From Bosea vaviloviae (GTDB taxonomy: Bacteria > Pseudomonadota > Alphaproteobacteria > Rhizobiales > Beijerinckiaceae), in assembly GCF_001741865.1 (NCBI RefSeq), contig NZ_CP017147.1, positions 5,943,001 through 6,007,000 of the forward strand: a stretch of DNA of 64,000 nucleotides, read 5' to 3'. Positions within the stretch are counted from its first letter, which is position 1; every line of letters starts with the position of its first letter. A program made the position numbers and the translations under genes. Positions 1-64,000 of this stretch are shown piece by piece. Below the pieces are notes generated by a model, which worked only from the letters and a program-made list of their open reading frames with translations, had not been told where the DNA came from and made no database searches.

Positions 1-1
1 C

Positions 2-175
2 AGCGACCGCGACCACCACGCCATGGTCGAGGCGCTGCGTGCAGGCGATGCGACGCGCCTCGCCGGGCTGATCGCCCATCATATCGTCAAGGACATGATC
101 GAGGCCCAGGCGCACGCTCAGCCATCGACCGAAACCTCCCAGAGCCGGGGCAGCGAGGTCGGAGACGAGGTGTAA
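2..175 (+). CDS. GntR-family transcriptional regulator, C-terminal part (5' end outside window)
   Basis: An open frame enters from the left edge and stops with TAA at 173-175. The visible 57 residues read like the last helices of an FCD ligand-binding domain: a DRDHHAMVEALRAGDA stretch followed by LIAHHI, the usual helix that carries a metal-binding histidine in FadR/VanR-type GntR proteins. The DNA-binding half is not in the window. Its 3' end overlaps the 3' end of the convergent substrate-binding protein gene by 58 bases. It is probably the regulator of a neighbouring uptake operon, but which one cannot be told from here. Confidence 0.7.
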   Translation, partial: SDRDHHAMVEALRAGDATRLAGLIAHHIVKDMIEAQAHAQPSTETSQSRGSEVGDEV

Positions 176-1710
176 CCCTTGACCCGCTTCGAGAAGGCGC
201 CGCCGACGGTGCCGTTATAGAGCATCACCATCGGCACATCGGCGATGAAGCGCTTGTGCAGCTCGTCGAAGATCGCCTGGCGTTCGGCCTTGCCGGCAAC
301 GACCATCGACTTTTCAAGCAGCGCCTGCACCTGCGGATCGTCCCAGAGCTTGCGCGGCTGCTTGTCCTTCGGGCCGGTCATCGATTCGAAGGACAGCGAC
401 GGATCGAGCCGCCCCGAATAGGGGAAGGCCTGGATCTGGTAATTGCCCTTGTTGTAGCGGTCGAGCTGCGTCGCCCATTCCAGTACTTCGATCTCGATAT
501 TGATCCCGGCCGCCTTCAGCATCTGCTGGGCGATGACGGCAGAGTCGAAGCTCTGGGAGTAGCGCTTGTTCGCCAGCATGACGATCTTCTCGCCCTTGTA
601 GCCGGCCTCGGCGAGCAGCTTCTTCGCCGCTGCGGGATCGTATTTCACGCCCTGCTGCTCGACCGGGCCGTGATAGGCCGAAAGCGCCGGAACGATCGAC
701 TGATTGGGCTTGCCGATGCCGTCGGTCACCGCGCCGACGAGCTCGTCGGTATCGATCGCGGCCGCGATGGCACGGCGCAGCTTGACGTTGCCCATCACCG
801 GGTCGCGCGTCTGGATGATCAGCCCGACAAGCCCCATGCTGGAGACGACGGACAGCGATACCTTGTCGCTCTTCTTGAGCTCGGCGATATCGGCATTGGC
901 GACGTCGGGGACGACATCGACATCGCCGCGCGTCAACGCAGCCTTGGCGGTGGCGCTGTCGGGGATGATGACGAAGCGAAGCTCGTCGACGAGCGGCCGC
1001 TTCGCCCCGGTCAAACCGTCGATCTTGCCGGGCAGGGACGCGTAGTCGGCGAAGCGCTCCAGCTTGATGTATTCGCCGCGCTTCCACTCGCCGAGCTTGA
1101 ACGGGCCGGTTCCGATCGGCTTGTCGAAGCTGCCATCGGCCTTAACGGAATCCTTGTGCAGGATGCCCGTCATGGCGCAGTCGGTGCGCGCCAATGAGGT
1201 CAGGAACAGAGCGCTCGGCTTGTCCAGCGTGAACACGACAGTGCGCGTATCAGGCGCCGTCACGCTCTCGACCTTGACCGTGCCACGCCCGTCGAATTCG
1301 GACAGGCAGCGCCAATCCGTCTTCGGATCCATGTAGCGGTTCCAGCTCCAGAGCACGTCCTCCGAGCTCAGGCTGGCGCCGTTGTGGAACTTCACGCCCT
1401 GGCGCAGCGTGAAGCTGTAGGTCTTGCCGTCGCCGGAAATCTCGACCTTTTCGGCCAGCAGCGGCTTGGGCAAGGCGTCCTCGCCATAGGCGACCAGCCC
1501 CTCGACCATATGGAGCACGACGCCGTCGGTGTTGTGGTCGCGGTTGACGCCGGGATTGATCGAACGGATGTCGAAGGGCAATTGAACGCGCAGGCTGCTC
1601 GCCTGCGCCGAAGCGGTGATCGTCACGCCCAGCATGAGGCCGGCGACGAGACTTGCGGCGGGACTTGCAACAGGACTTGCGAACCACGAATTCCATCGAC
1701 GCATCGGCAT
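118..1710 (-). CDS. ABC transporter periplasmic substrate-binding protein, peptide/dipeptide type (SBP_bac_5)
   Basis: The 530-residue product has a Sec-type signal peptide (hydrophobic run around residues 13-36, ending near ASAQA) followed by the family 5 solute-binding fold: an early RSINPG segment, then YSFTLRQGVKFHNG near residue 95, the hallmark of DppA/OppA-like proteins, and a GTGPFKL segment in the middle. It would capture a peptide-like or nickel/opine-type ligand in the periplasm. The gene lies 48 bases downstream of the C45 hydrolase gene on the same strand and probably forms an operon with it. No permease follows it, so it may feed the permeases encoded at 9318-11082, which also have their own binding protein. 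Ligand unknown. Confidence 0.88.
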   Translation of the reverse strand: MPMRRWNSWFASPVASPAASLVAGLMLGVTITASAQASSLRVQLPFDIRSINPGVNRDHNTDGVVLHMVEGLVAYGEDALPKPLLAEKVEISGDGKTYSFTLRQGVKFHNGASLSSEDVLWSWNRYMDPKTDWRCLSEFDGRGTVKVESVTAPDTRTVVFTLDKPSALFLTSLARTDCAMTGILHKDSVKADGSFDKPIGTGPFKLGEWKRGEYIKLERFADYASLPGKIDGLTGAKRPLVDELRFVIIPDSATAKAALTRGDVDVVPDVANADIAELKKSDKVSLSVVSSMGLVGLIIQTRDPVMGNVKLRRAIAAAIDTDELVGAVTDGIGKPNQSIVPALSAYHGPVEQQGVKYDPAAAKKLLAEAGYKGEKIVMLANKRYSQSFDSAVIAQQMLKAAGINIEIEVLEWATQLDRYNKGNYQIQAFPYSGRLDPSLSFESMTGPKDKQPRKLWDDPQVQALLEKSMVVAGKAERQAIFDELHKRFIADVPMVMLYNGTVGGAFSKRVKGYTSSPTSLPRLWEVSVDG

Positions 1711-1758
1711 GTTCCCCTCTTTTTTATGACGAGCTGTTCGGCCGGCAGGTGGATTCCG

Positions 1759-2901
1759 CTATTCGGCGGCCTGCGCGAGCGTGACCGGCTCGTCCGTCAG
1801 GCTGTAGCGCGTGAAGACCCGGTTCAGCGCCGGCAGCAGAGCGACCTCCATGCTCCCCTTGGCCGGCTCCATGATCACCATCGCGACGGTGGCCGACAGA
1901 TTGCCGGCGTCGTTGAGGCGCGGCGGCCGGCAGACCGAATGGGGGGTAAGAAAATCGTCGAAGAAGGCGTGCTTGAGGTCAGCGACCGTCAGCTTCCCGC
2001 CGGCCTCGTCGAGCAGCTTCTTCACGCGCCAGTCGCGGTAGAAGCTTTCGGGGACGCGCGGAATGCCGGTGTCCTTCAGCTTCGTCAGCGCCACCTGCCC
2101 GACCCAGTGATTGGCATGCACGATCAGCCCCTCGCTCGGATAGATCGGAAAGGCCTCGTCCGGCGCGCATTCGAAGTCGATCGCGAAGCCCTTCACCGTC
2201 GAGAGCATCATGTTGTTCGAGCAGGCCTTGGGCGTCGTCGCGACCGCCTTGATCGCGTAGGCGAGATGCTCCTGCTCCAGCACCTTGCGGCGGATCAGGG
2301 CGAGCGGCACGCCCACTTGCGTGAAATCCCGCTCGGATTCGAGATAGTTCGCGGTGATGCTGATGCCGGCGGCGTTGGTGCCGCAGCGGGCAAGCCCGCC
2401 GGCCTCGACGAAGGTCAGGAAATCCGGCCCGTCCTCGCGGCGCACCCGCAGCACGATCGCGGTCTCCGCGCATTCGGCCTTCCAGTCCCAGTTCTGGCCA
2501 TGGATCAAGTCGCCGCTGGCGCTGCGCTCGGGCAGGATCACCGCGCCGGTGCAGCCATCGTCGAGCTCCTCGGTCTCGGCGATCGGCGTGCCCTTGATGA
2601 GCTTGGCCTTGGCGATCACCTCGGTGCGGGCATTGATCATGACGACGTCTTCGAGCGGCACCTTGGCGCCGTCGGCGATGCCGCGCATCTCCTCGATGTA
2701 ATGCGCGCCGAAGGCTTCGATCTCGCGGGAGAATTCGGCGATCAGGGCCGATTTCGCGGCGGCGTCATAGCCGAGATCCCCCAGCTGGCTGCCATAGAGC
2801 TCGATCGAGCGCTTGACGCGCTGCGGCACCGCGGCGCCATGCTGGCGGCCGCGCTCATAGGGCGAACCCGAAACATCGACGAAGGGGCAAGGTTCAACCA
2901 T
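1759..2901 (-). CDS. C45-family autoproteolytic acyltransferase/hydrolase (isopenicillin-N acyltransferase-like)
   Basis: The 380-residue protein resembles acyl-CoA:6-aminopenicillanate acyltransferase and related Ntn hydrolases. The probable N-terminal nucleophile exposed by self-cleavage is Cys117 in the DDGCTG motif, and IHGQNWDWK about 15 residues later is the conserved strand of this fold. The early SPYERGRQHG segment is also typical. ATG at 2901 is preferred because a GAGGAG ribosome-binding site sits just upstream; the frame stays open further but would run into the divergent promoter. Family members cleave or transfer acyl amide bonds; the substrate here is unknown. It is divergent from a GntR gene and upstream of a substrate-binding protein, so hydrolysis of an imported N-acyl compound is a reasonable inference. 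Confidence 0.82.
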   Translation of the reverse strand: MVEPCPFVDVSGSPYERGRQHGAAVPQRVKRSIELYGSQLGDLGYDAAAKSALIAEFSREIEAFGAHYIEEMRGIADGAKVPLEDVVMINARTEVIAKAKLIKGTPIAETEELDDGCTGAVILPERSASGDLIHGQNWDWKAECAETAIVLRVRREDGPDFLTFVEAGGLARCGTNAAGISITANYLESERDFTQVGVPLALIRRKVLEQEHLAYAIKAVATTPKACSNNMMLSTVKGFAIDFECAPDEAFPIYPSEGLIVHANHWVGQVALTKLKDTGIPRVPESFYRDWRVKKLLDEAGGKLTVADLKHAFFDDFLTPHSVCRPPRLNDAGNLSATVAMVIMEPAKGSMEVALLPALNRVFTRYSLTDEPVTLAQAAE

Positions 2902-2952
2902 GGTCGGGCTCCTCATAGCGCTCTGGCGTACCGTCAATCCATGATGTATTTC

Positions 2953-2970
2953 ATTGCCAACTAAGACAAT
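2953..2970. promoter_or_regulatory. Imperfect inverted repeat between divergent C45 and GntR genes, possible GntR operator
   Basis: ATTGCC and GACAAT arms, with one mismatch, are separated by six bases in the 82-base space between the two divergent start codons. The half-site AAGACAAT recurs in reverse orientation as ATTGTCTT just upstream of the aminotransferase gene at 3893-3900. Shared sites at the two promoters flanking the GntR gene fit autoregulation and control of both neighbours. This is inferred from the repeats alone. Confidence 0.35.
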
Positions 2971-2983
2971 CAAGAGTTTTTCA

Positions 2984-3865
2984 ATGACGACCCCCACCCG
3001 GCTGCAGCAGGACATCGCCGAGCGCATCCTCCAGATGGTGCGCGAGGATGGCCTGGAAGCCGGCGCCTGGCTGAACGAGAACAGCGCCGCGCGCCGCCTG
3101 AACGTCTCGCGCACGCCGGTCCGCGCCGCCCTGGACTATCTCGCTGGACAGGGCGTCGTGCGACGCCATCCCAACAAGGGCGTCGAGTTGCTGAGCACGC
3201 CGGCGACGACCGCGGGCAATGGCGGAAATCCCGACACCACCGAACTCGCCATGGTCAAGATCGCCCATGACCGCGAGACCGGGCAGCTTCCCGACGACAT
3301 CTCCGAGCTGGAGGTGATGCGGCGCTACGAGCTCAGCCGGCCCGAGGTTCAACGCCTCCTCGCCCGCCTCGCCGACCTCGACATGGTCGAGCGCAAGCCC
3401 GGCTATGGCTGGCGCTTCCTGCACGATCTGCGCGACCCTTCAGCCCATGACGAGCGCTACCGCTTCCGGCTGCTGATCGAACCCATGGCGCTGCTGGAAC
3501 CTGGTTTCTCGCTCGAACAGGGCTGGATCGATGAGATGCGCGCGCGCCATCGCGAGACGCTCGAACGCCCCTGGCGCGAGGCCTCCAGCATCGGCTTCTA
3601 CGAGATGAACGCCGATTTCCATGAGGGATTGGCGGCAGCCTCGGGCAATCGCTACATCCACTCGGCAATCAGGCGGCAGAACCAGCTGCGCCGCCTGTCC
3701 AATTACGACTGGGTCTTCGGCCTCGAGCGCGTCGTGGTGAACTGCCGCGAACATTTGCAGATGTTGGACTGTCTCGAAGCCGGCGACCGCGAACTCGCCT
3801 CCGCCCTGATGCGCAGCCATCTCCAGCGGGCCAGCCAACTCCGCCGCGCCAACGGGTTCGACTGA
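2984..3865 (+). CDS. GntR-family regulator with two winged-helix segments and an FCD domain
   Basis: The 293-residue protein starts with a GntR winged helix (residues about 5-70, with ARRLNVSRTPVRAALDYLAGQG as recognition region). A second segment (about 95-145) with MRRYELSRPEVQRLLARLADLDMVE looks like another winged helix, followed by a helical FCD-like ligand domain ending near QRASQLRR. ATG 2984 is chosen over the TTG at 2954, which would lie in the middle of the divergent promoter. It is divergent from the C45/binding-protein operon and 85 bases upstream of the aminotransferase, so local control is likely. Two DNA-binding modules in one chain are uncommon in this family. Confidence 0.85.
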   Translation: MTTPTRLQQDIAERILQMVREDGLEAGAWLNENSAARRLNVSRTPVRAALDYLAGQGVVRRHPNKGVELLSTPATTAGNGGNPDTTELAMVKIAHDRETGQLPDDISELEVMRRYELSRPEVQRLLARLADLDMVERKPGYGWRFLHDLRDPSAHDERYRFRLLIEPMALLEPGFSLEQGWIDEMRARHRETLERPWREASSIGFYEMNADFHEGLAAASGNRYIHSAIRRQNQLRRLSNYDWVFGLERVVVNCREHLQMLDCLEAGDRELASALMRSHLQRASQLRRANGFD

Positions 3866-3894
3866 ATCGCGAAACGACACCATCGAACAGATAT

Positions 3895-3918
3895 TGTCTT
3901 TCGTGACCAACAAAGACA
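3895..3918. promoter_or_regulatory. Perfect 7-base inverted repeat upstream of the aminotransferase, possible operator
   Basis: TGTCTTT at 3895-3901 and AAAGACA at 3912-3918 are separated by ten bases and lie between the GntR stop and the aminotransferase start. The left arm contains the ATTGTCTT word also found, in reverse, upstream of the GntR gene. It may bind the preceding GntR protein; no experimental support can be seen in sequence. Confidence 0.35.
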
Positions 3919-3950
3919 TCATGGGCACCTTGCTTCGCCGAGGACCGCTC

Positions 3951-5291
3951 ATGACCGCCCATGCCGCCCCACCCCAGCCCCGTCTCGCCAACCGGCGCGA
4001 TGCCTTCTGGATGCCGTTCACGCCGATGCGCGGCTTTCAAAGCGAGCCGATGCTGTTCGAAAGCGCGCAGGGCATGCATTACGTCACGCCGGAGGGCCGG
4101 CGCATCCTCGACGGCATGGCGGGGCTCTGGTGCGTCAACGCCGGCCACGGCCAGCCGCGCATCGTCGAGGCCATTCGCGAGGCCGCCGGCCGGCTCGATT
4201 TCGTCTCCTCCTTCAAGATGAGCCACCCGGCCGCGGAAGCCTATGCGCAGCGGCTTTGCGAGTTCGCGCCCGAGGGCATCGACCATGTCTTCTTCGTCAA
4301 TTCGGGCTCAGAGGCCGTCGACACGGCACTGAAGATCGCCCGCGCCTATCACCATGCCAGGGGCCAGGCCGGCCGCACCAAGCTGATCGGACGCCACAAG
4401 AGCTATCACGGCGTCGGCTTTGGCGGCCTCTCTGTCGCCGGCATCGGCCGCCACAAGGCCGCCTTCGGTCCGCTGCTCGCCGATGTCGCCCATCTGCCGC
4501 TGCCCTATGACCGCGCCAGCATGGCCTTTTCGCGCGGCCAGCCTGAGGGCGGGGCGAGCGCGTCCGAGGCGCTGGAGACCTTGCTGCAGATCCATGATCC
4601 CTCGACGGTCGCCGCCGTCATCGTCGAGCCCGTCACCGGCTCGGGCGGCGTCTACCCGCCGCCGAAGGGCTATCTCGAACGCCTGCGCGCGATCTGCGAC
4701 AAGCATGGCATCCTCTTGATCTTCGACGAGGTCATCACCGGCTTCGGCCGGTTGGGCACGCCCTTCGCGGCCCAGGCCTATGGCGTCAAGCCCGATCTGA
4801 TGAGCTGCGCCAAGGGCATGACCAACGGCGCCGTGCCGATGGGCGGCGTGCTCGTCGCCAGCCATGTCTATGAGGCCTTCATGGCCGGACCGCCGGAGGC
4901 GGTCGAGCTCTTCCACGGCTACACCTATTCGGCCCATCCGCTCGCCTGCGCGGCGGGCCTGGCGACGCTCGATATCTTCGCCGAGCAGGATCTGCTCGGA
5001 CGCCTGCGCGGCGTGCTGCCACTCTGGCAGGATCGCGCCCACCGCCTGAAGGGCGCGCCGCATGTCGCGGATATCCGCACGGCCGGGCTGCTCTGCGCCA
5101 TCGATCTCTCGCCACGCCCCGGTGCCGAGGGCGCGCGCGGCGGCGCCTGCGCCAGGCTCTGCTACGAGGCCGACCTCTTGATCCGCAATGCCGGCGACAC
5201 GCTCGTGCTGTCGCCGCCGCTGGTCATCGCGCCCGACGAGATCGAGACGATCTTCGCGACGATCGAGGCTGCCTTGTCGCGGATCGATTGA
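3951..5291 (+). CDS. Class III aminotransferase, omega-amino acid:pyruvate type
   Basis: The 446-residue product is a PLP-dependent fold type I enzyme. It has FWMPFTPMR near the N terminus, as in beta-alanine:pyruvate aminotransferases, the phosphate-binding NSGSEAVDTALK, the cofactor aspartate in LLIFDEVITGFGR, and the Schiff-base Lys288 in SCAKGMTNGAVP. Members move an amino group from omega-amino acids or amines to pyruvate. ATG 3951 is chosen because AGGA precedes it and the conserved region begins about 18 residues later; ATG 3921 and TTG 3894 are alternatives. It follows the GntR regulator and ends 12 bases before the convergent M24 gene, so it may process an amine released by the hydrolases of this locus. 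Confidence 0.88.
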   Translation: MTAHAAPPQPRLANRRDAFWMPFTPMRGFQSEPMLFESAQGMHYVTPEGRRILDGMAGLWCVNAGHGQPRIVEAIREAAGRLDFVSSFKMSHPAAEAYAQRLCEFAPEGIDHVFFVNSGSEAVDTALKIARAYHHARGQAGRTKLIGRHKSYHGVGFGGLSVAGIGRHKAAFGPLLADVAHLPLPYDRASMAFSRGQPEGGASASEALETLLQIHDPSTVAAVIVEPVTGSGGVYPPPKGYLERLRAICDKHGILLIFDEVITGFGRLGTPFAAQAYGVKPDLMSCAKGMTNGAVPMGGVLVASHVYEAFMAGPPEAVELFHGYTYSAHPLACAAGLATLDIFAEQDLLGRLRGVLPLWQDRAHRLKGAPHVADIRTAGLLCAIDLSPRPGAEGARGGACARLCYEADLLIRNAGDTLVLSPPLVIAPDEIETIFATIEAALSRID

Positions 5292-5303
5292 GAGGGCTTC
5301 CGG

Positions 5304-6437
5304 TCAGAGCTGCGGGCCGCCGGCCCGCAGCAACTCCCTCGCCGTCCCCGTCAATCGTTCCCCGCCGCCCGCGCGAACGACGACGGTTTCGCTGAAACCG
5401 AGTCCACCGGCCGAGACATACATGTGGAAGACCATGCCCTCCTCCAGTCGCCATGTCGCATTGGGCAGGAAGACGCGTGAAAAATCGCTCGGGCGCGGCG
5501 TCCGTGCGTAAAGCCCAAGCGTATAGCCGCTGACATTGTCGTAAGCCGGCCGCAGGCGCTCAGCGAGCACCGCCTCGCGCAGGACGGCGTCGACCTCGCC
5601 AGCGAGCGCGCCCGGCCGCATCGCCGCGAATTGCCGGTCCTGCAAAGCGACGAGCCGCTCGGCAAGCGGCGCAAGCCCGCGCCGGTCCGAGCCGATCAGC
5701 ACCGGCCGCATCAGCCTTGCGCCATAGTTTGCGACTTTCGGGATCAATTCGACATGCAGCACGTCGCCGTCATCGAGCGGCAGCGCGGTCATCACGCCAT
5801 GCAGGAATTCGTGATCACCGAGGCCGGGCACGATCGGCCCCGTCTCGCCGGTATCGGCGCCATTCTCCAGGAAGCTTGCAGCCGCGATGGCAGCGGCCGC
5901 ACGCGGAGACAACCCCGGCTGCGCCCGTGCCGTGATGGCCGCCATGGCCTTGTCGGCGATCCCGGCGGCCTGCGCCAGCAGCGCGATCTCGGCCTCGGAT
6001 TTGACCTGGCGCAGCAGATCGCTCGCGCCCGGCATGTCGATGAACCGCGCCTCCGGCAGAAGCGCCTGGAGCCGGTCGCGCGTTGCGGCCGTGAAGCCAT
6101 AGGAGTTGTGGTCGGCCCCGATTCGTGCGGCGGCATGGCCCCGGGTGCGGATCGCCTCGGCCATCACCGCATGCGGCTCGGCCGTGTCGGCAAAGCCCTG
6201 GATATCGGAAAACCAGCAGGCGTTGCGGCAGGGCTGTGCATCGAGCGCGCGCAGCACGAACCAGGGTTCTCCCGTGAGCGGCAGGAAAGCCGCGCGATAC
6301 ATCGTCTCGGAGACGGTGTAGCCGGTCAGCCAGGCCAGGCATTCGGCATGGTCGATCAGGAAGAGATCGACACCGGCCTCGACCATCGCGGCCCGCGCCC
6401 TGGCCCCGCGCCGCGCGAACTCCTCGCGCGCGAACAT
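5304..6437 (-). CDS. M24-fold (creatinase/Xaa-Pro peptidase-like) protein lacking most metal ligands
   Basis: The 377-residue protein has the two-domain layout of creatinase and aminopeptidase P: an N-terminal domain to about residue 140, then a pita-bread domain with QVKSEAEIALLAQAA. Of the five metal ligands of active M24 peptidases only the last is obvious (Glu350 in GFSETVVV). The two aspartates appear as Glu230 and Arg241, the histidine as Tyr305 and the first glutamate is replaced near residues 340-341. Creatinase itself works without metal, so this may be a metal-free hydrolase rather than a dead enzyme. It is the last gene of the transporter operon, three bases after the M20-like gene. 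Confidence 0.83.
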   Translation of the reverse strand: MFAREEFARRGARARAAMVEAGVDLFLIDHAECLAWLTGYTVSETMYRAAFLPLTGEPWFVLRALDAQPCRNACWFSDIQGFADTAEPHAVMAEAIRTRGHAAARIGADHNSYGFTAATRDRLQALLPEARFIDMPGASDLLRQVKSEAEIALLAQAAGIADKAMAAITARAQPGLSPRAAAAIAAASFLENGADTGETGPIVPGLGDHEFLHGVMTALPLDDGDVLHVELIPKVANYGARLMRPVLIGSDRRGLAPLAERLVALQDRQFAAMRPGALAGEVDAVLREAVLAERLRPAYDNVSGYTLGLYARTPRPSDFSRVFLPNATWRLEEGMVFHMYVSAGGLGFSETVVVRAGGGERLTGTARELLRAGGPQL

Positions 6438-6440
6438 CGC

Positions 6441-7664
6441 TCAGGCGATCTCGCAGATATCGAGGATGCAGAGCATGTAGATCCGGATCATGGCGAGGTA
6501 GTCGACGATCTCGACGCGCTCATCGGGCATGGTGTTGTAGCGCCCGCCCGGACCGCAGACGATGCCTTCCATGCCGAGCTCCGCATAGAAATGGCCGGCA
6601 TCGGTGCCGAAGAAGCCGGGAGGCGCGATCGCCCCGGTCGGCTGCGCCTCGCCGCGCACCTCCTGATAGGCGGCATTGATCGTCTTGACGATGCGGGCGT
6701 CCCTGGCGACCTCGAAGGCCGGCATCGACCTGTGGCCCTCTTCCTTCTCGGTGCGGATCGTCGCCTTCAGACCGGGGAAGCGCGCCTCCAGCGCATCGAG
6801 CTCGCGGCGCATGTCGGCGATGGCGCCGGCCTCGGTCTGGCCCGGCGCATAGCGCCCCGAGCCCTTGATCCGGGCGAAGTCGGCGACCTGCGGCGCGCGC
6901 CATTCATGCAGCTCCTTGCCGAGCGCACCGCGAACCACGCCGACATGGACGCGGTTGATCGAACGGTGCTCGTCGGAGTTCGCGCCGGAGAAGGTCATCG
7001 CGTTGAGGCGCGGGATCAGGTCGCAGGCCGCCACGATGGCATCGACCGCCTGCTCGCGCTTGGAGAGATGGCGGGTGTTGCCGGTCAGCTCGATCACGAA
7101 GGTGAAGGCACAGGCATGCATGGTGATGGCCTGCAGGTCGCTCGGTTCGGAGTTGATGAAGTAGTCGGCCTTCACCCCGCTCCTGATCGCCGCGACCGTG
7201 CCGACACCGCCCTGCAATTCGCCGACGACATAGGTCAGCACGACATCGCCCTTCAGCTTCACACCGGCGTCGATCAGCGTCTTGACCGCGCAGAAATAGG
7301 CAGCATCCCCCGCCTTCATGTTGGAGACGCCGATGCCGTAGATGAACTCCTTGTCGACCAGCCCACCCCAGGGATCGACCGTCCAGCCCTCGGTCGCCGG
7401 GTTGGTGTCGAGATGGCCGTTGAACAGCAGGCTCTTGCCCCCACCTGTTCCCTTCCAGCGGCCGATGGCGTTGACGCGCTCGCCGACGACCGGCTGCAAT
7501 TCGGCCTCGATGCCAATTTCGCGCATCCTCTCGGCCATGAAGGCGGCGAGCACGCGCTCGCCTTCCGTCTCCGAATAGCTCTTGTGGCGCGCCATCGCGC
7601 TGAGGAAATCGAGGGCGGCTTTCTCGTCGAGACGAGCCAGGAGGGCGGCGCGATCCATCGTCAA
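6441..7664 (-). CDS. M20-family hydrolase-like protein with altered metal site
   Basis: The 407-residue product aligns by eye with ArgE/DapE-type amidohydrolases: LLFNGHLDT (His84, Asp86), GWTVDPWGG, then GIGVSNMKAG where the usual bridging Asp is Asn115, VVGELQGG where general base Glu149 is kept but the next metal ligand is Leu150, INSEPSD (Glu173 kept), and GPGGRYNTMPDE where the last histidine is Thr378. Three of five ligand positions therefore differ. Its start codon overlaps the stop of the ABC ATPase gene by four bases, which indicates translational coupling. It may hydrolyse an unusual substrate, act without two metals, or have a binding role; no function is assigned. Confidence 0.85.
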   Translation of the reverse strand: MTMDRAALLARLDEKAALDFLSAMARHKSYSETEGERVLAAFMAERMREIGIEAELQPVVGERVNAIGRWKGTGGGKSLLFNGHLDTNPATEGWTVDPWGGLVDKEFIYGIGVSNMKAGDAAYFCAVKTLIDAGVKLKGDVVLTYVVGELQGGVGTVAAIRSGVKADYFINSEPSDLQAITMHACAFTFVIELTGNTRHLSKREQAVDAIVAACDLIPRLNAMTFSGANSDEHRSINRVHVGVVRGALGKELHEWRAPQVADFARIKGSGRYAPGQTEAGAIADMRRELDALEARFPGLKATIRTEKEEGHRSMPAFEVARDARIVKTINAAYQEVRGEAQPTGAIAPPGFFGTDAGHFYAELGMEGIVCGPGGRYNTMPDERVEIVDYLAMIRIYMLCILDICEIA

Positions 7665-9295
7665 ATCCTTGGAAGCTCAGATACGGGAGCGGCAGGGGCC
7701 GGTACGGCCTCGATCAGCGAGCGGGTATAGGCATGGACCTGCCCGCCCGAGAGATCGGCGACATCGACGAGATCGACGAGGTCGCCGCGATACATCACCG
7801 CGATGCGATGCGCGATCTGGCGCACCAGGTTGAGATCATGGGTGATGAAGAGATAGGCGGTGCCGAAGCGCTTCTGCAGATCGACCAGAAGCTCCACCAC
7901 CGAGGCCTGCACGGAAACGTCGAGCGCCGAGGTGATCTCGTCGCAGATCACCAGCTTCGGCCGGGACGCGAAGGCGCGCGCGATCGCCACGCGCTGCTTC
8001 TCGCCGCCGGAAAGCTGGTGGGGATAGCGCTCGGCGTAAGCCGCCGGCAGGCGCACCTGTTCGAGCAGCTCTCCGATCGCATTTGCGTCCTTGCGTTGCG
8101 CGACCGTGCCGTAGAGCGCCAGCGGCCGCGACAGGATCTCGCGGATGCGCTGGCGTGGATTGAGCGAGGAATCGGGGTGCTGGAAGATGATCTGGACATC
8201 GCGGCGATAGGCCCGGTCCATGTCCTTCAATCCGCTGATCGGACGGCCGGCGAAACGGATTTCGCCCTCGAACGGGTTCAGCCCCGTCAGCGCCCTGGCG
8301 AGCGTCGATTTGCCTGAGCCGGATTCGCCGACGATGCCGAGGATCTCGCCCTCGCGCACGGACAGGCTGACCTCGCGATTGCCGGTGAACTGAGTGTTCT
8401 CACGGCCGAGCAGCTTCGCAAGGAAGGGTTTCCGGCCATAGCGCACGCTGACCTTGTCGACCTCGACCAGCGCCTTCGCTTCGGAGCCCGGCCCCGCCTC
8501 GATCAGGCGATGATCCGGGCGCGGCACGGCGGCGAGCAGCTTTCGGGTATAGGCGTCCTGCGGCGAGGCAAAAACCTCCTCCACCTTGCCCTGCTCGACG
8601 ATGCGGCCGCGATGGATCACGGCGACACGATTGGCGACGCGCGAGACCAGAGCCAGATCATGCGAGATGTAGAGCGAGGCGACGCCGGTCTGCGCCTGCA
8701 ACTCGCCGAACAGATCGAGGATCTGGCGGGCGGTGATGACGTCGAGCGCCGTCGTCGGCTCGTCGAAGATGATGCATTCGGGCTGGCAGGCGAAGGCGGT
8801 GGCGATGACCACGCGCTGCTTCTCGCCGCCCGAGGCCTCATGCGGATAGCGCCGCATCATCTCTGCCGGGACCTTCAGGCCAACGCGGGCGAGCATCGCC
8901 TCGCCCTCGGCCCAGGCCTGCTTGCGCGTCAGGCCGCGATGATGTTCCAGCACCTCGGCCAATTGCTCGCCCAGCGGCAAGGTCGGGTTGAGCGAAGTGC
9001 TCGGATCCTGGAAGACCATGCCGATGCGCCGGCCGCGAATGGCCTCGATCTCGGCCTCGCTGGTCGTGGTCAACTCCTTGTCGATCAAGCGGATGCGGCC
9101 GGCCTCCCGCGCGCGCTCCGGCAGATGGCGCATGATCGCCCAGGCGAGCGAGGTCTTGCCGGAGCCGGATTCGCCGACGAGACCGAGCACCTCGCCCTTG
9201 GCGACGCTCAACGTGACCGCGTCGAGCGCGCGGGTGAAGCCGGCAGGCGTGGCGTAGTCGAGGCAGTAATCGGCGATGTCGAGGATCGGCGTCAT
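7661..9295 (-). CDS. Dipeptide-type ABC transporter ATPase, fused DppD-DppF
   Basis: The 544-residue protein contains two complete ABC ATPase domains. The first has GESGSGKTS (Walker A), ASGGEKQRV (signature) and [11 protein letters not shown] (Walker B); the second has [18 protein letters not shown] and [11 protein letters not shown], with an oligopeptide-transporter C-terminal motif (PRPDHRL) between them. It energises the permeases encoded directly upstream. ATG 9295 fits the conserved start and leaves 22 bases after the permease stop; a longer frame would overlap that gene. The fusion of the two subunits is common in alphaproteobacterial Dpp/Opp/Gsi systems. Confidence 0.93.
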
Positions 9296-9317
9296 GCGTG
9301 CACCATCTTGGCTTGCC

Positions 9318-10142
9318 TCATGTGCGCGGGTTGAGCGCGTCGCGCAGGCCGTCGCCGAGCAGGTTGAAGCCGATCGCCACAAAAGCGACCGCCAGGCTCG
9401 GCCAGAGGATCATCCACGGGCTCAGATGCATGAAGCGCCTGGCCTCGGCGACCATCAGCCCCCATTCCGAGGCCGGCGGCTGTGCGCCCAGCCCAAGGAA
9501 GCTCAAGGTCGCAAACAGCATCACGGCAAAGGCGACGCGGATCGTCATCTCGACGATGATCGGCGCCACGACATTGGGCAGCATCTCGCGCCAGACGATG
9601 AAGCGCGCGCTCTCGCCGCGCGCGATCGCGGCGTTGACATAATCCTGCTTGCGCACCGCGAGCGCGACAGAACGCGTCACCCGCGCCATGCCGGGCGTGA
9701 AGGCGATGGCGATGGCAAGCAGCGCGTTCAGGCTGCTCTTGCCGAGCAGGTTGACGATCAGCAGCGCCAGCAGCAGGCTCGGGATCGCCATCACCGCATC
9801 GACGGTGCGCATGATCGCCTCGTCGCTGCGGCCGCCGAGAAAGGCCGAGATCGTGCCGATCACGGCCCCAGCCAGCGTGCCGAGCGCGGTCGCGAACACC
9901 GCCATCACCACGGTGGCGCGCGCGCCATGCAGCAGGCGGCTCAGGATGTCGCGGCCATATTGATCGGTGCCGAGCCAGAACAGCGCGCTCGGCGGCTTGT
10001 AGCGCTGCAGGGGCGCGAGGCTTTCGGGGTCATAGGGCGCGATCCACGGGCCCAGGATGACCACGAGCAGGATCAGCCCGACCAGGACGAGCCCGAGAGC
10101 GCCCTGCGGCGAGCGCAGCACGCGGCGCAACAGCTCAATCAT
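9318..10142 (-). CDS. Dipeptide-type ABC transporter permease, DppC-like
   Basis: The 274-residue membrane protein has the DppC layout: a short cytoplasmic start, one hydrophobic segment with VGLILLVVILGPWIAPYDP, then five more segments with the cytoplasmic EAA-type loop around AAIARGESARFIVWREMLPN. It forms half of the channel with the DppB-like protein. ATG 10142 (MIELLRR) is used because it overlaps the preceding permease stop by eight bases, as is usual in such operons; a longer start at 10169 is less likely. Confidence 0.92.
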   Translation of the reverse strand: MIELLRRVLRSPQGALGLVLVGLILLVVILGPWIAPYDPESLAPLQRYKPPSALFWLGTDQYGRDILSRLLHGARATVVMAVFATALGTLAGAVIGTISAFLGGRSDEAIMRTVDAVMAIPSLLLALLIVNLLGKSSLNALLAIAIAFTPGMARVTRSVALAVRKQDYVNAAIARGESARFIVWREMLPNVVAPIIVEMTIRVAFAVMLFATLSFLGLGAQPPASEWGLMVAEARRFMHLSPWMILWPSLAVAFVAIGFNLLGDGLRDALNPRT

Positions 10143-11082
10143 ACTGGATTCTCCGGTCGAGCCGGGCATAGGCGATGTCGGCGAGGAAACTGGCGATGGC
10201 GTAGGTCGCAGCCATGATCAGCGCGCCGGCCTGGATCGAGGGCAGGTCGCGACTCTGGATCGCGACGATGAGCTGGCGGCCGATGCCGGGCAGCGCAAAA
10301 ATCTCCTCGACCACGATGACGCCGCCGAGCAGATAGCCGACATCGAGCGCCACGATCGTGATCGTCGGCAGCAGCGCGTTGCGCAGCGCGTGCTTGTAGA
10401 GAACCGTGCGCTTCGGCAGCCCCTTGAGGCGGGCGGCGCGGACATAGTCGGTGTGCAGCACATCGACCAGTTCCGAGCGCACCATGCGCGAGACATGCGC
10501 GATCAGGATGACCGAGATGGTCAGGACCGGCAGGACGAGATGCCTGAGGCCCTGCAGCGGGTTCTCGGTCAGCGGCACATAGCCCGTTGCCGGCAGCCAT
10601 TGCAGCCAATCGGCCAGCACCAGCACGACCAGCGTGGCGGTGACGAATTCCGGCAGCGAGACCCCGATATAGGAGATCACGCTGACCAGAAGATCAGCGA
10701 TGCGGCCACGCCTGACGGCCGCGATGATGCCCAGTGGCAAGGCCAGCACCAGCATCAGCACGATCGAGAACAAGGCGAGCAGCAGCGAGCGGCCGAGCGC
10801 CTCGATCATCACCGGTCCGACTGGCTGGCCGGTGCGCATCGAGACGCCGAAATCACCTCGCAGCACGCCGGCCAGCCAATGGCCGTATTGCGCCCAGATC
10901 GACGCATCGAGACCCATCTTGGCGCGTAGCGCGCTGAGCGCTTCAGTCGTCGCATTCTCGCCCAGCATCATGACGGCCGCGTCGGCCGGCAGGATCTGGG
11001 TGATCGCGAAGACGATGAGCGACACGACGAGCAGCGTGTAGCCGACCAGCACGATACGCTTGAGGATATAGGCCGGCGACAC
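10135..11082 (-). CDS. Dipeptide-type ABC transporter permease, DppB-like
   Basis: The 315-residue membrane protein begins with ILKRIVLVGYTLLVVSLIVF, the typical first helix of DppB permeases, and carries the DYVRAARLKGLPKRTVLYKHALRNA loop that contacts the ATPase. GTG 11082 is chosen: it lies 13 bases after the binding-protein stop and is preceded by GAGGGG. An upstream extension has no conserved sequence and would overlap the binding-protein gene. It partners with the DppC-like permease and the fused ATPase. Confidence 0.92.
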   Translation of the reverse strand: MSPAYILKRIVLVGYTLLVVSLIVFAITQILPADAAVMMLGENATTEALSALRAKMGLDASIWAQYGHWLAGVLRGDFGVSMRTGQPVGPVMIEALGRSLLLALFSIVLMLVLALPLGIIAAVRRGRIADLLVSVISYIGVSLPEFVTATLVVLVLADWLQWLPATGYVPLTENPLQGLRHLVLPVLTISVILIAHVSRMVRSELVDVLHTDYVRAARLKGLPKRTVLYKHALRNALLPTITIVALDVGYLLGGVIVVEEIFALPGIGRQLIVAIQSRDLPSIQAGALIMAATYAIASFLADIAYARLDRRIQYD

Positions 11083-11095
11083 GCGCGCTGACCCC

Positions 11096-12655
11096 TCAGG
11101 CGCGCTTGGGCGCATTGGCGCCCAGCGAGGCATGATCGAGCCTGAACACCGCGCCGCGCGGATGCAATTCATAGCCCTGCACCCAGTCACGCCGGGCGGC
11201 GAGCAGGTCGAAGAAGGTCGGGATGATCGACGGCACCTCGGCATTCATCAGCGCCTGCGCCTGCTTATAAAGCTCGCGGCGCTTGGCCTCGTCGACCGTC
11301 GCGCGCGCCTCGTTCACCACCTTGTCGAAGGCGGCGTTGTTCCAGCGCGTCTCGTTCCAGGCGGCGTTGGAGGTGTAGAGCAGAGCGAAGATGGCATCGG
11401 CCGTCGGCTGCATATTGTAGAAGCCGACATAGAACGAGCCCTTCTTCCAGACCTGATCGAGATAGGTCGCGTGCGGCATCGTCTCGACATTGATGCGGAA
11501 GCCGGCGGGCTTGGCCATCTCGCGCAGCGCCACCGCCATCTGGGTGCGCAGCGAGGGACGGTCGGAGGCGATCAGCGTCGCCTCGAGGCCGTTGGGATAG
11601 CCGGCCTCGGCCAGCAGCGCCTTGGCCTTGGCGATGTCGGGCTTCTTCAGCGCCTGCTCGGAATAGAAGCGATAGGCGGCGTTGAGCGGGGTGTCGTTGC
11701 CCGGCGTGCCGTAACCCTCGGTGACGAAGTCGACCATCGCGGTGCGGTCCACCGTCAGGGCCAGCGCCTGGCGCACGCGCACATCGTTGAAGGGCTTGGT
11801 GTCGCAGCCGAAATTCACGTTGCAGAACTGGCCGGACGGCACGCGCAGCCCCTTGACGCCGGCGGCCTTCTCCAGCCGGCCGTACTCGGTCGGCTGGGCG
11901 GTCGAGATCAGGTCGGTGTCGCCCGCGATCAGGGCCGAGCTTTCGGCGCTGATGTCGGGGTAGACCACGACATCGATGCGATCGAGATAAGGCCGCGCCT
12001 TGTCGTAATAGGCGTCGTTGCGGGCGACCACGATAAGCCGCTCCGGCTCGAAGGAGACCAGTTTGAACGGGCCGGTGCCGACAGCTTCGCGGTCGAGACG
12101 GCCAAGCCCGGCCTTGATCACCGCCGCGGGCACGATCTTGGCGTTGGTATAGGCCAGCGCGACCGGCAGATCGGCATAGGGCGCCGAGAGCGTGAAGACG
12201 ACGGTGGCGTCGTCCTTCGCGGCGACCTTGCTGATAGGGCCGACATTCTGGCGCGCCGGCGAGGCGGTCTTGGCGTCGAGGATCGCCTCGAAGGTCGCGA
12301 CCACGTCGGCGGCCGTGAAGGCGCTGCCGTCATGGAAGGTCACGCCCTTGCGCAGGACAAAGGTCCATTCGAGCAGGTCGGCGGAGTTGCTCCAGGATTC
12401 GGCCAGGTCCGGTTCGACGCTCATATCGACCTTGAGGCGTGTCAGCGCGGAATAGAGCAGCTCCGAGACCAGATATTCCGGGTTCACCCGGGTCACGAGC
12501 GGGTTCAGCTTGGCCACGGCCTGGTCGACGCTGACGCGCAGCGTGCCGCCCCGGCGGGGAGCCTGGGCCTGCGCCACGGCATCGAAGCCGGTCATGGCAA
12601 AACCGCTGAGTGCAGCGGAGGCGGCGAGAAAATGGCGACGATTGACGCTCGGCAT
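11096..12655 (-). CDS. ABC transporter substrate-binding protein, peptide type, Tat-like signal
   Basis: The 519-residue protein has an N-terminal RRHFLAASAA signal ending near AVAQAQA, which suits Tat export, and a family 5 solute-binding fold: RGGTLRVSVD, WTFVLRKGVTFHDG near residue 100, EAVGTGPFKLVSF and VRQALALTVDR. It is encoded within the transporter operon, 13 bases before the DppB-like gene and 11 bases after the M20 gene, so it is the dedicated binding component. It differs clearly from the other family 5 protein at 118-1710. Ligand unknown. Confidence 0.92.
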   Translation of the reverse strand: MPSVNRRHFLAASAALSGFAMTGFDAVAQAQAPRRGGTLRVSVDQAVAKLNPLVTRVNPEYLVSELLYSALTRLKVDMSVEPDLAESWSNSADLLEWTFVLRKGVTFHDGSAFTAADVVATFEAILDAKTASPARQNVGPISKVAAKDDATVVFTLSAPYADLPVALAYTNAKIVPAAVIKAGLGRLDREAVGTGPFKLVSFEPERLIVVARNDAYYDKARPYLDRIDVVVYPDISAESSALIAGDTDLISTAQPTEYGRLEKAAGVKGLRVPSGQFCNVNFGCDTKPFNDVRVRQALALTVDRTAMVDFVTEGYGTPGNDTPLNAAYRFYSEQALKKPDIAKAKALLAEAGYPNGLEATLIASDRPSLRTQMAVALREMAKPAGFRINVETMPHATYLDQVWKKGSFYVGFYNMQPTADAIFALLYTSNAAWNETRWNNAAFDKVVNEARATVDEAKRRELYKQAQALMNAEVPSIIPTFFDLLAARRDWVQGYELHPRGAVFRLDHASLGANAPKRA

Positions 12656-12666
12656 GAGGCGCTCCT

Positions 12667-14004
12667 TCAGCTTTGGGATGAGGTGTTTTCGGGGATCAAT
12701 TCAGGCGCGAAATCGGCGGCGAGGTAAGCGAGGACACTGCGCGCCAGGGCGACCAGATCGGTTGTCGTGGTGTGTTCGCCCGGCGCATGGATGCTGCGGC
12801 TCGGGCGACCAAGCCCGCCGAGCAGGACCTCCTGCATGCCAGTAGTGCGCTGGACCCAGCCGAAATCGGAGCAGCTCGCAGCGCCCCATTTGCGGAACTC
12901 CTCAGGCGCGTAGCCGAAGCCCTGCCCCATGGCGCGCTGCCAGCGCGGCCAATGCGGCCCGGTTGGATCGGAGGTCGGAGCGAGATGACCGACCAGGGCG
13001 GTTTCGACCGACAGGCCCGGCGTCTTCGCGACCGCCTTGCGGACCACGGCCTCGATCTCCGCCAAAGCCTCCTCGAAAGGCTCCTCGGGCGCGTAACGGC
13101 GGTTGAGCGTCAGTTCGAGCAGCGCCGGCACCTGTCCGCCGGCCGTACCGCCCTTGATCGTCGCGATGTTGAGCTGCGCCGCCAGCGCCGGCTTGCCCGG
13201 CGGCGGCGGGAGGGCCGAGATACGCGTCGCTACGCGCGCCTTCAGCAGCGCCAGCGCATCGAGCAACGGCAGCGCACCCTCGATCGCGTTGAGGCCGGAG
13301 CCGGAGCGATTGCCCTCGCCGGCATGCACCGCCTGGCCGCGCACCCGGACCAGCAGGTTGAAAAGACCAAAGCAGCCGGCCCAGATGCGGGCATCCGCGC
13401 TGCCATTGAAATTCAGGACATGGCCTTCGAGACGGCCCTGCTCGGCGAGATAGCGGATGCCGGGATAGAGCCCGCCTTCCTCATCGGTGCAGAACAGCAG
13501 CATCGGATCATAGGCAAGCGCGACATTGCAGGCTTCCGCCGCGCGCAGCGCCAGCAGCACGGCTGCAATGCAGCCCTTCATGTCGGCGGCGCCGAGCCCG
13601 ATCAGCCTGTCGCCATCCCGCGTCATGCGCAGCGGATCGCCCTGCCAACCGGGCGCGGCCGGCACGGTGTCGACATGGAAGTACAGACCGCAGACCGGTT
13701 TGCCGCTGCGCCGCGTCGCGATCAGATTGGTCCGGGGGCCGAAGGCCGGCCCGCCCGGCACCTGCCAGAGTATGTCCGGCACCGCGACGCGCTCATGCGC
13801 GAAGCTAAGCGGCGCGACCAGCCCCTCCATCAGATCGGCGAAGGCGTCGTAGCCCCGCCCCGGCGGAAAGGAAGTGTCGACTGCGATCATCGCGCCGAGA
13901 TCGTTGGCAGCACTTTCAACCGCATCAGTGATCCACGCCATGGCCTGCGCCAAGCACCGCACTGAGGCGGAAGCATCCTGTCTCGGGGCGGAAGCGGAGG
14001 TCAT
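12667..14004 (-). CDS. M20-family metallopeptidase/amidohydrolase, intact active site
   Basis: The 445-residue product keeps the M20 metal centre: YFHVDTVPA, GAADMKGC, FCTDEEGG and a C-terminal SIHAPGEHT with the last histidine; a GSADARI segment occupies the fourth ligand region. Such enzymes remove N-acyl groups or cleave dipeptides in the cytoplasm. ATG 14004 is a reasonable start; ATG 13941 (MAWITDAV) is also possible, and an upstream extension to 14235 is rejected because it would cross the promoter and start of the divergent GntR gene. As first gene of the transporter operon it probably acts on the imported compound. Confidence 0.85.
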   Translation of the reverse strand: MTSASAPRQDASASVRCLAQAMAWITDAVESAANDLGAMIAVDTSFPPGRGYDAFADLMEGLVAPLSFAHERVAVPDILWQVPGGPAFGPRTNLIATRRSGKPVCGLYFHVDTVPAAPGWQGDPLRMTRDGDRLIGLGAADMKGCIAAVLLALRAAEACNVALAYDPMLLFCTDEEGGLYPGIRYLAEQGRLEGHVLNFNGSADARIWAGCFGLFNLLVRVRGQAVHAGEGNRSGSGLNAIEGALPLLDALALLKARVATRISALPPPPGKPALAAQLNIATIKGGTAGGQVPALLELTLNRRYAPEEPFEEALAEIEAVVRKAVAKTPGLSVETALVGHLAPTSDPTGPHWPRWQRAMGQGFGYAPEEFRKWGAASCSDFGWVQRTTGMQEVLLGGLGRPSRSIHAPGEHTTTTDLVALARSVLAYLAADFAPELIPENTSSQS

Positions 14005-14116
14005 CGCGATCAGCGCGCCGAGACGGCGCTTGTCGCGCGCAGCCGCGATCTGCGATGGAGACGCTGTGCGGGCCGAACTGGCGTCGCCATTTGCAAGAAC
14101 CTCGCATTCATATAAA

Positions 14117-14124
14117 CTATATAG
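14117..14124. promoter_or_regulatory. AT-rich palindrome CTATATAG in the divergent GntR/operon promoter
   Basis: A perfect eight-base palindrome lies within an AT-rich patch (14111-14130), unusual in this GC-rich window, 16 bases before the GntR start and 113 bases from the divergent M20 start. HutC/UTRA-type GntR proteins often bind short AT-rich palindromes overlapping the -10 region, so it may be the operator. This is inference. Confidence 0.4.
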
Positions 14125-14140
14125 AAATAGGAACGAGCGC

Positions 14141-14956
14141 ATGCCTGCTGTCAATGCCAAAAAAACGACGGCCGCTGCCTCAGAACCCGCCACGCAACGG
14201 GCAAACGCCCAGCCCAGGCTTCCCAACCTGGCCAATAGCGATGCGGCCCCGCTTTACGAGAAGGTGAAGCGCCATATGTCGGAGGCCATTCTGGTCGGCG
14301 AATGGCAGCCGGGCATGGTGCTTCCCAACGAGACGGCGCTTGCCCAAGGTTTCGGCATCGCGGTCGGCACGGTGCGCCGGGCGATGAGCGATCTCGTCGC
14401 GGAAGGCCTGCTCTCGCGCCGGCGCAAGACCGGCACGGTGGTGACCGGCCGCAGCCCGCATCACAGCCTGCGCTTCTTCTTCCAGTATTTTCGGCTGCAC
14501 CGCGCCGATGGCAGCCTGACCCGCTCGACCAGCCAGATGCTCAGCGTGGAGCATGCACAGGCGACGCCCGAGCAGGCCGCCCTGCTGCAGATCAAGCCGG
14601 ATGCCGAAGTGGTGAAGCTGCATCGCATCCGCCATGCCGACGGCAAGCCGGTGATGCATGACCGTTTGGTCCTCGCGGCGGAGCGCGTGCCCGGCCTGCC
14701 GCGCGATCCCGCCGCCCTGCCCGAGCTGCTCTACTTACATCTGCTGGAGCGCTACGGCGTCCGCATCTCGGCCGTGCGCGAGCAGATCGCGGCCGATCTC
14801 GCCAAGGACGAGGACATCGCCCTGCTCGATCTCACCGGGCGCGAGGCGGTGCTGACGATCGAGGAAGTGGCCTATGACCAGGCCGGCGTGCCGACCATCC
14901 TGGGCCAGCACCGCGCGACCACCCGAGCCCATATCTACGTCAACGAGGTGCGTTAG
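14141..14956 (+). CDS. GntR-family regulator, HutC/UTRA type
   Basis: The 271-residue protein has a variable N terminus of about 35 residues, a GntR winged helix (PLYEKVKRHMSEAILVGEW, GFGIAVGTVRRAMSDLVAEG) and a UTRA ligand domain (about 110-265) with VVKLHRIRHADGKPVMHDR and the closing ATTRAHIYV. ATG 14141 is used; the frame is open further upstream but overlaps the divergent gene. It is transcribed away from the seven-gene transporter and hydrolase operon and is probably its ligand-responsive repressor. Confidence 0.9.
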   Translation: MPAVNAKKTTAAASEPATQRANAQPRLPNLANSDAAPLYEKVKRHMSEAILVGEWQPGMVLPNETALAQGFGIAVGTVRRAMSDLVAEGLLSRRRKTGTVVTGRSPHHSLRFFFQYFRLHRADGSLTRSTSQMLSVEHAQATPEQAALLQIKPDAEVVKLHRIRHADGKPVMHDRLVLAAERVPGLPRDPAALPELLYLHLLERYGVRISAVREQIAADLAKDEDIALLDLTGREAVLTIEEVAYDQAGVPTILGQHRATTRAHIYVNEVR

Positions 14957-14964
14957 CCTCACAC

Positions 14965-15080
14965 GGAGCCACGCCGTCATCCTGGGCGACCAAAGGTCGA
15001 CCCGGGATCCATCGTAGAGTGCGGTGGCCTCCGATGGATCCGGGCACCCCGCTTCACTGCGGCCAGCACGGCGTGGTTCC
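14965..15080. repeat. Palindromic intergenic repeat, copy 1
   Basis: Nested inverted repeats: CCACGCCGT pairs with ACGGCGTGG at the outer ends and CGGGATCCATCG with CGATGGATCCGG inside. The left part closely matches the element at 25034-25159 (GTCATCCTGGGCGACC, AGGTCG, CCCGGGATCCATCG). It sits between convergent genes and could fold into a long hairpin that ends transcription from both sides. Confidence 0.75.
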
Positions 15081-15098
15081 TGCGAACTCCACTCAACC

Positions 15099-16748
15099 CT
15101 AGGCGACGACCGTCGGCTCCGTCCGGCCGGTACGTTCCGCCAGTTCCGTGATCGCCGCGGCAGCCTTCGCGAGGGGCTCCAGCACAACCGCGGGATCGAG
15201 CCCATGCCGCGCCGGATCCGGCTCGAAGCGCTCCAGATAGATCCTGAGCGTCGCCCCCTTGGTGCCCGTCCCCGAGAGCCGGAAGACGATGCGGGCGTCA
15301 TTGTCGAACAGGATGCGGAGGCCCTGGCGCTCGGTCACCGAGCCGTCGACCGGATCGGTGTAGCTGAACTCGTCAGCAGCAGTGACGGTCATGCCGGCAA
15401 AGCTTTGCCCCGGCAGGGTCGCGAGCCTGCCCCTGAGCGCGGCGACGAGGTCGTTGGCGACCTTGCTGTCGATCTCCTCATAGTCATGGCGCTGGTAGTA
15501 GTCGCGGCCATAGCGGCGCCAGTGATCGGCGACGATCTCGGTCACGGATTGCTTGCGCGCCGCGACGATGGAGAGCCAGAGCAAGACCGCCCAGACGCCA
15601 TCCTTCTCGCGGATATGGCTTGACCCCGTCCCCGCGCTTTCCTCACCGCAGAGCGAGATCATTCCCGCGTCGAGCAGCGAGCCGAAGAACTTCCAGCCTG
15701 TCGGCGTCTCGTAGAGCGGCAGGTTGAGCCCCTTTGCGACGCGGTCGAGCGCGCGGCTCGTCGGCATCGAGCGGGCGACACCCTTGAGGCCGGCGGCATA
15801 GCCCGGCGCGAGATGGGCGTTGGCGGCGAGGATCGCGACGCTGTCGCTTGGCGCCACGACCTGGCCGCCGGGACCCACGATCAGGTTGCGGTCGCCGTCG
15901 CCGTCGGAGGCCGCGCCGAAATCGAGCTTCTCCGCCCCGGCCATCGCCGCGATCAATTCGGCCGCATAGACCGGGTTCGGATCCGGGTGCAGCCCGCCGA
16001 AATCGGGCAGCGGCACCGCGTTCATGACGCTGCCCGCCGGCGCGCCCAGGCGCTCCTCGAAGATGCGCCGGCCATAGGGACCGGTGACCGCGTTCATGGC
16101 GTCGAAGCGCATCCGGAAGCCCGAGCGCAACAGGGCACTGAGTCTGTCGAAATCGAACAGGGTCTGCATCAAGGCGACATAATCGGTGACCGGATCGATC
16201 ACCTCGACGACCTGGCCCGAACCGAGCGTGGTCATCCCGATCGTTCCCAGCGCGAGCTCGAGACCGTCCGCAATCTGGTATGCCGTGATCTCACGCGTGC
16301 GGGCGAAGATCGCCGTGGTCACTGCAGGCGCGGCCGGCCCGCCATTATCGGCATTGAACTTGATGCCGAAATCGCCGTCCGGCCCGCCTGGATTATGGCT
16401 CGCCGACAGCACGATGCCGCCTTGCGCGCCGCGCTTGCGAATGATCGCCGAGACGGCGGGCGTGGACAAAAGCCCGCTTTGGCCCACGACGATGCGCGCG
16501 ACGCCATTGGCGAGCGCCATGGCGACGATGACCCGGACGGCCTCGGCATTATGGAAGCGGCCGTCACCGCCCAGGATCAGCGTGCCGCCGCGCAATTCCG
16601 GAACGGCGTCGAAGATCGATTGAACGAAGTTCTCAAGATAATGCGGCTGCTGGAAAACCGGGACCGCCTTGCGCAGGCCCGACGTGCCGGGCTCCTGGTC
16701 GGGAAAGGGGCTCGTCTCAATGCGGAGAACCCGCAACGCGTTCGACAT
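15099..16748 (-). CDS. pgm: Phosphoglucomutase, alpha-D-glucose phosphate specific
   Basis: The 549-residue enzyme interconverts glucose 1-phosphate and glucose 6-phosphate in the cytoplasm, supplying precursors for glycogen and surface sugars. It shows the phosphoserine loop LSASHNPGG (about residue 115), the magnesium loop SDGDGDRN, the sugar-binding GEESAGTGSSH and the phosphate-binding SGTGTKGATLRIY near the C terminus. The N-terminal PGTSGLRK is also conserved. Length and motifs match the eukaryote-like Pgm subfamily. It stands alone, with a long gene-poor stretch upstream. Confidence 0.95.
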   Translation of the reverse strand: MSNALRVLRIETSPFPDQEPGTSGLRKAVPVFQQPHYLENFVQSIFDAVPELRGGTLILGGDGRFHNAEAVRVIVAMALANGVARIVVGQSGLLSTPAVSAIIRKRGAQGGIVLSASHNPGGPDGDFGIKFNADNGGPAAPAVTTAIFARTREITAYQIADGLELALGTIGMTTLGSGQVVEVIDPVTDYVALMQTLFDFDRLSALLRSGFRMRFDAMNAVTGPYGRRIFEERLGAPAGSVMNAVPLPDFGGLHPDPNPVYAAELIAAMAGAEKLDFGAASDGDGDRNLIVGPGGQVVAPSDSVAILAANAHLAPGYAAGLKGVARSMPTSRALDRVAKGLNLPLYETPTGWKFFGSLLDAGMISLCGEESAGTGSSHIREKDGVWAVLLWLSIVAARKQSVTEIVADHWRRYGRDYYQRHDYEEIDSKVANDLVAALRGRLATLPGQSFAGMTVTAADEFSYTDPVDGSVTERQGLRILFDNDARIVFRLSGTGTKGATLRIYLERFEPDPARHGLDPAVVLEPLAKAAAAITELAERTGRTEPTVVA

Positions 16749-17138
16749 GCTGACTCCGGATAGGCGGGAACACTATGGGCAGGAACGATCTGGGGATAAG
16801 AACGATCTGGGGCAGGAACGATCTGGGCTGACTAGCACGAAGCTCATGCCGCTGGCAGCCCAGGCTCGTCGAAGGCTAGGCGCGGAACAAGGCGAAAATC
16901 TGCGGGCCAACCGCACCCGCGACCCAAGCGTCGGCCTGCGGAATTCTCTGTCGCCCACAAGCTGGCAAGGGGCGCCTGTTACGCCCAAGCCAAGAATTCG
17001 GCGCCTGGAGGCCGCCGTTCGGCGCTCAAATGCCCGAACGTCAGCATATGCCTCGGAAAGCAGATGCGGTCTTGGCTGGTTTCTTGCCGGCGCGGAATCG
17101 AACACTATGATTACCAAGGATTTAATGTTACCGTTGAA
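16749..17138. other. Gene-poor stretch upstream of pgm with a three-copy AACGATCTGGG repeat
   Basis: About 390 bases without a convincing gene. AACGATCTGGG occurs three times at 16784-16794, 16801-16811 and 16817-16827, separated by 6 and 5 bases, close to the pgm start. Open frames exist on both strands but have no signal peptide, domain or ribosome-binding site that I can recognise. The repeats could be protein-binding sites controlling pgm or a local slippage array. Confidence 0.6.
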
Positions 17139-17405
17139 ATGCGGTATATCGGAAGCGTTCTCATGATCTGGCTGACGCTGATCTATGGAGCTGGCGGTGC
17201 GTGGTTCGGCCTGAACTCAATCGTGGAGTTGCCGACGCGCCGCGTCACTTGGAGCGATGCGATCACGATCGCATTCGTCAGCGCTGGATGGCCGCTCATC
17301 CTCGCTTCGCTTGGCGCATTTGCTCTTTTTCATCGGGCGCCCAAGCAAATTCACGCCATGTCTCGTAACATCAGCGTCGTCGACCAGCGCAACCGCCAAT
17401 TCTAA
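17139..17405 (+). CDS. Small hypothetical membrane protein
   Basis: The 88-residue frame has two hydrophobic segments, IGSVLMIWLTLIYGAGGAWF near the start and TIAFVSAGWPLILASLGAFA in the middle, followed by a polar tail. This two-helix layout and its base composition suggest a real gene. ATG 17139 is preferred; ATG 17064 would add an unconvincing hydrophilic leader. No family is recognised and there are no co-directed neighbours. It could be a phage- or island-derived leftover. Confidence 0.45.
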   Translation: MRYIGSVLMIWLTLIYGAGGAWFGLNSIVELPTRRVTWSDAITIAFVSAGWPLILASLGAFALFHRAPKQIHAMSRNISVVDQRNRQF

Positions 17406-17657
17406 CCTTGCCGCAGAACGCCTGCAGCGCAGATACAGGCAGGATTTCCTGCCCATAACGCGTTCGATTGGCAGATGTGTAGAGACGCAGGGTCCTATCG
17501 CGGACAGCCAGCGAAGCAGGAATCGGCATATCCGCGTCGTCATAGCGAAGCGAAAAGAGTCCTGACCATACCGCCCAACACAAGAGGACCGCGCCTGATC
17601 TGACAGGCGCGATCACCCGGCTGCACTATAGTGTATCGGACGCAGCAGAGCCGGCCG
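17406..17657. other. Intergenic stretch without recognised gene
   Basis: About 250 bases between a small membrane-protein frame and a convergent secreted-protein gene. No credible coding frame, strong hairpin or repeat was seen. Confidence 0.5.
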
Positions 17658-18167
17658 TCAGTTACAGACCATGACCCGGCGCGTCACGACATAACCCCAA
17701 GGGTTGTAATAGCGCCGCCACACCGGGTAGCAGCCGCCGTTGTAATAGTGGTTGTTGTAGTAATAGGGCGCCCCCAACGCGAACGCGAAGGCCGGCCCGC
17801 CCCAGAAGAAGCGGCCGCGCTGGACATGCCGGCCGTGGAAGAAAGCCGCTCGGCCGGCAAAGGCCGGTCGCGCAAAGCCGCGATGAAAGCTGCCGCCATG
17901 GAAGGCCATGCCACCACGATGGAAGCCACCACCATGGGGACGCGCCTCGGCGGGTGCCGACCATGCGATGACGCCTGCGGACATCACTGCCGCGGCGAGA
18001 GCCGCAGTAGTCGTCTTGCTGATGCTGAAGGCCTTGCTGATGCTGAAGGCCTTGCTGATGCTGAAGGCCTTGCTGATGCTGAAGGCCTTGCTGATGCTGA
18101 AGGCCTTGTTGGTGCTGCAGGTCTTGTTGGTGCCGCAGGTCTTGTTGGTGCCGAATCTCGAGATCAT
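17658..18167 (-). CDS. Secreted His/Gly/Tyr-rich protein with repeat-expanded N terminus
   Basis: The 169-residue product starts with a polar region made of five copies of KAFSIS after three related units (TNKTCG, TNKTCS, TNKAFS). A hydrophobic signal segment follows (TAALAAAVMSAGVIAWSAPAEA), then a mature part rich in His, Gly and Phe (GGGFHRGGMAFHGG) and a Tyr/Asn-rich end with a late cysteine. This mature part is common in small exported alphaproteobacterial proteins of unknown role. ATG 18167 is the only usable start because the repeat units contain no start codon; GGGGGA lies just upstream. Function unknown; the repeats are probably an expanded signal-peptide n-region. Confidence 0.75.
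   Translation of the reverse strand: MISRFGTNKTCGTNKTCSTNKAFSISKAFSISKAFSISKAFSISKAFSISKTTTAALAAAVMSAGVIAWSAPAEARPHGGGFHRGGMAFHGGSFHRGFARPAFAGRAAFFHGRHVQRGRFFWGGPAFAFALGAPYYYNNHYYNGGCYPVWRRYYNPWGYVVTRRVMVCN
18019..18162. repeat. 18-bp tandem repeat inside the secreted protein gene
   Basis: Five identical units of CTGATGCTGAAGGCCTTG run from 18019 to 18108, followed by two TTGGTGC(T/C)GCAGGTCTTG units to 18144 and one decayed unit to 18162. The period is a multiple of three, so copy-number changes lengthen the signal region without breaking the frame. The identity of the five units indicates recent expansion. Confidence 0.92.
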
Positions 18168-18456
18168 GACGGTTCCCCCATCACAATGAGCCTCGCCCTA
18201 GACTGAAATCTCGGCCTTCCCGCATGAACATACAATGAACATCAACCATGGCTCCGGCCTTGGAGGCTGTCGTCGCGATCACATCTCGGTGACCGCTCGT
18301 TCCAGGCCTCTCTTGGGCAAATGCTTCCCCGCGCGAATGCCGCCAATCTCCGGCGTCAGCCCGGCAGCCATGAGGAGGCCGCGCGCCGCTCCGCTGCGGA
18401 CCCTTGCGTTGGAAATCGGCGGAACCCGCTGCGAACCGCGGCGCAACCCCTCCCCG
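18168..18456. other. Intergenic stretch without recognised gene
   Basis: About 290 bases between the secreted-protein promoter side and the 3' end of the acyl-CoA synthetase gene. No gene, terminator or repeat can be supported. Confidence 0.5.
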
Positions 18457-20088
18457 TTACACCCCCGGCAGGCGATAATCCTTGAACTGCTCGCGCAGTG
18501 CCGTCTTCTGGATCTTGCCCGTCGCGGTATGGGGGATCGCCTCGACCAGCACGACATCGTCGGGCAGCCACCATTTCGCGATCTTGCCGGTCATGAAGGC
18601 GAGCATCTCGTCCTTGCCCGGCGTGCGGCCCGGCTTGGGCACGATCACCAGCAGCGGCCGCTCGTCCCATTTCGGGTGGGTGACGCCGATGACCGCGGCT
18701 TCGAGCACATCGGGATGGCCGACAGCGAGGTTTTCGAGATCGATCGAGGAGATCCACTCACCGCCCGACTTGATCACGTCCTTGGAGCGGTCGGTGATCT
18801 GCATGTAGCCGGCGGCGTCGATGGTGCCGACATCGCCGGTGTCGAAAAAGCCCTGCTCGTCGAGGATCGGCTCGTCCTCGCGGCGGAAATAGGCGCCAGC
18901 CACAGCGGGGCCGCGCACCTTGAGCCGGCCGAAGGTCGCGCCGTCCCAGGGCTGATCCATGCCGGCATCGTCGGTGATGCGAAACTCGACGGTGAAGGGT
19001 GGATGGCCCTGCTTCATCTTGAGATCGAGCAGCGCCTCGCCTTCGAGATCGGCATAGACCGGCTTGACCGAGCAGAACGACCCGATCGGGCTCATCTCGG
19101 TCATGCCCCAGGCATGGGCGACGGTGACGCCGTATTTGCGCTCGAAGGCTTCCGTCATCGCGCGCGGACAGGCAGAGCCGCCGATCATGACGCGCTTCAG
19201 CGAGGTCAGGCCCGCGCCCGTCGCCTCCAGATGCTGGAGCAGCCCGAGCCAGACCGTGGGCACCGCCGCGGTGACCGTCACGCCCTCCCCTTCGAGCAAC
19301 TCCAGCAGCGAGGCGCCGTCGAGCTTGGCGCCCGGCAGCACGAGCTTGGCTCCGGTCATCGGCGCGGAATAGGCCAGCGACCAGCTATTGGCGTGGAACA
19401 ATGGTACCACCGGCAGCACCGTGTCGCGCGAGGAGAGCGCCAGATAGTCCGGCGCGGCGCAGGCCATCGCGTGCAGCACGTTGGAGCGGTGCGAATAGAG
19501 CACGCCCTTGGGTCCGCCCGTGGTGCCCGAGGTGTAGCAGAGCCCGGCGGCCGTGTTCTCGCCGAGCTTTGCCCAGGCGAAGTCGTCATCGGCCTCGGAG
19601 AGCCAGTCTTCATAGGCGACCGCGCCCTTGAGCGCGGTCTCAGGCATATGGGCGGCATCGGTCAGGATGACGAAACGTTCGACGCTCGGAATCTTTGCCT
19701 GCAACTGCTCGACCAGGGCTACGAAGGTCAGGTCGAGGAACAGCATCCTGTCGCCGGCATGGTCGATGATCCCTGCGATCTGCTCCGGGAACAGGCGCGG
19801 ATTCACCGTATGCGTGATCGCGCCCATGCCGCTGATGCCATACCAGAGCTCGAGATGGCGGTCCGTGTTCCAGGCCAGCGTCGCCACCCTGTCGCCCGGC
19901 ACCATGCCTTCGCGGCCGAGCCGCTTGGCGACCTGCAAGGCGCGCTGGCGCAATTGCGCATAGGTCGTGCGCCTTATGGAGCCATCCTCCACCGCCCGGC
20001 TGACGACCTCGCGCGTGCCGTGCTGGATCGCGGCATGGTCGATGATCCGGTGCAGCAGCAGCGGCCAGTCCTGCATCAAGCCGAGCAT
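18457..20088 (-). CDS. Medium/long-chain fatty acyl-CoA synthetase (AMP-binding, AlkK-like)
   Basis: The 543-residue protein activates a carboxylic acid with ATP and CoA. Visible motifs are the P-loop [11 protein letters not shown], the [10 protein letters not shown] and [11 protein letters not shown] (A5) segments, GFFDTGDVG (A7), [17 protein letters not shown] (A8) and the catalytic lysine in [13 protein letters not shown] near the end. Length and motif variants match AlkK/FadD-like fatty-acid CoA ligases. ATG 20088 has GGGGAGG upstream; a longer frame extends into the divergent MarR promoter. The adjacent divergent MarR gene may regulate it. Confidence 0.9.
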
Positions 20089-20221
20089 CGGCGCCTCCCC
20101 GAAATCTTGTTTGTTGTTGCGGGCAGAATAGGCCCAAGCCACGCGGATATGAAAGCGGGGCTCGCGCCCGGGAGCGAGATGGTTTAGGTCGTATCTATTC
20201 CGTCCGGAGAGCCCGAAGCCC

Positions 20222-20689
20222 GTGTCCGCCTCCAACCTCGCCCCGAGCCTTGAGCCTGCCGAGCCCGATCGCGTCTGGTTCCGTTTCATGCGGCTGCACC
20301 AGCGCATGCTCATCCAGATGACCGCGCGTATCCGGGCGCTCGGGCTCTCGATTCCGCAATTCGATCTGCTCTCGACGCTGACCGAGCGCGAGGGCATCAG
20401 CCAGAGCGAACTCGCCGAGCGGCTCTATGTTACCAAGGGCAATGTCTCGGGCCTCGCCGACCGCCTCGTCCAGGCAGGCCTCGTCGAGCGCCGGGCGATC
20501 GCGGGCGACCGGCGCTCCTATGCGATGCACCTGACCCCGGAAGGCCGCAGGCTGGCTGAGGCCGGCATTGCCGCGCAGCGCGATTTCGTCGCCAACACGC
20601 TGGGCAAGCTTCCAGGCGACGACCTCACCGAGCTCGACCGCCTGGTTAAGGCCTGGCGCGACCTGGCCCGCGCCGTCGACGCCAACTGA
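20222..20689 (+). CDS. MarR-family transcriptional regulator
   Basis: The 155-residue winged-helix protein has IPQFDLLSTLTEREGISQSELAERL, the recognition helix VTKGNVSGLADRLVQAGLVERR and the beta-wing DRRSYAMHLTPEGR. The start is GTG 20222. It is divergent from the acyl-CoA synthetase gene and 41 bases upstream of the amidase gene, so it may control either or both. MarR proteins commonly sense aromatic or lipophilic acids, which would suit the ligase, but the ligand is not known. Confidence 0.92.
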   Translation: MSASNLAPSLEPAEPDRVWFRFMRLHQRMLIQMTARIRALGLSIPQFDLLSTLTEREGISQSELAERLYVTKGNVSGLADRLVQAGLVERRAIAGDRRSYAMHLTPEGRRLAEAGIAAQRDFVANTLGKLPGDDLTELDRLVKAWRDLARAVDAN

Positions 20690-20730
20690 CGCCGCCGGGC
20701 GCGCAAGCACGGCATGGAGAAGACCGCGAG

Positions 20731-22203
20731 ATGAGCGCGACGATCGATCTCACAGCCTCCGCAATGAGCCTGAGGGAAGCGCTTCTCGCGCGCCGTTTCA
20801 CCGCGAGTGACCTGCTCGAAGCCAGCCTCGCCCGCATCGACGCGCTCAATCCCGGCCTCAACGCCATCATCGCGCAGGATCGCGATCTCGCCCGCGCCGC
20901 GGCGCGCGAATCCGACAGGCGCATCGTCTCCGGCGCGGCCCGCCCCTTGGAAGGGCTGCCCGTCACGATCAAGGACGCCTTCGACGTCGCCGGCCTGCCC
21001 TCCTCCGGCGGCTTGCCGGCCTATCGCGAGCGCATCCCGGCGGAGGATGCGACCGCCGTCGCAAGGCTTCGCGCAGCCGGCGTCGTCATCATCGGCAAGA
21101 GCAATGTCCCGGTCTTCTCCGGCGATTTCCAGAGCTACAACCCGGCCCATGGCGTGACCAACAATCCCTGGGACGCGGCCTGTTCGCCCGGCGGCTCATC
21201 GGGCGGTGCAACGACAGCAGTCGCGACCGGCATGTGCGCCTTCGAGCTCGGCTCGGATCTCGGCGGCTCGATCCGCTGGCCGGCCCATGCCAGCGGGGTC
21301 TTCGGTCTCAAGACGAGCTGGGGGCTGGTCTCAACCTGGGGCGCCATTCCCCCGCCGCCCGAGCGGCGCACGCTGCGCAATGCCGACCTCCTTGTCGCCG
21401 GGCCGATCACGCGGGCGGCCGGGGATCTCGATATGATCCTGCCGGTGCTGGCCGGCCCGCGCGATGCGACCACGCCCGGCCCCGCGCTGACACCGCCCCG
21501 GCGCGAAACGGCGCAGGGCCTGCGGGTGGCGCTCTGGGCCGAGGACCCCTTCGCCCCGGTCGATCGCGAAGTCTCCGACGCCGTGCGCGAGGCAGCGCGG
21601 CAATTGCAGGTTGGAGGTGCGACCATCGACGAGACCGCCCGGCCCTCGCTGCGCTTCGCCGAGGCCTTCGAAGTCTATGCGCTGCTCAACCACGCCGTCG
21701 TCGCCTATGGCCTGCCGCCAAAGATACGCGCCCGCATCCAGGCGCAGGCCTCAGGCTTCAGCCCCAATGATCTCTCGCATCAATCCCTGCAGGCGCGCGG
21801 CGCGCGGATGACGCCGGACCTCTATCAGCAACTCTCCCAGCGCAGGCTGGCGCTGAAGCGGCGCTGGGCCAGCTTCTTCGCACGTTACGACGTGCTGCTC
21901 TGCCCGCCCGCGCCCGTGGCCGCGATCCCACACGACCATGCGCCCGACATCCATGCCAGGCGGTTGAGCGTGAACGGCGAGCCGCGCCCCTATCTCGATT
22001 TCCTGCTCTGGGCCTCGCTCGCCACAGGCGCGGACCTGCCCGCTTTGAGCGCGCCGGTGCGTCTCTCGCAGGCGGGATTGCCGCTCGGCGTGCAGGTCAT
22101 CGCGGCAGCCGGCGAGGACCGCATGGCGATCGCCGTCGGCGCCATGCTGGAGCGCTCCGGCGCCGGCTATCGCACTCCGCCCGGGACCCGCTCAATATCC
22201 TGA
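20731..22203 (+). CDS. Amidase (amidase signature family)
   Basis: The 490-residue enzyme hydrolyses a carboxamide with a Ser-cisSer-Lys triad. The catalytic lysine is in GLPVTIKDAFDV, the cis-serine region is ACSPGGSSGG, and the nucleophile is the serine of GSDLGGSIRWPA. These are in the expected order and spacing. It follows MarR by 41 bases and is probably co-transcribed. The substrate cannot be predicted: indoleacetamide hydrolases, aryl-acylamidases and GatA-like enzymes all share this core. The absence of gatB/gatC neighbours argues against GatA. Confidence 0.92.
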   Translation: MSATIDLTASAMSLREALLARRFTASDLLEASLARIDALNPGLNAIIAQDRDLARAAARESDRRIVSGAARPLEGLPVTIKDAFDVAGLPSSGGLPAYRERIPAEDATAVARLRAAGVVIIGKSNVPVFSGDFQSYNPAHGVTNNPWDAACSPGGSSGGATTAVATGMCAFELGSDLGGSIRWPAHASGVFGLKTSWGLVSTWGAIPPPPERRTLRNADLLVAGPITRAAGDLDMILPVLAGPRDATTPGPALTPPRRETAQGLRVALWAEDPFAPVDREVSDAVREAARQLQVGGATIDETARPSLRFAEAFEVYALLNHAVVAYGLPPKIRARIQAQASGFSPNDLSHQSLQARGARMTPDLYQQLSQRRLALKRRWASFFARYDVLLCPPAPVAAIPHDHAPDIHARRLSVNGEPRPYLDFLLWASLATGADLPALSAPVRLSQAGLPLGVQVIAAAGEDRMAIAVGAMLERSGAGYRTPPGTRSIS

Positions 22204-22320
22204 CGCAGCCATGCCGCCCCGCGCCAGAGTCTGCGCAGGCCTGCGTGAAAATCGCTCAGCTTTTGCGCCGCACCCGGTCTATGCTCGCATAAGTAATCCA
22301 TAAAGATCGGGAACCGCACG

Positions 22321-23700
22321 ATGCTGTCCAACCTCGCCGTCCGCGATATCGAGACCCTCGTCCATCCCTATACGAACCTCGCGACGCATCGCGAGGTCGG
22401 CCCGCTCGTGCTCGAGAGCGGCAAGGGCGTCTATGTCTACGACACCGCCGGCAAGGAATATATCGAGGGTATGGCGGGGCTGTGGTGCACCTCGCTCGGC
22501 TACTCCAATCAGGAGCTGATCGAGACCGCCACCGAGCAGATGAAGAAGCTGCCCTTCACCCATATCTTCGGCGGCCGCAGCCATGATCCGGCGATCGAGC
22601 TGGCCGAGAAGCTGAAGGAAATCGCTCCGGTTCCGATCTCGAAGGTCTTCTATGGCGCGTCCGGCTCAGACGCCAACGACACCCAGGTGAAGATCGTCTG
22701 GTACATGAACAATGCGCTCGGCCGGCCGCAGAAGAAGAAGATCATCTCGCGGCTGAAGGGCTATCACGGCGTCACCGTCGCCTCGGCCTCGCTGACCGGC
22801 CTGCCCAACAACCATATCGACTTCGACCTGCCGCTGCCGGGCATCATGCACACCTCCTGCCCGCATCACTACCGCTTCGCCGAGCCCGGCGAGAGCGAGC
22901 AGGATTTCTCGTCGCGGCTTGCCGCCGAGCTCGAGGACATGATTCTGCGCGAGGGGCCCGACACGGTCGCCGCCTTCATCGCCGAGCCGGTGATGGGCGC
23001 CGGCGGTGCGATCCTGCCGCCGGAAGGTTATTTCGAGAAGATCAACGCGATCCTGGCGAAATACGACATCCTCTTCATCTCGGACGAGGTCATCACCGGC
23101 TTTGGCCGCACCGGCAACATGTTCGGCACCACGACCTATGGCATGAAGGCCGACACGATCTCGCTCGCCAAGCAGATCACCTCGGCCTATTTCCCGCTCA
23201 GCGCGGTGATGCTGAGCGAGCAGGTCTATGACGTGCTCGTCGACCAGAGCCGCAAGATCGGCGTCTTCGGCCATGGCAACACCTATGCCGGCCATCCCGT
23301 CGGCTGCGCGATCGCGGTCAAGACGCTGGAGATCTACCAGCGCGAGAAGATCGTTGAGCATGTCCGCAAGGTCTCCCCGACCTTCGTCAAGCGATTGGAG
23401 AAGCTCGGCGAGCATCCCCTCGTCGGCGAAGCGCGCGGCGTCGGCCTGATCGGAGGCGTGGAGCTGGTCAAGGACAAGCAGACCAAGGCCCCGTTCGAGG
23501 CCAAGAAGGGCGTCGGCGCCAAATCGGTGGTCTTCGCGCAGGAAGAAGGCCTGATCACCCGCGCCATGGGCGACCGCGTCGCTTTCTGCCCGCCGTTGAT
23601 CATCACCGAGGCCGAGATCGAGGAGATGTTCAACCGCTATGAGCGCGCCCTGAACAAGACGCTCAACTGGGCCAAGGCCGAGGGCCTGCTGGCGGCCTGA
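22321..23700 (+). CDS. Class III aminotransferase (putrescine/GABA:pyruvate type)
   Basis: The 459-residue PLP enzyme has GLWCTSLGYSN, FYGASGSDANDTQVK (phosphate binding), LKGYHGVTVASASLTG, the cofactor aspartate in LFISDEVITGFGR and the Schiff-base Lys284 in SLAKQITSAYFP. The GSDANDTQVK variant is typical of the Pseudomonas SpuC/BauA-like group that transaminates polyamines, beta-alanine or aromatic amines. It is only distantly similar to the aminotransferase at 3951. It stands alone after the amidase with a 117-base gap, so it probably has its own promoter. Confidence 0.9.
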   Translation: MLSNLAVRDIETLVHPYTNLATHREVGPLVLESGKGVYVYDTAGKEYIEGMAGLWCTSLGYSNQELIETATEQMKKLPFTHIFGGRSHDPAIELAEKLKEIAPVPISKVFYGASGSDANDTQVKIVWYMNNALGRPQKKKIISRLKGYHGVTVASASLTGLPNNHIDFDLPLPGIMHTSCPHHYRFAEPGESEQDFSSRLAAELEDMILREGPDTVAAFIAEPVMGAGGAILPPEGYFEKINAILAKYDILFISDEVITGFGRTGNMFGTTTYGMKADTISLAKQITSAYFPLSAVMLSEQVYDVLVDQSRKIGVFGHGNTYAGHPVGCAIAVKTLEIYQREKIVEHVRKVSPTFVKRLEKLGEHPLVGEARGVGLIGGVELVKDKQTKAPFEAKKGVGAKSVVFAQEEGLITRAMGDRVAFCPPLIITEAEIEEMFNRYERALNKTLNWAKAEGLLAA

Positions 23701-24099
23701 GCCTCCTCATTCATCATTGTGGCGGCCGGTTACGGCCGCATACAATTCGACACGGAGAGATCACGATCACGCCGCGCCAGCGGCGGGATCCATTGCCAAT
23801 ATGATGTCGACCGGTGGCCAGGAACCATCGGCCTGCTGAAGTCGACACCATCCACGGCCATGATTTCACCCAATATCTCGTGCAACCACACAAGCGAGCG
23901 CGGGCTTCCACGTTACCTCCGCTAGGGAAGTCGATGCTTTTCGTTTCCGTCCGATCGCCGTTCGCGCAATTGCCGATGGAACGAGATGCATATCAGCCGC
24001 GTTGGATGACGACGCGAAGGATCAACCATCCCGGCTTGCCGGTGTCCTTCGCGATGGCTTCGACGACCGATCGTCGTAGATACTTCTTCGAGACCCTCG
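23701..24099. other. Gene-free stretch downstream of the aminotransferase
   Basis: About 400 bases with only short unconvincing frames. A hairpin with arms GCGGCCG and CGGCCGC and a four-base loop (23722-23739) follows the aminotransferase stop and may help end transcription, although no T-run follows it. Nothing else is recognised. Confidence 0.5.
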
Positions 24100-24996
24100 A
24101 TGATTGACCGGCGCCGAGTTCTCCAAGCTCTCGCCGGTCTTTTTTTCGCCGGCCTCGGCACGACCGGCTATGCCGCGGTATGGGAGCCCGAGCAGCTGCG
24201 CGTGACGCGCTATGGCCTGACGCCGCGTGGCTGGCCCAGCGGGCGGCGCCTGCGCCTGGCCGTGATTTCCGACCTGCATATCGGCGGGTTGCACGTCCCG
24301 CTCGCGCGAGTCGCCGACATCGTGACGCGGACCAATGCCCTGAAACCGGACCTGACGCTCCTGCTCGGCGATTTCGTCGCGAGCCGCGCGCGCCGCGCCT
24401 CGGACCCGCCCATGCAGGCCTGGGCAGGGGAGCTCGCACGGCTTCAGGCCAAGGACGGCGTCTACGCCGTGCTGGGCAACCATGACTGGTGGCATGATGC
24501 GCCGACGCAAACCGCCCGCTCCGGCCCGACCCAGGTGGGCGCGGCGCTGGAGGCCAACGGCATCGCCGTGCTGCAAAATCGCGCCTTGAAGCTCGACACG
24601 GCGGCGGGCCCGCTCTGGCTCGCCGGCCTCGGCGACCAGATCGCCTTCCTGCCGCGCGTCCAGGGCCTGCCCCATGGCGTCGACGACCTCACTGGGACAT
24701 TGGCGCAGATCGATGACGACGGCACACCCGTGATCATGATGGCGCATGAGCCCGACGCCTTCGTGCGCATGCCGCCGCGCATCGCGCTGACCTTGTCGGG
24801 CCACACTCATGGCGGCCAGGTCAGGCTGTTCGGCTGGGCGCCGGTCGTGCCTTCGCGCTATGGTGGGCGTTACGCCTATGGCCATATCCGCGAGAGTGAC
24901 GGACGCGACCTGATCGTTTCGGGGGGAATCGGCACCAGCATCCTGCCGGTCAGACTCGGCATGCCGCCGGAGATCGTCCTGGTGGAGCTAGGCTAG
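24100..24996 (+). CDS. Membrane-anchored metallophosphoesterase (YkuE/YaeI-like)
   Basis: The 298-residue protein has an RRRVLQALAGLFFAGLG signal or anchor, then the calcineurin-like metal motifs in order: ISDLHIGG, LLLGDFVA, LGNHDWWHD, MAHEPD and SGHTHGGQ. Relatives hydrolyse phosphodiester or pyrophosphate bonds at the cell envelope; some process UDP-2,3-diacylglucosamine, but that role cannot be assigned from sequence alone. It is monocistronic and followed by two intergenic repeats. Confidence 0.9.
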   Translation: MIDRRRVLQALAGLFFAGLGTTGYAAVWEPEQLRVTRYGLTPRGWPSGRRLRLAVISDLHIGGLHVPLARVADIVTRTNALKPDLTLLLGDFVASRARRASDPPMQAWAGELARLQAKDGVYAVLGNHDWWHDAPTQTARSGPTQVGAALEANGIAVLQNRALKLDTAAGPLWLAGLGDQIAFLPRVQGLPHGVDDLTGTLAQIDDDGTPVIMMAHEPDAFVRMPPRIALTLSGHTHGGQVRLFGWAPVVPSRYGGRYAYGHIRESDGRDLIVSGGIGTSILPVRLGMPPEIVLVELG

Positions 24997-25033
24997 CGCC
25001 GAGCTATGGCGCTTAGGTTTGCTGTTCATGCTG

Positions 25034-25159
25034 GGAACCGCGCCGTCATCCTGGGCGACCGAAGGTCGTCCCGGGATCCATCGAAGGGCTATGGCGCTCT
25101 ACGATGAATCCCGGAGCTGCGCCGCTTACGCGGCTTGTCCAGGATGACGCGGTGGTTCC
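25034..25159. repeat. Palindromic intergenic repeat, copy 2
   Basis: The outer arms GTCATCCTGG and CCAGGATGAC, each beside a GGAACC/GGTTCC end, can fold into a long interrupted hairpin. Its left half is nearly the same as the element at 14965-15080. It lies after the metallophosphoesterase gene and before a second, unrelated repeat. Confidence 0.78.
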
Positions 25160-25176
25160 GAGTCAAGGCGGCGCGC

Positions 25177-25293
25177 TTAGAGCATTGCGCGAAAAAGTGG
25201 GTACCGGTTTTTCGCGGGAGCAATGCTCTAAACTTTTAGAATCGATCACGTTTTTCGCATTCGGACCATTCTGTCCGAATGCGACGTGATCGA
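25177..25293. repeat. Two-hairpin composite repeat, copy A
   Basis: The first hairpin (25177-25231) pairs TTAGAGCATTGC with GCAATGCTCTAA and carries the GAAAAAGTGG/ACCGGTTTTTC core. The second hairpin (25242-25293) pairs TCGATCACGT with ACGTGATCGA, with inner arms CGCATTCGGAC and GTCCGAATGCG. The same two-hairpin layout with the same core in hairpin 1 occurs at 29097 and, inverted, at 51881. It lies between convergent genes. Confidence 0.82.
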
Positions 25294-25308
25294 GGCGCCG
25301 CCGCGCCC

Positions 25309-25905
25309 TCAGCGAACGATCACCTTGGTGCCGACCGGCACGCGGTTGAACAGATCGACCACATCGATATTGCGCATGCGGATGCAGCCCGACGAGGCGG
25401 AATGACCGATCGTCTCGGGCTCGTTGGTGCCGTGGATGCGGTAAAGCGTGTCGCGCCCGTTCTGGTAGAGATACAGCGCGCGCGCGCCCAACGGGTTTTC
25501 CGGCCCGCCTTCCATGCCGCCGGCGAAAGGCTTCAGATGCGGCCAGCGCACCAGCATCTCGGATGGCGGCGTCCAGCGCGGCCACTCGGCCTTGCGCTGG
25601 ATCACCGCTTCGCCGGTCCAGCCGAAGGCCTCGTCGCCGGTGGCGACCGCATAGCGGATCGCCTTCTTGTTCGGCTCGACATAATAGAGATATTTCTCGG
25701 TCGTATCGATCAGGATCGTGCCCGGCGCGAGCCCGGTCGGATCGGTGATCTCATAAGGAAGCTGTGTGACGTAGTGCTCGAACTTCGGCACCAGCGCGAT
25801 ATATTCGACGTCGCGTGCGGACAGGGCCGGCGCATTCACACTCTTGTACTGGCAAGCTCCTAGAAGGGTCGCCAGCGCCAGAGATAGGATCACGGTCTGT
25901 TTCAT
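25309..25905 (-). CDS. L,D-transpeptidase lipoprotein (YkuD domain)
   Basis: The 198-residue product has a lipoprotein signal with lipobox LLGAC (Cys about residue 18) and a YkuD catalytic domain: LIDTTEKYLYYVE near residue 66, the catalytic histidine in YRIHGTNEP and the nucleophilic cysteine in HSASSGCIRMRN. Such enzymes make 3-3 peptidoglycan cross-links or attach proteins to the wall. The start at 25905 (MKQTVIL) gives a proper lipoprotein n-region; 25914 is an alternative. It is monocistronic. Confidence 0.93.
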   Translation of the reverse strand: MKQTVILSLALATLLGACQYKSVNAPALSARDVEYIALVPKFEHYVTQLPYEITDPTGLAPGTILIDTTEKYLYYVEPNKKAIRYAVATGDEAFGWTGEAVIQRKAEWPRWTPPSEMLVRWPHLKPFAGGMEGGPENPLGARALYLYQNGRDTLYRIHGTNEPETIGHSASSGCIRMRNIDVVDLFNRVPVGTKVIVR

Positions 25906-26134
25906 GCATTCCATCCAAGCGGCCCTGCGGCGACTTTTATGATGAATCGAAGGTTAACGTTTTGTGACGCCAAACACAGGCCGCGGCACGGAAAAACGAG
26001 CGAAGAACTAGGCTCCTAACATGGATGGCGCAATCTGGTTCCCGCCATGGTTGCCCGATCCCACTCTTCCCGGCGGACCGTTGCAAAGCGGCCACGCTGA
26101 TCCCTGGTAACCCGCGATACGAGGCGCCTTTTCC

Positions 26135-27064
26135 GTGACGACCCTCCTGATCACGCATCCGGCCAGCCTCCAGCATGAGATGCCGCCCGGCCATCCCGAG
26201 CGCATCGAGCGCATTCGCGCCGTCGAGCAGGCGCTGGAGGATGAGCGCTTCGCGGGCCTGATTCGCGCGACCGCACCGCTGGGCCTGCTGGAGCAGGTCA
26301 CGCTTTGCCACCCGCCCGCCTTCGCGCAGGCCGTGATCGCGGCCAGCCCCGAAACCGGCCTCGTCCAAATCGACGCGGATACGCTGATGTCGCCGGGAAC
26401 GGTCGAGGCGGCGCTACGCGGCGTCGGCGCCGCGACCTTCGCCGTCGACGAGGTCATGCGCGGCGCCGTCGCCAACGCGTTCTGTGCCACGCGCCCGCCC
26501 GGCCACCATGCCGAGAGCGAAAAGGCGATGGGCTTCTGCTTCTTCAACAGCGCCGCGATCGCCGCCCGCCACGCCCAGAAGGCCCATGGCCTCGAGCGCG
26601 TCGCCATCGTCGATTGGGACGTGCATCACGGTAACGGCACGCAGGAGATCTTCTGGGATGATCCGAGCGTGCTCTACGCCTCGACCCACGAGATGCCGCT
26701 CTATCCCGGGACCGGCGCCCCCTCCGAGCGCGGCCAGCACGGCACCGTCGTCAACGCCCCCTTGCGGGCCGGCGACGCCTCCGAGGAGTTCCGCGAGGCC
26801 TTCGAGGCAGCGCTGCTGCCGCGGATCGAAGCCTTCGTGCCCGACCTCATCATCATCTCGGCCGGCTTCGACGCGCATTGGCGCGACCCGCTCGCCAATA
26901 TCAATCTGAAGGAAGCCGACTTCACCTGGGCGACGCAGAAGCTGATGGAGATCGCCGACCGCCGCGCCAAGGGGCGCGTCGTCTCGGTCCTGGAAGGCGG
27001 CTACGATCTCCAGGCCCTGTCGCGCTCGGCCGCCGCGCATGTCATGGCGCTGATGCGGGGTTAG
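26135..27064 (+). CDS. Histone deacetylase-family hydrolase (acetoin utilisation/acetylpolyamine type)
   Basis: The 309-residue protein has the zinc-dependent deacetylase fold: HPERIERI, RPPGHHAESEKAMGFCFFN with the paired active-site histidines, IVDWDVHHGNGTQ with metal ligands, YPGTG and ISAGFDAHWRDPL with the last aspartate, and VLEGGYDL. Bacterial members remove acetyl groups from polyamines or proteins. The start is GTG 26135. It is a single gene between an L,D-transpeptidase (divergent) and a convergent LysR gene. Confidence 0.92.
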   Translation: MTTLLITHPASLQHEMPPGHPERIERIRAVEQALEDERFAGLIRATAPLGLLEQVTLCHPPAFAQAVIAASPETGLVQIDADTLMSPGTVEAALRGVGAATFAVDEVMRGAVANAFCATRPPGHHAESEKAMGFCFFNSAAIAARHAQKAHGLERVAIVDWDVHHGNGTQEIFWDDPSVLYASTHEMPLYPGTGAPSERGQHGTVVNAPLRAGDASEEFREAFEAALLPRIEAFVPDLIIISAGFDAHWRDPLANINLKEADFTWATQKLMEIADRRAKGRVVSVLEGGYDLQALSRSAAAHVMALMRG

Positions 27065-27087
27065 AGCGACGCCCGCTCCATTGCAGG

Positions 27088-27987
27088 TTACGTCATGAGC
27101 TTCGGCAGGGTAGCCGCCAATGCATCGACAGCGAGGCGAACCTTCAGTGGCAGGTGAGGCGTCTGCAGCCACAGCGCATGGCAGTCATACAGAAACTCCG
27201 GCTGCTCCGGCAGAACCGGGACGAGCGTCCCGCTCTGCATACGCTCGCGGACGAGCCAGCGCGGAAGCCAGGCCAGCCCCATGCCGAGGGCAGCGGCCTC
27301 GGCGATCGCGTCGAGATCGTCGAGGCGCAGGCGGCTGGCCGGTGTGATCTCCAGCGCTGGCTCGTCCTTGCGCGGGAACAGCCACGGTCCAGTACGGCCC
27401 CCACGGCTGTAGAGGATAGCCTGGTGGCTGCCGATATCCTCGATCCGCAGCAACTCACCATGAGATGCCAGGTAGCCTGGTGACGCGCAGACGATCATGC
27501 GTTGGCGCGCGACACGCCGCGCCGTCACACCGGCCCTGTCCTCCAGAATCCCGGTTCGAATCGCCAGATCGTAGCTCCCATCCGAGATGTCATGGAGCGC
27601 GTCGCTGAGCGACAGATCGAGCTCAAGCGTCGCGTGGAGCTGCGCGAGTTCCAGCAGGACAGGGGCAACACAACATCGGCCGAAATGCACCGGCATGGAG
27701 ACGCGCAGCTTGCCGCGCGGCTGCGAGAACTGATCGGCGGCGAGCGCATCGGCAGCATCGGCCTCAGCGAGCACGACGCGGCACCGATCGTAATAGGCCC
27801 GCCCGAAATCCGACAGGCTCTGCCGGCGTGTGGTCCGGTTGATGAGCCGCACGCCAAGACGCTCCTCGAGAGACCGAACATGCTTGCCGACCATCGGCCC
27901 CGACAGGTCAAGCGCCTCGGCCGCTGCAGCGAACGACCCAAGGTCGACCGCCTTGACGAACACCGCCATGCTTGTAAGTCGGTCCAT
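27088..27987 (-). CDS. LysR-family transcriptional regulator
   Basis: The 299-residue protein begins with MDRLTSMAVFVKAVDLGSFA and a winged helix with LSGPMVGKHVRSLEERLGVRL, then a periplasmic-binding-like effector domain from about residue 90. The sequence is of the CrgA/DmlR-like subgroup. It is divergent from the quinone oxidoreductase gene with 105 bases between starts and is probably its regulator. Confidence 0.93.
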   Translation of the reverse strand: MDRLTSMAVFVKAVDLGSFAAAAEALDLSGPMVGKHVRSLEERLGVRLINRTTRRQSLSDFGRAYYDRCRVVLAEADAADALAADQFSQPRGKLRVSMPVHFGRCCVAPVLLELAQLHATLELDLSLSDALHDISDGSYDLAIRTGILEDRAGVTARRVARQRMIVCASPGYLASHGELLRIEDIGSHQAILYSRGGRTGPWLFPRKDEPALEITPASRLRLDDLDAIAEAAALGMGLAWLPRWLVRERMQSGTLVPVLPEQPEFLYDCHALWLQTPHLPLKVRLAVDALAATLPKLMT

Positions 27988-28092
27988 CTTTCAAAACCTT
28001 TGGTTTCGACTGATCTAACAATCTGACGATTTATCGCGATTCACGCCGCCGCCATAGCTGATTGATCCCCAATTATATGGAGTTGTCGTCAC

Positions 28093-29082
28093 ATGGCACG
28101 TGTCGTTCGTTTTCATGAGCACGGTGGACCGGAGGTATTGCGCATCGAGGCGCTCGATGTCCCACCACCCGGCCAGGGCGAGGTCCGGATCCAGATCAAG
28201 GCGCTCGGCCTCAACCGGGCCGAGGCGCTGCTCCGAGCCGGCGCCTATATCGAGATGCCGACCTTGCCATCAGGGCTCGGGCTTGAGGCCGCGGGCGTCA
28301 TCGAGACTGTCGGGGAGGGCGTGGCGGACTTTGCCCCGGGCGATGCCGTCAGCGTCATTCCCCCCATCTCGATGGTCCGCTGGCCTACTTATGGCGAGCT
28401 TGCGACCTTTCCCGCGGAGTTCATCGTCAAGCACCCGCAGTCGCTTGGCTGGGAAGCAGCGGCGGCCGTTTGGATGCCATATCTCACTGCTTATGGCGCG
28501 CTGATCGACCTCGCGGCACTCCGCCGGGAAGACGTCGTCGTGATCACCGCTGCATCGAGCGGCGTTGGGCTTGCGGCAATCCAGATAGCCAACAGGGTCG
28601 GTGCAACCACAATCGCAGTGACGCGAACCTCAGCGAAGAAGCAGGCTCTGATCGGAGCCGGGGCCGCCCATGTGGTCGCCTCAGCAGAGGAAGACCTGGA
28701 AGGCCGGTTAAACGAGATCGCCGGCGCAAAGGGGGTGCGGATCGTCTTCGACGCGGTCGGTGGCCCGTCGTTTTGGCCCTTGACGGCTGTGATGTCGCCG
28801 GGTGGCATGCTGATCGAATATGGCGGTCTAAGTCCCGACCCGACCCCCTTCCCCCTGTCGACGGTGCTCAGCAAGTGCCTGACGCTGCGCGGCTACCTTG
28901 TCCACGAGATCACGGGTGACCCGGTCAAGCTGGAGGCCGCCAAAGCATTCATCCTCGACGGACTGACCTCGGGCTTGTTCCACCCCATCATTGCCAGGAC
29001 TTTTCCGTTCGACCAGATCGTCGAAGCGCATCGCTTCCTGGAGTCGAACGAGCAGTTCGGCAAGGTCGTCGTGACGGTCTGA
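28093..29082 (+). CDS. Zinc-independent MDR-type alcohol dehydrogenase / NADPH:quinone oxidoreductase
   Basis: The 329-residue enzyme has the medium-chain dehydrogenase fold: VRFHEHGGPEVLRIE start, LGLNRAEALLRAG, the GLGLEAAGVIETVGEGV segment, and a dinucleotide motif in TAASSGVGLAAIQIA. The zinc-ligand cysteines and catalytic zinc site are absent, as in quinone oxidoreductases and enoyl reductase-like members. It is divergent from LysR and probably induced by a small electrophile or quinone. Confidence 0.9.
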   Translation: MARVVRFHEHGGPEVLRIEALDVPPPGQGEVRIQIKALGLNRAEALLRAGAYIEMPTLPSGLGLEAAGVIETVGEGVADFAPGDAVSVIPPISMVRWPTYGELATFPAEFIVKHPQSLGWEAAAAVWMPYLTAYGALIDLAALRREDVVVITAASSGVGLAAIQIANRVGATTIAVTRTSAKKQALIGAGAAHVVASAEEDLEGRLNEIAGAKGVRIVFDAVGGPSFWPLTAVMSPGGMLIEYGGLSPDPTPFPLSTVLSKCLTLRGYLVHEITGDPVKLEAAKAFILDGLTSGLFHPIIARTFPFDQIVEAHRFLESNEQFGKVVVTV

Positions 29083-29096
29083 GCATCGCGCGGCGT

Positions 29097-29210
29097 AGAG
29101 CAGGATGCGAAAAAGTGGGAACCGGTTTTCGCACCGATCCTGCTCTAATTCTTTGATGAGAGACGGATTCAGATTTCAGATCGGATCACTTGGTGATCAG
29201 ATCTGAAATC
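29097..29210. repeat. Two-hairpin composite repeat, copy B
   Basis: Hairpin 1 (29097-29147) pairs AGAGCAGGAT with ATCCTGCTCT around the GCGAAAAAGTGGGAACCGG core. Hairpin 2 (29172-29210) pairs GATTTCAGATC and GATCTGAAATC, with inner GATCAC/GTGATC. Copy C at 51881-51995 is a near-identical element in the opposite orientation, including the CTTTGATGAGAG spacer. It fills the space between convergent genes. Confidence 0.88.
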
Positions 29211-29237
29211 ATCCGGCTCGAGCGGCCGCAGACGCGC

Positions 29238-30515
29238 TCACTCCAGCGGCTGCGTATCCGCAATCTCGATCCCGAAGCCGCTCAACCCCACGAAGGAACG
29301 CGGCGAGGAGGCGAGGTTGACGATCGAGGCGACGCCGATGTCGCGCAGGATCTGTGCGCCCAGCCCAACCTCGCGCCATTGCTGCGTGCGCTGCGCGTCG
29401 GACCCATCCTCGACGCTCTTGATCGGCACGCCGGCCGAGCCGTCGCGCAGATAGATCAGCACGCCGCGGCCATCCTGCGCGAAGCGCTTCAGCGCACACT
29501 GGATCGAGGGCGCGCCGCCGAGCACATCGGCGACGACATTGGCCCTGTGCAACAGCGCCGGCACCTTCTCGCCATCGCCGATCTTGCCCATCACGAAGGC
29601 GAAATGCTGCGTGTCCTCGAAAGGCGTGATGTAGACATGCCCGGTCATCTCGCCGAAGGCGGTCTTCACGGGAAAGCTGTGCACCCGCTCGACCAGCTTC
29701 TCGCGCGACTGGCGATAGGCGATCAGATCCGCGACCGTGATCTGCTGCAATCCGTGCTTCTGGGCAAAGGCCGTGATCTGCGGCCCCTTCATCACCGTGC
29801 CGTCGTCATTGGCGAGCTCGCAGATCACGCCGACCGGCGGCAGGCTCGCGAGCTTGCAGAGATCGACGGCGGCTTCGGTATGGCCCGAGCGCATCAGCAC
29901 GCCGCCATCCTTGGCGATCAGCGGGAAGACATGGCCCGGCCGCACGAAATCGGCTGCGCCCATATTGCCGTTGGCGAGCGCACGCACCGTATTGCAGCGC
30001 TGCTCGGCCGAGATGCCGGTGGTCAGCCCATGCTTGACGTCGACCGTGACGGTGAAGGCGGTGCCGAGCGGGGCATCGTTCGACGACACCATCGGGTCGA
30101 GCCGTAGGCGGCGCGCCTCGCTCGATGTCAGCGGCGCGCAAACGATGCCGCAGGTGTTGCGGATGATGAAGGCCATCTTCTCCGGCGTGCAGAGCGAGGC
30201 GGCAACGATGAGATCGCCCTCGTTCTCGCGGTCGTCGTCATCGGTGACGATGACGATGTCGCCGCGCGCGAAAGCCTCGATGGCCTGGGTGACATTGCTG
30301 GACATGACAGCCTCCCGCGGCCCGACAAGGCCGAGAAAATCATTGGGGGTGACGGAACCGCCCGTGGCGGCGGCGATACGCTCGGCGCTTTCGCGCGAGA
30401 TCCAGGCGCTCTGATCGTTGCAGAGCGCGGTGACGCTCGCCGGCGACAGCCCGACCTGCCGCGCAAAGGCGCTGCGGCCGATCTTGTTCTGCTGGAGCCA
30501 GGCGTCGAGTTTCAT
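29238..30515 (-). CDS. ribB: HTH-RibB-RibA-like fusion: 3,4-dihydroxy-2-butanone 4-phosphate synthase (RibBX type)
   Basis: The 425-residue protein has three parts. Residues 1-65 form a Cro/YdaS-like helix-turn-helix (SAFARQVGLSPASVTALCND). Residues 71-275 are a full RibB domain, with DDDDRENEGDL, GIVCAPLT, RPGHVFPL and GHTEAAVDL, making dihydroxybutanone phosphate for riboflavin. Residues about 280-425 resemble GTP cyclohydrolase II (RVHSFPV, GRGVLIYLRDG, GLGAQILRDIG) but lack the zinc-binding cysteine cluster after the HR..V.DV.G region, so this half should not have RibA activity. RibB with a degenerate RibA tail is known as RibBX in proteobacteria. ATG at residue 71 could be an internal start that omits the HTH. 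No FMN riboswitch was seen upstream. Confidence 0.9.
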   Translation of the reverse strand: MKLDAWLQQNKIGRSAFARQVGLSPASVTALCNDQSAWISRESAERIAAATGGSVTPNDFLGLVGPREAVMSSNVTQAIEAFARGDIVIVTDDDDRENEGDLIVAASLCTPEKMAFIIRNTCGIVCAPLTSSEARRLRLDPMVSSNDAPLGTAFTVTVDVKHGLTTGISAEQRCNTVRALANGNMGAADFVRPGHVFPLIAKDGGVLMRSGHTEAAVDLCKLASLPPVGVICELANDDGTVMKGPQITAFAQKHGLQQITVADLIAYRQSREKLVERVHSFPVKTAFGEMTGHVYITPFEDTQHFAFVMGKIGDGEKVPALLHRANVVADVLGGAPSIQCALKRFAQDGRGVLIYLRDGSAGVPIKSVEDGSDAQRTQQWREVGLGAQILRDIGVASIVNLASSPRSFVGLSGFGIEIADTQPLE

Positions 30516-30594
30516 GAGCGCAAGCTAATGCGCGACAGCTTCAGTTACAATGAAGCTGCGAGATATTTTCAGTATTGCTGAAATGCATACCCCC

Positions 30595-30693
30595 GCCGTC
30601 ATGCTCGGGCTTGACCCGAGCATCTCTTGCCGGAACAAGCACCCTCCTCTGCCAGAGGTTCTCGGGTCCGCTGCGCGGCCCGAGAATGACGGC
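30595..30693. repeat. Palindromic intergenic repeat of a third sequence type
   Basis: GCCGTCATGCTCGGG at the left pairs with CCCGAGAATGACGGC at the right, with a smaller hairpin (GCTCGGGCTTGACCCGAGC) inside the left arm. It ends two bases before the aroC stop codon and resembles the elements at 14965 and 25034 in layout more than in sequence. It may terminate aroC transcription. Confidence 0.75.
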
Positions 30694-30695
30694 CG

Positions 30696-31814
30696 CTACG
30701 GCTGAAACGGCCAGCGCGGTTCCACCACGCCGACCTGCGCGCGGTGGCGCAGATACTGGTCCGCCAGCACGCAGGCGACCATCGCCTCGCCGACCGGCAC
30801 GGCACGGATGCCGACGCAGGGGTCGTGGCGGCCCTTGGTGAACATCTCGGCCTCGCCGCCGGTCCGCGTCACGGTCGCCCGCGTCGCCAGGATCGAGGAG
30901 GTCGGCTTCACCGCGAAGCGCGCCACGATCGGCTGCCCGGTCGAGATACCGCCCAGCACGCCGCCGGCATGGTTCGACAGGAACAACGGCCGGCCGTCAT
31001 TGCCGGCGCGCATCTCGTCGGCATTCTCTTCCCCCGACAGCTCGGCAGCACCGAAACCGTCGCCGATCTCGACGCCCTTGACCGCGTTGATGCTCATCAA
31101 GGCGGCAGCGATCTCCGCATCGAGCTTGCCATAGATCGGCGCGCCCAGCCCTGCCGGCACGCCCTCGGCGACGATCTCCAGCACCGCGCCGATCGAGGAG
31201 CCGGATTTTCTGATACCGTCGAGATAGCTCTCGAACAGCTTGGCCGCCTTGGCGTCGGGGCAGAAGAACGGGTTGTTGCCGATCTCGTCCCAATCCCAGT
31301 TGTTGCGGTCGATCTTGTGCGGACCCATCTGCACCAGCGCGCCGCGCACCACCATGCCGGGCACGACCTTGCGCGCGATCGCGCCGGCCGCGACCCGCAT
31401 CGCGGTCTCGCGCGCCGAGGAGCGCCCGCCGCCACGATAGTCGCGAATGCCGTATTTCACGTCATAGGTGAAATCGGCATGGCCGGGCCGGTACTTGTCC
31501 TTGATGTCCGAATAATCCTTCGAGCGCTGGTCGACATTGTCGATCATCAGCCCGATCGAGGTCCCGGTCGTGACCTGAACGGCATCGCTCTCCCGCGCGA
31601 AGACGCCCGAGACGATCCGCACCTGGTCCGGCTCCTGGCGCTGGGTGGTGAAGCGCGACTGGCCGGGCCGGCGGCGATCGAGCTCGACCTGGATGTCCGC
31701 CTCGGTCAGCGGCAGCAGCGGCGGGCAGCCATCCACGACGCAGCCGATCGCCGGCCCATGGCTCTCGCCGAAGGTCGTGACGCGGAAAAGATGGCCGAAG
31801 GTGTTGTGTGACAT
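30696..31814 (-). CDS. aroC: Chorismate synthase
   Basis: The 372-residue enzyme catalyses the last shikimate step, 5-enolpyruvylshikimate 3-phosphate to chorismate, with reduced FMN. It shows the three family signatures: [14 protein letters not shown] near the N terminus, [24 protein letters not shown] in the middle, and [17 protein letters not shown] near the C terminus. Length is typical for the bacterial monofunctional enzyme. It follows the NRPS gene with a 73-base gap on the same strand, with no functional link evident. Confidence 0.97.
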
Positions 31815-31887
31815 GGGCAGCCTGACGCGGGTTCGTGTCAGGCTCTTAGTCCCACAGCCGGAGAGCGGTCAAACCCGCCCGGCTGCC

Positions 31888-34800
31888 TCAATGCCCCGCC
31901 GGTGCCTTCGCCGGCACTGCAGGCGCCCCCTCCCAGCGCGTATGCGCCGGCAGGTTCTCGCCCTTCATGATCACGGTCAGCAGGCCGATCTGGGCGTAGT
32001 CGCCGACATGGGTGTCGTAGAGCACGGTCGCGCCCGCGCCGACGCAGACGCCCTTGCCGAGATGGACCCGGCCGACCTTCATGACGCGATCCTCGTAGAG
32101 ATGCGTCTGCAGGGCGGAATGGGCGTTGATGGTGCAGAAATCACCCATCTTGACGCAGTCGAACTCGGTGATGTCGGTGGTGTCGAGCCAGCAGCCCTTG
32201 CCGAACTTGGCGCCGAACAGCATCAGGAACCAGGGCAGGAACGGCGTGCCGCGCAGATAGTCGAACAGCACCTTGCCGCCCAACCCCCAATACAGCACCG
32301 CCACGGCCTCGGTGCGCATCGCCCACCACGACCACATCGGCTTCATCACCGGCCTGTAGACGCCCATCATCAGCCATTTGATCGCGGCGCAGATCAGCGC
32401 CTGCGTGATCGCGATGACCATGGCGACAGCGGTGAAGGAGACCGCAAGGCCGAGCCAGTCCTGATGGTTGATCTCACGCTGCAGCACGAGATCGACCGCG
32501 ATCGTACCGAAGGTGATGAACAGCATCGCCGGGAACGAGGTGTGGAGCGCCTCGAAGGCGCCGCGCGCGAACTGCTTGCGCAATGACGGCTTATAGGTCC
32601 AGTCGGCGCCGAGATCGACCTTCTGGCGCGTCGGCAGGCGGATCGGCGGCGAGCCGAACCAGGTGTCGCCTGCTTGCATCAACTCGTTGGCGGGCGGCTT
32701 CGACTTGATGCCGATCAGCACGCGGTCGGGAATGACGGCGCCCGGCGGCACGACGGCGTCGTTGCCGACGAAGACCTGATCGCCCGTCCGGGTCATGTCG
32801 AGCCGCATATAGCCGCGCCGCATGTCCTCGTCGCCGAAGACGACCTCGTCGGCGATGAAATTGCCGGCGCCGATGCCGGTGAGATCGTAGCGACCCGAGA
32901 GGTTGGTCGAGATTTCGGCACCCTGGCCGATGCGCGCACCCATGATGCGGTACCAGGCCCGCATATAGATCGTCGCAAACAGCGAGGACAGCGTCTCCAG
33001 CGTCACCTCGGTCGCCAGCGCCACGGTCCATTTGCGGGCGTAGAAGCCCGAATGGATCGAGTACGAGCCCGAGGTCACGCGCGGCAGGATGACCCAGCGC
33101 AGCCCCGCCATCAGCAAGACCGTGAAGGCGATCAAACCGATCGCCGTCGGCCAGGTCAGGATCGGCAGGTACCAGAGATAGCTGATCTCCGACCAGCTCG
33201 CGACCCAGTCGTCGATCTGGTCGAACAGCCAGAAGGCCGGGAAGATCGGCAGCAGGCTGACCGGCGGCAGCACGATCAGCATGGCGATGTAGAAGGCCGT
33301 CATCGCGGCGCGCCGGCGAGTGCTGGCCTGCGCCTGCGGCGGCAGCGAGGCGAGATCGACCATGCCGGTCTTGCGCGCGGGCGTGCCGTCCCAGATCTCG
33401 GCCTCGCCGACATGGGTCCCGGGCGGGATCGCGCTCAAATCGCAGATCTCGGCATGGTCGCCGATGACGCTGCCATGTCCGAACACGACGGAGGCGCCAG
33501 CCGAGACGTCCTTGCCGATGCTGATCTTGCCGAGGATCAGCTTGTCGCCTATCGCCTCGCCATTGGCGAAGGTGGTCTTGGAGCCGAGTGCTGTGCCTTC
33601 GCCGATCTCGATCAGGTCGATCGCGCCGGCCTCGTAATCCGAGATGATGACGTCGCGGCCGACCTTGGCGCCAAGCAGGCGCCAGTAGAACCGCATCACC
33701 GGCGTGCCCTGGAGCCATTTGATGTGCACGAGTCCGGCGACGCGCGCCGCGAACCACCAGCGGAAATAATAGACGCCCCAAAGCGGATAGACGCCCGGCT
33801 TGGTCCGGCCGAGGACGATCCATTTCAGCGCGATCGCGATCAGCCCGGTCACGATGGTGATCGCGACATAGACGCCGAGCAGCGCGAAAACCTGGCCGGT
33901 CAGCGACAAATCCTCGCCCGACATGATCATGTAGGTGACGAAGATGCCGAGCCATTGCGCGGTCGACAGGCCGATGATGATCGGCAGCACCACGGCCTGG
34001 GCGAGGCCGCAGAGGAAACGGCGCAGGAACGGCGGTGGCGTGAAGGAGAGGTCCTGGACCTCCGCGATGCCGCGCCCGTCGAGCAGCGCCGCCATGCCGC
34101 GCAGGGTGCGCGCGCCATAGACGTCCTGCAGCGTGATGCCGGCATAGGCCGGCGTCTCGCGCACGATCGAGATGAAGCGCGCGGCCAGCAGCGAGTGACC
34201 GCCGAGATCCAAGAAGAAATCGGCGTCGAGCGGCAGGCTGGCCGCGCCCAGCACGCGCTTGGCGGCGTCCAGCAGCGCCGCTTCCGTCGCATTGCGCGGC
34301 GGCTCCTGCTCGCCGGCCGCGCTCGGCGCCGTCAGCGGCGCCGCCTTGAGCATCTTGCGATCGACCTTGCCGGAGACCATGCGCGGCAGCGAGCCCACAG
34401 CCTCGAAATGCGCCGGCACCATATAGGGCGGCAGCTTGTCTCGCAGCGCTGCGCGCAAGGCCGCGCCGTCAACCGCCACGCCTGGCTCGGCTACGACGAA
34501 GGCGACGAGCCGCTCGATCTCGTCATCGCTGCGCAGCACCACGGCGGCCTGATTGACGCCCGGCTCATCGGCGAGCTTCGACTCGATCTCGCCGAGCTCG
34601 ACCCGGAAGCCGCGGATCTTGATCTGATCGTCGATGCGGCCGTGGAAGACGATATTGCTGTCGGCATCAAGGCTGACCGCATCGCCGGAGCGATAGAGCA
34701 CCGGGTCGTCGATCCCGCCGAAGGGATTGGCGATGAACTTCTCGGCCGTCAGCTCGGGGCGACCATGATAGCCCTTGGCGACGCCGGGGCCGCCGATCAG

Positions 34801-35901
34801 CAATTCGCCCTGCTCGCCGGGGCCGACCAGCTGCATCGCCTCATTGACGATATAGGCGGTGTAGTTGGCGATCGGCTGCCCGATCGTCACGACCTCGCCC
34901 GGCCTGACCTCGGCCGCGGTCGCGACCACGGTCGCCTCGGTCGGGCCATAGGTGTTGAGGATGCGCCGTCCCGGCTGCGACCATTTCTGGACGATCGCCG
35001 GCGGCAGGGCCTCGCCGCCGAGCAGGATCAGCCTGAGCGAAGGCACGTCCGAGGACAGGATGCCGAGCAGGGTCGGCACCGTGTCGATCACGGTCACGCC
35101 GGCCTCGGTCAGCAGAGCCGGGAGTTTTTCCGCATCGCCCATGGTCTCGGGGCTCGCAACATAGAGAGCCGCGCCGACCAGATAGGGCGTCCAGATCTCC
35201 TCCATCGACAGGTCGAAGGCGACCGAAGCGCCCTGGAACACGACGTCGTCGGGACCGAAGCCGTAGAAGGCGTTCCCCGAGCGCAGGAAATGGCAGATAT
35301 TGCGATGGCTGATGACGATCGCCTTGGGCGTACCCGTCGAGCCGGAGGTGTAGATCAGATAGGCGGGGTGGTCCTTGCTCAGGCCGACTGCCCGCGCCGG
35401 CATCTCGGCGCCGTCGTCGCGAGCCGCCAGATCCTCGGGGCTCCAGACCGTGCGGCCCGTGCCCGCTGCCCTGCTCTGCCAATCCGCGGAGGTGACGAGG
35501 CCCTTGGCCTCGGCGTCCTTCAGGCAAACGGCGATCCGCTCCACCGGCGCCTCGGCGTCGAACGGCACCCAGGCCGCGCCTGAACGCGTGATCGCGATCT
35601 GCGTGATCAGGAGATCGATGCCGCGCGGCATCCACAGGCCGACCATGTCGCCGGGACCGACGCCCGCCAGGGCCAGGCCCCGCGCCTGCCGCCCTGCGGC
35701 GGCCCAGACCTCGGCATAGCTCAAACGTCGCGCGCCATCGCGCAAGGCCGTCTCGCCGCCGCGCGCTGCGACGGTCGCGGCGAAGATGTCGCCCAGCACC
35801 TCGTCTCGGATCAGATCCGGGCGCTTCTCGCCCGCCAGGGTCGCGAGCGGCTGCGCGCCCATCACGGCCGTCTTTGCCGACAAATTGCTGATGTCGTTCA
35901 T
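31888..35901 (-). CDS. Membrane-bound single-module NRPS of the Pls/PosA type (poly-amino-acid synthetase-like)
   Basis: The 1337-residue protein has an adenylation domain (about 35-520; YTSGSTGTPK, TYGPTEAT, YRSGDAV, GRIDDQIKIRG, GK512VDRK), a carrier domain with phosphopantetheine Ser570 in DLGGHSLL, then three repeated units each with two membrane helices (about 633-697, 868-938, 1122-1178) and a left-handed beta-helix-like hexapeptide region. There is no canonical condensation or thioesterase domain. This A-T-six-helix, triple C-like layout is that of epsilon-poly-L-lysine synthetase. The product is probably a homopolymer or short oligomer made at the membrane. By eye the A-domain pocket is D230 L231 E234 D273 I292 L294 T317 V325 V326 K512. 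The extra acidic residues favour a basic amino acid, as inference. No tailoring genes adjoin it. Confidence 0.92.
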   Translation of the reverse strand: MNDISNLSAKTAVMGAQPLATLAGEKRPDLIRDEVLGDIFAATVAARGGETALRDGARRLSYAEVWAAAGRQARGLALAGVGPGDMVGLWMPRGIDLLITQIAITRSGAAWVPFDAEAPVERIAVCLKDAEAKGLVTSADWQSRAAGTGRTVWSPEDLAARDDGAEMPARAVGLSKDHPAYLIYTSGSTGTPKAIVISHRNICHFLRSGNAFYGFGPDDVVFQGASVAFDLSMEEIWTPYLVGAALYVASPETMGDAEKLPALLTEAGVTVIDTVPTLLGILSSDVPSLRLILLGGEALPPAIVQKWSQPGRRILNTYGPTEATVVATAAEVRPGEVVTIGQPIANYTAYIVNEAMQLVGPGEQGELLIGGPGVAKGYHGRPELTAEKFIANPFGGIDDPVLYRSGDAVSLDADSNIVFHGRIDDQIKIRGFRVELGEIESKLADEPGVNQAAVVLRSDDEIERLVAFVVAEPGVAVDGAALRAALRDKLPPYMVPAHFEAVGSLPRMVSGKVDRKMLKAAPLTAPSAAGEQEPPRNATEAALLDAAKRVLGAASLPLDADFFLDLGGHSLLAARFISIVRETPAYAGITLQDVYGARTLRGMAALLDGRGIAEVQDLSFTPPPFLRRFLCGLAQAVVLPIIIGLSTAQWLGIFVTYMIMSGEDLSLTGQVFALLGVYVAITIVTGLIAIALKWIVLGRTKPGVYPLWGVYYFRWWFAARVAGLVHIKWLQGTPVMRFYWRLLGAKVGRDVIISDYEAGAIDLIEIGEGTALGSKTTFANGEAIGDKLILGKISIGKDVSAGASVVFGHGSVIGDHAEICDLSAIPPGTHVGEAEIWDGTPARKTGMVDLASLPPQAQASTRRRAAMTAFYIAMLIVLPPVSLLPIFPAFWLFDQIDDWVASWSEISYLWYLPILTWPTAIGLIAFTVLLMAGLRWVILPRVTSGSYSIHSGFYARKWTVALATEVTLETLSSLFATIYMRAWYRIMGARIGQGAEISTNLSGRYDLTGIGAGNFIADEVVFGDEDMRRGYMRLDMTRTGDQVFVGNDAVVPPGAVIPDRVLIGIKSKPPANELMQAGDTWFGSPPIRLPTRQKVDLGADWTYKPSLRKQFARGAFEALHTSFPAMLFITFGTIAVDLVLQREINHQDWLGLAVSFTAVAMVIAITQALICAAIKWLMMGVYRPVMKPMWSWWAMRTEAVAVLYWGLGGKVLFDYLRGTPFLPWFLMLFGAKFGKGCWLDTTDITEFDCVKMGDFCTINAHSALQTHLYEDRVMKVGRVHLGKGVCVGAGATVLYDTHVGDYAQIGLLTVIMKGENLPAHTRWEGAPAVPAKAPAGH

Positions 35902-36172
35902 CGCGCCCCGCTGCGCTCAGAACCACGACATCCCGGAGCGAGGCGGAAAGCACCCTCGAACCAGGCACTCGCACCCCTGCGACGCACCTTCATAAAAACA
36001 CGGGTGAGCCACACCCCCCGATGCGCTTTTCCCGCTGTGCCTTCCGGCCGAACATGCCGTCGCCGCACGAAACTGCCTTAGCAGAACGACCTTGCCAAAC
36101 CATGACTGAACCCGTGATGAACGCCTCGGTTCCACCACGCGGCCGTTGCAGCAGCCTAATCCCGCAGCGCTT
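35902..36172. other. Intergenic stretch upstream of the NRPS gene
   Basis: About 270 bases that must hold the NRPS promoter. No gene, strong palindrome or riboswitch is recognised. The histidine-phosphatase gene ends at its right border on the same strand. Confidence 0.5.
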
Positions 36173-36781
36173 TTAGAGCCAGTCGGCCTGATTGCCCGAC
36201 ACGACAAGGATCTTGCCCTGCCAGATATCGACGAGCGCGGCTTTCTGCGAAGACACCGCCCCAACCAGCGCCAGGACGGCGCGCGCGATGCCGCCATGGC
36301 TGACGATAACCGTCTCGCGCTGCAGCTCCTCCAGCACGGGCCTGATGCGCTCGGCGAGCATCCGGTAGCTCTCGCCGCCTGGCGGGACGAAGCCCCATTT
36401 GTCGCGCTCGCGCATCTGCGCCTGTTCGCGCTCGCTCTTGCGGATCTCGCGCCAGGTGAAGCCTTCCCAATCGCCGAAGGTCAGCTCGCGCAAGCGTCCG
36501 TCGATACGGTAGGCCCCAGGCTCCAGCTGCAACTGGCCGCGCAGGATGTCCATGGTCTCGCGCGCACGCTCCATCGGCGAGGCAACATAGTCGAACGCCG
36601 CGAAATCCGGTGCCAGGGCCTTCAGCCGCTCGGCCGCTTCTGCGGCCTGCGTCCGCCCCAGAGCGTTGAGCGGGATGTCCTGGGCGCCCTGCAGGCGGCC
36701 TTCGCGATTCCACTCGGTTTCGCCGTGGCGAATGAGAATGAGCCGTTGCGGGAGCGTGATCGGGACCATGTGGGCGCTCAT
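36173..36781 (-). CDS. Histidine phosphatase family protein (phosphoglycerate mutase-like)
   Basis: The 202-residue protein has the phosphohistidine motif LILIRHGETEWNREGRLQG, ASPMERARETMDIL, the acid residue in RELTFGDWEG and the second catalytic histidine in VIVSHGGIARA. It is of the GpmB/CobC-like branch and may be a general phosphatase rather than a glycolytic mutase. ATG 36781 or ATG 36769 could be the start; a long upstream extension lacks conservation and overlaps the divergent folP promoter. Confidence 0.88.
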   Translation of the reverse strand: MSAHMVPITLPQRLILIRHGETEWNREGRLQGAQDIPLNALGRTQAAEAAERLKALAPDFAAFDYVASPMERARETMDILRGQLQLEPGAYRIDGRLRELTFGDWEGFTWREIRKSEREQAQMRERDKWGFVPPGGESYRMLAERIRPVLEELQRETVIVSHGGIARAVLALVGAVSSQKAALVDIWQGKILVVSGNQADWL

Positions 36782-36920
36782 GCACGCTGGCGCTTTGCCC
36801 GTCAAAGTCCCTCGCGGGCGGCGGTCATGCGTCGCAGCCATGGCAAGCGCCGTCGCTTTCTGTTGGCCGCGGCCCGATGCGCCGTATATAGGCGGCTCTT
36901 CGCTGCTGCAGCAGGTTTGA

Positions 36921-37778
36921 ATGTCCCTGGCTCTCATCTTGCCCGATGGCCATAGCCTCGCCCTCGATGCGAGGCCGCTGATCATGGGCGTCGTCAACAT
37001 CACGCCCGATTCCTTCTCCGATGGCGGCCTGCTCGCCAATGCGGAGGAGGCGATCGCCCATGGCCTCACTTTGGCGATGGAGGGGGCTGCCATCATCGAT
37101 GTCGGCGGGGAATCGACCCGGCCGGGCCATGCCGCCATCGACGCCGCGACCGAGATCGCGCGGGTGCGGCCCGTGGTCGCGGGTCTCGCCAACGCGCTTT
37201 CGCTACCGGTCTCGATCGACACCTGGAAGGCCGAAGTCGCCGAGGCCGCGCTGAGCGCGGGTGCTGCCATCGTCAACGATGTCTGGGGCGCTCAGCGCGA
37301 GCCCGCCATCGCCGAGGTCGCGGCGCGCTACGGCGCGCCCATGGTCCTGATGCACAACCGCGACACGGTCGATCCCGACATCGACATCTTCGACGACGTG
37401 CTGCGCTTCCTGGAGCGCTCCATCGCCATCGCCACCTCGGCGGGAGTGCCGCACAGCCAGATCGTCGTCGATCCCGGCATCGGCTTCGGCAAGGCCCCAG
37501 CGCAGAACCTCGCCTTGATCCGCGATCTCGGCCGCCTGAAGGAACTGGGCTGCCCGATCCTGCTCGGGGCCTCGCGTAAATCGATGATCGGCCAGATCAC
37601 CGGCCAGAAGATCGCCGCCGAGCGCGTCGCCGGCAGCATCAGCAGCCATCTCTATGGCGTCTCGCAGGGCGCGGCCATCATCCGCGCCCATGACGTGCGC
37701 GCCCATAACGAGGCGCTCCAAGTCTGGGCCGCCATCGCCAATTCCGCCAGCCTGAACTCCGCAAAGGGCGCCCCGTGA
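36921..37778 (+). CDS. folP: Dihydropteroate synthase
   Basis: The 285-residue enzyme joins 6-hydroxymethyl-dihydropterin pyrophosphate with p-aminobenzoate in folate synthesis and is the sulfonamide target. Motifs: MGVVNITPDSFSDGG at the pterin site, DVGGESTRPG, VNDVWGAQ, VDPGIGFGK and ILLGASRKS. It leads a folP-folB-folK operon; its stop overlaps the folB GTG start by four bases. Confidence 0.97.
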   Translation: MSLALILPDGHSLALDARPLIMGVVNITPDSFSDGGLLANAEEAIAHGLTLAMEGAAIIDVGGESTRPGHAAIDAATEIARVRPVVAGLANALSLPVSIDTWKAEVAEAALSAGAAIVNDVWGAQREPAIAEVAARYGAPMVLMHNRDTVDPDIDIFDDVLRFLERSIAIATSAGVPHSQIVVDPGIGFGKAPAQNLALIRDLGRLKELGCPILLGASRKSMIGQITGQKIAAERVAGSISSHLYGVSQGAAIIRAHDVRAHNEALQVWAAIANSASLNSAKGAP

Positions 37779-38149
37779 GCGAAACCGGCAGCATTCTGAT
37801 CGAGAAGCTCGATATCTACGCCTATCACGGCTTCTTCTCGGAGGAAGAGCGGCTCGGGCAGCGCTTCACGCTCGACCTCCTGCTGGAGACCGATCTGCGC
37901 TCCTCGGCGATCAGCGACAGCCTCGCCGACACGGTGAATTACGGCAAGGTCGTCGGTGTGGTGACGGAAGCCTTCACCGCCAAGCGCTTCAACCTCCTGG
38001 AAGCAGCGGCGCGCGCCGTGGCGATGGCAGTGCTCGACGGCTTTCCCCCGGTGAGCCGCGTCGAGGTCACCCTGCGCAAGCCCGCCCCGCCGATCCATGC
38101 CACGCTCGCCAGCGTCGGCATCAAGCTGAGCTACCAGCGTGGCGATTGA
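37775..38149 (+). CDS. folB: Dihydroneopterin aldolase
   Basis: The 124-residue protein converts dihydroneopterin to 6-hydroxymethyl-dihydropterin. The YAYHGFFSEEERLGQRF segment, VNYGKVV and the closing LRKPAPPI with the catalytic lysine are typical. It starts with GTG at 37775 inside the folP stop and overlaps folK by 11 bases, so the three genes are translationally coupled. Confidence 0.95.
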   Translation: MSETGSILIEKLDIYAYHGFFSEEERLGQRFTLDLLLETDLRSSAISDSLADTVNYGKVVGVVTEAFTAKRFNLLEAAARAVAMAVLDGFPPVSRVEVTLRKPAPPIHATLASVGIKLSYQRGD

Positions 38150-38651
38150 GGCCGCACTCGGGCTCGGCGGCAATCTCGGCGACCCGGTCGCAGCCTTCGC
38201 GGCGGCGCTGGAGGCACTGGAACACCAACCGACGATCAGGCTGATGCGCCTGTCCTCGGTCTGGCGCACCGCGCCTTGGGGCAAGCTCGACCAGCCCGAA
38301 TTCCTCAACATGGCGGTGCTGATCGAGACGGATCTCCCGGCGGATGAACTGCTGGCGCTGTGCCTGTCCGTAGAGCGCGAGAACGGCCGCGAGCGCAGCG
38401 AGCGCTGGGGACCGCGCACGCTCGACATCGACATTCTGAGCTATGGCGATGTCGAGATCGACCAGCCCGGCCTGCAGGTGCCGCATCCGCGCCTGGCCGA
38501 GCGCGCCTTCGCCCTGGCGCCGCTGGCGGAGATCGCGCCCATGCTGGCAATCGGCGGCCAGACCGCGGCCGAGCTCCGCGACAGGCTCGCCGACCCCACC
38601 GTCCGGCGGGACGCGGAAGCGACCGAGCGCTTGCGCAGCGCGCTGGACTAG
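38139..38651 (+). CDS. folK: 2-amino-4-hydroxy-6-hydroxymethyldihydropteridine pyrophosphokinase
   Basis: The 170-residue enzyme transfers pyrophosphate from ATP to hydroxymethyl-dihydropterin, the step before folP. It shows LGLGGNLGDP, RTAPWGKLDQPEFLN, ERWGPRTLDIDIL with the metal-binding aspartates, and VPHPRLAERAF. It starts with GTG at 38139. It is the last gene of the folate operon. Confidence 0.96.
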   Translation: MAIEAALGLGGNLGDPVAAFAAALEALEHQPTIRLMRLSSVWRTAPWGKLDQPEFLNMAVLIETDLPADELLALCLSVERENGRERSERWGPRTLDIDILSYGDVEIDQPGLQVPHPRLAERAFALAPLAEIAPMLAIGGQTAAELRDRLADPTVRRDAEATERLRSALD

Positions 38652-38815
38652 AGGTTGCGAGGAACAATGCAGTGCTCGGCGCGCTTGGCAGCCCTTGCGA
38701 CGATTAACCGTCATCCAACGCTCGCGCGTGACCGACGTTGCGTCATCCCGATCATAGGCGCAGGAGAACAGCGCTGCAGGCGACAAGACAGAGCCTGGCC
38801 TGAAAGAACCCCACT

Positions 38816-39307
38816 ATGACAGTCGCTCGTCCTCTCGCTGCGGTCATCGCCGCGCTTCTCATGATCGCGCCGGCCTTCGCGAAGAACTTCGCGGTCCCGA
38901 CCAAGAACCCGGCCGTCACCATCACCGTTCCCAACGACTGGAAGACCCAGGAGATCGACCACGGCTATTCCGCCCGCCCGCAGGATGAGGCGGTGTTCTT
39001 CTCGGTCGAGTTTGCCGATGCGCGCAACATCGACAAGATGCTCGCCAACAACGATGCTTGGATGAAGGACAACAAGATCAAGAAGGTCGAGCCGATCAAG
39101 GCCGAAGCGCCCTTGAACGGCATCCCGGCCACGATCTTCCAGTACCGCACCACCGACGGCAACGGCCCGACCAAGGTCGACTTCATCCTGCTGCCCGCCG
39201 GCGAAAACCGCATGATCATGCTGACCGTCTGGGGCTCCGATGAGGAGCGCGAGACGCATGGCCGGGAGCTCGATGCGATATTCGGAAGCATCACGGCGAT
39301 CAACTGA
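38816..39307 (+). CDS. Secreted hypothetical protein (PsbP/DUF1795-like size and pattern)
   Basis: The 163-residue product has a signal peptide (AAVIAALLMIAPAFA) and a mature part with VTITVPNDWKTQEID, FFSVEFADARN and a final AIFGSITAIN. This pattern of a short beta-rich domain ending in an IxxSI-type strand resembles small exported PsbP-like/DUF1795 proteins, but the match is by impression only. It ends 100 bases before convergent fabI, with a strong hairpin between. Confidence 0.72.
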   Translation: MTVARPLAAVIAALLMIAPAFAKNFAVPTKNPAVTITVPNDWKTQEIDHGYSARPQDEAVFFSVEFADARNIDKMLANNDAWMKDNKIKKVEPIKAEAPLNGIPATIFQYRTTDGNGPTKVDFILLPAGENRMIMLTVWGSDEERETHGRELDAIFGSITAIN

Positions 39308-39322
39308 ACGCCATGCCCCAAG

Positions 39323-39358
39323 CGCTACCGGCCCAGGGCAAGCCCTGAGCCGGTAGCG
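39323..39358. terminator. Hairpin between convergent genes, possible bidirectional terminator
   Basis: The outer arms CGCTACCGGC and GCCGGTAGCG enclose inner arms AGGGC and GCCCT with a two-base loop, giving a long GC-rich stem 16 bases after the upstream stop. No long T-run follows, so it is a probable but unproven terminator for both the secreted-protein gene and fabI. Confidence 0.55.
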
Positions 39359-39407
39359 GTCCGCGATACGATCGACGGGGAAATTTTAGGGCTGGACGGC
39401 CGCCCGC

Positions 39408-40250
39408 TCACTCGCTGCGTTCGAGCGAGATATCAGGCGCGGTCGGCACCTTCATGCCGACGACGTGATAGCCCGCATCGACATGCAGGATCTCGCCGGT
39501 GATGCCGCGCGACATGTCGGAGACCAGGAAGACGGCGGTCTCGCCGACCTCCTCGATCGTCACGGTGCGGCGCAGCGGCGAGTTATATTCGTTCCAGCGC
39601 AGGATGTAGCGGAAATCGCCGATGCCCGACGCCGCCAGCGTCTTGATCGGTCCAGCCGAGATCGCGTTGACGCGGATCTTCGAGGGGCCGAGATCGGCGG
39701 CGAGATATTGCACGCTCGCCTCGAGCGCGGCCTTGGCGACGCCCATGACGTTATAATGCGGCATCCACTTCTCGGCGCCGTAATAGGTCAGCGTCAGCAT
39801 GGCGCCGCCATCGCTCATCAGCTTCTCCGCGCGCTGTGTCACAGCGGTGAAGGAGTAGCAGGAGATCAGCAGCGACTTGGTGAAGTTCGCCTCGCTGGTC
39901 TCGACATAGCGGCCGGTCAATTCGTCCTTGTCGGAAAAGGCGATGCAGTGGACGACGAAATCGAGCTTGCCCCAGAGCTTCTCGATCTCGGCGAAGACGG
40001 CATCGATCGAGGCCGAATCGGTGACGTCGCAATGGCCGACGACATGGCCGCCGAGCTCTTTCGCCAGAGGCTCGACGCGCTTCTTCAGCGCATCGCCCTG
40101 ATAGGTGAAGGCGAGTTCCGCGCCGGCGTCGGCGGCGGCCTTGGCAATGCCCCAGGCGATCGAACGGTTGTTGGCGACACCCATCACGAGGCCGCGCTTG
40201 CCCTTGAGCAGATTGGCGGTCGGAAGGGCGGCGGTGATGGCGTCAGGCAT
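39408..40250 (-). CDS. fabI: Enoyl-[acyl-carrier-protein] reductase (NADH), FabI type
   Basis: The 280-residue SDR-fold enzyme reduces enoyl-ACP in fatty acid elongation. FabI features are GLVMGVANNRSIAWGIAKA, the HCIAFSDKDELTGRY segment, the catalytic YNVMGVAK (Tyr-x6-Lys) and NAISAGPIKTLAASGI. These distinguish it from FabG-type reductases. It follows the DnaJ gene on the same strand with a 139-base gap. Confidence 0.95.
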   Translation of the reverse strand: MPDAITAALPTANLLKGKRGLVMGVANNRSIAWGIAKAAADAGAELAFTYQGDALKKRVEPLAKELGGHVVGHCDVTDSASIDAVFAEIEKLWGKLDFVVHCIAFSDKDELTGRYVETSEANFTKSLLISCYSFTAVTQRAEKLMSDGGAMLTLTYYGAEKWMPHYNVMGVAKAALEASVQYLAADLGPSKIRVNAISAGPIKTLAASGIGDFRYILRWNEYNSPLRRTVTIEEVGETAVFLVSDMSRGITGEILHVDAGYHVVGMKVPTAPDISLERSE

Positions 40251-40286
40251 CGGAGACCCTGGAACGAAACAAAAGGAGGGGTCTCA

Positions 40287-40323
40287 TAGAACAGGACGCA
40301 GGAAAGTGGAAACCAGTTTTCGA
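40287..40323. repeat. Degenerate half-copy of the two-hairpin repeat
   Basis: The sequence AGAACAGGACGCAGGAAAGTGG followed by AAACCAGTTTTCG resembles hairpin 1 of the composite repeats (AGAGCAGGATGCGAAAAAGTGG, ACCGGTTTTCG), but the second hairpin is missing and arm pairing is poor. It is probably a decayed element, located upstream of the fabI start. Confidence 0.55.
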
Positions 40324-40389
40324 CAGTTGCGGCGCTTCGATGGCCGGGGCAAGCCCGCGCGCTCTGGTCAAGAGCGCGAGCGCAACCGC

Positions 40390-41304
40390 TTACGTCGTGC
40401 GCGCCTTCATCAGGGCGGTCAGCTCGTCATCGCTCGCGGGCATCTCGATGTCGATGGCGACGAAGAGGTCGCCGACCGCGCCCTTCTCCCCCTTCAGCCC
40501 CTTGCCGCGCAGGCGGAATTGCCGGGCCGTCCCGGTCAGGGGTGGAATCGTCATCTCGACCGCGCCCGTCAGCGTCGGCACATGCAGCGGGCCGCCAAGC
40601 ACCGCCTTGGCCAGCGCCACCGGCACGCGGGTACGCAGATCATTACCCTCGACCGTGAAGCGTGGATCGGGCTTGATCTTGATCGTCATCATCACGTCGC
40701 CGGCCTCGCCCGAATGCGGGTCGACCTGGCCGAGACCGCGCAGCCGCATGACCTTGCCGTCGGCGACGCCCTCGGGGATCGTGACCTCGACCTCGCGCCC
40801 GCCCGGCAGCCGGACGCGACGCGACGCGCCCGCAACCGCCTGCGCCAGCGTCACCTCCAGCGTAAAACTCTGCTCCGGCGGCTTCTGCGCCTCCGGCTTG
40901 GCCCGGGCGCCACGCCGCGCCGCATCGCCGAAGAGCGAGCCAAAGATATCGGCCGGATCGAAGCCGGCATCATGCCCGCCGCGGCCGAAGGGCTGGCCTC
41001 CGCCCTGGCCGAAATTGAATTCGAAGCCCCCGGCGCGGCCGCCGCGCCCGGCGCCCATTCCCTCGAAGCCAGCGAATTTGGGCTTGCCATCGGCATCGAT
41101 CTCGCCGCGGTCGAACTGCTTGCGCTTGGCCTCGTCGCCGAGGATCTCATAGGCGCCGTTGAGCTCGGCGAAGCGGTCCTGCGCCTTGGGATCGTCCCGG
41201 TTGCGATCGGGATGCAGATCCTTGGCCCGCTTCCGGTAAGCCTTCTTGATCTCGTCCTCTTTGGCCGACCGGGCGACGCCCAGAACCTGATACGGATCGC
41301 GCAT
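40390..41304 (-). CDS. DnaJ-like co-chaperone, type II (CbpA-like, no zinc fingers)
   Basis: The 304-residue protein has a J domain ([14 protein letters not shown] with the HPD motif), a Gly/Phe-rich linker (about 85-130) and a DnaJ C-terminal substrate-binding domain with [16 protein letters not shown] and RLRGKGLKG. There are no CxxCxGxG zinc repeats, so it is the CbpA/type II kind that stimulates a DnaK-family chaperone. No dnaK is nearby. Confidence 0.93.
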
Positions 41305-41450
41305 TCATAGACCCCATTCGCATAGCGGACGCTGCCAGGCGGCCGCGTGCCGCCAGCAGCCTTCCGCCAACAACCCGATATCTGGGAACGGTGTGGCCTG
41401 AACGCAACATCCCGCGCAAAGATCGCGATCGACGATCGTCGACCCGCCGC

Positions 41451-41912
41451 TCAGGTCAGGCCTTTCCAGGGCTGGACGTCCTTGACCGCCCAGTCGCCGC
41501 CCGAGGGACGACAGGCCGTGCCTTGCAGCTTGGCCGGCTTGGCCTGCATCTGGACGCTGGCGATGAAGGCGCGGCAAATCTCGTCGGAACGCAGGAACGG
41601 GCTACCGACGGGGATAAAGGAGCCCTTGATGCCACTCTGGGGATTGTCCCAGGACACCGCCGCGCCATTGCCTTGCGGGTCGAGCGCCACCGCCATCGCG
41701 CCATCGGCCCGGCGCATGTCCTCAGGTCCCAGATCGGAGGCGAGCGAGGCGAGCGCTCCGCCCTTGGCGGGGCTCTGTATCGGCGGGATCGAGGATGTCG
41801 TGGCGACCTCGTCCTCGCTCTTGGAGGACAATCCCAGGATCGGGAACGAGACCGAGCAGCCGCCGCTGAACAAGGCCAGCCCGATTGCCCCGCCGACCAT
41901 GACCGAACGCAT
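41451..41912 (-). CDS. RT0821/Lpp0805-family surface lipoprotein
   Basis: The 153-residue product has a lipoprotein signal with the lipobox FSGGC and a C-terminal domain typical of RT0821/Lpp0805 proteins: [19 protein letters not shown], a [10 protein letters not shown] segment and [15 protein letters not shown]. Function is unknown; such proteins are found across alphaproteobacteria. ATG 41912 gives a normal signal peptide; a longer frame to 41990 and a shorter start at 41900 are possible. It is divergent from pdxH. Confidence 0.82.
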
Positions 41913-42038
41913 GGATGCATAGCGCGCAGGAGGGCTTTGGATCGCCCCCGCCGCTGCCCTATACAGACTTGCTCTCACACCCCAAATCACAGATCGCGCT
42001 CGCCCGACGCCTACCTAGAACCAGCAAGGATTAAGCAC

Positions 42039-42653
42039 GTGGAACGGTTAACGACCGGTGACTTTACCCAGGCGGATGAGCCATTCGCTCTGTTCCATGA
42101 CTGGCTGCAGGAGGCGACGAAGTCCGAACCGAACGATCCCACCGGCATGGCGCTGTCGACGGTCGACGCCGACGGCATGCCCAATAGCCGCATGGTGCTG
42201 CTGAAGGGCTATGATGCGGACGGCTTCGTCTTCTACACCAACACCGAAAGCCAGAAGGGGCAGGAGCTGCTCGGCCAGGGCAAGGCGGCGGCGCTCTTCC
42301 ACTGGAAGAGCCTGCGCCGGCAGGTCCGGATTCGCGGCCCGGTTTCGCTGGTGACGGAGGCCGAGGCCGACGCCTATTTCCAGTCGCGCCCGCGCGACAG
42401 CCGCATCGGCGCCTGGGCCTCGCAGCAGTCCCGCCCCCTGGAAAGCCGCTTTGCGCTGGAGAAGGCGGTCGCGAGCTATGCTGCGAAATTCGGCCTGGGC
42501 ACGATCCCGCGGCCGCCGCATTGGACCGGCTTCCGGATCGAGCCCGTCTATATCGAGTTCTGGCGCGACGGCGCATTCCGTCTGCATGATCGCGTCGTGT
42601 TCCGCCGCCCCTCGGCAGCCGAGCCCTGGTCGCGCACGCGCCTCTACCCCTGA
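42039..42653 (+). CDS. pdxH: Pyridoxamine 5'-phosphate oxidase
   Basis: The 204-residue FMN enzyme oxidises pyridoxine or pyridoxamine phosphate to PLP. It shows [73 protein letters not shown] and the final RTRLYP. GTG 42039 is chosen because AAGGA lies about ten bases upstream and the family start fits; the open frame upstream is non-conserved. PLP is needed by the two class III aminotransferases in this window. Confidence 0.96.
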
Positions 42654-42664
42654 GGATAATCTCC

Positions 42665-43441
42665 ATGGCGATGCCAAAATTCGATTTTCCCAAGACCGAG
42701 GCCGGCAACCGCCCGGTCATGCTGCTGACGGGCGCCAGCCGTGGCATCGGCCATGCGACCGTGATGCAGTTCGCCATGGCGGGCTGGCGCATCCTGTCCT
42801 GCTCGCGCCAGGCCTTTTCCGACAAATGCCCCTGGCCCTCGGGCGCCGCTGATCACGTCCAGATCGATCTCGGCGACCCCGAAGACACGATGCGCGGCAT
42901 CGCCGAGATCAAGAAGCGCTTGGCCGCCGAGGGCGGCAAGCTCAACGCGCTGGTCAACAATGCCGGTATTTCGCCCAAGGGGCCGCAGGGCGGCCGGCTC
43001 GGCGCCGCGACGACCTCCTTCAACGACTGGCACAAGGTCTTCCAGGTCAATTTCTTCGCGCCGATCATGCTGGCACGCGGCCTGCTCGACGAATTGACGA
43101 CGGCCAAGGGCGCGATCGTCAACGTGACCTCGATTGCCGGCTCACGCGTCCACCCCTTCGCGGGTGCGGCTTACGCCACCTCCAAGGCCGCGCTCGCCAG
43201 CCTGACCCGCGAGATGGCCGCCGATTTCGGGCCGCTCGGCATCCGCGTGAACTCGATCTCACCGGGTGAAATCGACACCGCCATCCTTTCGCCCGGCACG
43301 GAGAAGATCGTCGCGACCCTGCCGCTGCAGCGCCTCGGCAAGACCGACGAGGTCGCCAAGGCGATCTATTTCCTCTGCACCGACTCCTCGAGCTATGTCA
43401 CGGGCTCCGAGCTCCACATCAATGGCGGGCAGCACGTGTGA
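42665..43441 (+). CDS. SDR-family oxidoreductase
   Basis: The 258-residue Rossmann protein has TGASRGIG at the NAD(P) site, NNAGIS, the catalytic triad Ser (NVTSIAG) and YATSK, and NSISPGEIDTAILSPG. It starts 11 bases after pdxH and its stop overlaps the next GTG start, so it belongs to a pdxH-SDR-NUDIX-TIGR02301 operon. Substrate unknown. Confidence 0.93.
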   Translation: MAMPKFDFPKTEAGNRPVMLLTGASRGIGHATVMQFAMAGWRILSCSRQAFSDKCPWPSGAADHVQIDLGDPEDTMRGIAEIKKRLAAEGGKLNALVNNAGISPKGPQGGRLGAATTSFNDWHKVFQVNFFAPIMLARGLLDELTTAKGAIVNVTSIAGSRVHPFAGAAYATSKAALASLTREMAADFGPLGIRVNSISPGEIDTAILSPGTEKIVATLPLQRLGKTDEVAKAIYFLCTDSSSYVTGSELHINGGQHV

Positions 43442-43935
43442 CGGGCGATAGTGGCCAGGTCATCCGGTTTCCTGCAGTCGGCAAGGCGCCGGCAAGGCCG
43501 GTTCTGGCGGCCTCCGTCGCCGTATTCCGCGACGGCAAGGTCCTGCTGGCGACACGGACCAAGCCGCCGGCCGACCAGCTCTGGTCGCTGCCGGGCGGTA
43601 AGGTCGAGCCCGGCGAGACCTTGGAAGAAGCCGCCTTGCGCGAGCTCGAAGAGGAGGTCGGCGTCAAGGCGCGCATCCTCGGCTTCAACCGCCATGTCGA
43701 GATCTTCGGCCGCGACGCCAAGGGTGGCGTCACGCATCATTTCGTCGTCGCCTCCTTCGTCGGCGAGTGGCTCTCGGGCGAGCCGACGACCGGGCCGGAG
43801 GCCGGCGCCGTGATGTGGGCCGATCCGCTGCGCCTTGGCGGCTTGCCGACGACGCGCGAACTCGGCGACGTACTCAGGCGCGCCCAGGCCTTGCTGCACG
43901 ATACCTTGCGGCGCGATGCCGGGCACGGCCCGTGA
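43438..43935 (+). CDS. NUDIX hydrolase
   Basis: The 165-residue protein carries a complete Nudix box, GGKVEPGETLEEAALRELEEE followed by VG, after VAVFRDGKVLLATRTKPP. Such enzymes hydrolyse nucleoside diphosphates linked to another group and often clean up damaged nucleotides. Its GTG start overlaps the SDR stop and its own stop overlaps the next GTG start, in both cases as GTGA. Confidence 0.93.
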   Translation: MTGDSGQVIRFPAVGKAPARPVLAASVAVFRDGKVLLATRTKPPADQLWSLPGGKVEPGETLEEAALRELEEEVGVKARILGFNRHVEIFGRDAKGGVTHHFVVASFVGEWLSGEPTTGPEAGAVMWADPLRLGGLPTTRELGDVLRRAQALLHDTLRRDAGHGP

Positions 43936-44360
43936 AGCGGGCCGCGATCCTGGCCATGGCGCTGATGGTCGCGCTTTCGCTTGGCGAGGCTGCCGCGCAG
44001 ACGCAACGCCCTGCCGCAAACCCGCCCAAGCCCGCGACTGAGCCGGGCGAGCCGCCACCCCCGCCTTACGAACCGCAGCTCCTGAGCCTGGCCGAGATCA
44101 TGGGTTCGCTCGCCTATCTGCGCACCCTTTGCGCCGGCAAGGAGGCCGAGGATTGGCGCGCGCGCATGACCGCGCTGCTCGACGCCGAAGGCCGCACGCC
44201 GCAGCGCCGCGAACGCCTGACCAGCGCCTATAATCGCGGCTTCCGTGCCTATTCGGCGACGCATCGCAGCTGTACCGACGGCAGCCAGGAGGCCTCGGCG
44301 CGTCTGGCAAGCGAAGGCGAACGCCTCGCCCGGCTTCTCGCCGGCCGCTATGGCGGCTAG
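43932..44360 (+). CDS. TIGR02301-like periplasmic protein
   Basis: The 142-residue product starts with GTG inside the NUDIX stop and has a signal peptide (AAILAMALMVALSLGEAAAQ), a Pro-rich linker (PPPPYEPQL), then EIMGSLAYLRTLC, a mid-domain EDWRARMTALLDAE and YNRGFRAYSATHRSC. The two cysteines and the YLRTLC/GFR pattern match the alphaproteobacterial TIGR02301 family, of unknown role, as I recall it. It ends the pdxH operon. Confidence 0.8.
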   Translation: MKRAAILAMALMVALSLGEAAAQTQRPAANPPKPATEPGEPPPPPYEPQLLSLAEIMGSLAYLRTLCAGKEAEDWRARMTALLDAEGRTPQRRERLTSAYNRGFRAYSATHRSCTDGSQEASARLASEGERLARLLAGRYGG

Positions 44361-44541
44361 CGGGCCGCCCTCCGGCCGGAGTTAACCACAAACTCTCACG
44401 GCTGCGTTAACCTTTCTTAAAGGGGATGGTGGCCCGGCGAGCCGGCTTTGCGTATGACTATAGGTCTGTCGATGGCACGGATTCTCCCGCGGGAGACTTC
44501 GCGCCGCATGTTCAGGTCCAAGCCGCAGAGTCTCCGCCTCG

Positions 44542-44811
44542 ATGTCGACTTTTCCAGACGATCTGCCGCTCGATCCCACCCTGGGCGAGGACCGTAGTGA
44601 CGCAAGACGCGTCGCCTATGGCTATGTCGAGGACGCCTTCAACGAAGCGCAGCAGGACGGGCTCGACAGCGACGCACTGGCCCATGCCGCCCTTTTCGCC
44701 GCCTTCCGCACGCTGGTCGAGACCTATGGCGAGGAAGCCACCGCCGTCTTCGCCGAAGCGCTGCCCGGCAAAGTGCGCGGCGGCGCCTTCACCAGCGGCA
44801 CCCGGCACTGA
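44542..44811 (+). CDS. Small conserved-looking hypothetical protein
   Basis: The 89-residue acidic protein has no signal or membrane segment. The YVEDAFNEAQQDGLDSDALAHAAL stretch and FRTLVETYGEEATAVFAEAL suggest an all-helical fold. A 72-base piece of its 3' half is repeated at 46653-46724, at about 93 percent identity by eye. It ends one base before the convergent HxlR stop. Function unknown. Confidence 0.7.
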   Translation: MSTFPDDLPLDPTLGEDRSDARRVAYGYVEDAFNEAQQDGLDSDALAHAALFAAFRTLVETYGEEATAVFAEALPGKVRGGAFTSGTRH

Positions 44812-45159
44812 TCATTCGGCCGCGACCGGGAGCTTGGCCCGCTCGCCATGGGCGAGGCCCCACTGCGCCAGCACATGGGCCGCATCGTTGAGCGCCGTCC
44901 CGGCCGGCGTCAGTGAGTATTCAACCCGCAGCACCGCTTCCTCGAAGGCCTCACGCCTGACGACACCGTCGCGCTCCATTTCGCGCAGCTGCTCGTAAAG
45001 CACCTTCTCGCTGATCCCCGGCAGACGCCGGCGCAACACGCCGAAGCGTAGCGGCCGCTCATGCAGCTCCCACAGGATTGCCGACTTCCAGCGGCCGCCG
45101 ATCACCGTCAGCGCCAGTCCGAGGCCGCATGTCTCCGGCAAGTTGATCCTGACCGACAT
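44812..45159 (-). CDS. HxlR-family transcriptional regulator
   Basis: The 115-residue winged-helix protein shows the HxlR pattern: GLGLALTVIGGRWKSAILWELHE, RFGVLRRRLPGISEKVLYEQLREME and YSLTPAGTAL. A GGAGAG ribosome-binding site precedes ATG 45159. It is divergent from the broken reductase gene and may respond to electrophiles or aldehydes, as relatives do. A palindromic operator candidate lies 23 bases upstream. Confidence 0.92.
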   Translation of the reverse strand: MSVRINLPETCGLGLALTVIGGRWKSAILWELHERPLRFGVLRRRLPGISEKVLYEQLREMERDGVVRREAFEEAVLRVEYSLTPAGTALNDAAHVLAQWGLAHGERAKLPVAAE

Positions 45160-45181
45160 CCAGTTCTCTCCAAGAGACCAC

Positions 45182-45199
45182 TTACTTACAAGTAAGTAA
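45182..45199. promoter_or_regulatory. Palindromic operator candidate in HxlR/reductase intergenic region
   Basis: Perfect eight-base arms TTACTTAC and GTAAGTAA are separated by AA, in an AT-rich patch between divergent genes. HxlR/YodB-type regulators bind TACT...AGTA dyads, so this is a likely autoregulatory site that would also control the reductase. Confidence 0.6.
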
Positions 45200-45314
45200 T
45201 TGAAATAAAAAGAAAATCTATGAAATCTCCTGCTACGCCGACGCGCCCGGAACCGCGATCGAAGGCGGACCTTCTATCGCATCTGCGCGCATGCACCTGT
45301 CAGGAGAGCAAACT

Positions 45315-46189
45315 GTGAAACCTACGATCACCGTCATCGGCCTCGGCCGCATGGGCTCGGCCCTTGCCCGCGCCTTCCTTGCCGCGGCTTCGCCACGCAT
45401 GTCTGGAATCGCTCGCCCGACAAGGCGGCTGCGCTCGCCGACCAGGGTGCGAGCGTCGCACCGTCGGTGTCTGCCGCCGCCGCGGTAGCCGACATCGCCG
45501 TCGTCTGCGTCAGCACCTATGCCGATTCGGACAGGCTGCTTCGGTCGCCCGAGGTTGCAGCCGCCCTGCGCGGCAAGCTGATCGTCCAGCTCTCCTCCGG
45601 CTCGCCGAACCAGGCCCGCGAGCAGGCGCAGTGGGCGGCCCACAACGACACCGCCTATCTCGACGGAGCGATCATGGCGACGCCGAACTTCATCGGCGAG
45701 CCCGGCGGCACGATCCTCTATTCCGGACCGCAAGCCCTGTTCGAGGCGAACCGGCCCGTCTTCGCCGCACTCGGCGGCAACTCGCAATTCATCGGAGAGG
45801 ATGTCGGCCATGCCTCGGCGCTGGACCTCGCCTTGCTCGGCCAGATGTGGGGTGCCCTCTTCGGCCAGTTGCAGGCGGCAGCGATCTGCCAGGCCGAGGG
45901 CATTACGCTCGACCTGTTCGAGGGGCATCGCCAGGCCTTCTTTCCCGTGGTCGAGGGCGCACTGGTCGACCTGATCACCCGCATCCGCGACAAGCGCTTT
46001 GCCGGCGACGCGACGACGCTCGCCTCGATCGACGTTCATTACGGCGCCTTCAGCCTGCTGCTGCAGCTCTGCAGTGAGCGCGGCCTGAACGATCTTGTCC
46101 CAAAGGCTCAGGACAGCCTGTTCCGCAGGGCGATCGCTGACGGGCAGCGCCAGGACGACTTCGCCGCCATCGCTCAGTTCACACGCTGA
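45315..46189 (+). pseudogene. NAD(P)-dependent oxidoreductase (imine-reductase/6PGD-like), frameshifted
   Basis: The GTG start at 45315, preceded by AGGAG, opens with VKPTITVIGLGRMGSALARAFLAAA, a 6-phosphogluconate-dehydrogenase-type NAD(P) site. The frame then goes out of register and stops at 45488. The protein resumes in another frame as NRSPDKAAALADQGASV, then VVCVSTYADSDRLL, GGTILYSGPQ and a C-terminal helical domain to 46189. Adding one G in the GCGGCT at about 45385-45389 restores one 291-residue protein reading FLAAGFATHVWNRSPDK. It is either a recent pseudogene or a sequencing error in a G-run. It was probably regulated by the divergent HxlR gene. Confidence 0.85.
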
Positions 46190-46198
46190 AGGCTGCGC

Positions 46199-46621
46199 GT
46201 GAATTCGAACAACCAGCGAGGACCAGACCTGCAGCGCACAGCGAGCTGCGGTTGCCGACGCCTCAGGCTCACTCTCTCGGGCGAACCGCGCCGCGTCTAT
46301 CTCTGCGCCTGCAGCGAATGCCGGCGCGCTACCGGCTCGGTCTTCGCCCATCGCGCCATCTTCCCGGAGAGCGCGATCGTCGCGACTCGCGGCGAGAGCT
46401 CCGTCTGGCGGCGTCGCAGCGATGCCGGCCGCTGGATCGAGCAGGTCTTCTGCCCGGGCTGCGGCGGCCTGGTCTTCATGCGGGCACAAGCAATGCCGGG
46501 CGCGATCTCGGTCTCGGTCGGCAGCTTCGCTGATCCCGGCTTTCCGCCGCCGGCCGCGATCCATAACCAGTCGCACCAGCCCGATTGGTATTGCCTTGCC
46601 GACAATGTCGCCAAGAACTGA
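46199..46621 (+). CDS. GFA-family (glutathione-dependent formaldehyde-activating enzyme-like) protein
   Basis: The 140-residue protein has the cysteine pattern of Gfa/CENP-V zinc folds: ASCGCRRLRL, CACSECRRATGS and FCPGCGG. Despite the family name, most members are uncharacterised and the formaldehyde role is disputed. It starts with GTG nine bases after the reductase stop and is probably in the same operon under HxlR. A duplicated fragment of the 44542 gene follows. Confidence 0.88.
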   Translation: MNSNNQRGPDLQRTASCGCRRLRLTLSGEPRRVYLCACSECRRATGSVFAHRAIFPESAIVATRGESSVWRRRSDAGRWIEQVFCPGCGGLVFMRAQAMPGAISVSVGSFADPGFPPPAAIHNQSHQPDWYCLADNVAKN

Positions 46622-46652
46622 AGCCCTCGGCTTCAGCCCGCCGCTTGTGCCT

Positions 46653-46735
46653 GCCGCCTTCCGCACGCTGGTCGAGACCTATGACGAGGAGGCCACGGCC
46701 GTCTGCGCCGAAGCGCTGCCTGGCGATCTGCATTG
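46653..46735 (+). pseudogene. Decayed partial copy of the 44542-44811 gene
   Basis: The translated stretch AAFRTLVETYDEEATAVCAEALPG repeats the AAFRTLVETYGEEATAVFAEALPG part of the small protein at 44542. At DNA level about 69 bases differ at five positions. No start or remaining domain accompanies it, so it is a fragment. It and its parent bracket the HxlR-reductase-GFA module. Confidence 0.8.
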
Positions 46736-46880
46736 CCCTGCGGCAAGCCTTTGCTGCGACTGCGGCCCAAGTGCAACTCTGCCGAAAAGTTGAAACTGGG
46801 CCGCCACATGCGTGTTTGCCCGCGAATCGCCGTTGTCTAAAGAAGGGAGACAGGGGCTGATTCGATCAGGGTAACTCAGC

Positions 46881-47471
46881 ATGCGTATCGCTACGCTTTG
46901 CCTATTGTCGCTCTTTTGCCTGTTGTCCGGCCTGACCATGGAAGTCCAGGCAGCCGACGCAGTCGCGCTGGCACCCGCCTTGCCCGCTCTGGCGCGGGAT
47001 GTGTGGATTTCCGAGATTCGCGGCGGCGCCTATCTGCATGATCCGACCAGCCCCGAAAGCGGCTCCGTCGACCTCAATCTCGAAGTCCTCTCGATAAAGC
47101 CGTTCCTGCCGGCCGATCCGGTTCTGGCGCTGCTGGTTCCGCGCTTCCATCTCGGCGGCTCGCTCAACACGGCCGGCAAGACCAGCCATGTCTATGGCGG
47201 CCTGACCTGGGCCTTCGACATCACCCCGAAACTCTTCGTCGAGGGCGCCTTCGGCCTTGCCTTCCATCATGGCGACACCGGCCGCTATGTGCCGGTGGGC
47301 CACGCCGCGCTCGGCTGCACACCGCTCCTGCGCGAGGCCGGCTCGCTCGGCTATCGCCTCGACGCCAATTGGACGGTGATGGCGACGGTCGAGCATATGT
47401 CCAATGCCGGCCTCTGCAACGCCAATCGCGGCCTCACCAATTACGGCCTGAAGCTCGGTTATATTTTCTAG
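46881..47471 (+). CDS. pagL: Lipid A 3-O-deacylase (PagL-like outer-membrane beta-barrel)
   Basis: The 196-residue product has a signal peptide (ATLCLLSLFCLLSGLTMEVQA) and a barrel ending in Phe. The C-terminal EHMSNAGLC.. segment holds the His-Ser catalytic pair typical of PagL, with NRGLTNYGLKLGYIF as the last strand. PagL removes the 3-position acyl chain from lipid A, reducing endotoxicity and altering the envelope. Its last four bases overlap the convergent sigma factor gene. Confidence 0.85.
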   Translation: MRIATLCLLSLFCLLSGLTMEVQAADAVALAPALPALARDVWISEIRGGAYLHDPTSPESGSVDLNLEVLSIKPFLPADPVLALLVPRFHLGGSLNTAGKTSHVYGGLTWAFDITPKLFVEGAFGLAFHHGDTGRYVPVGHAALGCTPLLREAGSLGYRLDANWTVMATVEHMSNAGLCNANRGLTNYGLKLGYIF

Positions 47472-48745
47472 CCCGTTGCCGCTGCGCCCCGCGCCGTCGC
47501 GGCGCGCTCCTCCAGCAGCGCGCGTTCCTTGGCGTTGCGCGTCAAGGAGGCCGCGCGGTCGAAGGCCGCCGCCGCTTCGCCATGCCGGCCGAGCTTGGCC
47601 AGCAGATCCCCGTGCACGCTCGGCAGCAGATGGTACCCCCGCAGCGCCGGCTCGTCGGCCAGCGCCTCGACCAGCACCAGCCCCGCCGCCGGCCCCTCCG
47701 CCATCGAGACCGCGACGGCCCGGTTGAGCTCGACGATCGGCGACGGGTTTATCGCGGCGAGCACGGCATAGAGCGCAGCGATCCGGCGCCAATCCGTTTC
47801 CTCGGCCGTGCGCGCCCGGGCATGGCAGGCCGCCAACGCAGCCTGCAGCAGGTAAGGGCCGGGCGCAGCACCGGCGAGCCTCTGCGCCCGCTCCAGCGCC
47901 TTGAGCCCACGCCCGATCAAGAGCTGGTCCCAGCGGGCGCGATTCTGGTCGAGCAGCAGGATCGGCTCGCCATCGGGACCGAGGCGCGCCCGCAATCGCG
48001 AGGCCTGCAATTCCATCAGGGCGACGAGACCATGCACCTCCGGCTCCAGCGGCGCGCGCTCCGCCAGGATGCGGCCGAGCCGCATCGCCTCCTCGCACAG
48101 CGCCGGCCGGACCCAGTCATGGCCGGCGGTCGCGGCATAGCCCTCGTTGAAGATCAGATAGACCACCTCCAGAACCGACGCGAGGCGCTGCGCCAGTTCC
48201 ACGCCATGGGGAACCTCGAAAGGCACGCGCGCATCGGCCAGTGCCTTCTTGGCGCGCACCAGGCGCTGCGCCATGGTCGGCTCCGGCACGAGGAAGGCGC
48301 GTGCGATCTCCTCCGTCGTCAGCCCGCCGAGCAGCCTCAGCGTCAAGGCAAGCCTGGCTTCCGTCGAGAGCACGGGATGGCAGGCGATGAAGATCAGGCG
48401 CAGCAGGTCGTCGCCGACCTCGTCGTCGAGCGCGGCGTCGAGGTCCGGCATCGCCAGCGCGTCGGTCTCGCTGTCGTGGCCGAGTTCCTCATGCTTGCGC
48501 TGAAGCAGCTTGTCGCGGCGCAGGGCATCGATGGCGCGATGCTTGGCCGCCTGCATCAGCCAGGCACCGGGATTGCGCGGAACACCGTCCTGCGGCCATT
48601 GCGCCAGCGCCGCGACCAGCGCGTCCTGCGCCAGCTCCTCGGCGCGCCCGATATCGCGGGTCAGGCGCACCAGACCCCCGATCAGCTTGGGGGCCTCGAT
48701 CCTGAAGACCGTCTCGATAGCGCGGTGTGCATCGCTCGCCGACAT
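47468..48745 (-). CDS. ECF-type sigma factor with C-terminal extension (ECF42-like)
   Basis: The 425-residue protein has sigma region 2 (GRAEELAQDALVAALAQWP, NPGAWLMQAAKHRAIDALRRD) and region 4 (LTLRLLGGLTTEEIARAFLVPEPTMAQRLVRAKKAL), then a helical TPR-like extension of about 230 residues with YLIFNEGYAAT and NRAVAVSMAEGP. This layout, together with the two upstream DGPF genes on the same strand, matches group ECF42, in which the extension rather than a classical anti-sigma factor controls activity. It is the last gene of the three-gene run. Confidence 0.9.
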   Translation of the reverse strand: MSASDAHRAIETVFRIEAPKLIGGLVRLTRDIGRAEELAQDALVAALAQWPQDGVPRNPGAWLMQAAKHRAIDALRRDKLLQRKHEELGHDSETDALAMPDLDAALDDEVGDDLLRLIFIACHPVLSTEARLALTLRLLGGLTTEEIARAFLVPEPTMAQRLVRAKKALADARVPFEVPHGVELAQRLASVLEVVYLIFNEGYAATAGHDWVRPALCEEAMRLGRILAERAPLEPEVHGLVALMELQASRLRARLGPDGEPILLLDQNRARWDQLLIGRGLKALERAQRLAGAAPGPYLLQAALAACHARARTAEETDWRRIAALYAVLAAINPSPIVELNRAVAVSMAEGPAAGLVLVEALADEPALRGYHLLPSVHGDLLAKLGRHGEAAAAFDRAASLTRNAKERALLEERAATARGAAATG

Positions 48746-48811
48746 GACGGGCGATACACACCATCAGCGGGCTCCTCTGGCAAGCGGCGTCAGCCGCCGG
48801 CAGGAGAGGAT

Positions 48812-49237
48812 TCAGCTCTTGTCGCCGATCTCGGTCTTGAGGCGATCCCACGTCGCCGCGGTCTCCGGGGTCACGATCTCGCCGAAATCAGCCAGCTCGT
48901 AGAGCGGGCGGATTTCGATTTCGGAGGGACCGGGCATCGGATTGGGGCAGCGCTTGACCCATGCGATCGCCTCGTCGAGCGACTTGCATTCCCAGAGCCA
49001 GAAGCCCGCGACCAGCTCCTTGGTCTCGGCGAAGGGGCCGTCGACGACGGACCGCTTGGCGCCGTCGAACTGCACGCGTGCGCCCTTCGAGCTCGGCTGC
49101 AGGCCATCGCCTCCCTTCATGATGCCGGCTTTCACGAGTTCCTCGTTATAAGCCATCATCGCGTCGAGCAGCTCCTGGGTCGGCTGCGCGCCGGCTTCGC
49201 TGTCGGTCGTCGCCTTGACCATCACCATGAAACGCAT
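48812..49237 (-). CDS. YCII/DGPF-family protein 2
   Basis: The 141-residue protein has MRFMVMVKATTDSEAG at the start, the VDGPFAETKELVAGFWLWECKS hallmark and WVKRCPNP. It is a ferredoxin-like dimer fold seen next to ECF42 sigma factors. GGAG precedes ATG 49237. It lies 66 bases upstream of the sigma gene and 98 bases after its paralogue. Exact activity unknown; YCII relatives include dehydrochlorinase-like enzymes. Confidence 0.92.
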   Translation of the reverse strand: MRFMVMVKATTDSEAGAQPTQELLDAMMAYNEELVKAGIMKGGDGLQPSSKGARVQFDGAKRSVVDGPFAETKELVAGFWLWECKSLDEAIAWVKRCPNPMPGPSEIEIRPLYELADFGEIVTPETAATWDRLKTEIGDKS

Positions 49238-49335
49238 CGGTTTTCTCCTTTGGGGCGGAAGCGGCGGAGGCGATGCCTCCCGCCATCCGGATTGAATGGG
49301 ATTTTGGGTTTTCGACAGGTCAGCAGAGAGGTTTC

Positions 49336-49764
49336 TCAGCCCGCGTTTTTCTTGGCCTCGGCCCAGACGCGCTCTTCCTGCGCGCGCAGCTCGGGCGTGA
49401 ATTCCGCACCGAAATCCTCCGCCTCGAAGATCTGGCGGATCTCGATCTCGGACGGTCCCGTCATCGGGTTGGGGCAGCGCTTGACCCATTCGATCGCCTC
49501 GTCCCAGGACTTGCACTGCCAGATCCAGAAGCCGGCGATCAGTTCCTTGGTCTCGGCGAAGGGCCCGTCGACGACGGCGCGCTTCTCGCCATCGAACCGG
49601 ATGCGCGCGCCCTTGGTGCTCGGATGCAGCCCGTCGCCCGCCAGCATGATGCCGGCCTTCACCAGCTCCTCATTATAGGCGCCCATCGCGGCAAGCAGCT
49701 CCGTGCTCGGCATGAGACCGGCTTCGCTGTCCTTGGTAGCCTTGACGATGATCATGAAACGCAT
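49336..49764 (-). CDS. YCII/DGPF-family protein 1
   Basis: The 142-residue protein is closely related to its neighbour, with MRFMIIVKATKDSEAG, VDGPFAETKELIAGFWIWQCKS and WVKRCPNP, and then a different C-terminal tail (AEDFGAEFTPELRAQ). It is probably the first gene of the ECF42 operon. The pair arose by tandem duplication. ATG 49764 is chosen by alignment with the paralogue. Confidence 0.92.
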   Translation of the reverse strand: MRFMIIVKATKDSEAGLMPSTELLAAMGAYNEELVKAGIMLAGDGLHPSTKGARIRFDGEKRAVVDGPFAETKELIAGFWIWQCKSWDEAIEWVKRCPNPMTGPSEIEIRQIFEAEDFGAEFTPELRAQEERVWAEAKKNAG

Positions 49765-49896
49765 GTTGTCTCCTCTCGGTTTTCGATGAGGAGAGCAGAT
49801 GTGCGCCGGTGACGCCACCGTCCATCCGCTCCCTGCCCTCACGTCGAACGGGCACGGGCAGGATCGACAACCCCGGCGAAAATATTTTGACGCGCC

Positions 49897-50895
49897 CTAC
49901 ACGGCCCCGAGGCTGAACGAACCGCCCTGCCCGTTCGCCAGCAGCGCTTCGGCAGTCTCGACGATCTCGGTGACGATCGTCGCGGCGGGCAAAACCTCGC
50001 GCACCAGCCCTGCCCCTTCACCGGCGATGACGGCGGCGATGTCGAAATCGCCCGCCTCGCGCGCCGCCTGATAGCGCGGCGCCTCGGTCCGGATATTCTG
50101 CATCAATGCGACCTCGCGCCCGCTCCAGCGCTCGACATGCGCATTCACCAGGCAGCGGCCGGTGAAGGGCGCAGGCCAGACATTCTGGCGCGAGATGTCG
50201 AAGATCAGCCCGCGAACCGTGTCGTCACCGGAGGCCGCGACGATGCGCTCCTTCGCCGCCGCATGGCCTGCTGCCTCCAGGCTGGCATAGAGCCGCGTGC
50301 CGAGGACGACGCCCTGGGCGCCCAGCATCAAGGCCGCCGCGAGCCCGCGCCCATCGGCCACGCCACCCGCCGCGACCACGATCGCGCGGTCAGCGACCGC
50401 ATCGACGACCGCCGGCACCAGCGCGAAGGTGCCGCGCGATGCGCCGTGCCCGCCGGCTTCCGACCCTTGCGCCACGATGATGTCGGCCCCCTTCGCCACC
50501 GCGTCGCGCGCCATCTCGACCGACTGCACCTGGCAGATCAGGCGCGCTCCGGCAGCCTTGATCTTGTCGGCAAAAGGTTCAGGATCACCGAAGGAGAGCC
50601 AGACCGCGTCGGGCTTGGCAGCGAGCGTGAGGTCGAGCAGTTCCGGCTGCCTGGCCAGGCCCCAGGTGATGAAGCCGACGCCGAAACGAAAGGGCGACGC
50701 CTCGCGGGCCTCCACCAGCTTGGGAAGCTCCCTGCCTAGCCAGGCGGCATCGCCATAACCGCCGCCCAATATGCCGAAACCACCGGCCTCCGAGACCACG
50801 CGCGTCAGCCCAGCATCAGCTACGAGATCCATAGCTGCGAGCAGGATGGGATGCCTGACGCCTAGCATCCGGGTCAGAAGAGTCGTGATCGTCAT
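49897..50895 (-). CDS. Nitronate monooxygenase (2-nitropropane dioxygenase family)
   Basis: The 332-residue FMN-binding TIM barrel has HPILLAAMDLVADAGLTRVVSEAGGFGILGGG at the N terminus, QGSEAGGHG with the conserved histidine, VVAAGGVADGRGLAAALMLGAQGVVLGTR and a C-terminal RG..FD region. It oxidises alkyl nitronates, as far as family knowledge goes. It is divergent from a LysR gene with 112 bases between the starts and probably regulated by it. Confidence 0.92.
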   Translation of the reverse strand: MTITTLLTRMLGVRHPILLAAMDLVADAGLTRVVSEAGGFGILGGGYGDAAWLGRELPKLVEAREASPFRFGVGFITWGLARQPELLDLTLAAKPDAVWLSFGDPEPFADKIKAAGARLICQVQSVEMARDAVAKGADIIVAQGSEAGGHGASRGTFALVPAVVDAVADRAIVVAAGGVADGRGLAAALMLGAQGVVLGTRLYASLEAAGHAAAKERIVAASGDDTVRGLIFDISRQNVWPAPFTGRCLVNAHVERWSGREVALMQNIRTEAPRYQAAREAGDFDIAAVIAGEGAGLVREVLPAATIVTEIVETAEALLANGQGGSFSLGAV

Positions 50896-51007
50896 GATAT
50901 TGGTCCTCGCCGCAGGCTTCCGGTCGACAGCGACGCTAGATCATCCTATCGTTCTGTTTAAATGAATTATCAAGATTGTAGGCATCTGGAAATAAGAACG
51001 CCGATCG

Positions 51008-51922
51008 ATGGATCTCAACGAACTGACCACTTTCACCGCCGTGGCGCGCTCCGGCGGCATCTCCGCGGCAGCGCGGGAAATCCATACGGTCCAGTCCAAT
51101 GTCACGATGCGGATCAAGGCGCTCGAGGACGAGATCGGTCTTGCACTGTTCGAGCGCCACAGCCGTGGCATGGCGCTGACGGAAGCCGGCCAGCGCCTGC
51201 TGCCCTATGCCGAGCGCGTGCTCTCGCTGCTGCGGGAGGCGAAGGTCGCGGCGCGCGACAATGCCGCCGAGCAGGGCGTGCTGCAGCTCGGCTCGATGGA
51301 GACGACCGCCGCGATCCGCCTGCCGCCGCTGCTGGCGGCGTTCCACCAGGCCTGCCCCGCCGTGCGCCTGAGCCTCCAGACCGGGCCGACCGCACAGCTC
51401 GTCGAGGGCGTCCTGCGCCGCGAGATCGACGGCGCCTTCGTGGCCGGCCCGATCCAGCATGACGAGATCGCGGCCCTGCCGGTCTTCGAGGAGATGCTGG
51501 GGCTGGTGACGCCGGCGGCGATCGACGATCTCGACGCCCTCAGGCGCAGCGCCTCGACCGGGCTGAGCGTACTGACCTTCCGCCCCGGCTGCTCCTATCG
51601 CCAGCGCCTGGAACAGGTGCTGGCGCGCCTCGGGCTGCCCTCCTATGCCCGGCTCGAATTCGGCACGCTGGACGGCATTCTCGGCTGCGTCGCCGCCGGC
51701 GTCGGCATCACCTTGCTGCCCAAGGCGGTGTTCATGCAGTCGGCCCAGCGCGACGCTCTGCGCTGGCACGCCATCGACGGCGATGAAGGCGCCGTGACGA
51801 CGCTCTTCATCCGCCGCCGCGACGCCTATGAGAGCCGCGCCTTGCAGCGCTTCCTCGGCCTCATGCGACGAGAGCCGGATGATTTCAGACCGGATCATAA
51901 AGTGATCCGGTCTGAAATCTGA
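51008..51922 (+). CDS. LysR-family regulator with repeat-derived C-terminal tail
   Basis: The 304-residue protein has MDLNELTTFTAVARSGGISAAA, a winged helix with VQSNVTMRIKALEDEIGLALF and a standard effector domain. The last 14 codons (DDFRPDHKVIRSEI) and the stop are encoded by the first hairpin of an intergenic repeat (51881-51919), so the natural C terminus seems to have been replaced or extended. It is divergent from the nitronate monooxygenase gene and probably activates it. Confidence 0.9.
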   Translation: MDLNELTTFTAVARSGGISAAAREIHTVQSNVTMRIKALEDEIGLALFERHSRGMALTEAGQRLLPYAERVLSLLREAKVAARDNAAEQGVLQLGSMETTAAIRLPPLLAAFHQACPAVRLSLQTGPTAQLVEGVLRREIDGAFVAGPIQHDEIAALPVFEEMLGLVTPAAIDDLDALRRSASTGLSVLTFRPGCSYRQRLEQVLARLGLPSYARLEFGTLDGILGCVAAGVGITLLPKAVFMQSAQRDALRWHAIDGDEGAVTTLFIRRRDAYESRALQRFLGLMRREPDDFRPDHKVIRSEI

Positions 51923-51995
51923 ATCCGCCTCTCATCAAAGAGTGACAGCAGGATCAATGCGAAAAACCGGTTCCCACTTTTTCGCATCCTGCTCT
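51881..51995. repeat. Two-hairpin composite repeat, copy C (inverted)
   Basis: The hairpin at 51881-51919 pairs GATTTCAGACCGGATCA with TGATCCGGTCTGAAATC. After a CTCATCAAAG spacer, the second hairpin at 51947-51995 carries the GCGAAAAACCGGTTCCC core. The whole is the reverse complement of copy B at 29097-29210 with few differences. Its left hairpin encodes the LysR C terminus and its right end touches the dihydroorotase stop. Confidence 0.88.
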
Positions 51996-53328
51996 AGCGC
52001 GGCAGCGCCTCCAGGAAGCGCGCCGGCTCACCCTGAGCTGGTGTGACGATCTCGCTCTCCCACATCACCTTCTGCCCGCGCACATAGGTGCCGACCGGCC
52101 AGCCGGTGACGGTAACGCCGTCATAGGGCGTCCAGCCACATTTCGAGGCGGCCCACTCATTGGTGATCGTCTCCCGGCGCTTGAGATCGACGATGGTGAG
52201 ATCGGCGTCGTAGCCGGCGGCGATCCGGCCCTTGCCTTCGAGCCCGAAGATGCGCTGCGGGCCATGGCTCGAGAGATCGACGAAGCGCTCGAGCGTGAGC
52301 CTGCCGGCATTGACATGGTCGAGCATGATCGGAACCAGCGTCTGCACGCCCGGCATGCCGGAATGGCTGGCGGGATAGGCGTGGTGCTTCTCCTCATGGG
52401 TATGGGGCGCATGGTCGGAGCCGAGCACATCGACAATGCCCTGCTCCACGCCCCACCAGATGCGCTGGCGATGGCTGTCGTCGCGGATCGGCGGGTTCAT
52501 CTGGGCATAGGTACCGAGCCGCTCATAGCAATCGGGCGCGACCAGCGTCAGGTGATTCGGCAGCACCTCGACGGTGGCGACATCCTTGTGGTCTTTCAGG
52601 AAGACCATCTCCTCGGCGGTCGAGATGTGCAGGATGTGGACGCGCGCGCCGGTCTCGCGCGCAATCCGCACCAGCCGCTGCGTGCAGGTCAGCGCCACCT
52701 CCGGCGAGCGCCAGACCGGGTGGCTCGACGGATCGCCCGCGACGCGCAGGCCCATGCGCTCGCGCAGCATGGTCTCGTCCTCGGAGTGGAAGGCGGCGCG
52801 CCGGCGCGTGCGCTTCAGGATCTCGGCGACGCCGTTGTCGTCCTCGACCAGGAGGTCGCCGGTCGAGGAACCCATGAACACCTTGATACCGGCGGCGCCG
52901 GGCAAGCGCTCCAGCTCGGCGACATGCTTGGCGTTCTCATGCGTGCCGCCGACCCAGAAGGCGAAGTCGCAATGCATGCGGTGGCGCCCGCGCCGGATCT
53001 TGTCGGCGAGCGCCGCCTCGTCCGTGGTCTGGGGAATGGTGTTGGGCATCTCGAAGACGGTGGTGACGCCGCCCAGCACGGCGGCACGCGAACCGGTCTC
53101 CAGATCCTCCTTGTGGTCGAGCCCCGGCTCGCGGAAATGCACCTGCGAGTCGATCACGCCGGGCAGGATATGCAGGCCGGTGCAATCGACGATCTCAGCC
53201 GCAGAGGCGCGGGAGAGATCGCCGAGCGCGACGATCTTGCCGCCGGTGATGCCGAGGTCGCGCGCGACGCGGCCATCCTGGTTCACCACAGTGCCGCCCT
53301 TGAGGATGACATCGTAGGTCTGCGGCAT
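51994..53328 (-). CDS. Dihydroorotase (class I, cyclic amidohydrolase)
   Basis: The 444-residue metal hydrolase has the VIDSQVHFREPG metal motif, GVTTVFEMPNT, the probable carboxylated lysine in AAGIKVFMGSSTG, HILHIST, and the SDHAPHT motif with the last ligand. These motifs suit dihydroorotases, which close or open the dihydroorotate ring in pyrimidine synthesis. Some relatives are allantoinases or hydantoinases, so the pyrC assignment is likely rather than certain. No other pyr genes are adjacent. Confidence 0.87.
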   Translation of the reverse strand: MPQTYDVILKGGTVVNQDGRVARDLGITGGKIVALGDLSRASAAEIVDCTGLHILPGVIDSQVHFREPGLDHKEDLETGSRAAVLGGVTTVFEMPNTIPQTTDEAALADKIRRGRHRMHCDFAFWVGGTHENAKHVAELERLPGAAGIKVFMGSSTGDLLVEDDNGVAEILKRTRRRAAFHSEDETMLRERMGLRVAGDPSSHPVWRSPEVALTCTQRLVRIARETGARVHILHISTAEEMVFLKDHKDVATVEVLPNHLTLVAPDCYERLGTYAQMNPPIRDDSHRQRIWWGVEQGIVDVLGSDHAPHTHEEKHHAYPASHSGMPGVQTLVPIMLDHVNAGRLTLERFVDLSSHGPQRIFGLEGKGRIAAGYDADLTIVDLKRRETITNEWAASKCGWTPYDGVTVTGWPVGTYVRGQKVMWESEIVTPAQGEPARFLEALPR

Positions 53329-53479
53329 GGCTTGTCTCCGGGCAGTTGAGCAAAGGGCGGATGCGGCCTACCTATCCACAGACTCGCCATCTCGGAAGCG
53401 GAAACAGCTTTCGGGTGGCACAATGATCCCTTTCGGCGGACGAGCCCCGGTAGGGAATTCAGAACTGGAACGGCTGCCC

Positions 53480-54364
53480 ATGTCCGCAACCCGATTGGTC
53501 GATCGCGGCGTCATCCGCGTCAGCGGCGAGGATGCCCGCGATTTCCTGCAGAACCTCGTGACCAACGATCTCGATCCGGTCACGCCGGAGCGAGCCGGCT
53601 ACGGCGCGCTGCTGACACCGCAAGGCAAGATCATCTGCGACTTCTTCATCGTCGCGCTGTCACATGAGGATGGCGGCGGCTTCCTGCTCGACGTTCCGCT
53701 GCTCCAGGCCACTGATCTGATGAAACGCCTGAAACTCTACAAGCTGCGTGCCAAGGTCGCGCTCGACGATCTGAGCGAGGCCAGCGCCGTCATCGCCTCG
53801 ACCGACGGCTCGCCCCTGCCGGAGGATTCGGGCCTCGTCTATGCCGATCCGCGCCTGCCCGCACTCGGCCAGCGCGCCATCACCGACCGCGCCGGTGTCG
53901 AGGAGATCGCAGCCGACGATACCGAGACCTATCATGCCAGGCGGATCGCCTTGGGCGTGCCCGATGGCGGCAGGGACTTCGCCTATGGCGACGCCTTCCC
54001 GCATGAAGCGCTGCTCGACCAGCTCGGCGGCGTCTCGTTCAAGAAGGGCTGCTATATCGGCCAGGAGGTCGTCTCGCGCATGCAGCATCGCGGCACGGCG
54101 CGCACCCGCATCGTGCCGGTGGTCTTCACCGAAGGGATCGTCTGCGAAACCGGGGCCGAGGCGACGGCCGGAACCAAGACGCTCGGGCGCATCGGCTCGG
54201 GCGCGAAGGGGCGCGGGCTTGCCATGCTCCGGCTCGACCGCGTCGCGGATGCGCTCTCCGAGGGCCTCACGCTCAATGGCGGCGGCCTCGCCTTCGTTCT
54301 GGCCAAACCCGATTTCATCCACTTCCCCTTCCCCGGCGAACCGGACTTCGGAGCAGCTGCATGA
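53480..54364 (+). CDS. ygfZ: YgfZ/GcvT-domain folate-binding protein
   Basis: The 294-residue protein has the GcvT-like fold and the YgfZ signature KGCYIGQEVVSRMQHRG with its key cysteine. YgfZ proteins bind tetrahydrofolate and help maintain iron-sulfur enzymes such as MiaB. ATG 53480 (MSATRL) is used, since upstream sequence to 53327 is not conserved. It overlaps tag by four bases and heads a ygfZ-tag-HD hydrolase operon. Confidence 0.93.
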   Translation: MSATRLVDRGVIRVSGEDARDFLQNLVTNDLDPVTPERAGYGALLTPQGKIICDFFIVALSHEDGGGFLLDVPLLQATDLMKRLKLYKLRAKVALDDLSEASAVIASTDGSPLPEDSGLVYADPRLPALGQRAITDRAGVEEIAADDTETYHARRIALGVPDGGRDFAYGDAFPHEALLDQLGGVSFKKGCYIGQEVVSRMQHRGTARTRIVPVVFTEGIVCETGAEATAGTKTLGRIGSGAKGRGLAMLRLDRVADALSEGLTLNGGGLAFVLAKPDFIHFPFPGEPDFGAAA

Positions 54365-54984
54365 GCGGGCGCGCCGCCATCAAGGGGCCGGACGGGAAAT
54401 TCCGCTGCGTCTGGCCGGGAACCGACCCGCTCTACCTCGCCTATCACGACACCGAATGGGGCGTGCCGGAATATGATTCCCGCGCCCTGTTCGAGAAGCT
54501 GATCCTCGACGGCTTCCAGGCCGGGCTCGCCTGGATCACCATCCTGCGCAAGCGCGACGCCTTCCGCGCCGGCTTCGCCAATTTCGAACCGGAGGCGATC
54601 GCCCGCTTCACCGAGGCCGATGTGCTGCGCCTGCTCGCCGACCCCGGCATCATCCGCCATCGCGGCAAGATCGAGGGCGCAATCAAGAGCGCGCGCGCCT
54701 ATCTCGCCATCAGCGAGCGTGAGCCCTTCGCCGATTTCCTCTGGAAGCATCTCGACGGCCGGGTAACGCAGAACGCCTTCCGCACCCATGAGGAGGTGCC
54801 GACGCAGACGGCTGTGTCCGTTGCGATGGGCAAGGAGCTCAAGGCCGCCGGCTTCACCTTCTGCGGCCCGACCATCGTCTACGCCTTCATGGAGGCTTGC
54901 GGGCTGGTCAACGACCATCTCACCGGCTGCTTTCGCTGGCAGGAATGCGCCGTGCTGGCGCGCGACGCTCGCCCAGTGGCCTGA
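54361..54984 (+). CDS. tag: DNA-3-methyladenine glycosylase I
   Basis: The 207-residue base-excision repair enzyme removes 3-methyladenine from alkylated DNA. It has CVWPGTDPLYLAYHDTEWG at the start, FEKLILDGFQAGLAWITILRKRD, and a C-terminal zinc-ligand region (CGLVNDHLTGCFRW). The ATGA overlap with ygfZ indicates coupled translation. Confidence 0.96.
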   Translation: MSGRAAIKGPDGKFRCVWPGTDPLYLAYHDTEWGVPEYDSRALFEKLILDGFQAGLAWITILRKRDAFRAGFANFEPEAIARFTEADVLRLLADPGIIRHRGKIEGAIKSARAYLAISEREPFADFLWKHLDGRVTQNAFRTHEEVPTQTAVSVAMGKELKAAGFTFCGPTIVYAFMEACGLVNDHLTGCFRWQECAVLARDARPVA

Positions 54985-54986
54985 GC

Positions 54987-55589
54987 ATGGCCAAGCCCCC
55001 CGCTCCGCCGCGCGCCTGGCAGCGCATGCTGTCGGGTCGCCGGCTCGATCTGCTCGACCCTTCCCCGCTCGACATCGAGATCGAGGACATCGCTCACGGC
55101 CTCGCCCGCGTCGCCCGCTGGAACGGCCAGACGCACGGCGCCCATTCCTTCTCGGTGGCGCAGCACAGCCTGCTGGTCGAGGCGATCGCCAGCCATCTCA
55201 ACCCCGACTGGTCAGACGCCTGGCGCTTGATGGCCTTGCTGCACGACGCGCCGGAATACGTCATCGGCGACATGATCTCGCCCTTCAAGGTGGTGATGGG
55301 CGACGCCTATAAGAGCGTGGAACTGCGGTTGCTGACCGCGATCCATCTGCGCTTCGCCTTGCCGGGTACGACGCCGGCCGTGCTCAAGCGCAAGACCAAG
55401 GAGGCCGATATGGTCGCCGCCTTCTTCGAGGCGACGGAGCTTGCCGGTTTCGCGCGGGAGGAGGCGCTACGCTTCTTCGGCCGGCCCCAGGCGCTGCCGC
55501 GCGCGGTCATGGCCTGGCTCGACCCGCTCGACACCGAAACCGCCCAGGCCCGCTTCCTCGCGCGCTTTGCGGAGCTCTCCGGCGCCTGA
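54987..55589 (+). CDS. HD-domain hydrolase (YfbR-like)
   Basis: The 200-residue protein has the HD metal motifs HSFSVAQHSLLV, LLHDAPEYVIGDMISP and EADMVAAFFEA, the pattern of YfbR 5'-nucleotidases and related phosphohydrolases. ATG 54987 is two bases after the tag stop. It probably acts on nucleotides; exact substrate unknown. It ends six bases before the convergent TadG-like gene. Confidence 0.9.
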   Translation: MAKPPAPPRAWQRMLSGRRLDLLDPSPLDIEIEDIAHGLARVARWNGQTHGAHSFSVAQHSLLVEAIASHLNPDWSDAWRLMALLHDAPEYVIGDMISPFKVVMGDAYKSVELRLLTAIHLRFALPGTTPAVLKRKTKEADMVAAFFEATELAGFAREEALRFFGRPQALPRAVMAWLDPLDTETAQARFLARFAELSGA

Positions 55590-55595
55590 CCCCAT

Positions 55596-56891
55596 TCACA
55601 TCGAGAGATAGGCCTTGGTCACGATGCGCTGGAACAAGGCGTTCATCGCCTCCGCGATGCCCTGGCTCGGGCTGACCTCGAAATAGAGGCCGGGCGAAGC
55701 GCAAGCCTGCATATTGGTCGGGATCTTGGCCGAGAACGGTTTGATCCAATCATTGTACCAATCGTTCGTCGGCAGAGGCAGGTAGGTCGTGTAGAGCACC
55801 GCGATCTTGATGCCGCGATCCTTGATCGTCTTGCAGAAGCTGGTGTTGATCGGCTCCTGGCAGCGTGTCGTGCCAGATTTTTTCTGGGAGCATTTGGTGG
55901 AACTGGCAGAACTGGAATTGGCATAATCGGCGACGCCATCGGAGACGAAATAGAGCACCTTCTGCGGCAGGGACGCGCTCGATCCGTCGCCCGGATTGCT
56001 GATCACCGCGTTCATGCTCGTCAGCGTCGTGTTGAAATCGGTGCACTGGTCGCTATCGAAATTCGCATAGGGGATCGTCATCAGATCGATGGCGGATGCC
56101 GCGCTCTTGGCGGCGGTGAGATCGGAGGTGATCGACTGGATCGTCGTCAGCGTCTTGCCATTGCAGGAGGCCCCCATGGTGTAGGCCGCCATGCGGTACT
56201 GACCGGTCAGCGTCGCGGTCGATTTGGCCGTGTCCATCAATTGCTGCGAGGCCGTACGCACCACGTCGATGCGCATCTGGACGCCGAGTGACTTGGCGAG
56301 CGTGTAGTAGTCGCTGGTCGCCTTATCCATCTGATGGCAGGCGAAGGCGCATTTGTCCGAGGTCTTGGCCACCATCACTTTGATATCGTCATCCGTCGCC
56401 GCGACGCCCATCGAGGGCGAATTGTCGAGCAGCAGGAAGAAATCGATGAAGGGCGCGCGTGCTCCTGCGGCGCTCGATGTACCCGAGACCACGACCTTGG
56501 CCTGGCCGACGAAGCTGGCGAAATGGGTCGGGTAATTCGCGCTGTAGACGACCTTGGCCGAACGGCTCAGCCCGACATTGGTGATCTCGACCGTCCGGCT
56601 CGCCAGCATGCTCTTGTAGCTGACGGCATTGGCGTCGAAGATCTTCTCCGCATCGGCCTTGGAATCGGCGATCGATTTCAGCATCGCCGCTTGCGAGACG
56701 GCCGCGAGCGCAGCCGAGTCGGCCGCCGCATTGAGCTGGATCCTGACGTTCGCCGCCTGGGTGTAGTCGATCACCCCGCCCGCCAGCGCGAGGATCGGCA
56801 CGAGCGCGAACGCAAACAGCATAAGCACATTGCCGCTTCGGTCGGACCGAAACGATCGCACAGCCCGACGCAAGGCCCCGATCCGCATCAT
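55596..56891 (-). CDS. TadG-like VWA-domain protein, paralogue 1
   Basis: The 431-residue protein has a short cytoplasmic lead, one hydrophobic helix in the TadE/TadG style (RSGNVLMLFAFALVPILALAGGVIDYTQA), an alpha-helical spacer and a von Willebrand A domain from about residue 150. In the metal-binding motif, FLLLDNSPSMG keeps DxSxS. Several cysteines suggest disulfides outside the cell. TadG proteins belong to tight-adherence pili, but no tad cluster is nearby. It is paralogous to the gene at 57127 and shares a similar leader. Confidence 0.88.
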   Translation of the reverse strand: MMRIGALRRAVRSFRSDRSGNVLMLFAFALVPILALAGGVIDYTQAANVRIQLNAAADSAALAAVSQAAMLKSIADSKADAEKIFDANAVSYKSMLASRTVEITNVGLSRSAKVVYSANYPTHFASFVGQAKVVVSGTSSAAGARAPFIDFFLLLDNSPSMGVAATDDDIKVMVAKTSDKCAFACHQMDKATSDYYTLAKSLGVQMRIDVVRTASQQLMDTAKSTATLTGQYRMAAYTMGASCNGKTLTTIQSITSDLTAAKSAASAIDLMTIPYANFDSDQCTDFNTTLTSMNAVISNPGDGSSASLPQKVLYFVSDGVADYANSSSASSTKCSQKKSGTTRCQEPINTSFCKTIKDRGIKIAVLYTTYLPLPTNDWYNDWIKPFSAKIPTNMQACASPGLYFEVSPSQGIAEAMNALFQRIVTKAYLSM

Positions 56892-56919
56892 CGACTTGGC
56901 ATCCCATAACCCAAAAGCC

Positions 56920-57058
56920 GCATTCGGCCCAGAAAGCGATGGGGTCTGGAACTTACGAATTCATAAAATCGACTACCGGAACTGGCCCCTATCTCGGAAA
57001 TGCAGTGAAGAAATCGTTGGATATACAACTATAAAGAGTATTTTTGGAGTTATACAAT
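56920..57058. promoter_or_regulatory. Leader region A shared by the two TadG-like genes
   Basis: This 139-base region begins 29 bases upstream of the paralogue 1 start and aligns without gaps, at roughly 70 percent identity by eye, to 58446-58584 upstream of paralogue 2. Shared blocks include AGCGATGG, CTTACGAAT, CTAAAAT-like words, GGAACT and CTATCTCG. Such conservation suggests a common promoter or regulator site, or recent duplication of the whole unit. Confidence 0.65.
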
Positions 57059-57126
57059 CGAAATAGATCGAGAACTTTCGGAGACACGGCCCTCATCCTG
57101 AGCAGCGCCCCGCCGTCAACCCGCGA

Positions 57127-58419
57127 TCACATCGTCAGGCGCACCGCGCTGATCTCGCTGGCGATCTGCTTGAAGATCGGGCTGAGCTGCGCGGCATCGG
57201 TCACTTCGAAATACTTGCCGGCGTCGGACGCGCAGGCCTTGAGCAGGTCCCGGTTCCCATCCATGACGCGAACCGTATAGACGACGATTCCCGCAGCCTG
57301 GGCATTGGCGCAGGCGAGCTTGGTGCGTGCATCGACACTCGGATTCGAGTTCCTGCCATCCCCCTCGGAGCGATTCTTGGTGTTGTCGCCATCGGTCAGC
57401 AGGAGCATGAACTTCTTCAGGCGCGGCGTGGTAAGCGGTTTTGCTTCCGTGAAGGGCGCGCCCGGACTCAGGGTCGCCATGCCCCAGGCGGCGCCGATCG
57501 TCACATTGGTCGCGCCAACCGGCGTCATCGCATTGATGCGCTGCGTCAAGGCGTCCCAATTGCTCGTCAACGGCATGATTTTCGCCTGGGTCGACGGGGA
57601 ATACTCGTCGCAGAAATCGGCCGGATAGGCGCTCTCATTGGTGCCGCCGCCATCGCCGTCCTGCACGTCATAGCTCTTGTCGCGGTCGGCGACGCAGCCT
57701 TGCCAACTCCCCTTGCTGATCTTGGTCGTGGTGCACCAGCCCCAATTGCAGCTGTCCTGCGTCTGGTCCCAACGCAGCCAGGTCGCGTTCTTGTAGCTCG
57801 TGTCGAGAATGACCCGCGTCGAGAACGGCACAATCGAAATCCTGATCTGATCCGTCTCGGAGGTCGCGTCCTTCATGATCTTCAGGAGATCGAGCGAAGC
57901 GGTCCTCAGCGCCTCGATCTTGCCCGATGATGCCATCGAGCCGGTATTGTCGAGCACCAGAGCGAGCTCGATCGTGTTGGTTCCCCATGACGACTGGCTG
58001 TTGCTGCTGACCTGGATGGCGTCCTGGCCGATCAATTGCGTCAGGCTCGCCGTCAGGCTCGCCTTGGCGCTGATGTTGACCGTGCGGCCGGTGCGGTCGA
58101 TAGCGATGGTGGCGGCGTTGAAACCCTTCGCGGCGTCGCCATGCAGGTTCGCGCGGATCCAGCTATTGATCCGTTCGCGCAATTGCGCGTCGCTCAGCTT
58201 CGCCGCGTCGCGCGCCGCCATCAGCGCGGCGGAATCGACCGCCGCGTTCAGCATCGTGCGCATCGTGGTGGCGCGGGAATAGTCGACCGCCGCGCCGACC
58301 AGCCCGAGGACCGGGATCATGGCGAGACCGAACAGCATCATGACATTGCCGGAGCGGTCTTTAGCAAAACCCGCCCAAAGTGAGATGAATCGCGTCACCC
58401 CGACCTTGATCCGCTCCAT
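57127..58419 (-). CDS. TadG-like VWA-domain protein, paralogue 2
   Basis: The 430-residue protein has the same layout as paralogue 1: helix RSGNVMMLFGLAMIPVLGLVGAAVDYSRA, helical spacer, then a VWA domain with the metal motif ALVLDNTGSMASSGK (DxTxS variant kept), TDGDNTKN and a cysteine-rich insert. It is probably anchored in the inner membrane with the VWA domain outside. Pairing with the neighbour suggests they form a complex or respond to the same signal. Confidence 0.88.
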   Translation of the reverse strand: MERIKVGVTRFISLWAGFAKDRSGNVMMLFGLAMIPVLGLVGAAVDYSRATTMRTMLNAAVDSAALMAARDAAKLSDAQLRERINSWIRANLHGDAAKGFNAATIAIDRTGRTVNISAKASLTASLTQLIGQDAIQVSSNSQSSWGTNTIELALVLDNTGSMASSGKIEALRTASLDLLKIMKDATSETDQIRISIVPFSTRVILDTSYKNATWLRWDQTQDSCNWGWCTTTKISKGSWQGCVADRDKSYDVQDGDGGGTNESAYPADFCDEYSPSTQAKIMPLTSNWDALTQRINAMTPVGATNVTIGAAWGMATLSPGAPFTEAKPLTTPRLKKFMLLLTDGDNTKNRSEGDGRNSNPSVDARTKLACANAQAAGIVVYTVRVMDGNRDLLKACASDAGKYFEVTDAAQLSPIFKQIASEISAVRLTM

Positions 58420-58445
58420 CGCCAGCCACCTCTCAACCTTGCGCC

Positions 58446-58584
58446 GCTTTCGGCCGGAAGAGCGATGGCGTCCAGGACCTTACGAATCGCTAAAATTGAT
58501 CATAGGAACTCGGCTCTATCTCGCAGTTGCTGTGAATAACGTTGCGTAGCACAACTTATGCGAGAATATATAGAATTACACAAC
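58446..58584. promoter_or_regulatory. Leader region B shared by the two TadG-like genes
   Basis: This is the counterpart of 56920-57058, beginning 26 bases upstream of the paralogue 2 start. It lies in the space between this minus-strand gene and the plus-strand malate synthase gene, so any regulator binding here could in principle touch both. Confidence 0.65.
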
Positions 58585-58736
58585 CAACTGACCTCTATCG
58601 CACATGTGCCTGAACCGACGCACGGCCGGAGTCATTATTTCCAAATCGAGAAAGGTGATCCGTCTCTTTTCCGGATTTCGAGAAAGACAACGCTGAGACA
58701 TGATGCTGGCAGCATTCGCGCCGCAGGGAGAAGATC

Positions 58737-60347
<1,611 letters not shown>

Positions 60348-60364
60348 GAACCGCCGCCAAGAGA

Positions 60365-60394
60365 TCGAAGCGCCGCTGCGAAGCGGCGCTTCGA
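60365..60394 (+). terminator. Perfect 13-bp hairpin after malate synthase, probable terminator
   Basis: TCGAAGCGCCGCT and AGCGGCGCTTCGA pair perfectly around a GCGA loop, 17 bases after the malate synthase stop. No long T-run follows, so termination strength is uncertain; it may act for the convergent SRPBCC gene as well. Confidence 0.6.
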
Positions 60395-60467
60395 TTGATC
60401 ATTCAGGTGCCTACCATCGGCCCTGCCCGATAGGCTCGTCCTTCGCCTTGCCCCGTTCCGACTGACT

Positions 60468-60878
60468 TCAGTCCATCCGGGCCAGGAGCTGCTCCAGCTC
60501 CAGGAGGAAACGCGGCCACCCGGCCTTGGCGCCCTGGTAGGCCTGCACCTGATCGGGCCTGAAGCCTGACTGCTCCATGCGCAGATGAGTTCCGCCGGGC
60601 GTCGGCGTCAGCGTCCAGGTGACGACACTCTCGAGGCCGTAAGCGCCCCAGCTATAGGACAGCGCCCTGTTCGGTTCGAGAGCCAGGACCTGACAGTCGA
60701 CAGCGCCCCAATCGGCGCGAAGGCTGAAACGGTGGTCCATGACCGGCTTGAAATCGTTCTTCATCAGCCACTCCGCGATCAGTTGCGGCTGTGTGAGCGC
60801 TCGCCAGATCTTTTCCGGCGGATGAGAGAGCTCCCGTTCGACAACGACGGAGCGGATCTCGGTCAATGTTTCGGTCAT
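60468..60878 (-). CDS. SRPBCC/AHSA1-domain protein
   Basis: The 136-residue protein has the START-like pattern of AHSA1 domain proteins: RELSHPPEKIWRALTQPQLIAEWL, NRALSYSWG and VTWTLTPTPGGTHLRMEQSGF. Such proteins bind a hydrophobic ligand and are often encoded with an ArsR regulator. ATG 60878 overlaps the ArsR stop by four bases, so they are coupled. Ligand unknown. Confidence 0.92.
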   Translation of the reverse strand: MTETLTEIRSVVVERELSHPPEKIWRALTQPQLIAEWLMKNDFKPVMDHRFSLRADWGAVDCQVLALEPNRALSYSWGAYGLESVVTWTLTPTPGGTHLRMEQSGFRPDQVQAYQGAKAGWPRFLLELEQLLARMD

Positions 60879-61207
60879 TGGTCCATCCTCTTCAGTAAGT
60901 CTTCGAGATCGTCGAAACGGTCTTCCCAGAACCCGGCCATCTGGCTTGTCCAATCGATCAGCGGGGTCAGGGCGCCGGGCTGCGCGCAATAATGCGTCTG
61001 GCGACCTTGATGGCGGTCACGCACCAGCCCGGCCAGCTTCAGCAAGCCGAGATGCTTCGACACCGCCGGCTGCGAGACGCCGGCCTGGGCCGTCAGCGCC
61101 CCGACCGTCTGCTCGCCGTCACGGCACAGCCGCTCGAAGATGGCCCGCCGGGTCGGGTCGGCGAGCGTCCTGAAGAGCAAGTCGTGGCTGTCCGGCATCA
61201 AATCCAT
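60875..61207 (-). CDS. ArsR-family transcriptional regulator
   Basis: The 110-residue winged-helix protein has LFRTLADPTRRAIFERL, VSQPAVSKHLGLLKLAGLVRD and RQTHYC. It lacks the CxC metal site of ArsR arsenic sensors, so it is of the non-metal subgroup that pairs with SRPBCC proteins. Its start codon is inside a 21-base-arm inverted repeat that is probably its own operator. Confidence 0.92.
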   Translation of the reverse strand: MDLMPDSHDLLFRTLADPTRRAIFERLCRDGEQTVGALTAQAGVSQPAVSKHLGLLKLAGLVRDRHQGRQTHYCAQPGALTPLIDWTSQMAGFWEDRFDDLEDLLKRMDQ

Positions 61208-61251
61208 AACTCTCTGGTTATTGTTTAGATCAATAACCGGAGAGTTATGGA
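61203..61251. promoter_or_regulatory. Long inverted repeat overlapping the ArsR start codon, probable operator
   Basis: Two 21-base arms with one mismatch flank a seven-base AT-rich spacer. The left arm holds the ArsR start codon and the right arm lies upstream. Such a site would allow strong autorepression. The mirror copy of the start codon (ATGGAT on the plus strand at 61247) begins a plus-strand open frame that is not credible. Confidence 0.7.
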
Positions 61252-61480
61252 TGAGTCAACCGGGGGCGCACGTGCCGTGATGGCCGCGTCAAGCTCGGGC
61301 TCGCCGCCGGCATCTTTGAAACCAGTGCCTCCTCGGCACGGCGATGGTCGGGGCCTTAAGGAAGAACGCCGAAGGCGGAGTGCCGCGGGGTGCGGACTGC
61401 TAAACCAACACTCCTCGCGGCGCTCCGCCAGCCCCTCACCAACCGCGGCGGAAACGCCGGCGGGGTTTTGGCGCGCGTCC

Positions 61481-61504
61481 CTTCTCCCCTCGGGGGAGAA
61501 GGTG
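61481..61504. repeat. Left arm of a palindromic intergenic repeat split by the IS element
   Basis: CTTCTCCCCTCGGGGGAGAAG plus GTG is the exact reverse complement of 62848-62871. Together with CGGATGAGGG/CCCTCATCCG right of the IS, it forms a nested palindrome that was continuous before the insertion at AGCG. Confidence 0.75.
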
Positions 61505-61510
61505 GCAGCG

Positions 61511-62774
61511 TGTCCTGCCTGGATAGATTGGTGACAGACGAGCCCGGATAGAAGGGTGACAGTTTTTCCCTGGATAGTTGGGAGGGCTGGACCATGCCGT
61601 GGCGAGAGAGCTGTGCCATGGACGAACGGGTGCGTTTCATAGCCGACTGGCTGGCGGGCGACGTGTCGATGACCGAGCTTTGCGAGGTTTACGGGATCAG
61701 TCGCAAAGCTGGGTACAAGTGGCGGGCGCGCTATGAGGCTGAGGGCGCGTCGGGGCTTGCGAACCGGTCATCGGCGCCGCTTGCGCACGGGCTGGCGACG
61801 CCTGCGCCGTTGGTGGAGAAGATCCTGGACCTGCGACGGGCGCGGCCGAGCTGGGGTCCGCGCAAGATCGTGGCTAAGCTTGAGCAGCTGCATCCGGACT
61901 TGTCCTGGCCATCGCATTCGACGGCGCACGAGATCCTCAAGCGCCAGGGCCTGATATCGGGCCGCCGCCTCCGACGCCGTCCCCCGCCCCGGCTGGGCGC
62001 GCTGACCACACCCGAGCGGCCGAACCACGTCTGGGCTGTGGACCACAAGGGTTGGGTCACCCTGGGCGACGGCGAGCGCTGCGAGCCGCTGACCCTGGCC
62101 GACAGCTACAGCCGCTTCGTCCTGGCGGTCTCGGCGGGCGACGGCGTCCACACCGCCCAGGCCAAGCCGGTCATGCAACGCGCCTTCCAGGTCTATGGCC
62201 TGCCCGAGGTCATCCGTTCCGACAACGGCCCGCCCTTCGCCTCCACCAGCGCCTCCGGGCTCAGCGCCCTGTCGGCCTGGTGGATCAAGCTGGGCATCCA
62301 GCCCGAGCGCACCCGGCCCGGTTCTCCTCAGGAAAATGGCCGCCTCGAACGCTTCCATCTCACCCTGCTGGAAGCCATGCGGCCCGCTTCACTCAACCGC
62401 GCCGCCCAGGCTCAGCGCCTGGAAGCCTTCCGACGCGACTACAACCACGAACGGCCCCATCAGGCCCTTGGCCAGAAGCCCCCCGCCAGCTTCTACAATC
62501 CTTCGCCCCGGTCCATGCCCGACAAACTTCCCCAACCCGACTACCCGTCCGATCGAACCATCCGCAGGGTGCGTAGCAACGGCGAGATCAAGATCGAGGG
62601 CCGCCTCGTACAGATCTGCTCCGCCCTCAAAGGTGAGCCCGTAGCCCTCGAAGCGACAGAGCACGGCTGGTGCGTCTGGTTCTACAAACAACCCATCGGC
62701 CTCATCGACCACCAAGGCCAGAAACTGTCACCAATCTACCCAGGCTAAATTGTAACCAACCTATCCGCTGGACA
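61511..62774 (+). mobile_element. IS481-family-like insertion sequence
   Basis: The element encodes one DDE transposase and ends in imperfect inverted repeats of about 50 bases. The left end (TGTCCTGCCTGGATAGATTGG..) matches the reverse complement of the right end (TGTCCAGCGGATAGGTTGG..), each followed by a second GGTGACAGTTT block. A four-base direct repeat AGCG flanks it (61507-61510 and 62775-62778), consistent with a target-site duplication. The intact transposase suggests it may still be mobile. Confidence 0.85.
61594..62748 (+). CDS. IS481-family transposase
   Basis: The 384-residue protein has an N-terminal helix-turn-helix (VSMTELCEVYGISRKAGYKW), then an rve integrase core with catalytic D150 (WAVDHKGW), D210 (RSDNGPPF) and E247 (SPQENGRLERFH), the expected D-x36-E spacing, and YNHERPHQALGQKPPA. 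It appears complete. ATG 61594 and ATG 61618 are both possible starts, with GGGAGGG upstream of the first. Confidence 0.95.
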   Translation: MPWRESCAMDERVRFIADWLAGDVSMTELCEVYGISRKAGYKWRARYEAEGASGLANRSSAPLAHGLATPAPLVEKILDLRRARPSWGPRKIVAKLEQLHPDLSWPSHSTAHEILKRQGLISGRRLRRRPPPRLGALTTPERPNHVWAVDHKGWVTLGDGERCEPLTLADSYSRFVLAVSAGDGVHTAQAKPVMQRAFQVYGLPEVIRSDNGPPFASTSASGLSALSAWWIKLGIQPERTRPGSPQENGRLERFHLTLLEAMRPASLNRAAQAQRLEAFRRDYNHERPHQALGQKPPASFYNPSPRSMPDKLPQPDYPSDRTIRRVRSNGEIKIEGRLVQICSALKGEPVALEATEHGWCVWFYKQPIGLIDHQGQKLSPIYPG

Positions 62775-62847
62775 AGCGCGTAGCGCTGACGGATGAGGGA
62801 AGGATGGCTCACCCAGTCGCAGAGCCCTCATCCGCCCCTGCCGGGGC

Positions 62848-62871
62848 ACCTTCTCCCCCGAGGGGAGAAGG
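62848..62871. repeat. Right arm of the palindromic intergenic repeat split by the IS element
   Basis: CACCTTCTCCCCCGAGGGGAGAAG is the reverse complement of the sequence at 61481-61504. The preceding CCCTCATCCG pairs with CGGATGAGGG near 62790. Confidence 0.75.
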
Positions 62872-63014
62872 GAAGAAAACCGTCGTGCGTCCCAAACGCC
62901 CTCTCGATCTCGCATTGGTGATCGACAAGCACCCAGCTCCGCTTGTCGCCCCCGCCTCCCCCTCCTACTCTGACCGAAACCAGGATCAGGCTCCGGGAGG
63001 GGAGAGAGGCTGCT

Positions 63015-64000
63015 ATGAACCCCGAGGGGAAACGGATCATGCAGCATCTGCGGCACTGCGCCCTGCTCGCGGGCGCCCTGTTCGCGACCTCGCCCGCTCT
63101 GGCCGAGGCGCTGCAGCCATTGCGTCGCATCGAGGCCACGAGCGACTTCGCCGGCAAGAAGCCCGGCAAGGCCGCCCATGATGTCAGCGGCATGGCCTGC
63201 ATGCCGGCGCGCGAGGGTAAGCAGCGCTGCCTGCTGATCAATGACGAGAACACGGCCGCGCAATTCGCAACGCTGAATGACGGCGCCCTCACGCCCGGCG
63301 AGAATGTGCCGCTGCTTGGCGACGGGCCATCGCCAGCGACGCTCGGCGCTCCCCCCGCGGTGGCCTGCCCCGAACAGGGCAAGTTCCGCGATCTCGACGG
63401 CGAAAGCGTCGCATTTGCCGCGTCCTATTTCTATGTCGCCGGCTCGCATGGCTGCTCGCGCCATTCCGGTCAGTTCCGGCTTTCGGCCTTCCACCTCGCC
63501 CGCATCAAGGTCGACGCCAGTGGTCGAGCTGAAGGCGCGCCCGAATTGACCTATCGCCTGAGCGACCTGCTGCGCCGGGCAGGTACGGCTGGCGGCTTCT
63601 TCGGCCGGGACCTGAAGAGCGCCAACGGCATGAATGTCGAGGCGATCGCCGTTGCCGGAGACCGGCTCTGGGCCGGCCTGCGCGCGCCCTCGCTCGGCGG
63701 CAAGGCCTTCCTCGTCGGCGCGAGCCTCGCCGATCTCTTCGCCGTGGGGCACGGACCGGCGCGCGGCGAGCCCAGGCTCGTGGCCGTCCCGCTCGGAGGC
63801 CAGCGCGGCTTTCGCGATCTCGCGGCCCTTGGGGATGGCCGGCTGCTTGCTCTGGTCGGCCCGGCGCAGGAACAGGATCTGGACTATGCGGTGATGCTCA
63901 TCGATCCGACGCGGCCCGAGGCGGTGCGGGAGCTGGGCAGGCTGCGCAGCCGCGACAGCGCCAAGGCCGAGGCACTCGTCATCACCGGCGAGGGCGCCGC
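63015..64000 (+). CDS. DUF3616-like secreted protein, 5' part (truncated by the window edge)
   Basis: The frame is open from ATG 63015 to the end of the window, so the C terminus is missing. It starts with a signal peptide (CALLAGALFATSPALAEA), then KAAHDVSGMACMPAR, CLLINDENTAAQFATL, DLDGESVAF, FYVAGSHGCSR and GGFFGRDLKSANGMNVEAIAV, a beta-propeller-like pattern typical of DUF3616 exported proteins. ATG 63039 is a second start option. Role unknown. It begins about 140 bases after the split repeat. Confidence 0.8.
   Translation, partial: MNPEGKRIMQHLRHCALLAGALFATSPALAEALQPLRRIEATSDFAGKKPGKAAHDVSGMACMPAREGKQRCLLINDENTAAQFATLNDGALTPGENVPLLGDGPSPATLGAPPAVACPEQGKFRDLDGESVAFAASYFYVAGSHGCSRHSGQFRLSAFHLARIKVDASGRAEGAPELTYRLSDLLRRAGTAGGFFGRDLKSANGMNVEAIAVAGDRLWAGLRAPSLGGKAFLVGASLADLFAVGHGPARGEPRLVAVPLGGQRGFRDLAALGDGRLLALVGPAQEQDLDYAVMLIDPTRPEAVRELGRLRSRDSAKAEALVITGEGA

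Follow-up and report, generated by a model that had tools for sequence, protein, structure and literature searches.

PosA of A. baumannii, which makes delta-poly-L-ornithine (PMC10522769), is a single gene without tailoring genes, as is the Bosea vaviloviae gene analyzed here. Pls, the synthetase of epsilon-poly-lysine, likewise shares with the Bosea protein the order A-T-C1-C2-C3, six membrane helices and the lack of condensation (C) and thioesterase (TE) domains. The three C domains were reportedly studied by mutation (Kito 2013), and a literature search for cryo-EM work on the synthetase found none. For all complete Bosea genomes, namely that of Bosea sp. NBC_00550 and seven others, an announcement that names neither product nor function reports a NAPAA cluster whose pocket code is DLEDLGTVVK (PMC10508160). 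Patel and Gulick (2023; PMC10522769) list enzymes of Rhizobia and Methylobacterium with near-identical codes and call them uncharacterized. The sequence-only reading of this DNA had suggested that the system may be undescribed in the lineage; this fails in view of both papers. The gene was thus already annotated and in print for Bosea, and the present analysis adds its presence in all 67 genomes of the genus, its locus, the selection acting on it, its nearly fixed pocket code and a conserved motif. Our literature search found no paper that gives the product of any enzyme with the code DLEDLGTVVK and no report that names the polymer made by the Bosea enzyme or its purpose.

The window (the whole stretch of B. 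vaviloviae DNA that was analyzed, 64,000 nucleotides) contains the synthetase gene at exactly the coordinates first proposed, as an intact minus-strand reading frame that runs from ATG to stop without interruption; the plus-strand reading of 31888..35901 has stop codons in the corresponding frame. The features are summarized in the table. The neighbors named in the sequence-only reading, aroC and a phosphatase gene, were both recovered, with a gap of 73 bp between aroC and the synthetase gene, and no tailoring or export genes were seen directly beside the latter.

Features of the synthetase locus (positions in the window)
Feature	Residues	Positions	Strand	Basis or remark
Pls/PosA-family synthetase gene	1337 aa	31888..35901	minus	ORF; TIGR02353 591.7 bits
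Adenylation domain	~20-520	34342..35844	minus	Pfam AMP-binding and AMP-binding_C; pocket code DLEDLGTVVK
Carrier (thiolation) domain	542-607	34081..34278	minus	Pfam PP-binding; phosphopantetheine Ser570 in GGHSL
Repeat C1	622-866	33304..34038	minus	two membrane segments and hexapeptide-type part; Pfam, profile comparison
Repeat C2	860-1118	32548..33324	minus	profile comparison
Repeat C3, contains QTHLYEDRVMK	1112-1330	31912..32568	minus	profile comparison
QTHLYEDRVMK motif, candidate polymerization active site	1265-1275	32077..32109	minus	conservation
aroC, chorismate synthase (context, outside the machine)		30696..31814	minus	adjoins synthetase gene downstream
gpm-like histidine phosphatase gene (context)		36173..36780	minus	adjoins upstream; start approximate, by eye

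The gene encodes an intact single-protein synthetase of the Pls/PosA (NAPAA) type. Pfam places AMP-binding at residues 41-379 (271.7 bits) and AMP-binding_C at residues 438-512, and at an E value of 0.1 detects neither a Condensation nor a Thioesterase domain in the protein. NCBIfam TIGR02353, the Pls/PosA terminal domain, matches residues 634-1328 over essentially the full model (positions 2-695 of 695) with a score of 591.7 bits, the curated cut-off being 423.1 bits, which bears out the Pls family architecture that had been claimed. By hydropathy the membrane segments fall into three pairs, located near residues 625-656/665-699, 865-894/911-942 and 1121-1141/1147-1181. The three repeats are mutually homologous by profile comparison (E values of 7.5e-41 for C1-C2, 5.8e-42 for C1-C3 and 7.6e-27 for C2-C3), whereas in two comparisons run against the A domain as controls the probabilities were 0.3% and 0.05%; the three-repeat layout is therefore real and far beyond chance. 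Together, Pfam, hydropathy and profile comparison uphold the proposed arrangement of an adenylation domain, a carrier domain and three units of two helices plus a hexapeptide part, without condensation or thioesterase domains. The Pfam hexapeptide calls (Hexapep, 35.5 bits, two stretches, the best at residues 793-820) cover part of the repeat region only.

A check for lost adenylation or carrier residues found none missing: Asp230 and Lys512 of the A domain and Ser570 of the carrier domain are all present, and the carrier serine is kept in 67/67 copies from the genus. The Gln and His of the C3 motif are likewise invariant (24/24 in alignment A1, 10/10 in alignment A2 and 67/67 in the genus), and this conservation makes the QTH-x-x-ED motif of the third repeat a candidate active site.

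The A. baumannii copies have the same architecture and are 42% identical to the B. vaviloviae protein over 98% of its length. The A domain scores 398 bits against the PosA core (8g95) and is more distant from the solved A domain of Pls (7wew, 268 bits). In a tree of 39 rows, 23 form a single clade in which all codes are of the DLED type, and no DLED code lies outside it. Copies are annotated as 'Pls/PosA family' in Azospirillum, Rhizobium, Shinella and Sphingomonas records. A phosphopantetheinyl transferase gene stands beside the copy in Rhizobium, which has a code of the same class, and beside those in Shinella and Sphingomonas, which have different codes, but there is none next to the B. vaviloviae gene; three proteins in the genome score above the cut-off for PF01648. 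The neighbors in Azospirillum (fumarate hydratase and an Lrp regulator) yielded no substrate clue.

The synthetase is present in 67/67 genomes of the genus, mostly between gpm and aroC, and in 9/384 other genomes sampled from the class (above the TIGR02353 cut-off). It is under purifying selection, with dN/dS values of 0.09-0.26 against six main-type congeners; against one small-genome congener the value is 0.49, rising to 0.71 in the carrier domain, which is not a sign of strong constraint. The orthologue in one congener (G039) is 86% identical. Second copies were compared at six loci, which have in common the pls frame and its antisense; a conserved biosynthetic neighborhood was rejected, as other matches linked just two or three of the six loci at 26-41% identity, with one at 63%. 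A contig scan with two patterns found the terminal domain in 9/80 loci, and most of its rows are ordinary NRPSs since one of the patterns is a general A-domain motif. At locus L085 a multimodular NRPS was considered and discarded: the stop-free frame of 3474 aa contains only AMP-binding_C and hexapeptides (Pfam, E value of 1e-5), so that the remainder probably lies out of frame or does not code for protein.

The pocket code is composed of Asp230, Leu231, Glu234, Asp273, Leu293, Gly295, Thr317, Val325, Val326 and Lys512 and is identical to that of the NBC_00550 cluster, from which no difference was found. It is nearly fixed across the genus, with Leu rather than Ile at position 5 in 56/67 copies; the 'DLEDIGTV(T/V/I)K' group (Archaea, Rhizobia, Methylobacterium and others; PMC10522769) belongs to the same code class and has Ile there. 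Asp and Glu occupy positions 1 and 3 in 66/67 genus copies, the remaining copy being truncated at this point. These residues (Asp230 and Glu234) are equivalent to Asp217 and Glu221 of PosA, which bind the two amines of the substrate (PMC10522769). The PosA pocket as a whole, DMEHNGTVSK, for which the product has been shown, is not matched: positions 2, 4, 5 and 9 differ, the PosA His corresponding to Asp273. The code agrees with a lysine code (DGEDHGTVVK) in eight of ten letters and with an ornithine code (DGEDHGTVTK) in seven (PMC12283262). At position 2 pockets form a series by chain length of Phe, Met and Ala, with Met in ornithine and Ala in Pls-type lysine pockets (PMC10522769); Leu231 is closest in size to Met. 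Our best guess for the monomer is ornithine, followed by lysine and then diaminobutyrate.

The product is probably a cationic homopolymer in which a basic amino acid is joined into short chains by isopeptide bonds, and its maker a synthetase of the Pls/PosA kind that has a single module and sits in the inner membrane. There the A domain would activate the amino acid as the adenylate and the aminoacyl group would be loaded onto Ser570, a step that would require a phosphopantetheinyl transferase from another site in the genome. The C1-C3 repeats, anchored in the membrane and packed together, would then transfer the aminoacyl group, the acceptor being a side-chain amine on the growing chain, and conservation suggests QTH-x-x-ED-x-x-x-K of C3 as the likely chemical center. 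That the product is epsilon-poly-L-lysine proper, as for Streptomyces Pls, is doubtful. Although the architecture is identical and the eight-letter agreement with one lysine code fits, Leu231 departs from the Ala that Pls-type lysine pockets carry at position 2 (the rule of PMC10522769), and for this reason epsilon-poly-lysine was rejected as the default product and is not our best guess; rows with DAES-type codes also lie on other branches of the tree, and the lower score to 7wew than to 8g95 points the same way. It is very unlikely that, in place of polymerizing, the terminal domain attaches a single aminoacyl group to a lipid, a polyamine or another acceptor in the envelope and so gives a cationic surface modification: the C parts resemble hexapeptide acyltransferases and all sampled congeners carry the gene, mostly at a housekeeping site, but the characterized family members polymerize, and the C3 motif and all three repeats are conserved.

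Activation of arginine or another guanidino amino acid, leading to a polymer or a conjugate that falls outside the diamino-acid set, is improbable. As a nucleophile the guanidino group is ill suited to isopeptide growth. The arginine consensus nevertheless agrees with the code at seven of ten positions, including the Glu239 and Asp278 acid pair (GrsA numbering), Leu299, Gly301 and Val330, so a diamino acid substrate is not certain, but the acid pair is shared with lysine and ornithine codes (DGEDHGTVVK and DMEDVGSVDK; PMC12283262). An A domain of the Pls family from Bdellovibrionales is active with arginine and inactive with the four diamino acids tried (PMC10522769). A broader conjecture, which we regard as unlikely, is that the DLED-pocket alphaproteobacterial Pls clade makes a homopolymer outside the list known to PMC10522769, of arginine or an unusual basic amino acid for example, and that in Bosea this is a constitutive, genus-wide cell component and not an antibiotic.

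Returning to the preferred cationic homopolymer, the occurrence of the gene in every sampled congener, mostly at one housekeeping locus, hints that its role may be a general one in the envelope or in stress rather than that of a strain-specific antibiotic. An enzyme of secondary-metabolite type, found in 9/384 other genomes of the class, is here carried by all 67 genomes of the genus, mostly at a single locus, intact and constrained. A function of poly-amino acids besides the killing of competitors thus becomes testable in a culturable soil bacterium, and the result would bear on the substrate of an uncharacterized group of enzymes in Rhizobium, Azospirillum and Methylobacterium.

The gene for P0001 encodes a protein of the Pls/PosA family. 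P0001 contains AMP-binding (residues 41–379), AMP-binding_C (438–512) and PP-binding (542–607) Pfam domains, together with a hexapeptide match whose best stretch is at residues 793–820; no Condensation or Thioesterase domain was found in the protein in a Pfam scan at E 0.1. Residues 634–1328 match positions 2–695 of the 695-position NCBIfam profile TIGR02353 ('Pls/PosA family non-ribosomal peptide synthetase') with 591.7 bits against a cut-off of 423.1 bits. The gene and its Pls-type assignment had been correctly described in the sequence-only reading; the suggestion that such a system may be undescribed in this lineage was overstated. Among solved structures, linear gramicidin synthetase A scores highest, as the sum of two A domains (∼246 + ∼240 bits); 398 bits were obtained with the PosA core (8g95), against 268 bits with the Pls A domain (7wew).

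Features of the window and of comparison loci
Feature	Sequence	Position	Strand	Remark
Pls/PosA-family synthetase gene (P0001)	window	31888-35901	minus	open reading frame, 1337 aa
Terminator-like site between gpm and synthetase gene	window	36016-36002		weak: 3 such sites in region, 1.6 expected in shuffles
RibB protein gene	window	29238-30515	minus	
Longer of the Sfp-like transferases	L179 (G000:C1, ∼4.02 Mb)	2010-3206	minus	
Split, two-gene arrangement	L081 (G083)	11264-13777 and 13801-17151	minus	
Long stop-free frame	L085 (G171)	8892-19313	minus	3474 aa

The C-terminal half contains three pairs of membrane segments, identified by hydropathy at residues ∼625–656/665–699, 865–894/911–942 and 1121–1141/1147–1181. 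Profile–profile comparison of the corresponding units (C1, C2 and C3) gave E values of 7.5e-41 for C1–C2, 5.8e-42 for C1–C3 and 7.6e-27 for C2–C3, whereas two A-domain controls matched the repeats with probabilities of only 0.3% and 0.05%; the three repeats noted earlier are therefore real. Patel and Gulick (PMC10522769) modelled the equivalent region of PosA as three left-handed β-helices packed together above six membrane helices. Alignment A1 (24 rows, the 23 other than P0001 sharing 29–97% identity with it) has as invariant residues the carrier Ser570, Asp230, Glu234 and Lys512 of the A domain, and Gln1265, His1267, Glu1270 and Lys1275 of C3. In alignment A2 (ten rows, with actinobacterial and acidobacterial members), Gln1265, His1267 and an Asp at position 1271 are still invariant, and Glu1270 and Lys1275 vary. 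Since C3 keeps the conserved Gln and His, and profile alignments show no QxH at the equivalent positions of C1 and C2 in the window protein, conservation points to C3 as the likeliest candidate active unit. For Pls, all three C units are stated to have been found essential (PMC4668381).

TIGR02353 exceeds the cut-off in 77 of 121 genomes, comprising all 67 of the genus Bosea and ten of the 54 others. One Bosea genome (G031) does so only with the pieces scored together, and in another (G059) both of the two matches have incomplete frames and lie on short contigs. Even sampling across the class gave 10/385 including the window's own genome, and hence nine of 384 others, three of which are from the same family as the window; among the 14 control genomes, one was positive. 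Weak matches below the cut-off are common (13 of the 14 controls) and were left out of the counts, and in both genome searches most genomes had only part of their first-look candidates scored. A single copy in the window's own genome passes the cut-off, and ten of the 67 (G059 left out) have an additional copy whose frame is full-length. Two unusual terminal-domain loci were seen elsewhere. In L081 a gene of 1116 aa has a Pls-type terminal domain to itself, and the gene immediately downstream of it encodes a partial Condensation domain, A and T. The L085 frame has a terminal domain over the cut-off at its end, with its A domain only partly in frame; it is probably a frameshift or assembly error and was rejected as a multimodular NRPS.

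The main copy was compared across 67 loci (the window and 66 congeners). In 60 of them aroC lies at most 1.7 kb downstream, and in 54 the gpm-like histidine phosphatase gene lies at most 0.5 kb upstream, in each case on the strand of the synthetase gene; one or both were found in 66, the remaining copy being on a 4.3-kb contig. Eleven of the 67 have gpm and fabI relocated to the far side, in opposite orientation. In seven genomes that have no synthetase gene over the cut-off aroC was located, and five of these were fetched: gpm adjoins aroC with no synthetase match between them in four, three of which have fabI beside gpm, and no gpm was found in the fifth. On this evidence, the synthetase gene was probably inserted into an older fabI–gpm–aroC row. 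No sigma-70-like promoter was found in the region of the terminator-like site (0.4 expected). The RibB protein of the window has an extra N-terminal stretch and a much reduced RibA part; residues 5–36 show weak similarity, below the cut-off, to the phage-associated family BcepMu gp16, and the stretch resembles a helix–turn–helix by eye.

In a quick tree of 39 hand-picked rows, for which the program flagged long branches, adenylation pocket codes beginning DLED are confined to 23 rows, which group as a single clade (SH-aLRT 100). Six second copies (L073–L078) cluster with Azospirillum megaplasmid copies, apart from the main copies, which suggests that they were gained horizontally. They come from G050, G053, G057, G066, G024 and G014 and share 54–55% identity with the window gene; no single neighbour was seen at all six loci. 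Three copies from small-genome congeners (L068, L072 and L191) group with a Rhizobium plasmid copy outside the genus's main clade, even though gpm and aroC flank two of them and gpm adjoins the third. This placement argues against a simple vertical history and may reflect replacement or fast divergence. Located at or close to the locus of the window gene, the three share only ∼58% identity with it.

Ser570, Lys512 and the tested C3 residues are kept in all 67 copies, and the pocket code is DLEDLGTVVK in 56, DLEDIGTVVK in eight and DLEDIGSVVK in two, with one copy truncated. Against six main-type congeners, dN/dS is 0.09–0.26 for the synthetase, about twice that of aroC (0.05–0.11), above fabI (0.01–0.10) and close to gpm (0.04–0.27). 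Against the small-genome copy L068 it is 0.49 for the whole gene and 0.71 for the carrier domain, so that strong constraint is not evident in this comparison, whose reading is hampered by distance and saturation.

In a plasmid collection, 46 records match P0001 at E 1e-100 or better. Among the 25 of these listed, identity to P0001 is ∼60% for Azospirillum, ∼50% for Rhizobium (R. tropici CIAT 899 included), 42% for A. baumannii, 38% for Sphingomonas and 32–36% for Streptantibioticus, Shinella, Streptomyces and Rhodococcus. A phosphopantetheinyl transferase gene directly follows the synthetase gene in one Rhizobium, one Shinella and one Sphingomonas record, only the Rhizobium copy having a DLED code; none is listed beside it in two Azospirillum records. 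In the window, none adjoins the synthetase gene. The P0001 carrier can probably be activated in trans, since its genome encodes three PF01648 proteins over the cut-off, one with an AASDHPPT-type N-terminal part. The L179 transferase adjoins an ORF resembling, by eye, the terminal part of a conventional thioesterase-containing NRPS, and this genome therefore probably holds a second NRPS system.

The ten-position pocket code of P0001 was read by anchor motifs, in GrsA numbering, as DLEDLGTVVK. A published Bosea sp. code (PMC10508160) independently confirms this reading. According to PMC10522769, Asp and Glu at pocket positions 1 and 3 of PosA bind the two amines, as supported by the structure and mutants, and the residue at position 2 determines chain length (Phe for Dap/Dab, Met for Orn and Ala for Lys); of these, Met is the closest to the Leu of P0001. 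Eight of the ten letters of the P0001 code are shared with the Lys code DGEDHGTVVK and seven with the Orn code DGEDHGTVTK, and the code agrees with an Arg consensus at seven of ten positions (PMC12283262). There is good support for a basic amino acid as the predicted substrate, and from the code the monomers would rank as Orn, then Lys, then Dab or Arg. No product for an enzyme with this code was found in open-licence PubMed Central papers (PMC8117764, PMC8949500, PMC7179176 and PMC8506220 among them), a search that would miss one published elsewhere. The points of interest are the product of the synthetase and why its gene is present throughout the genus.
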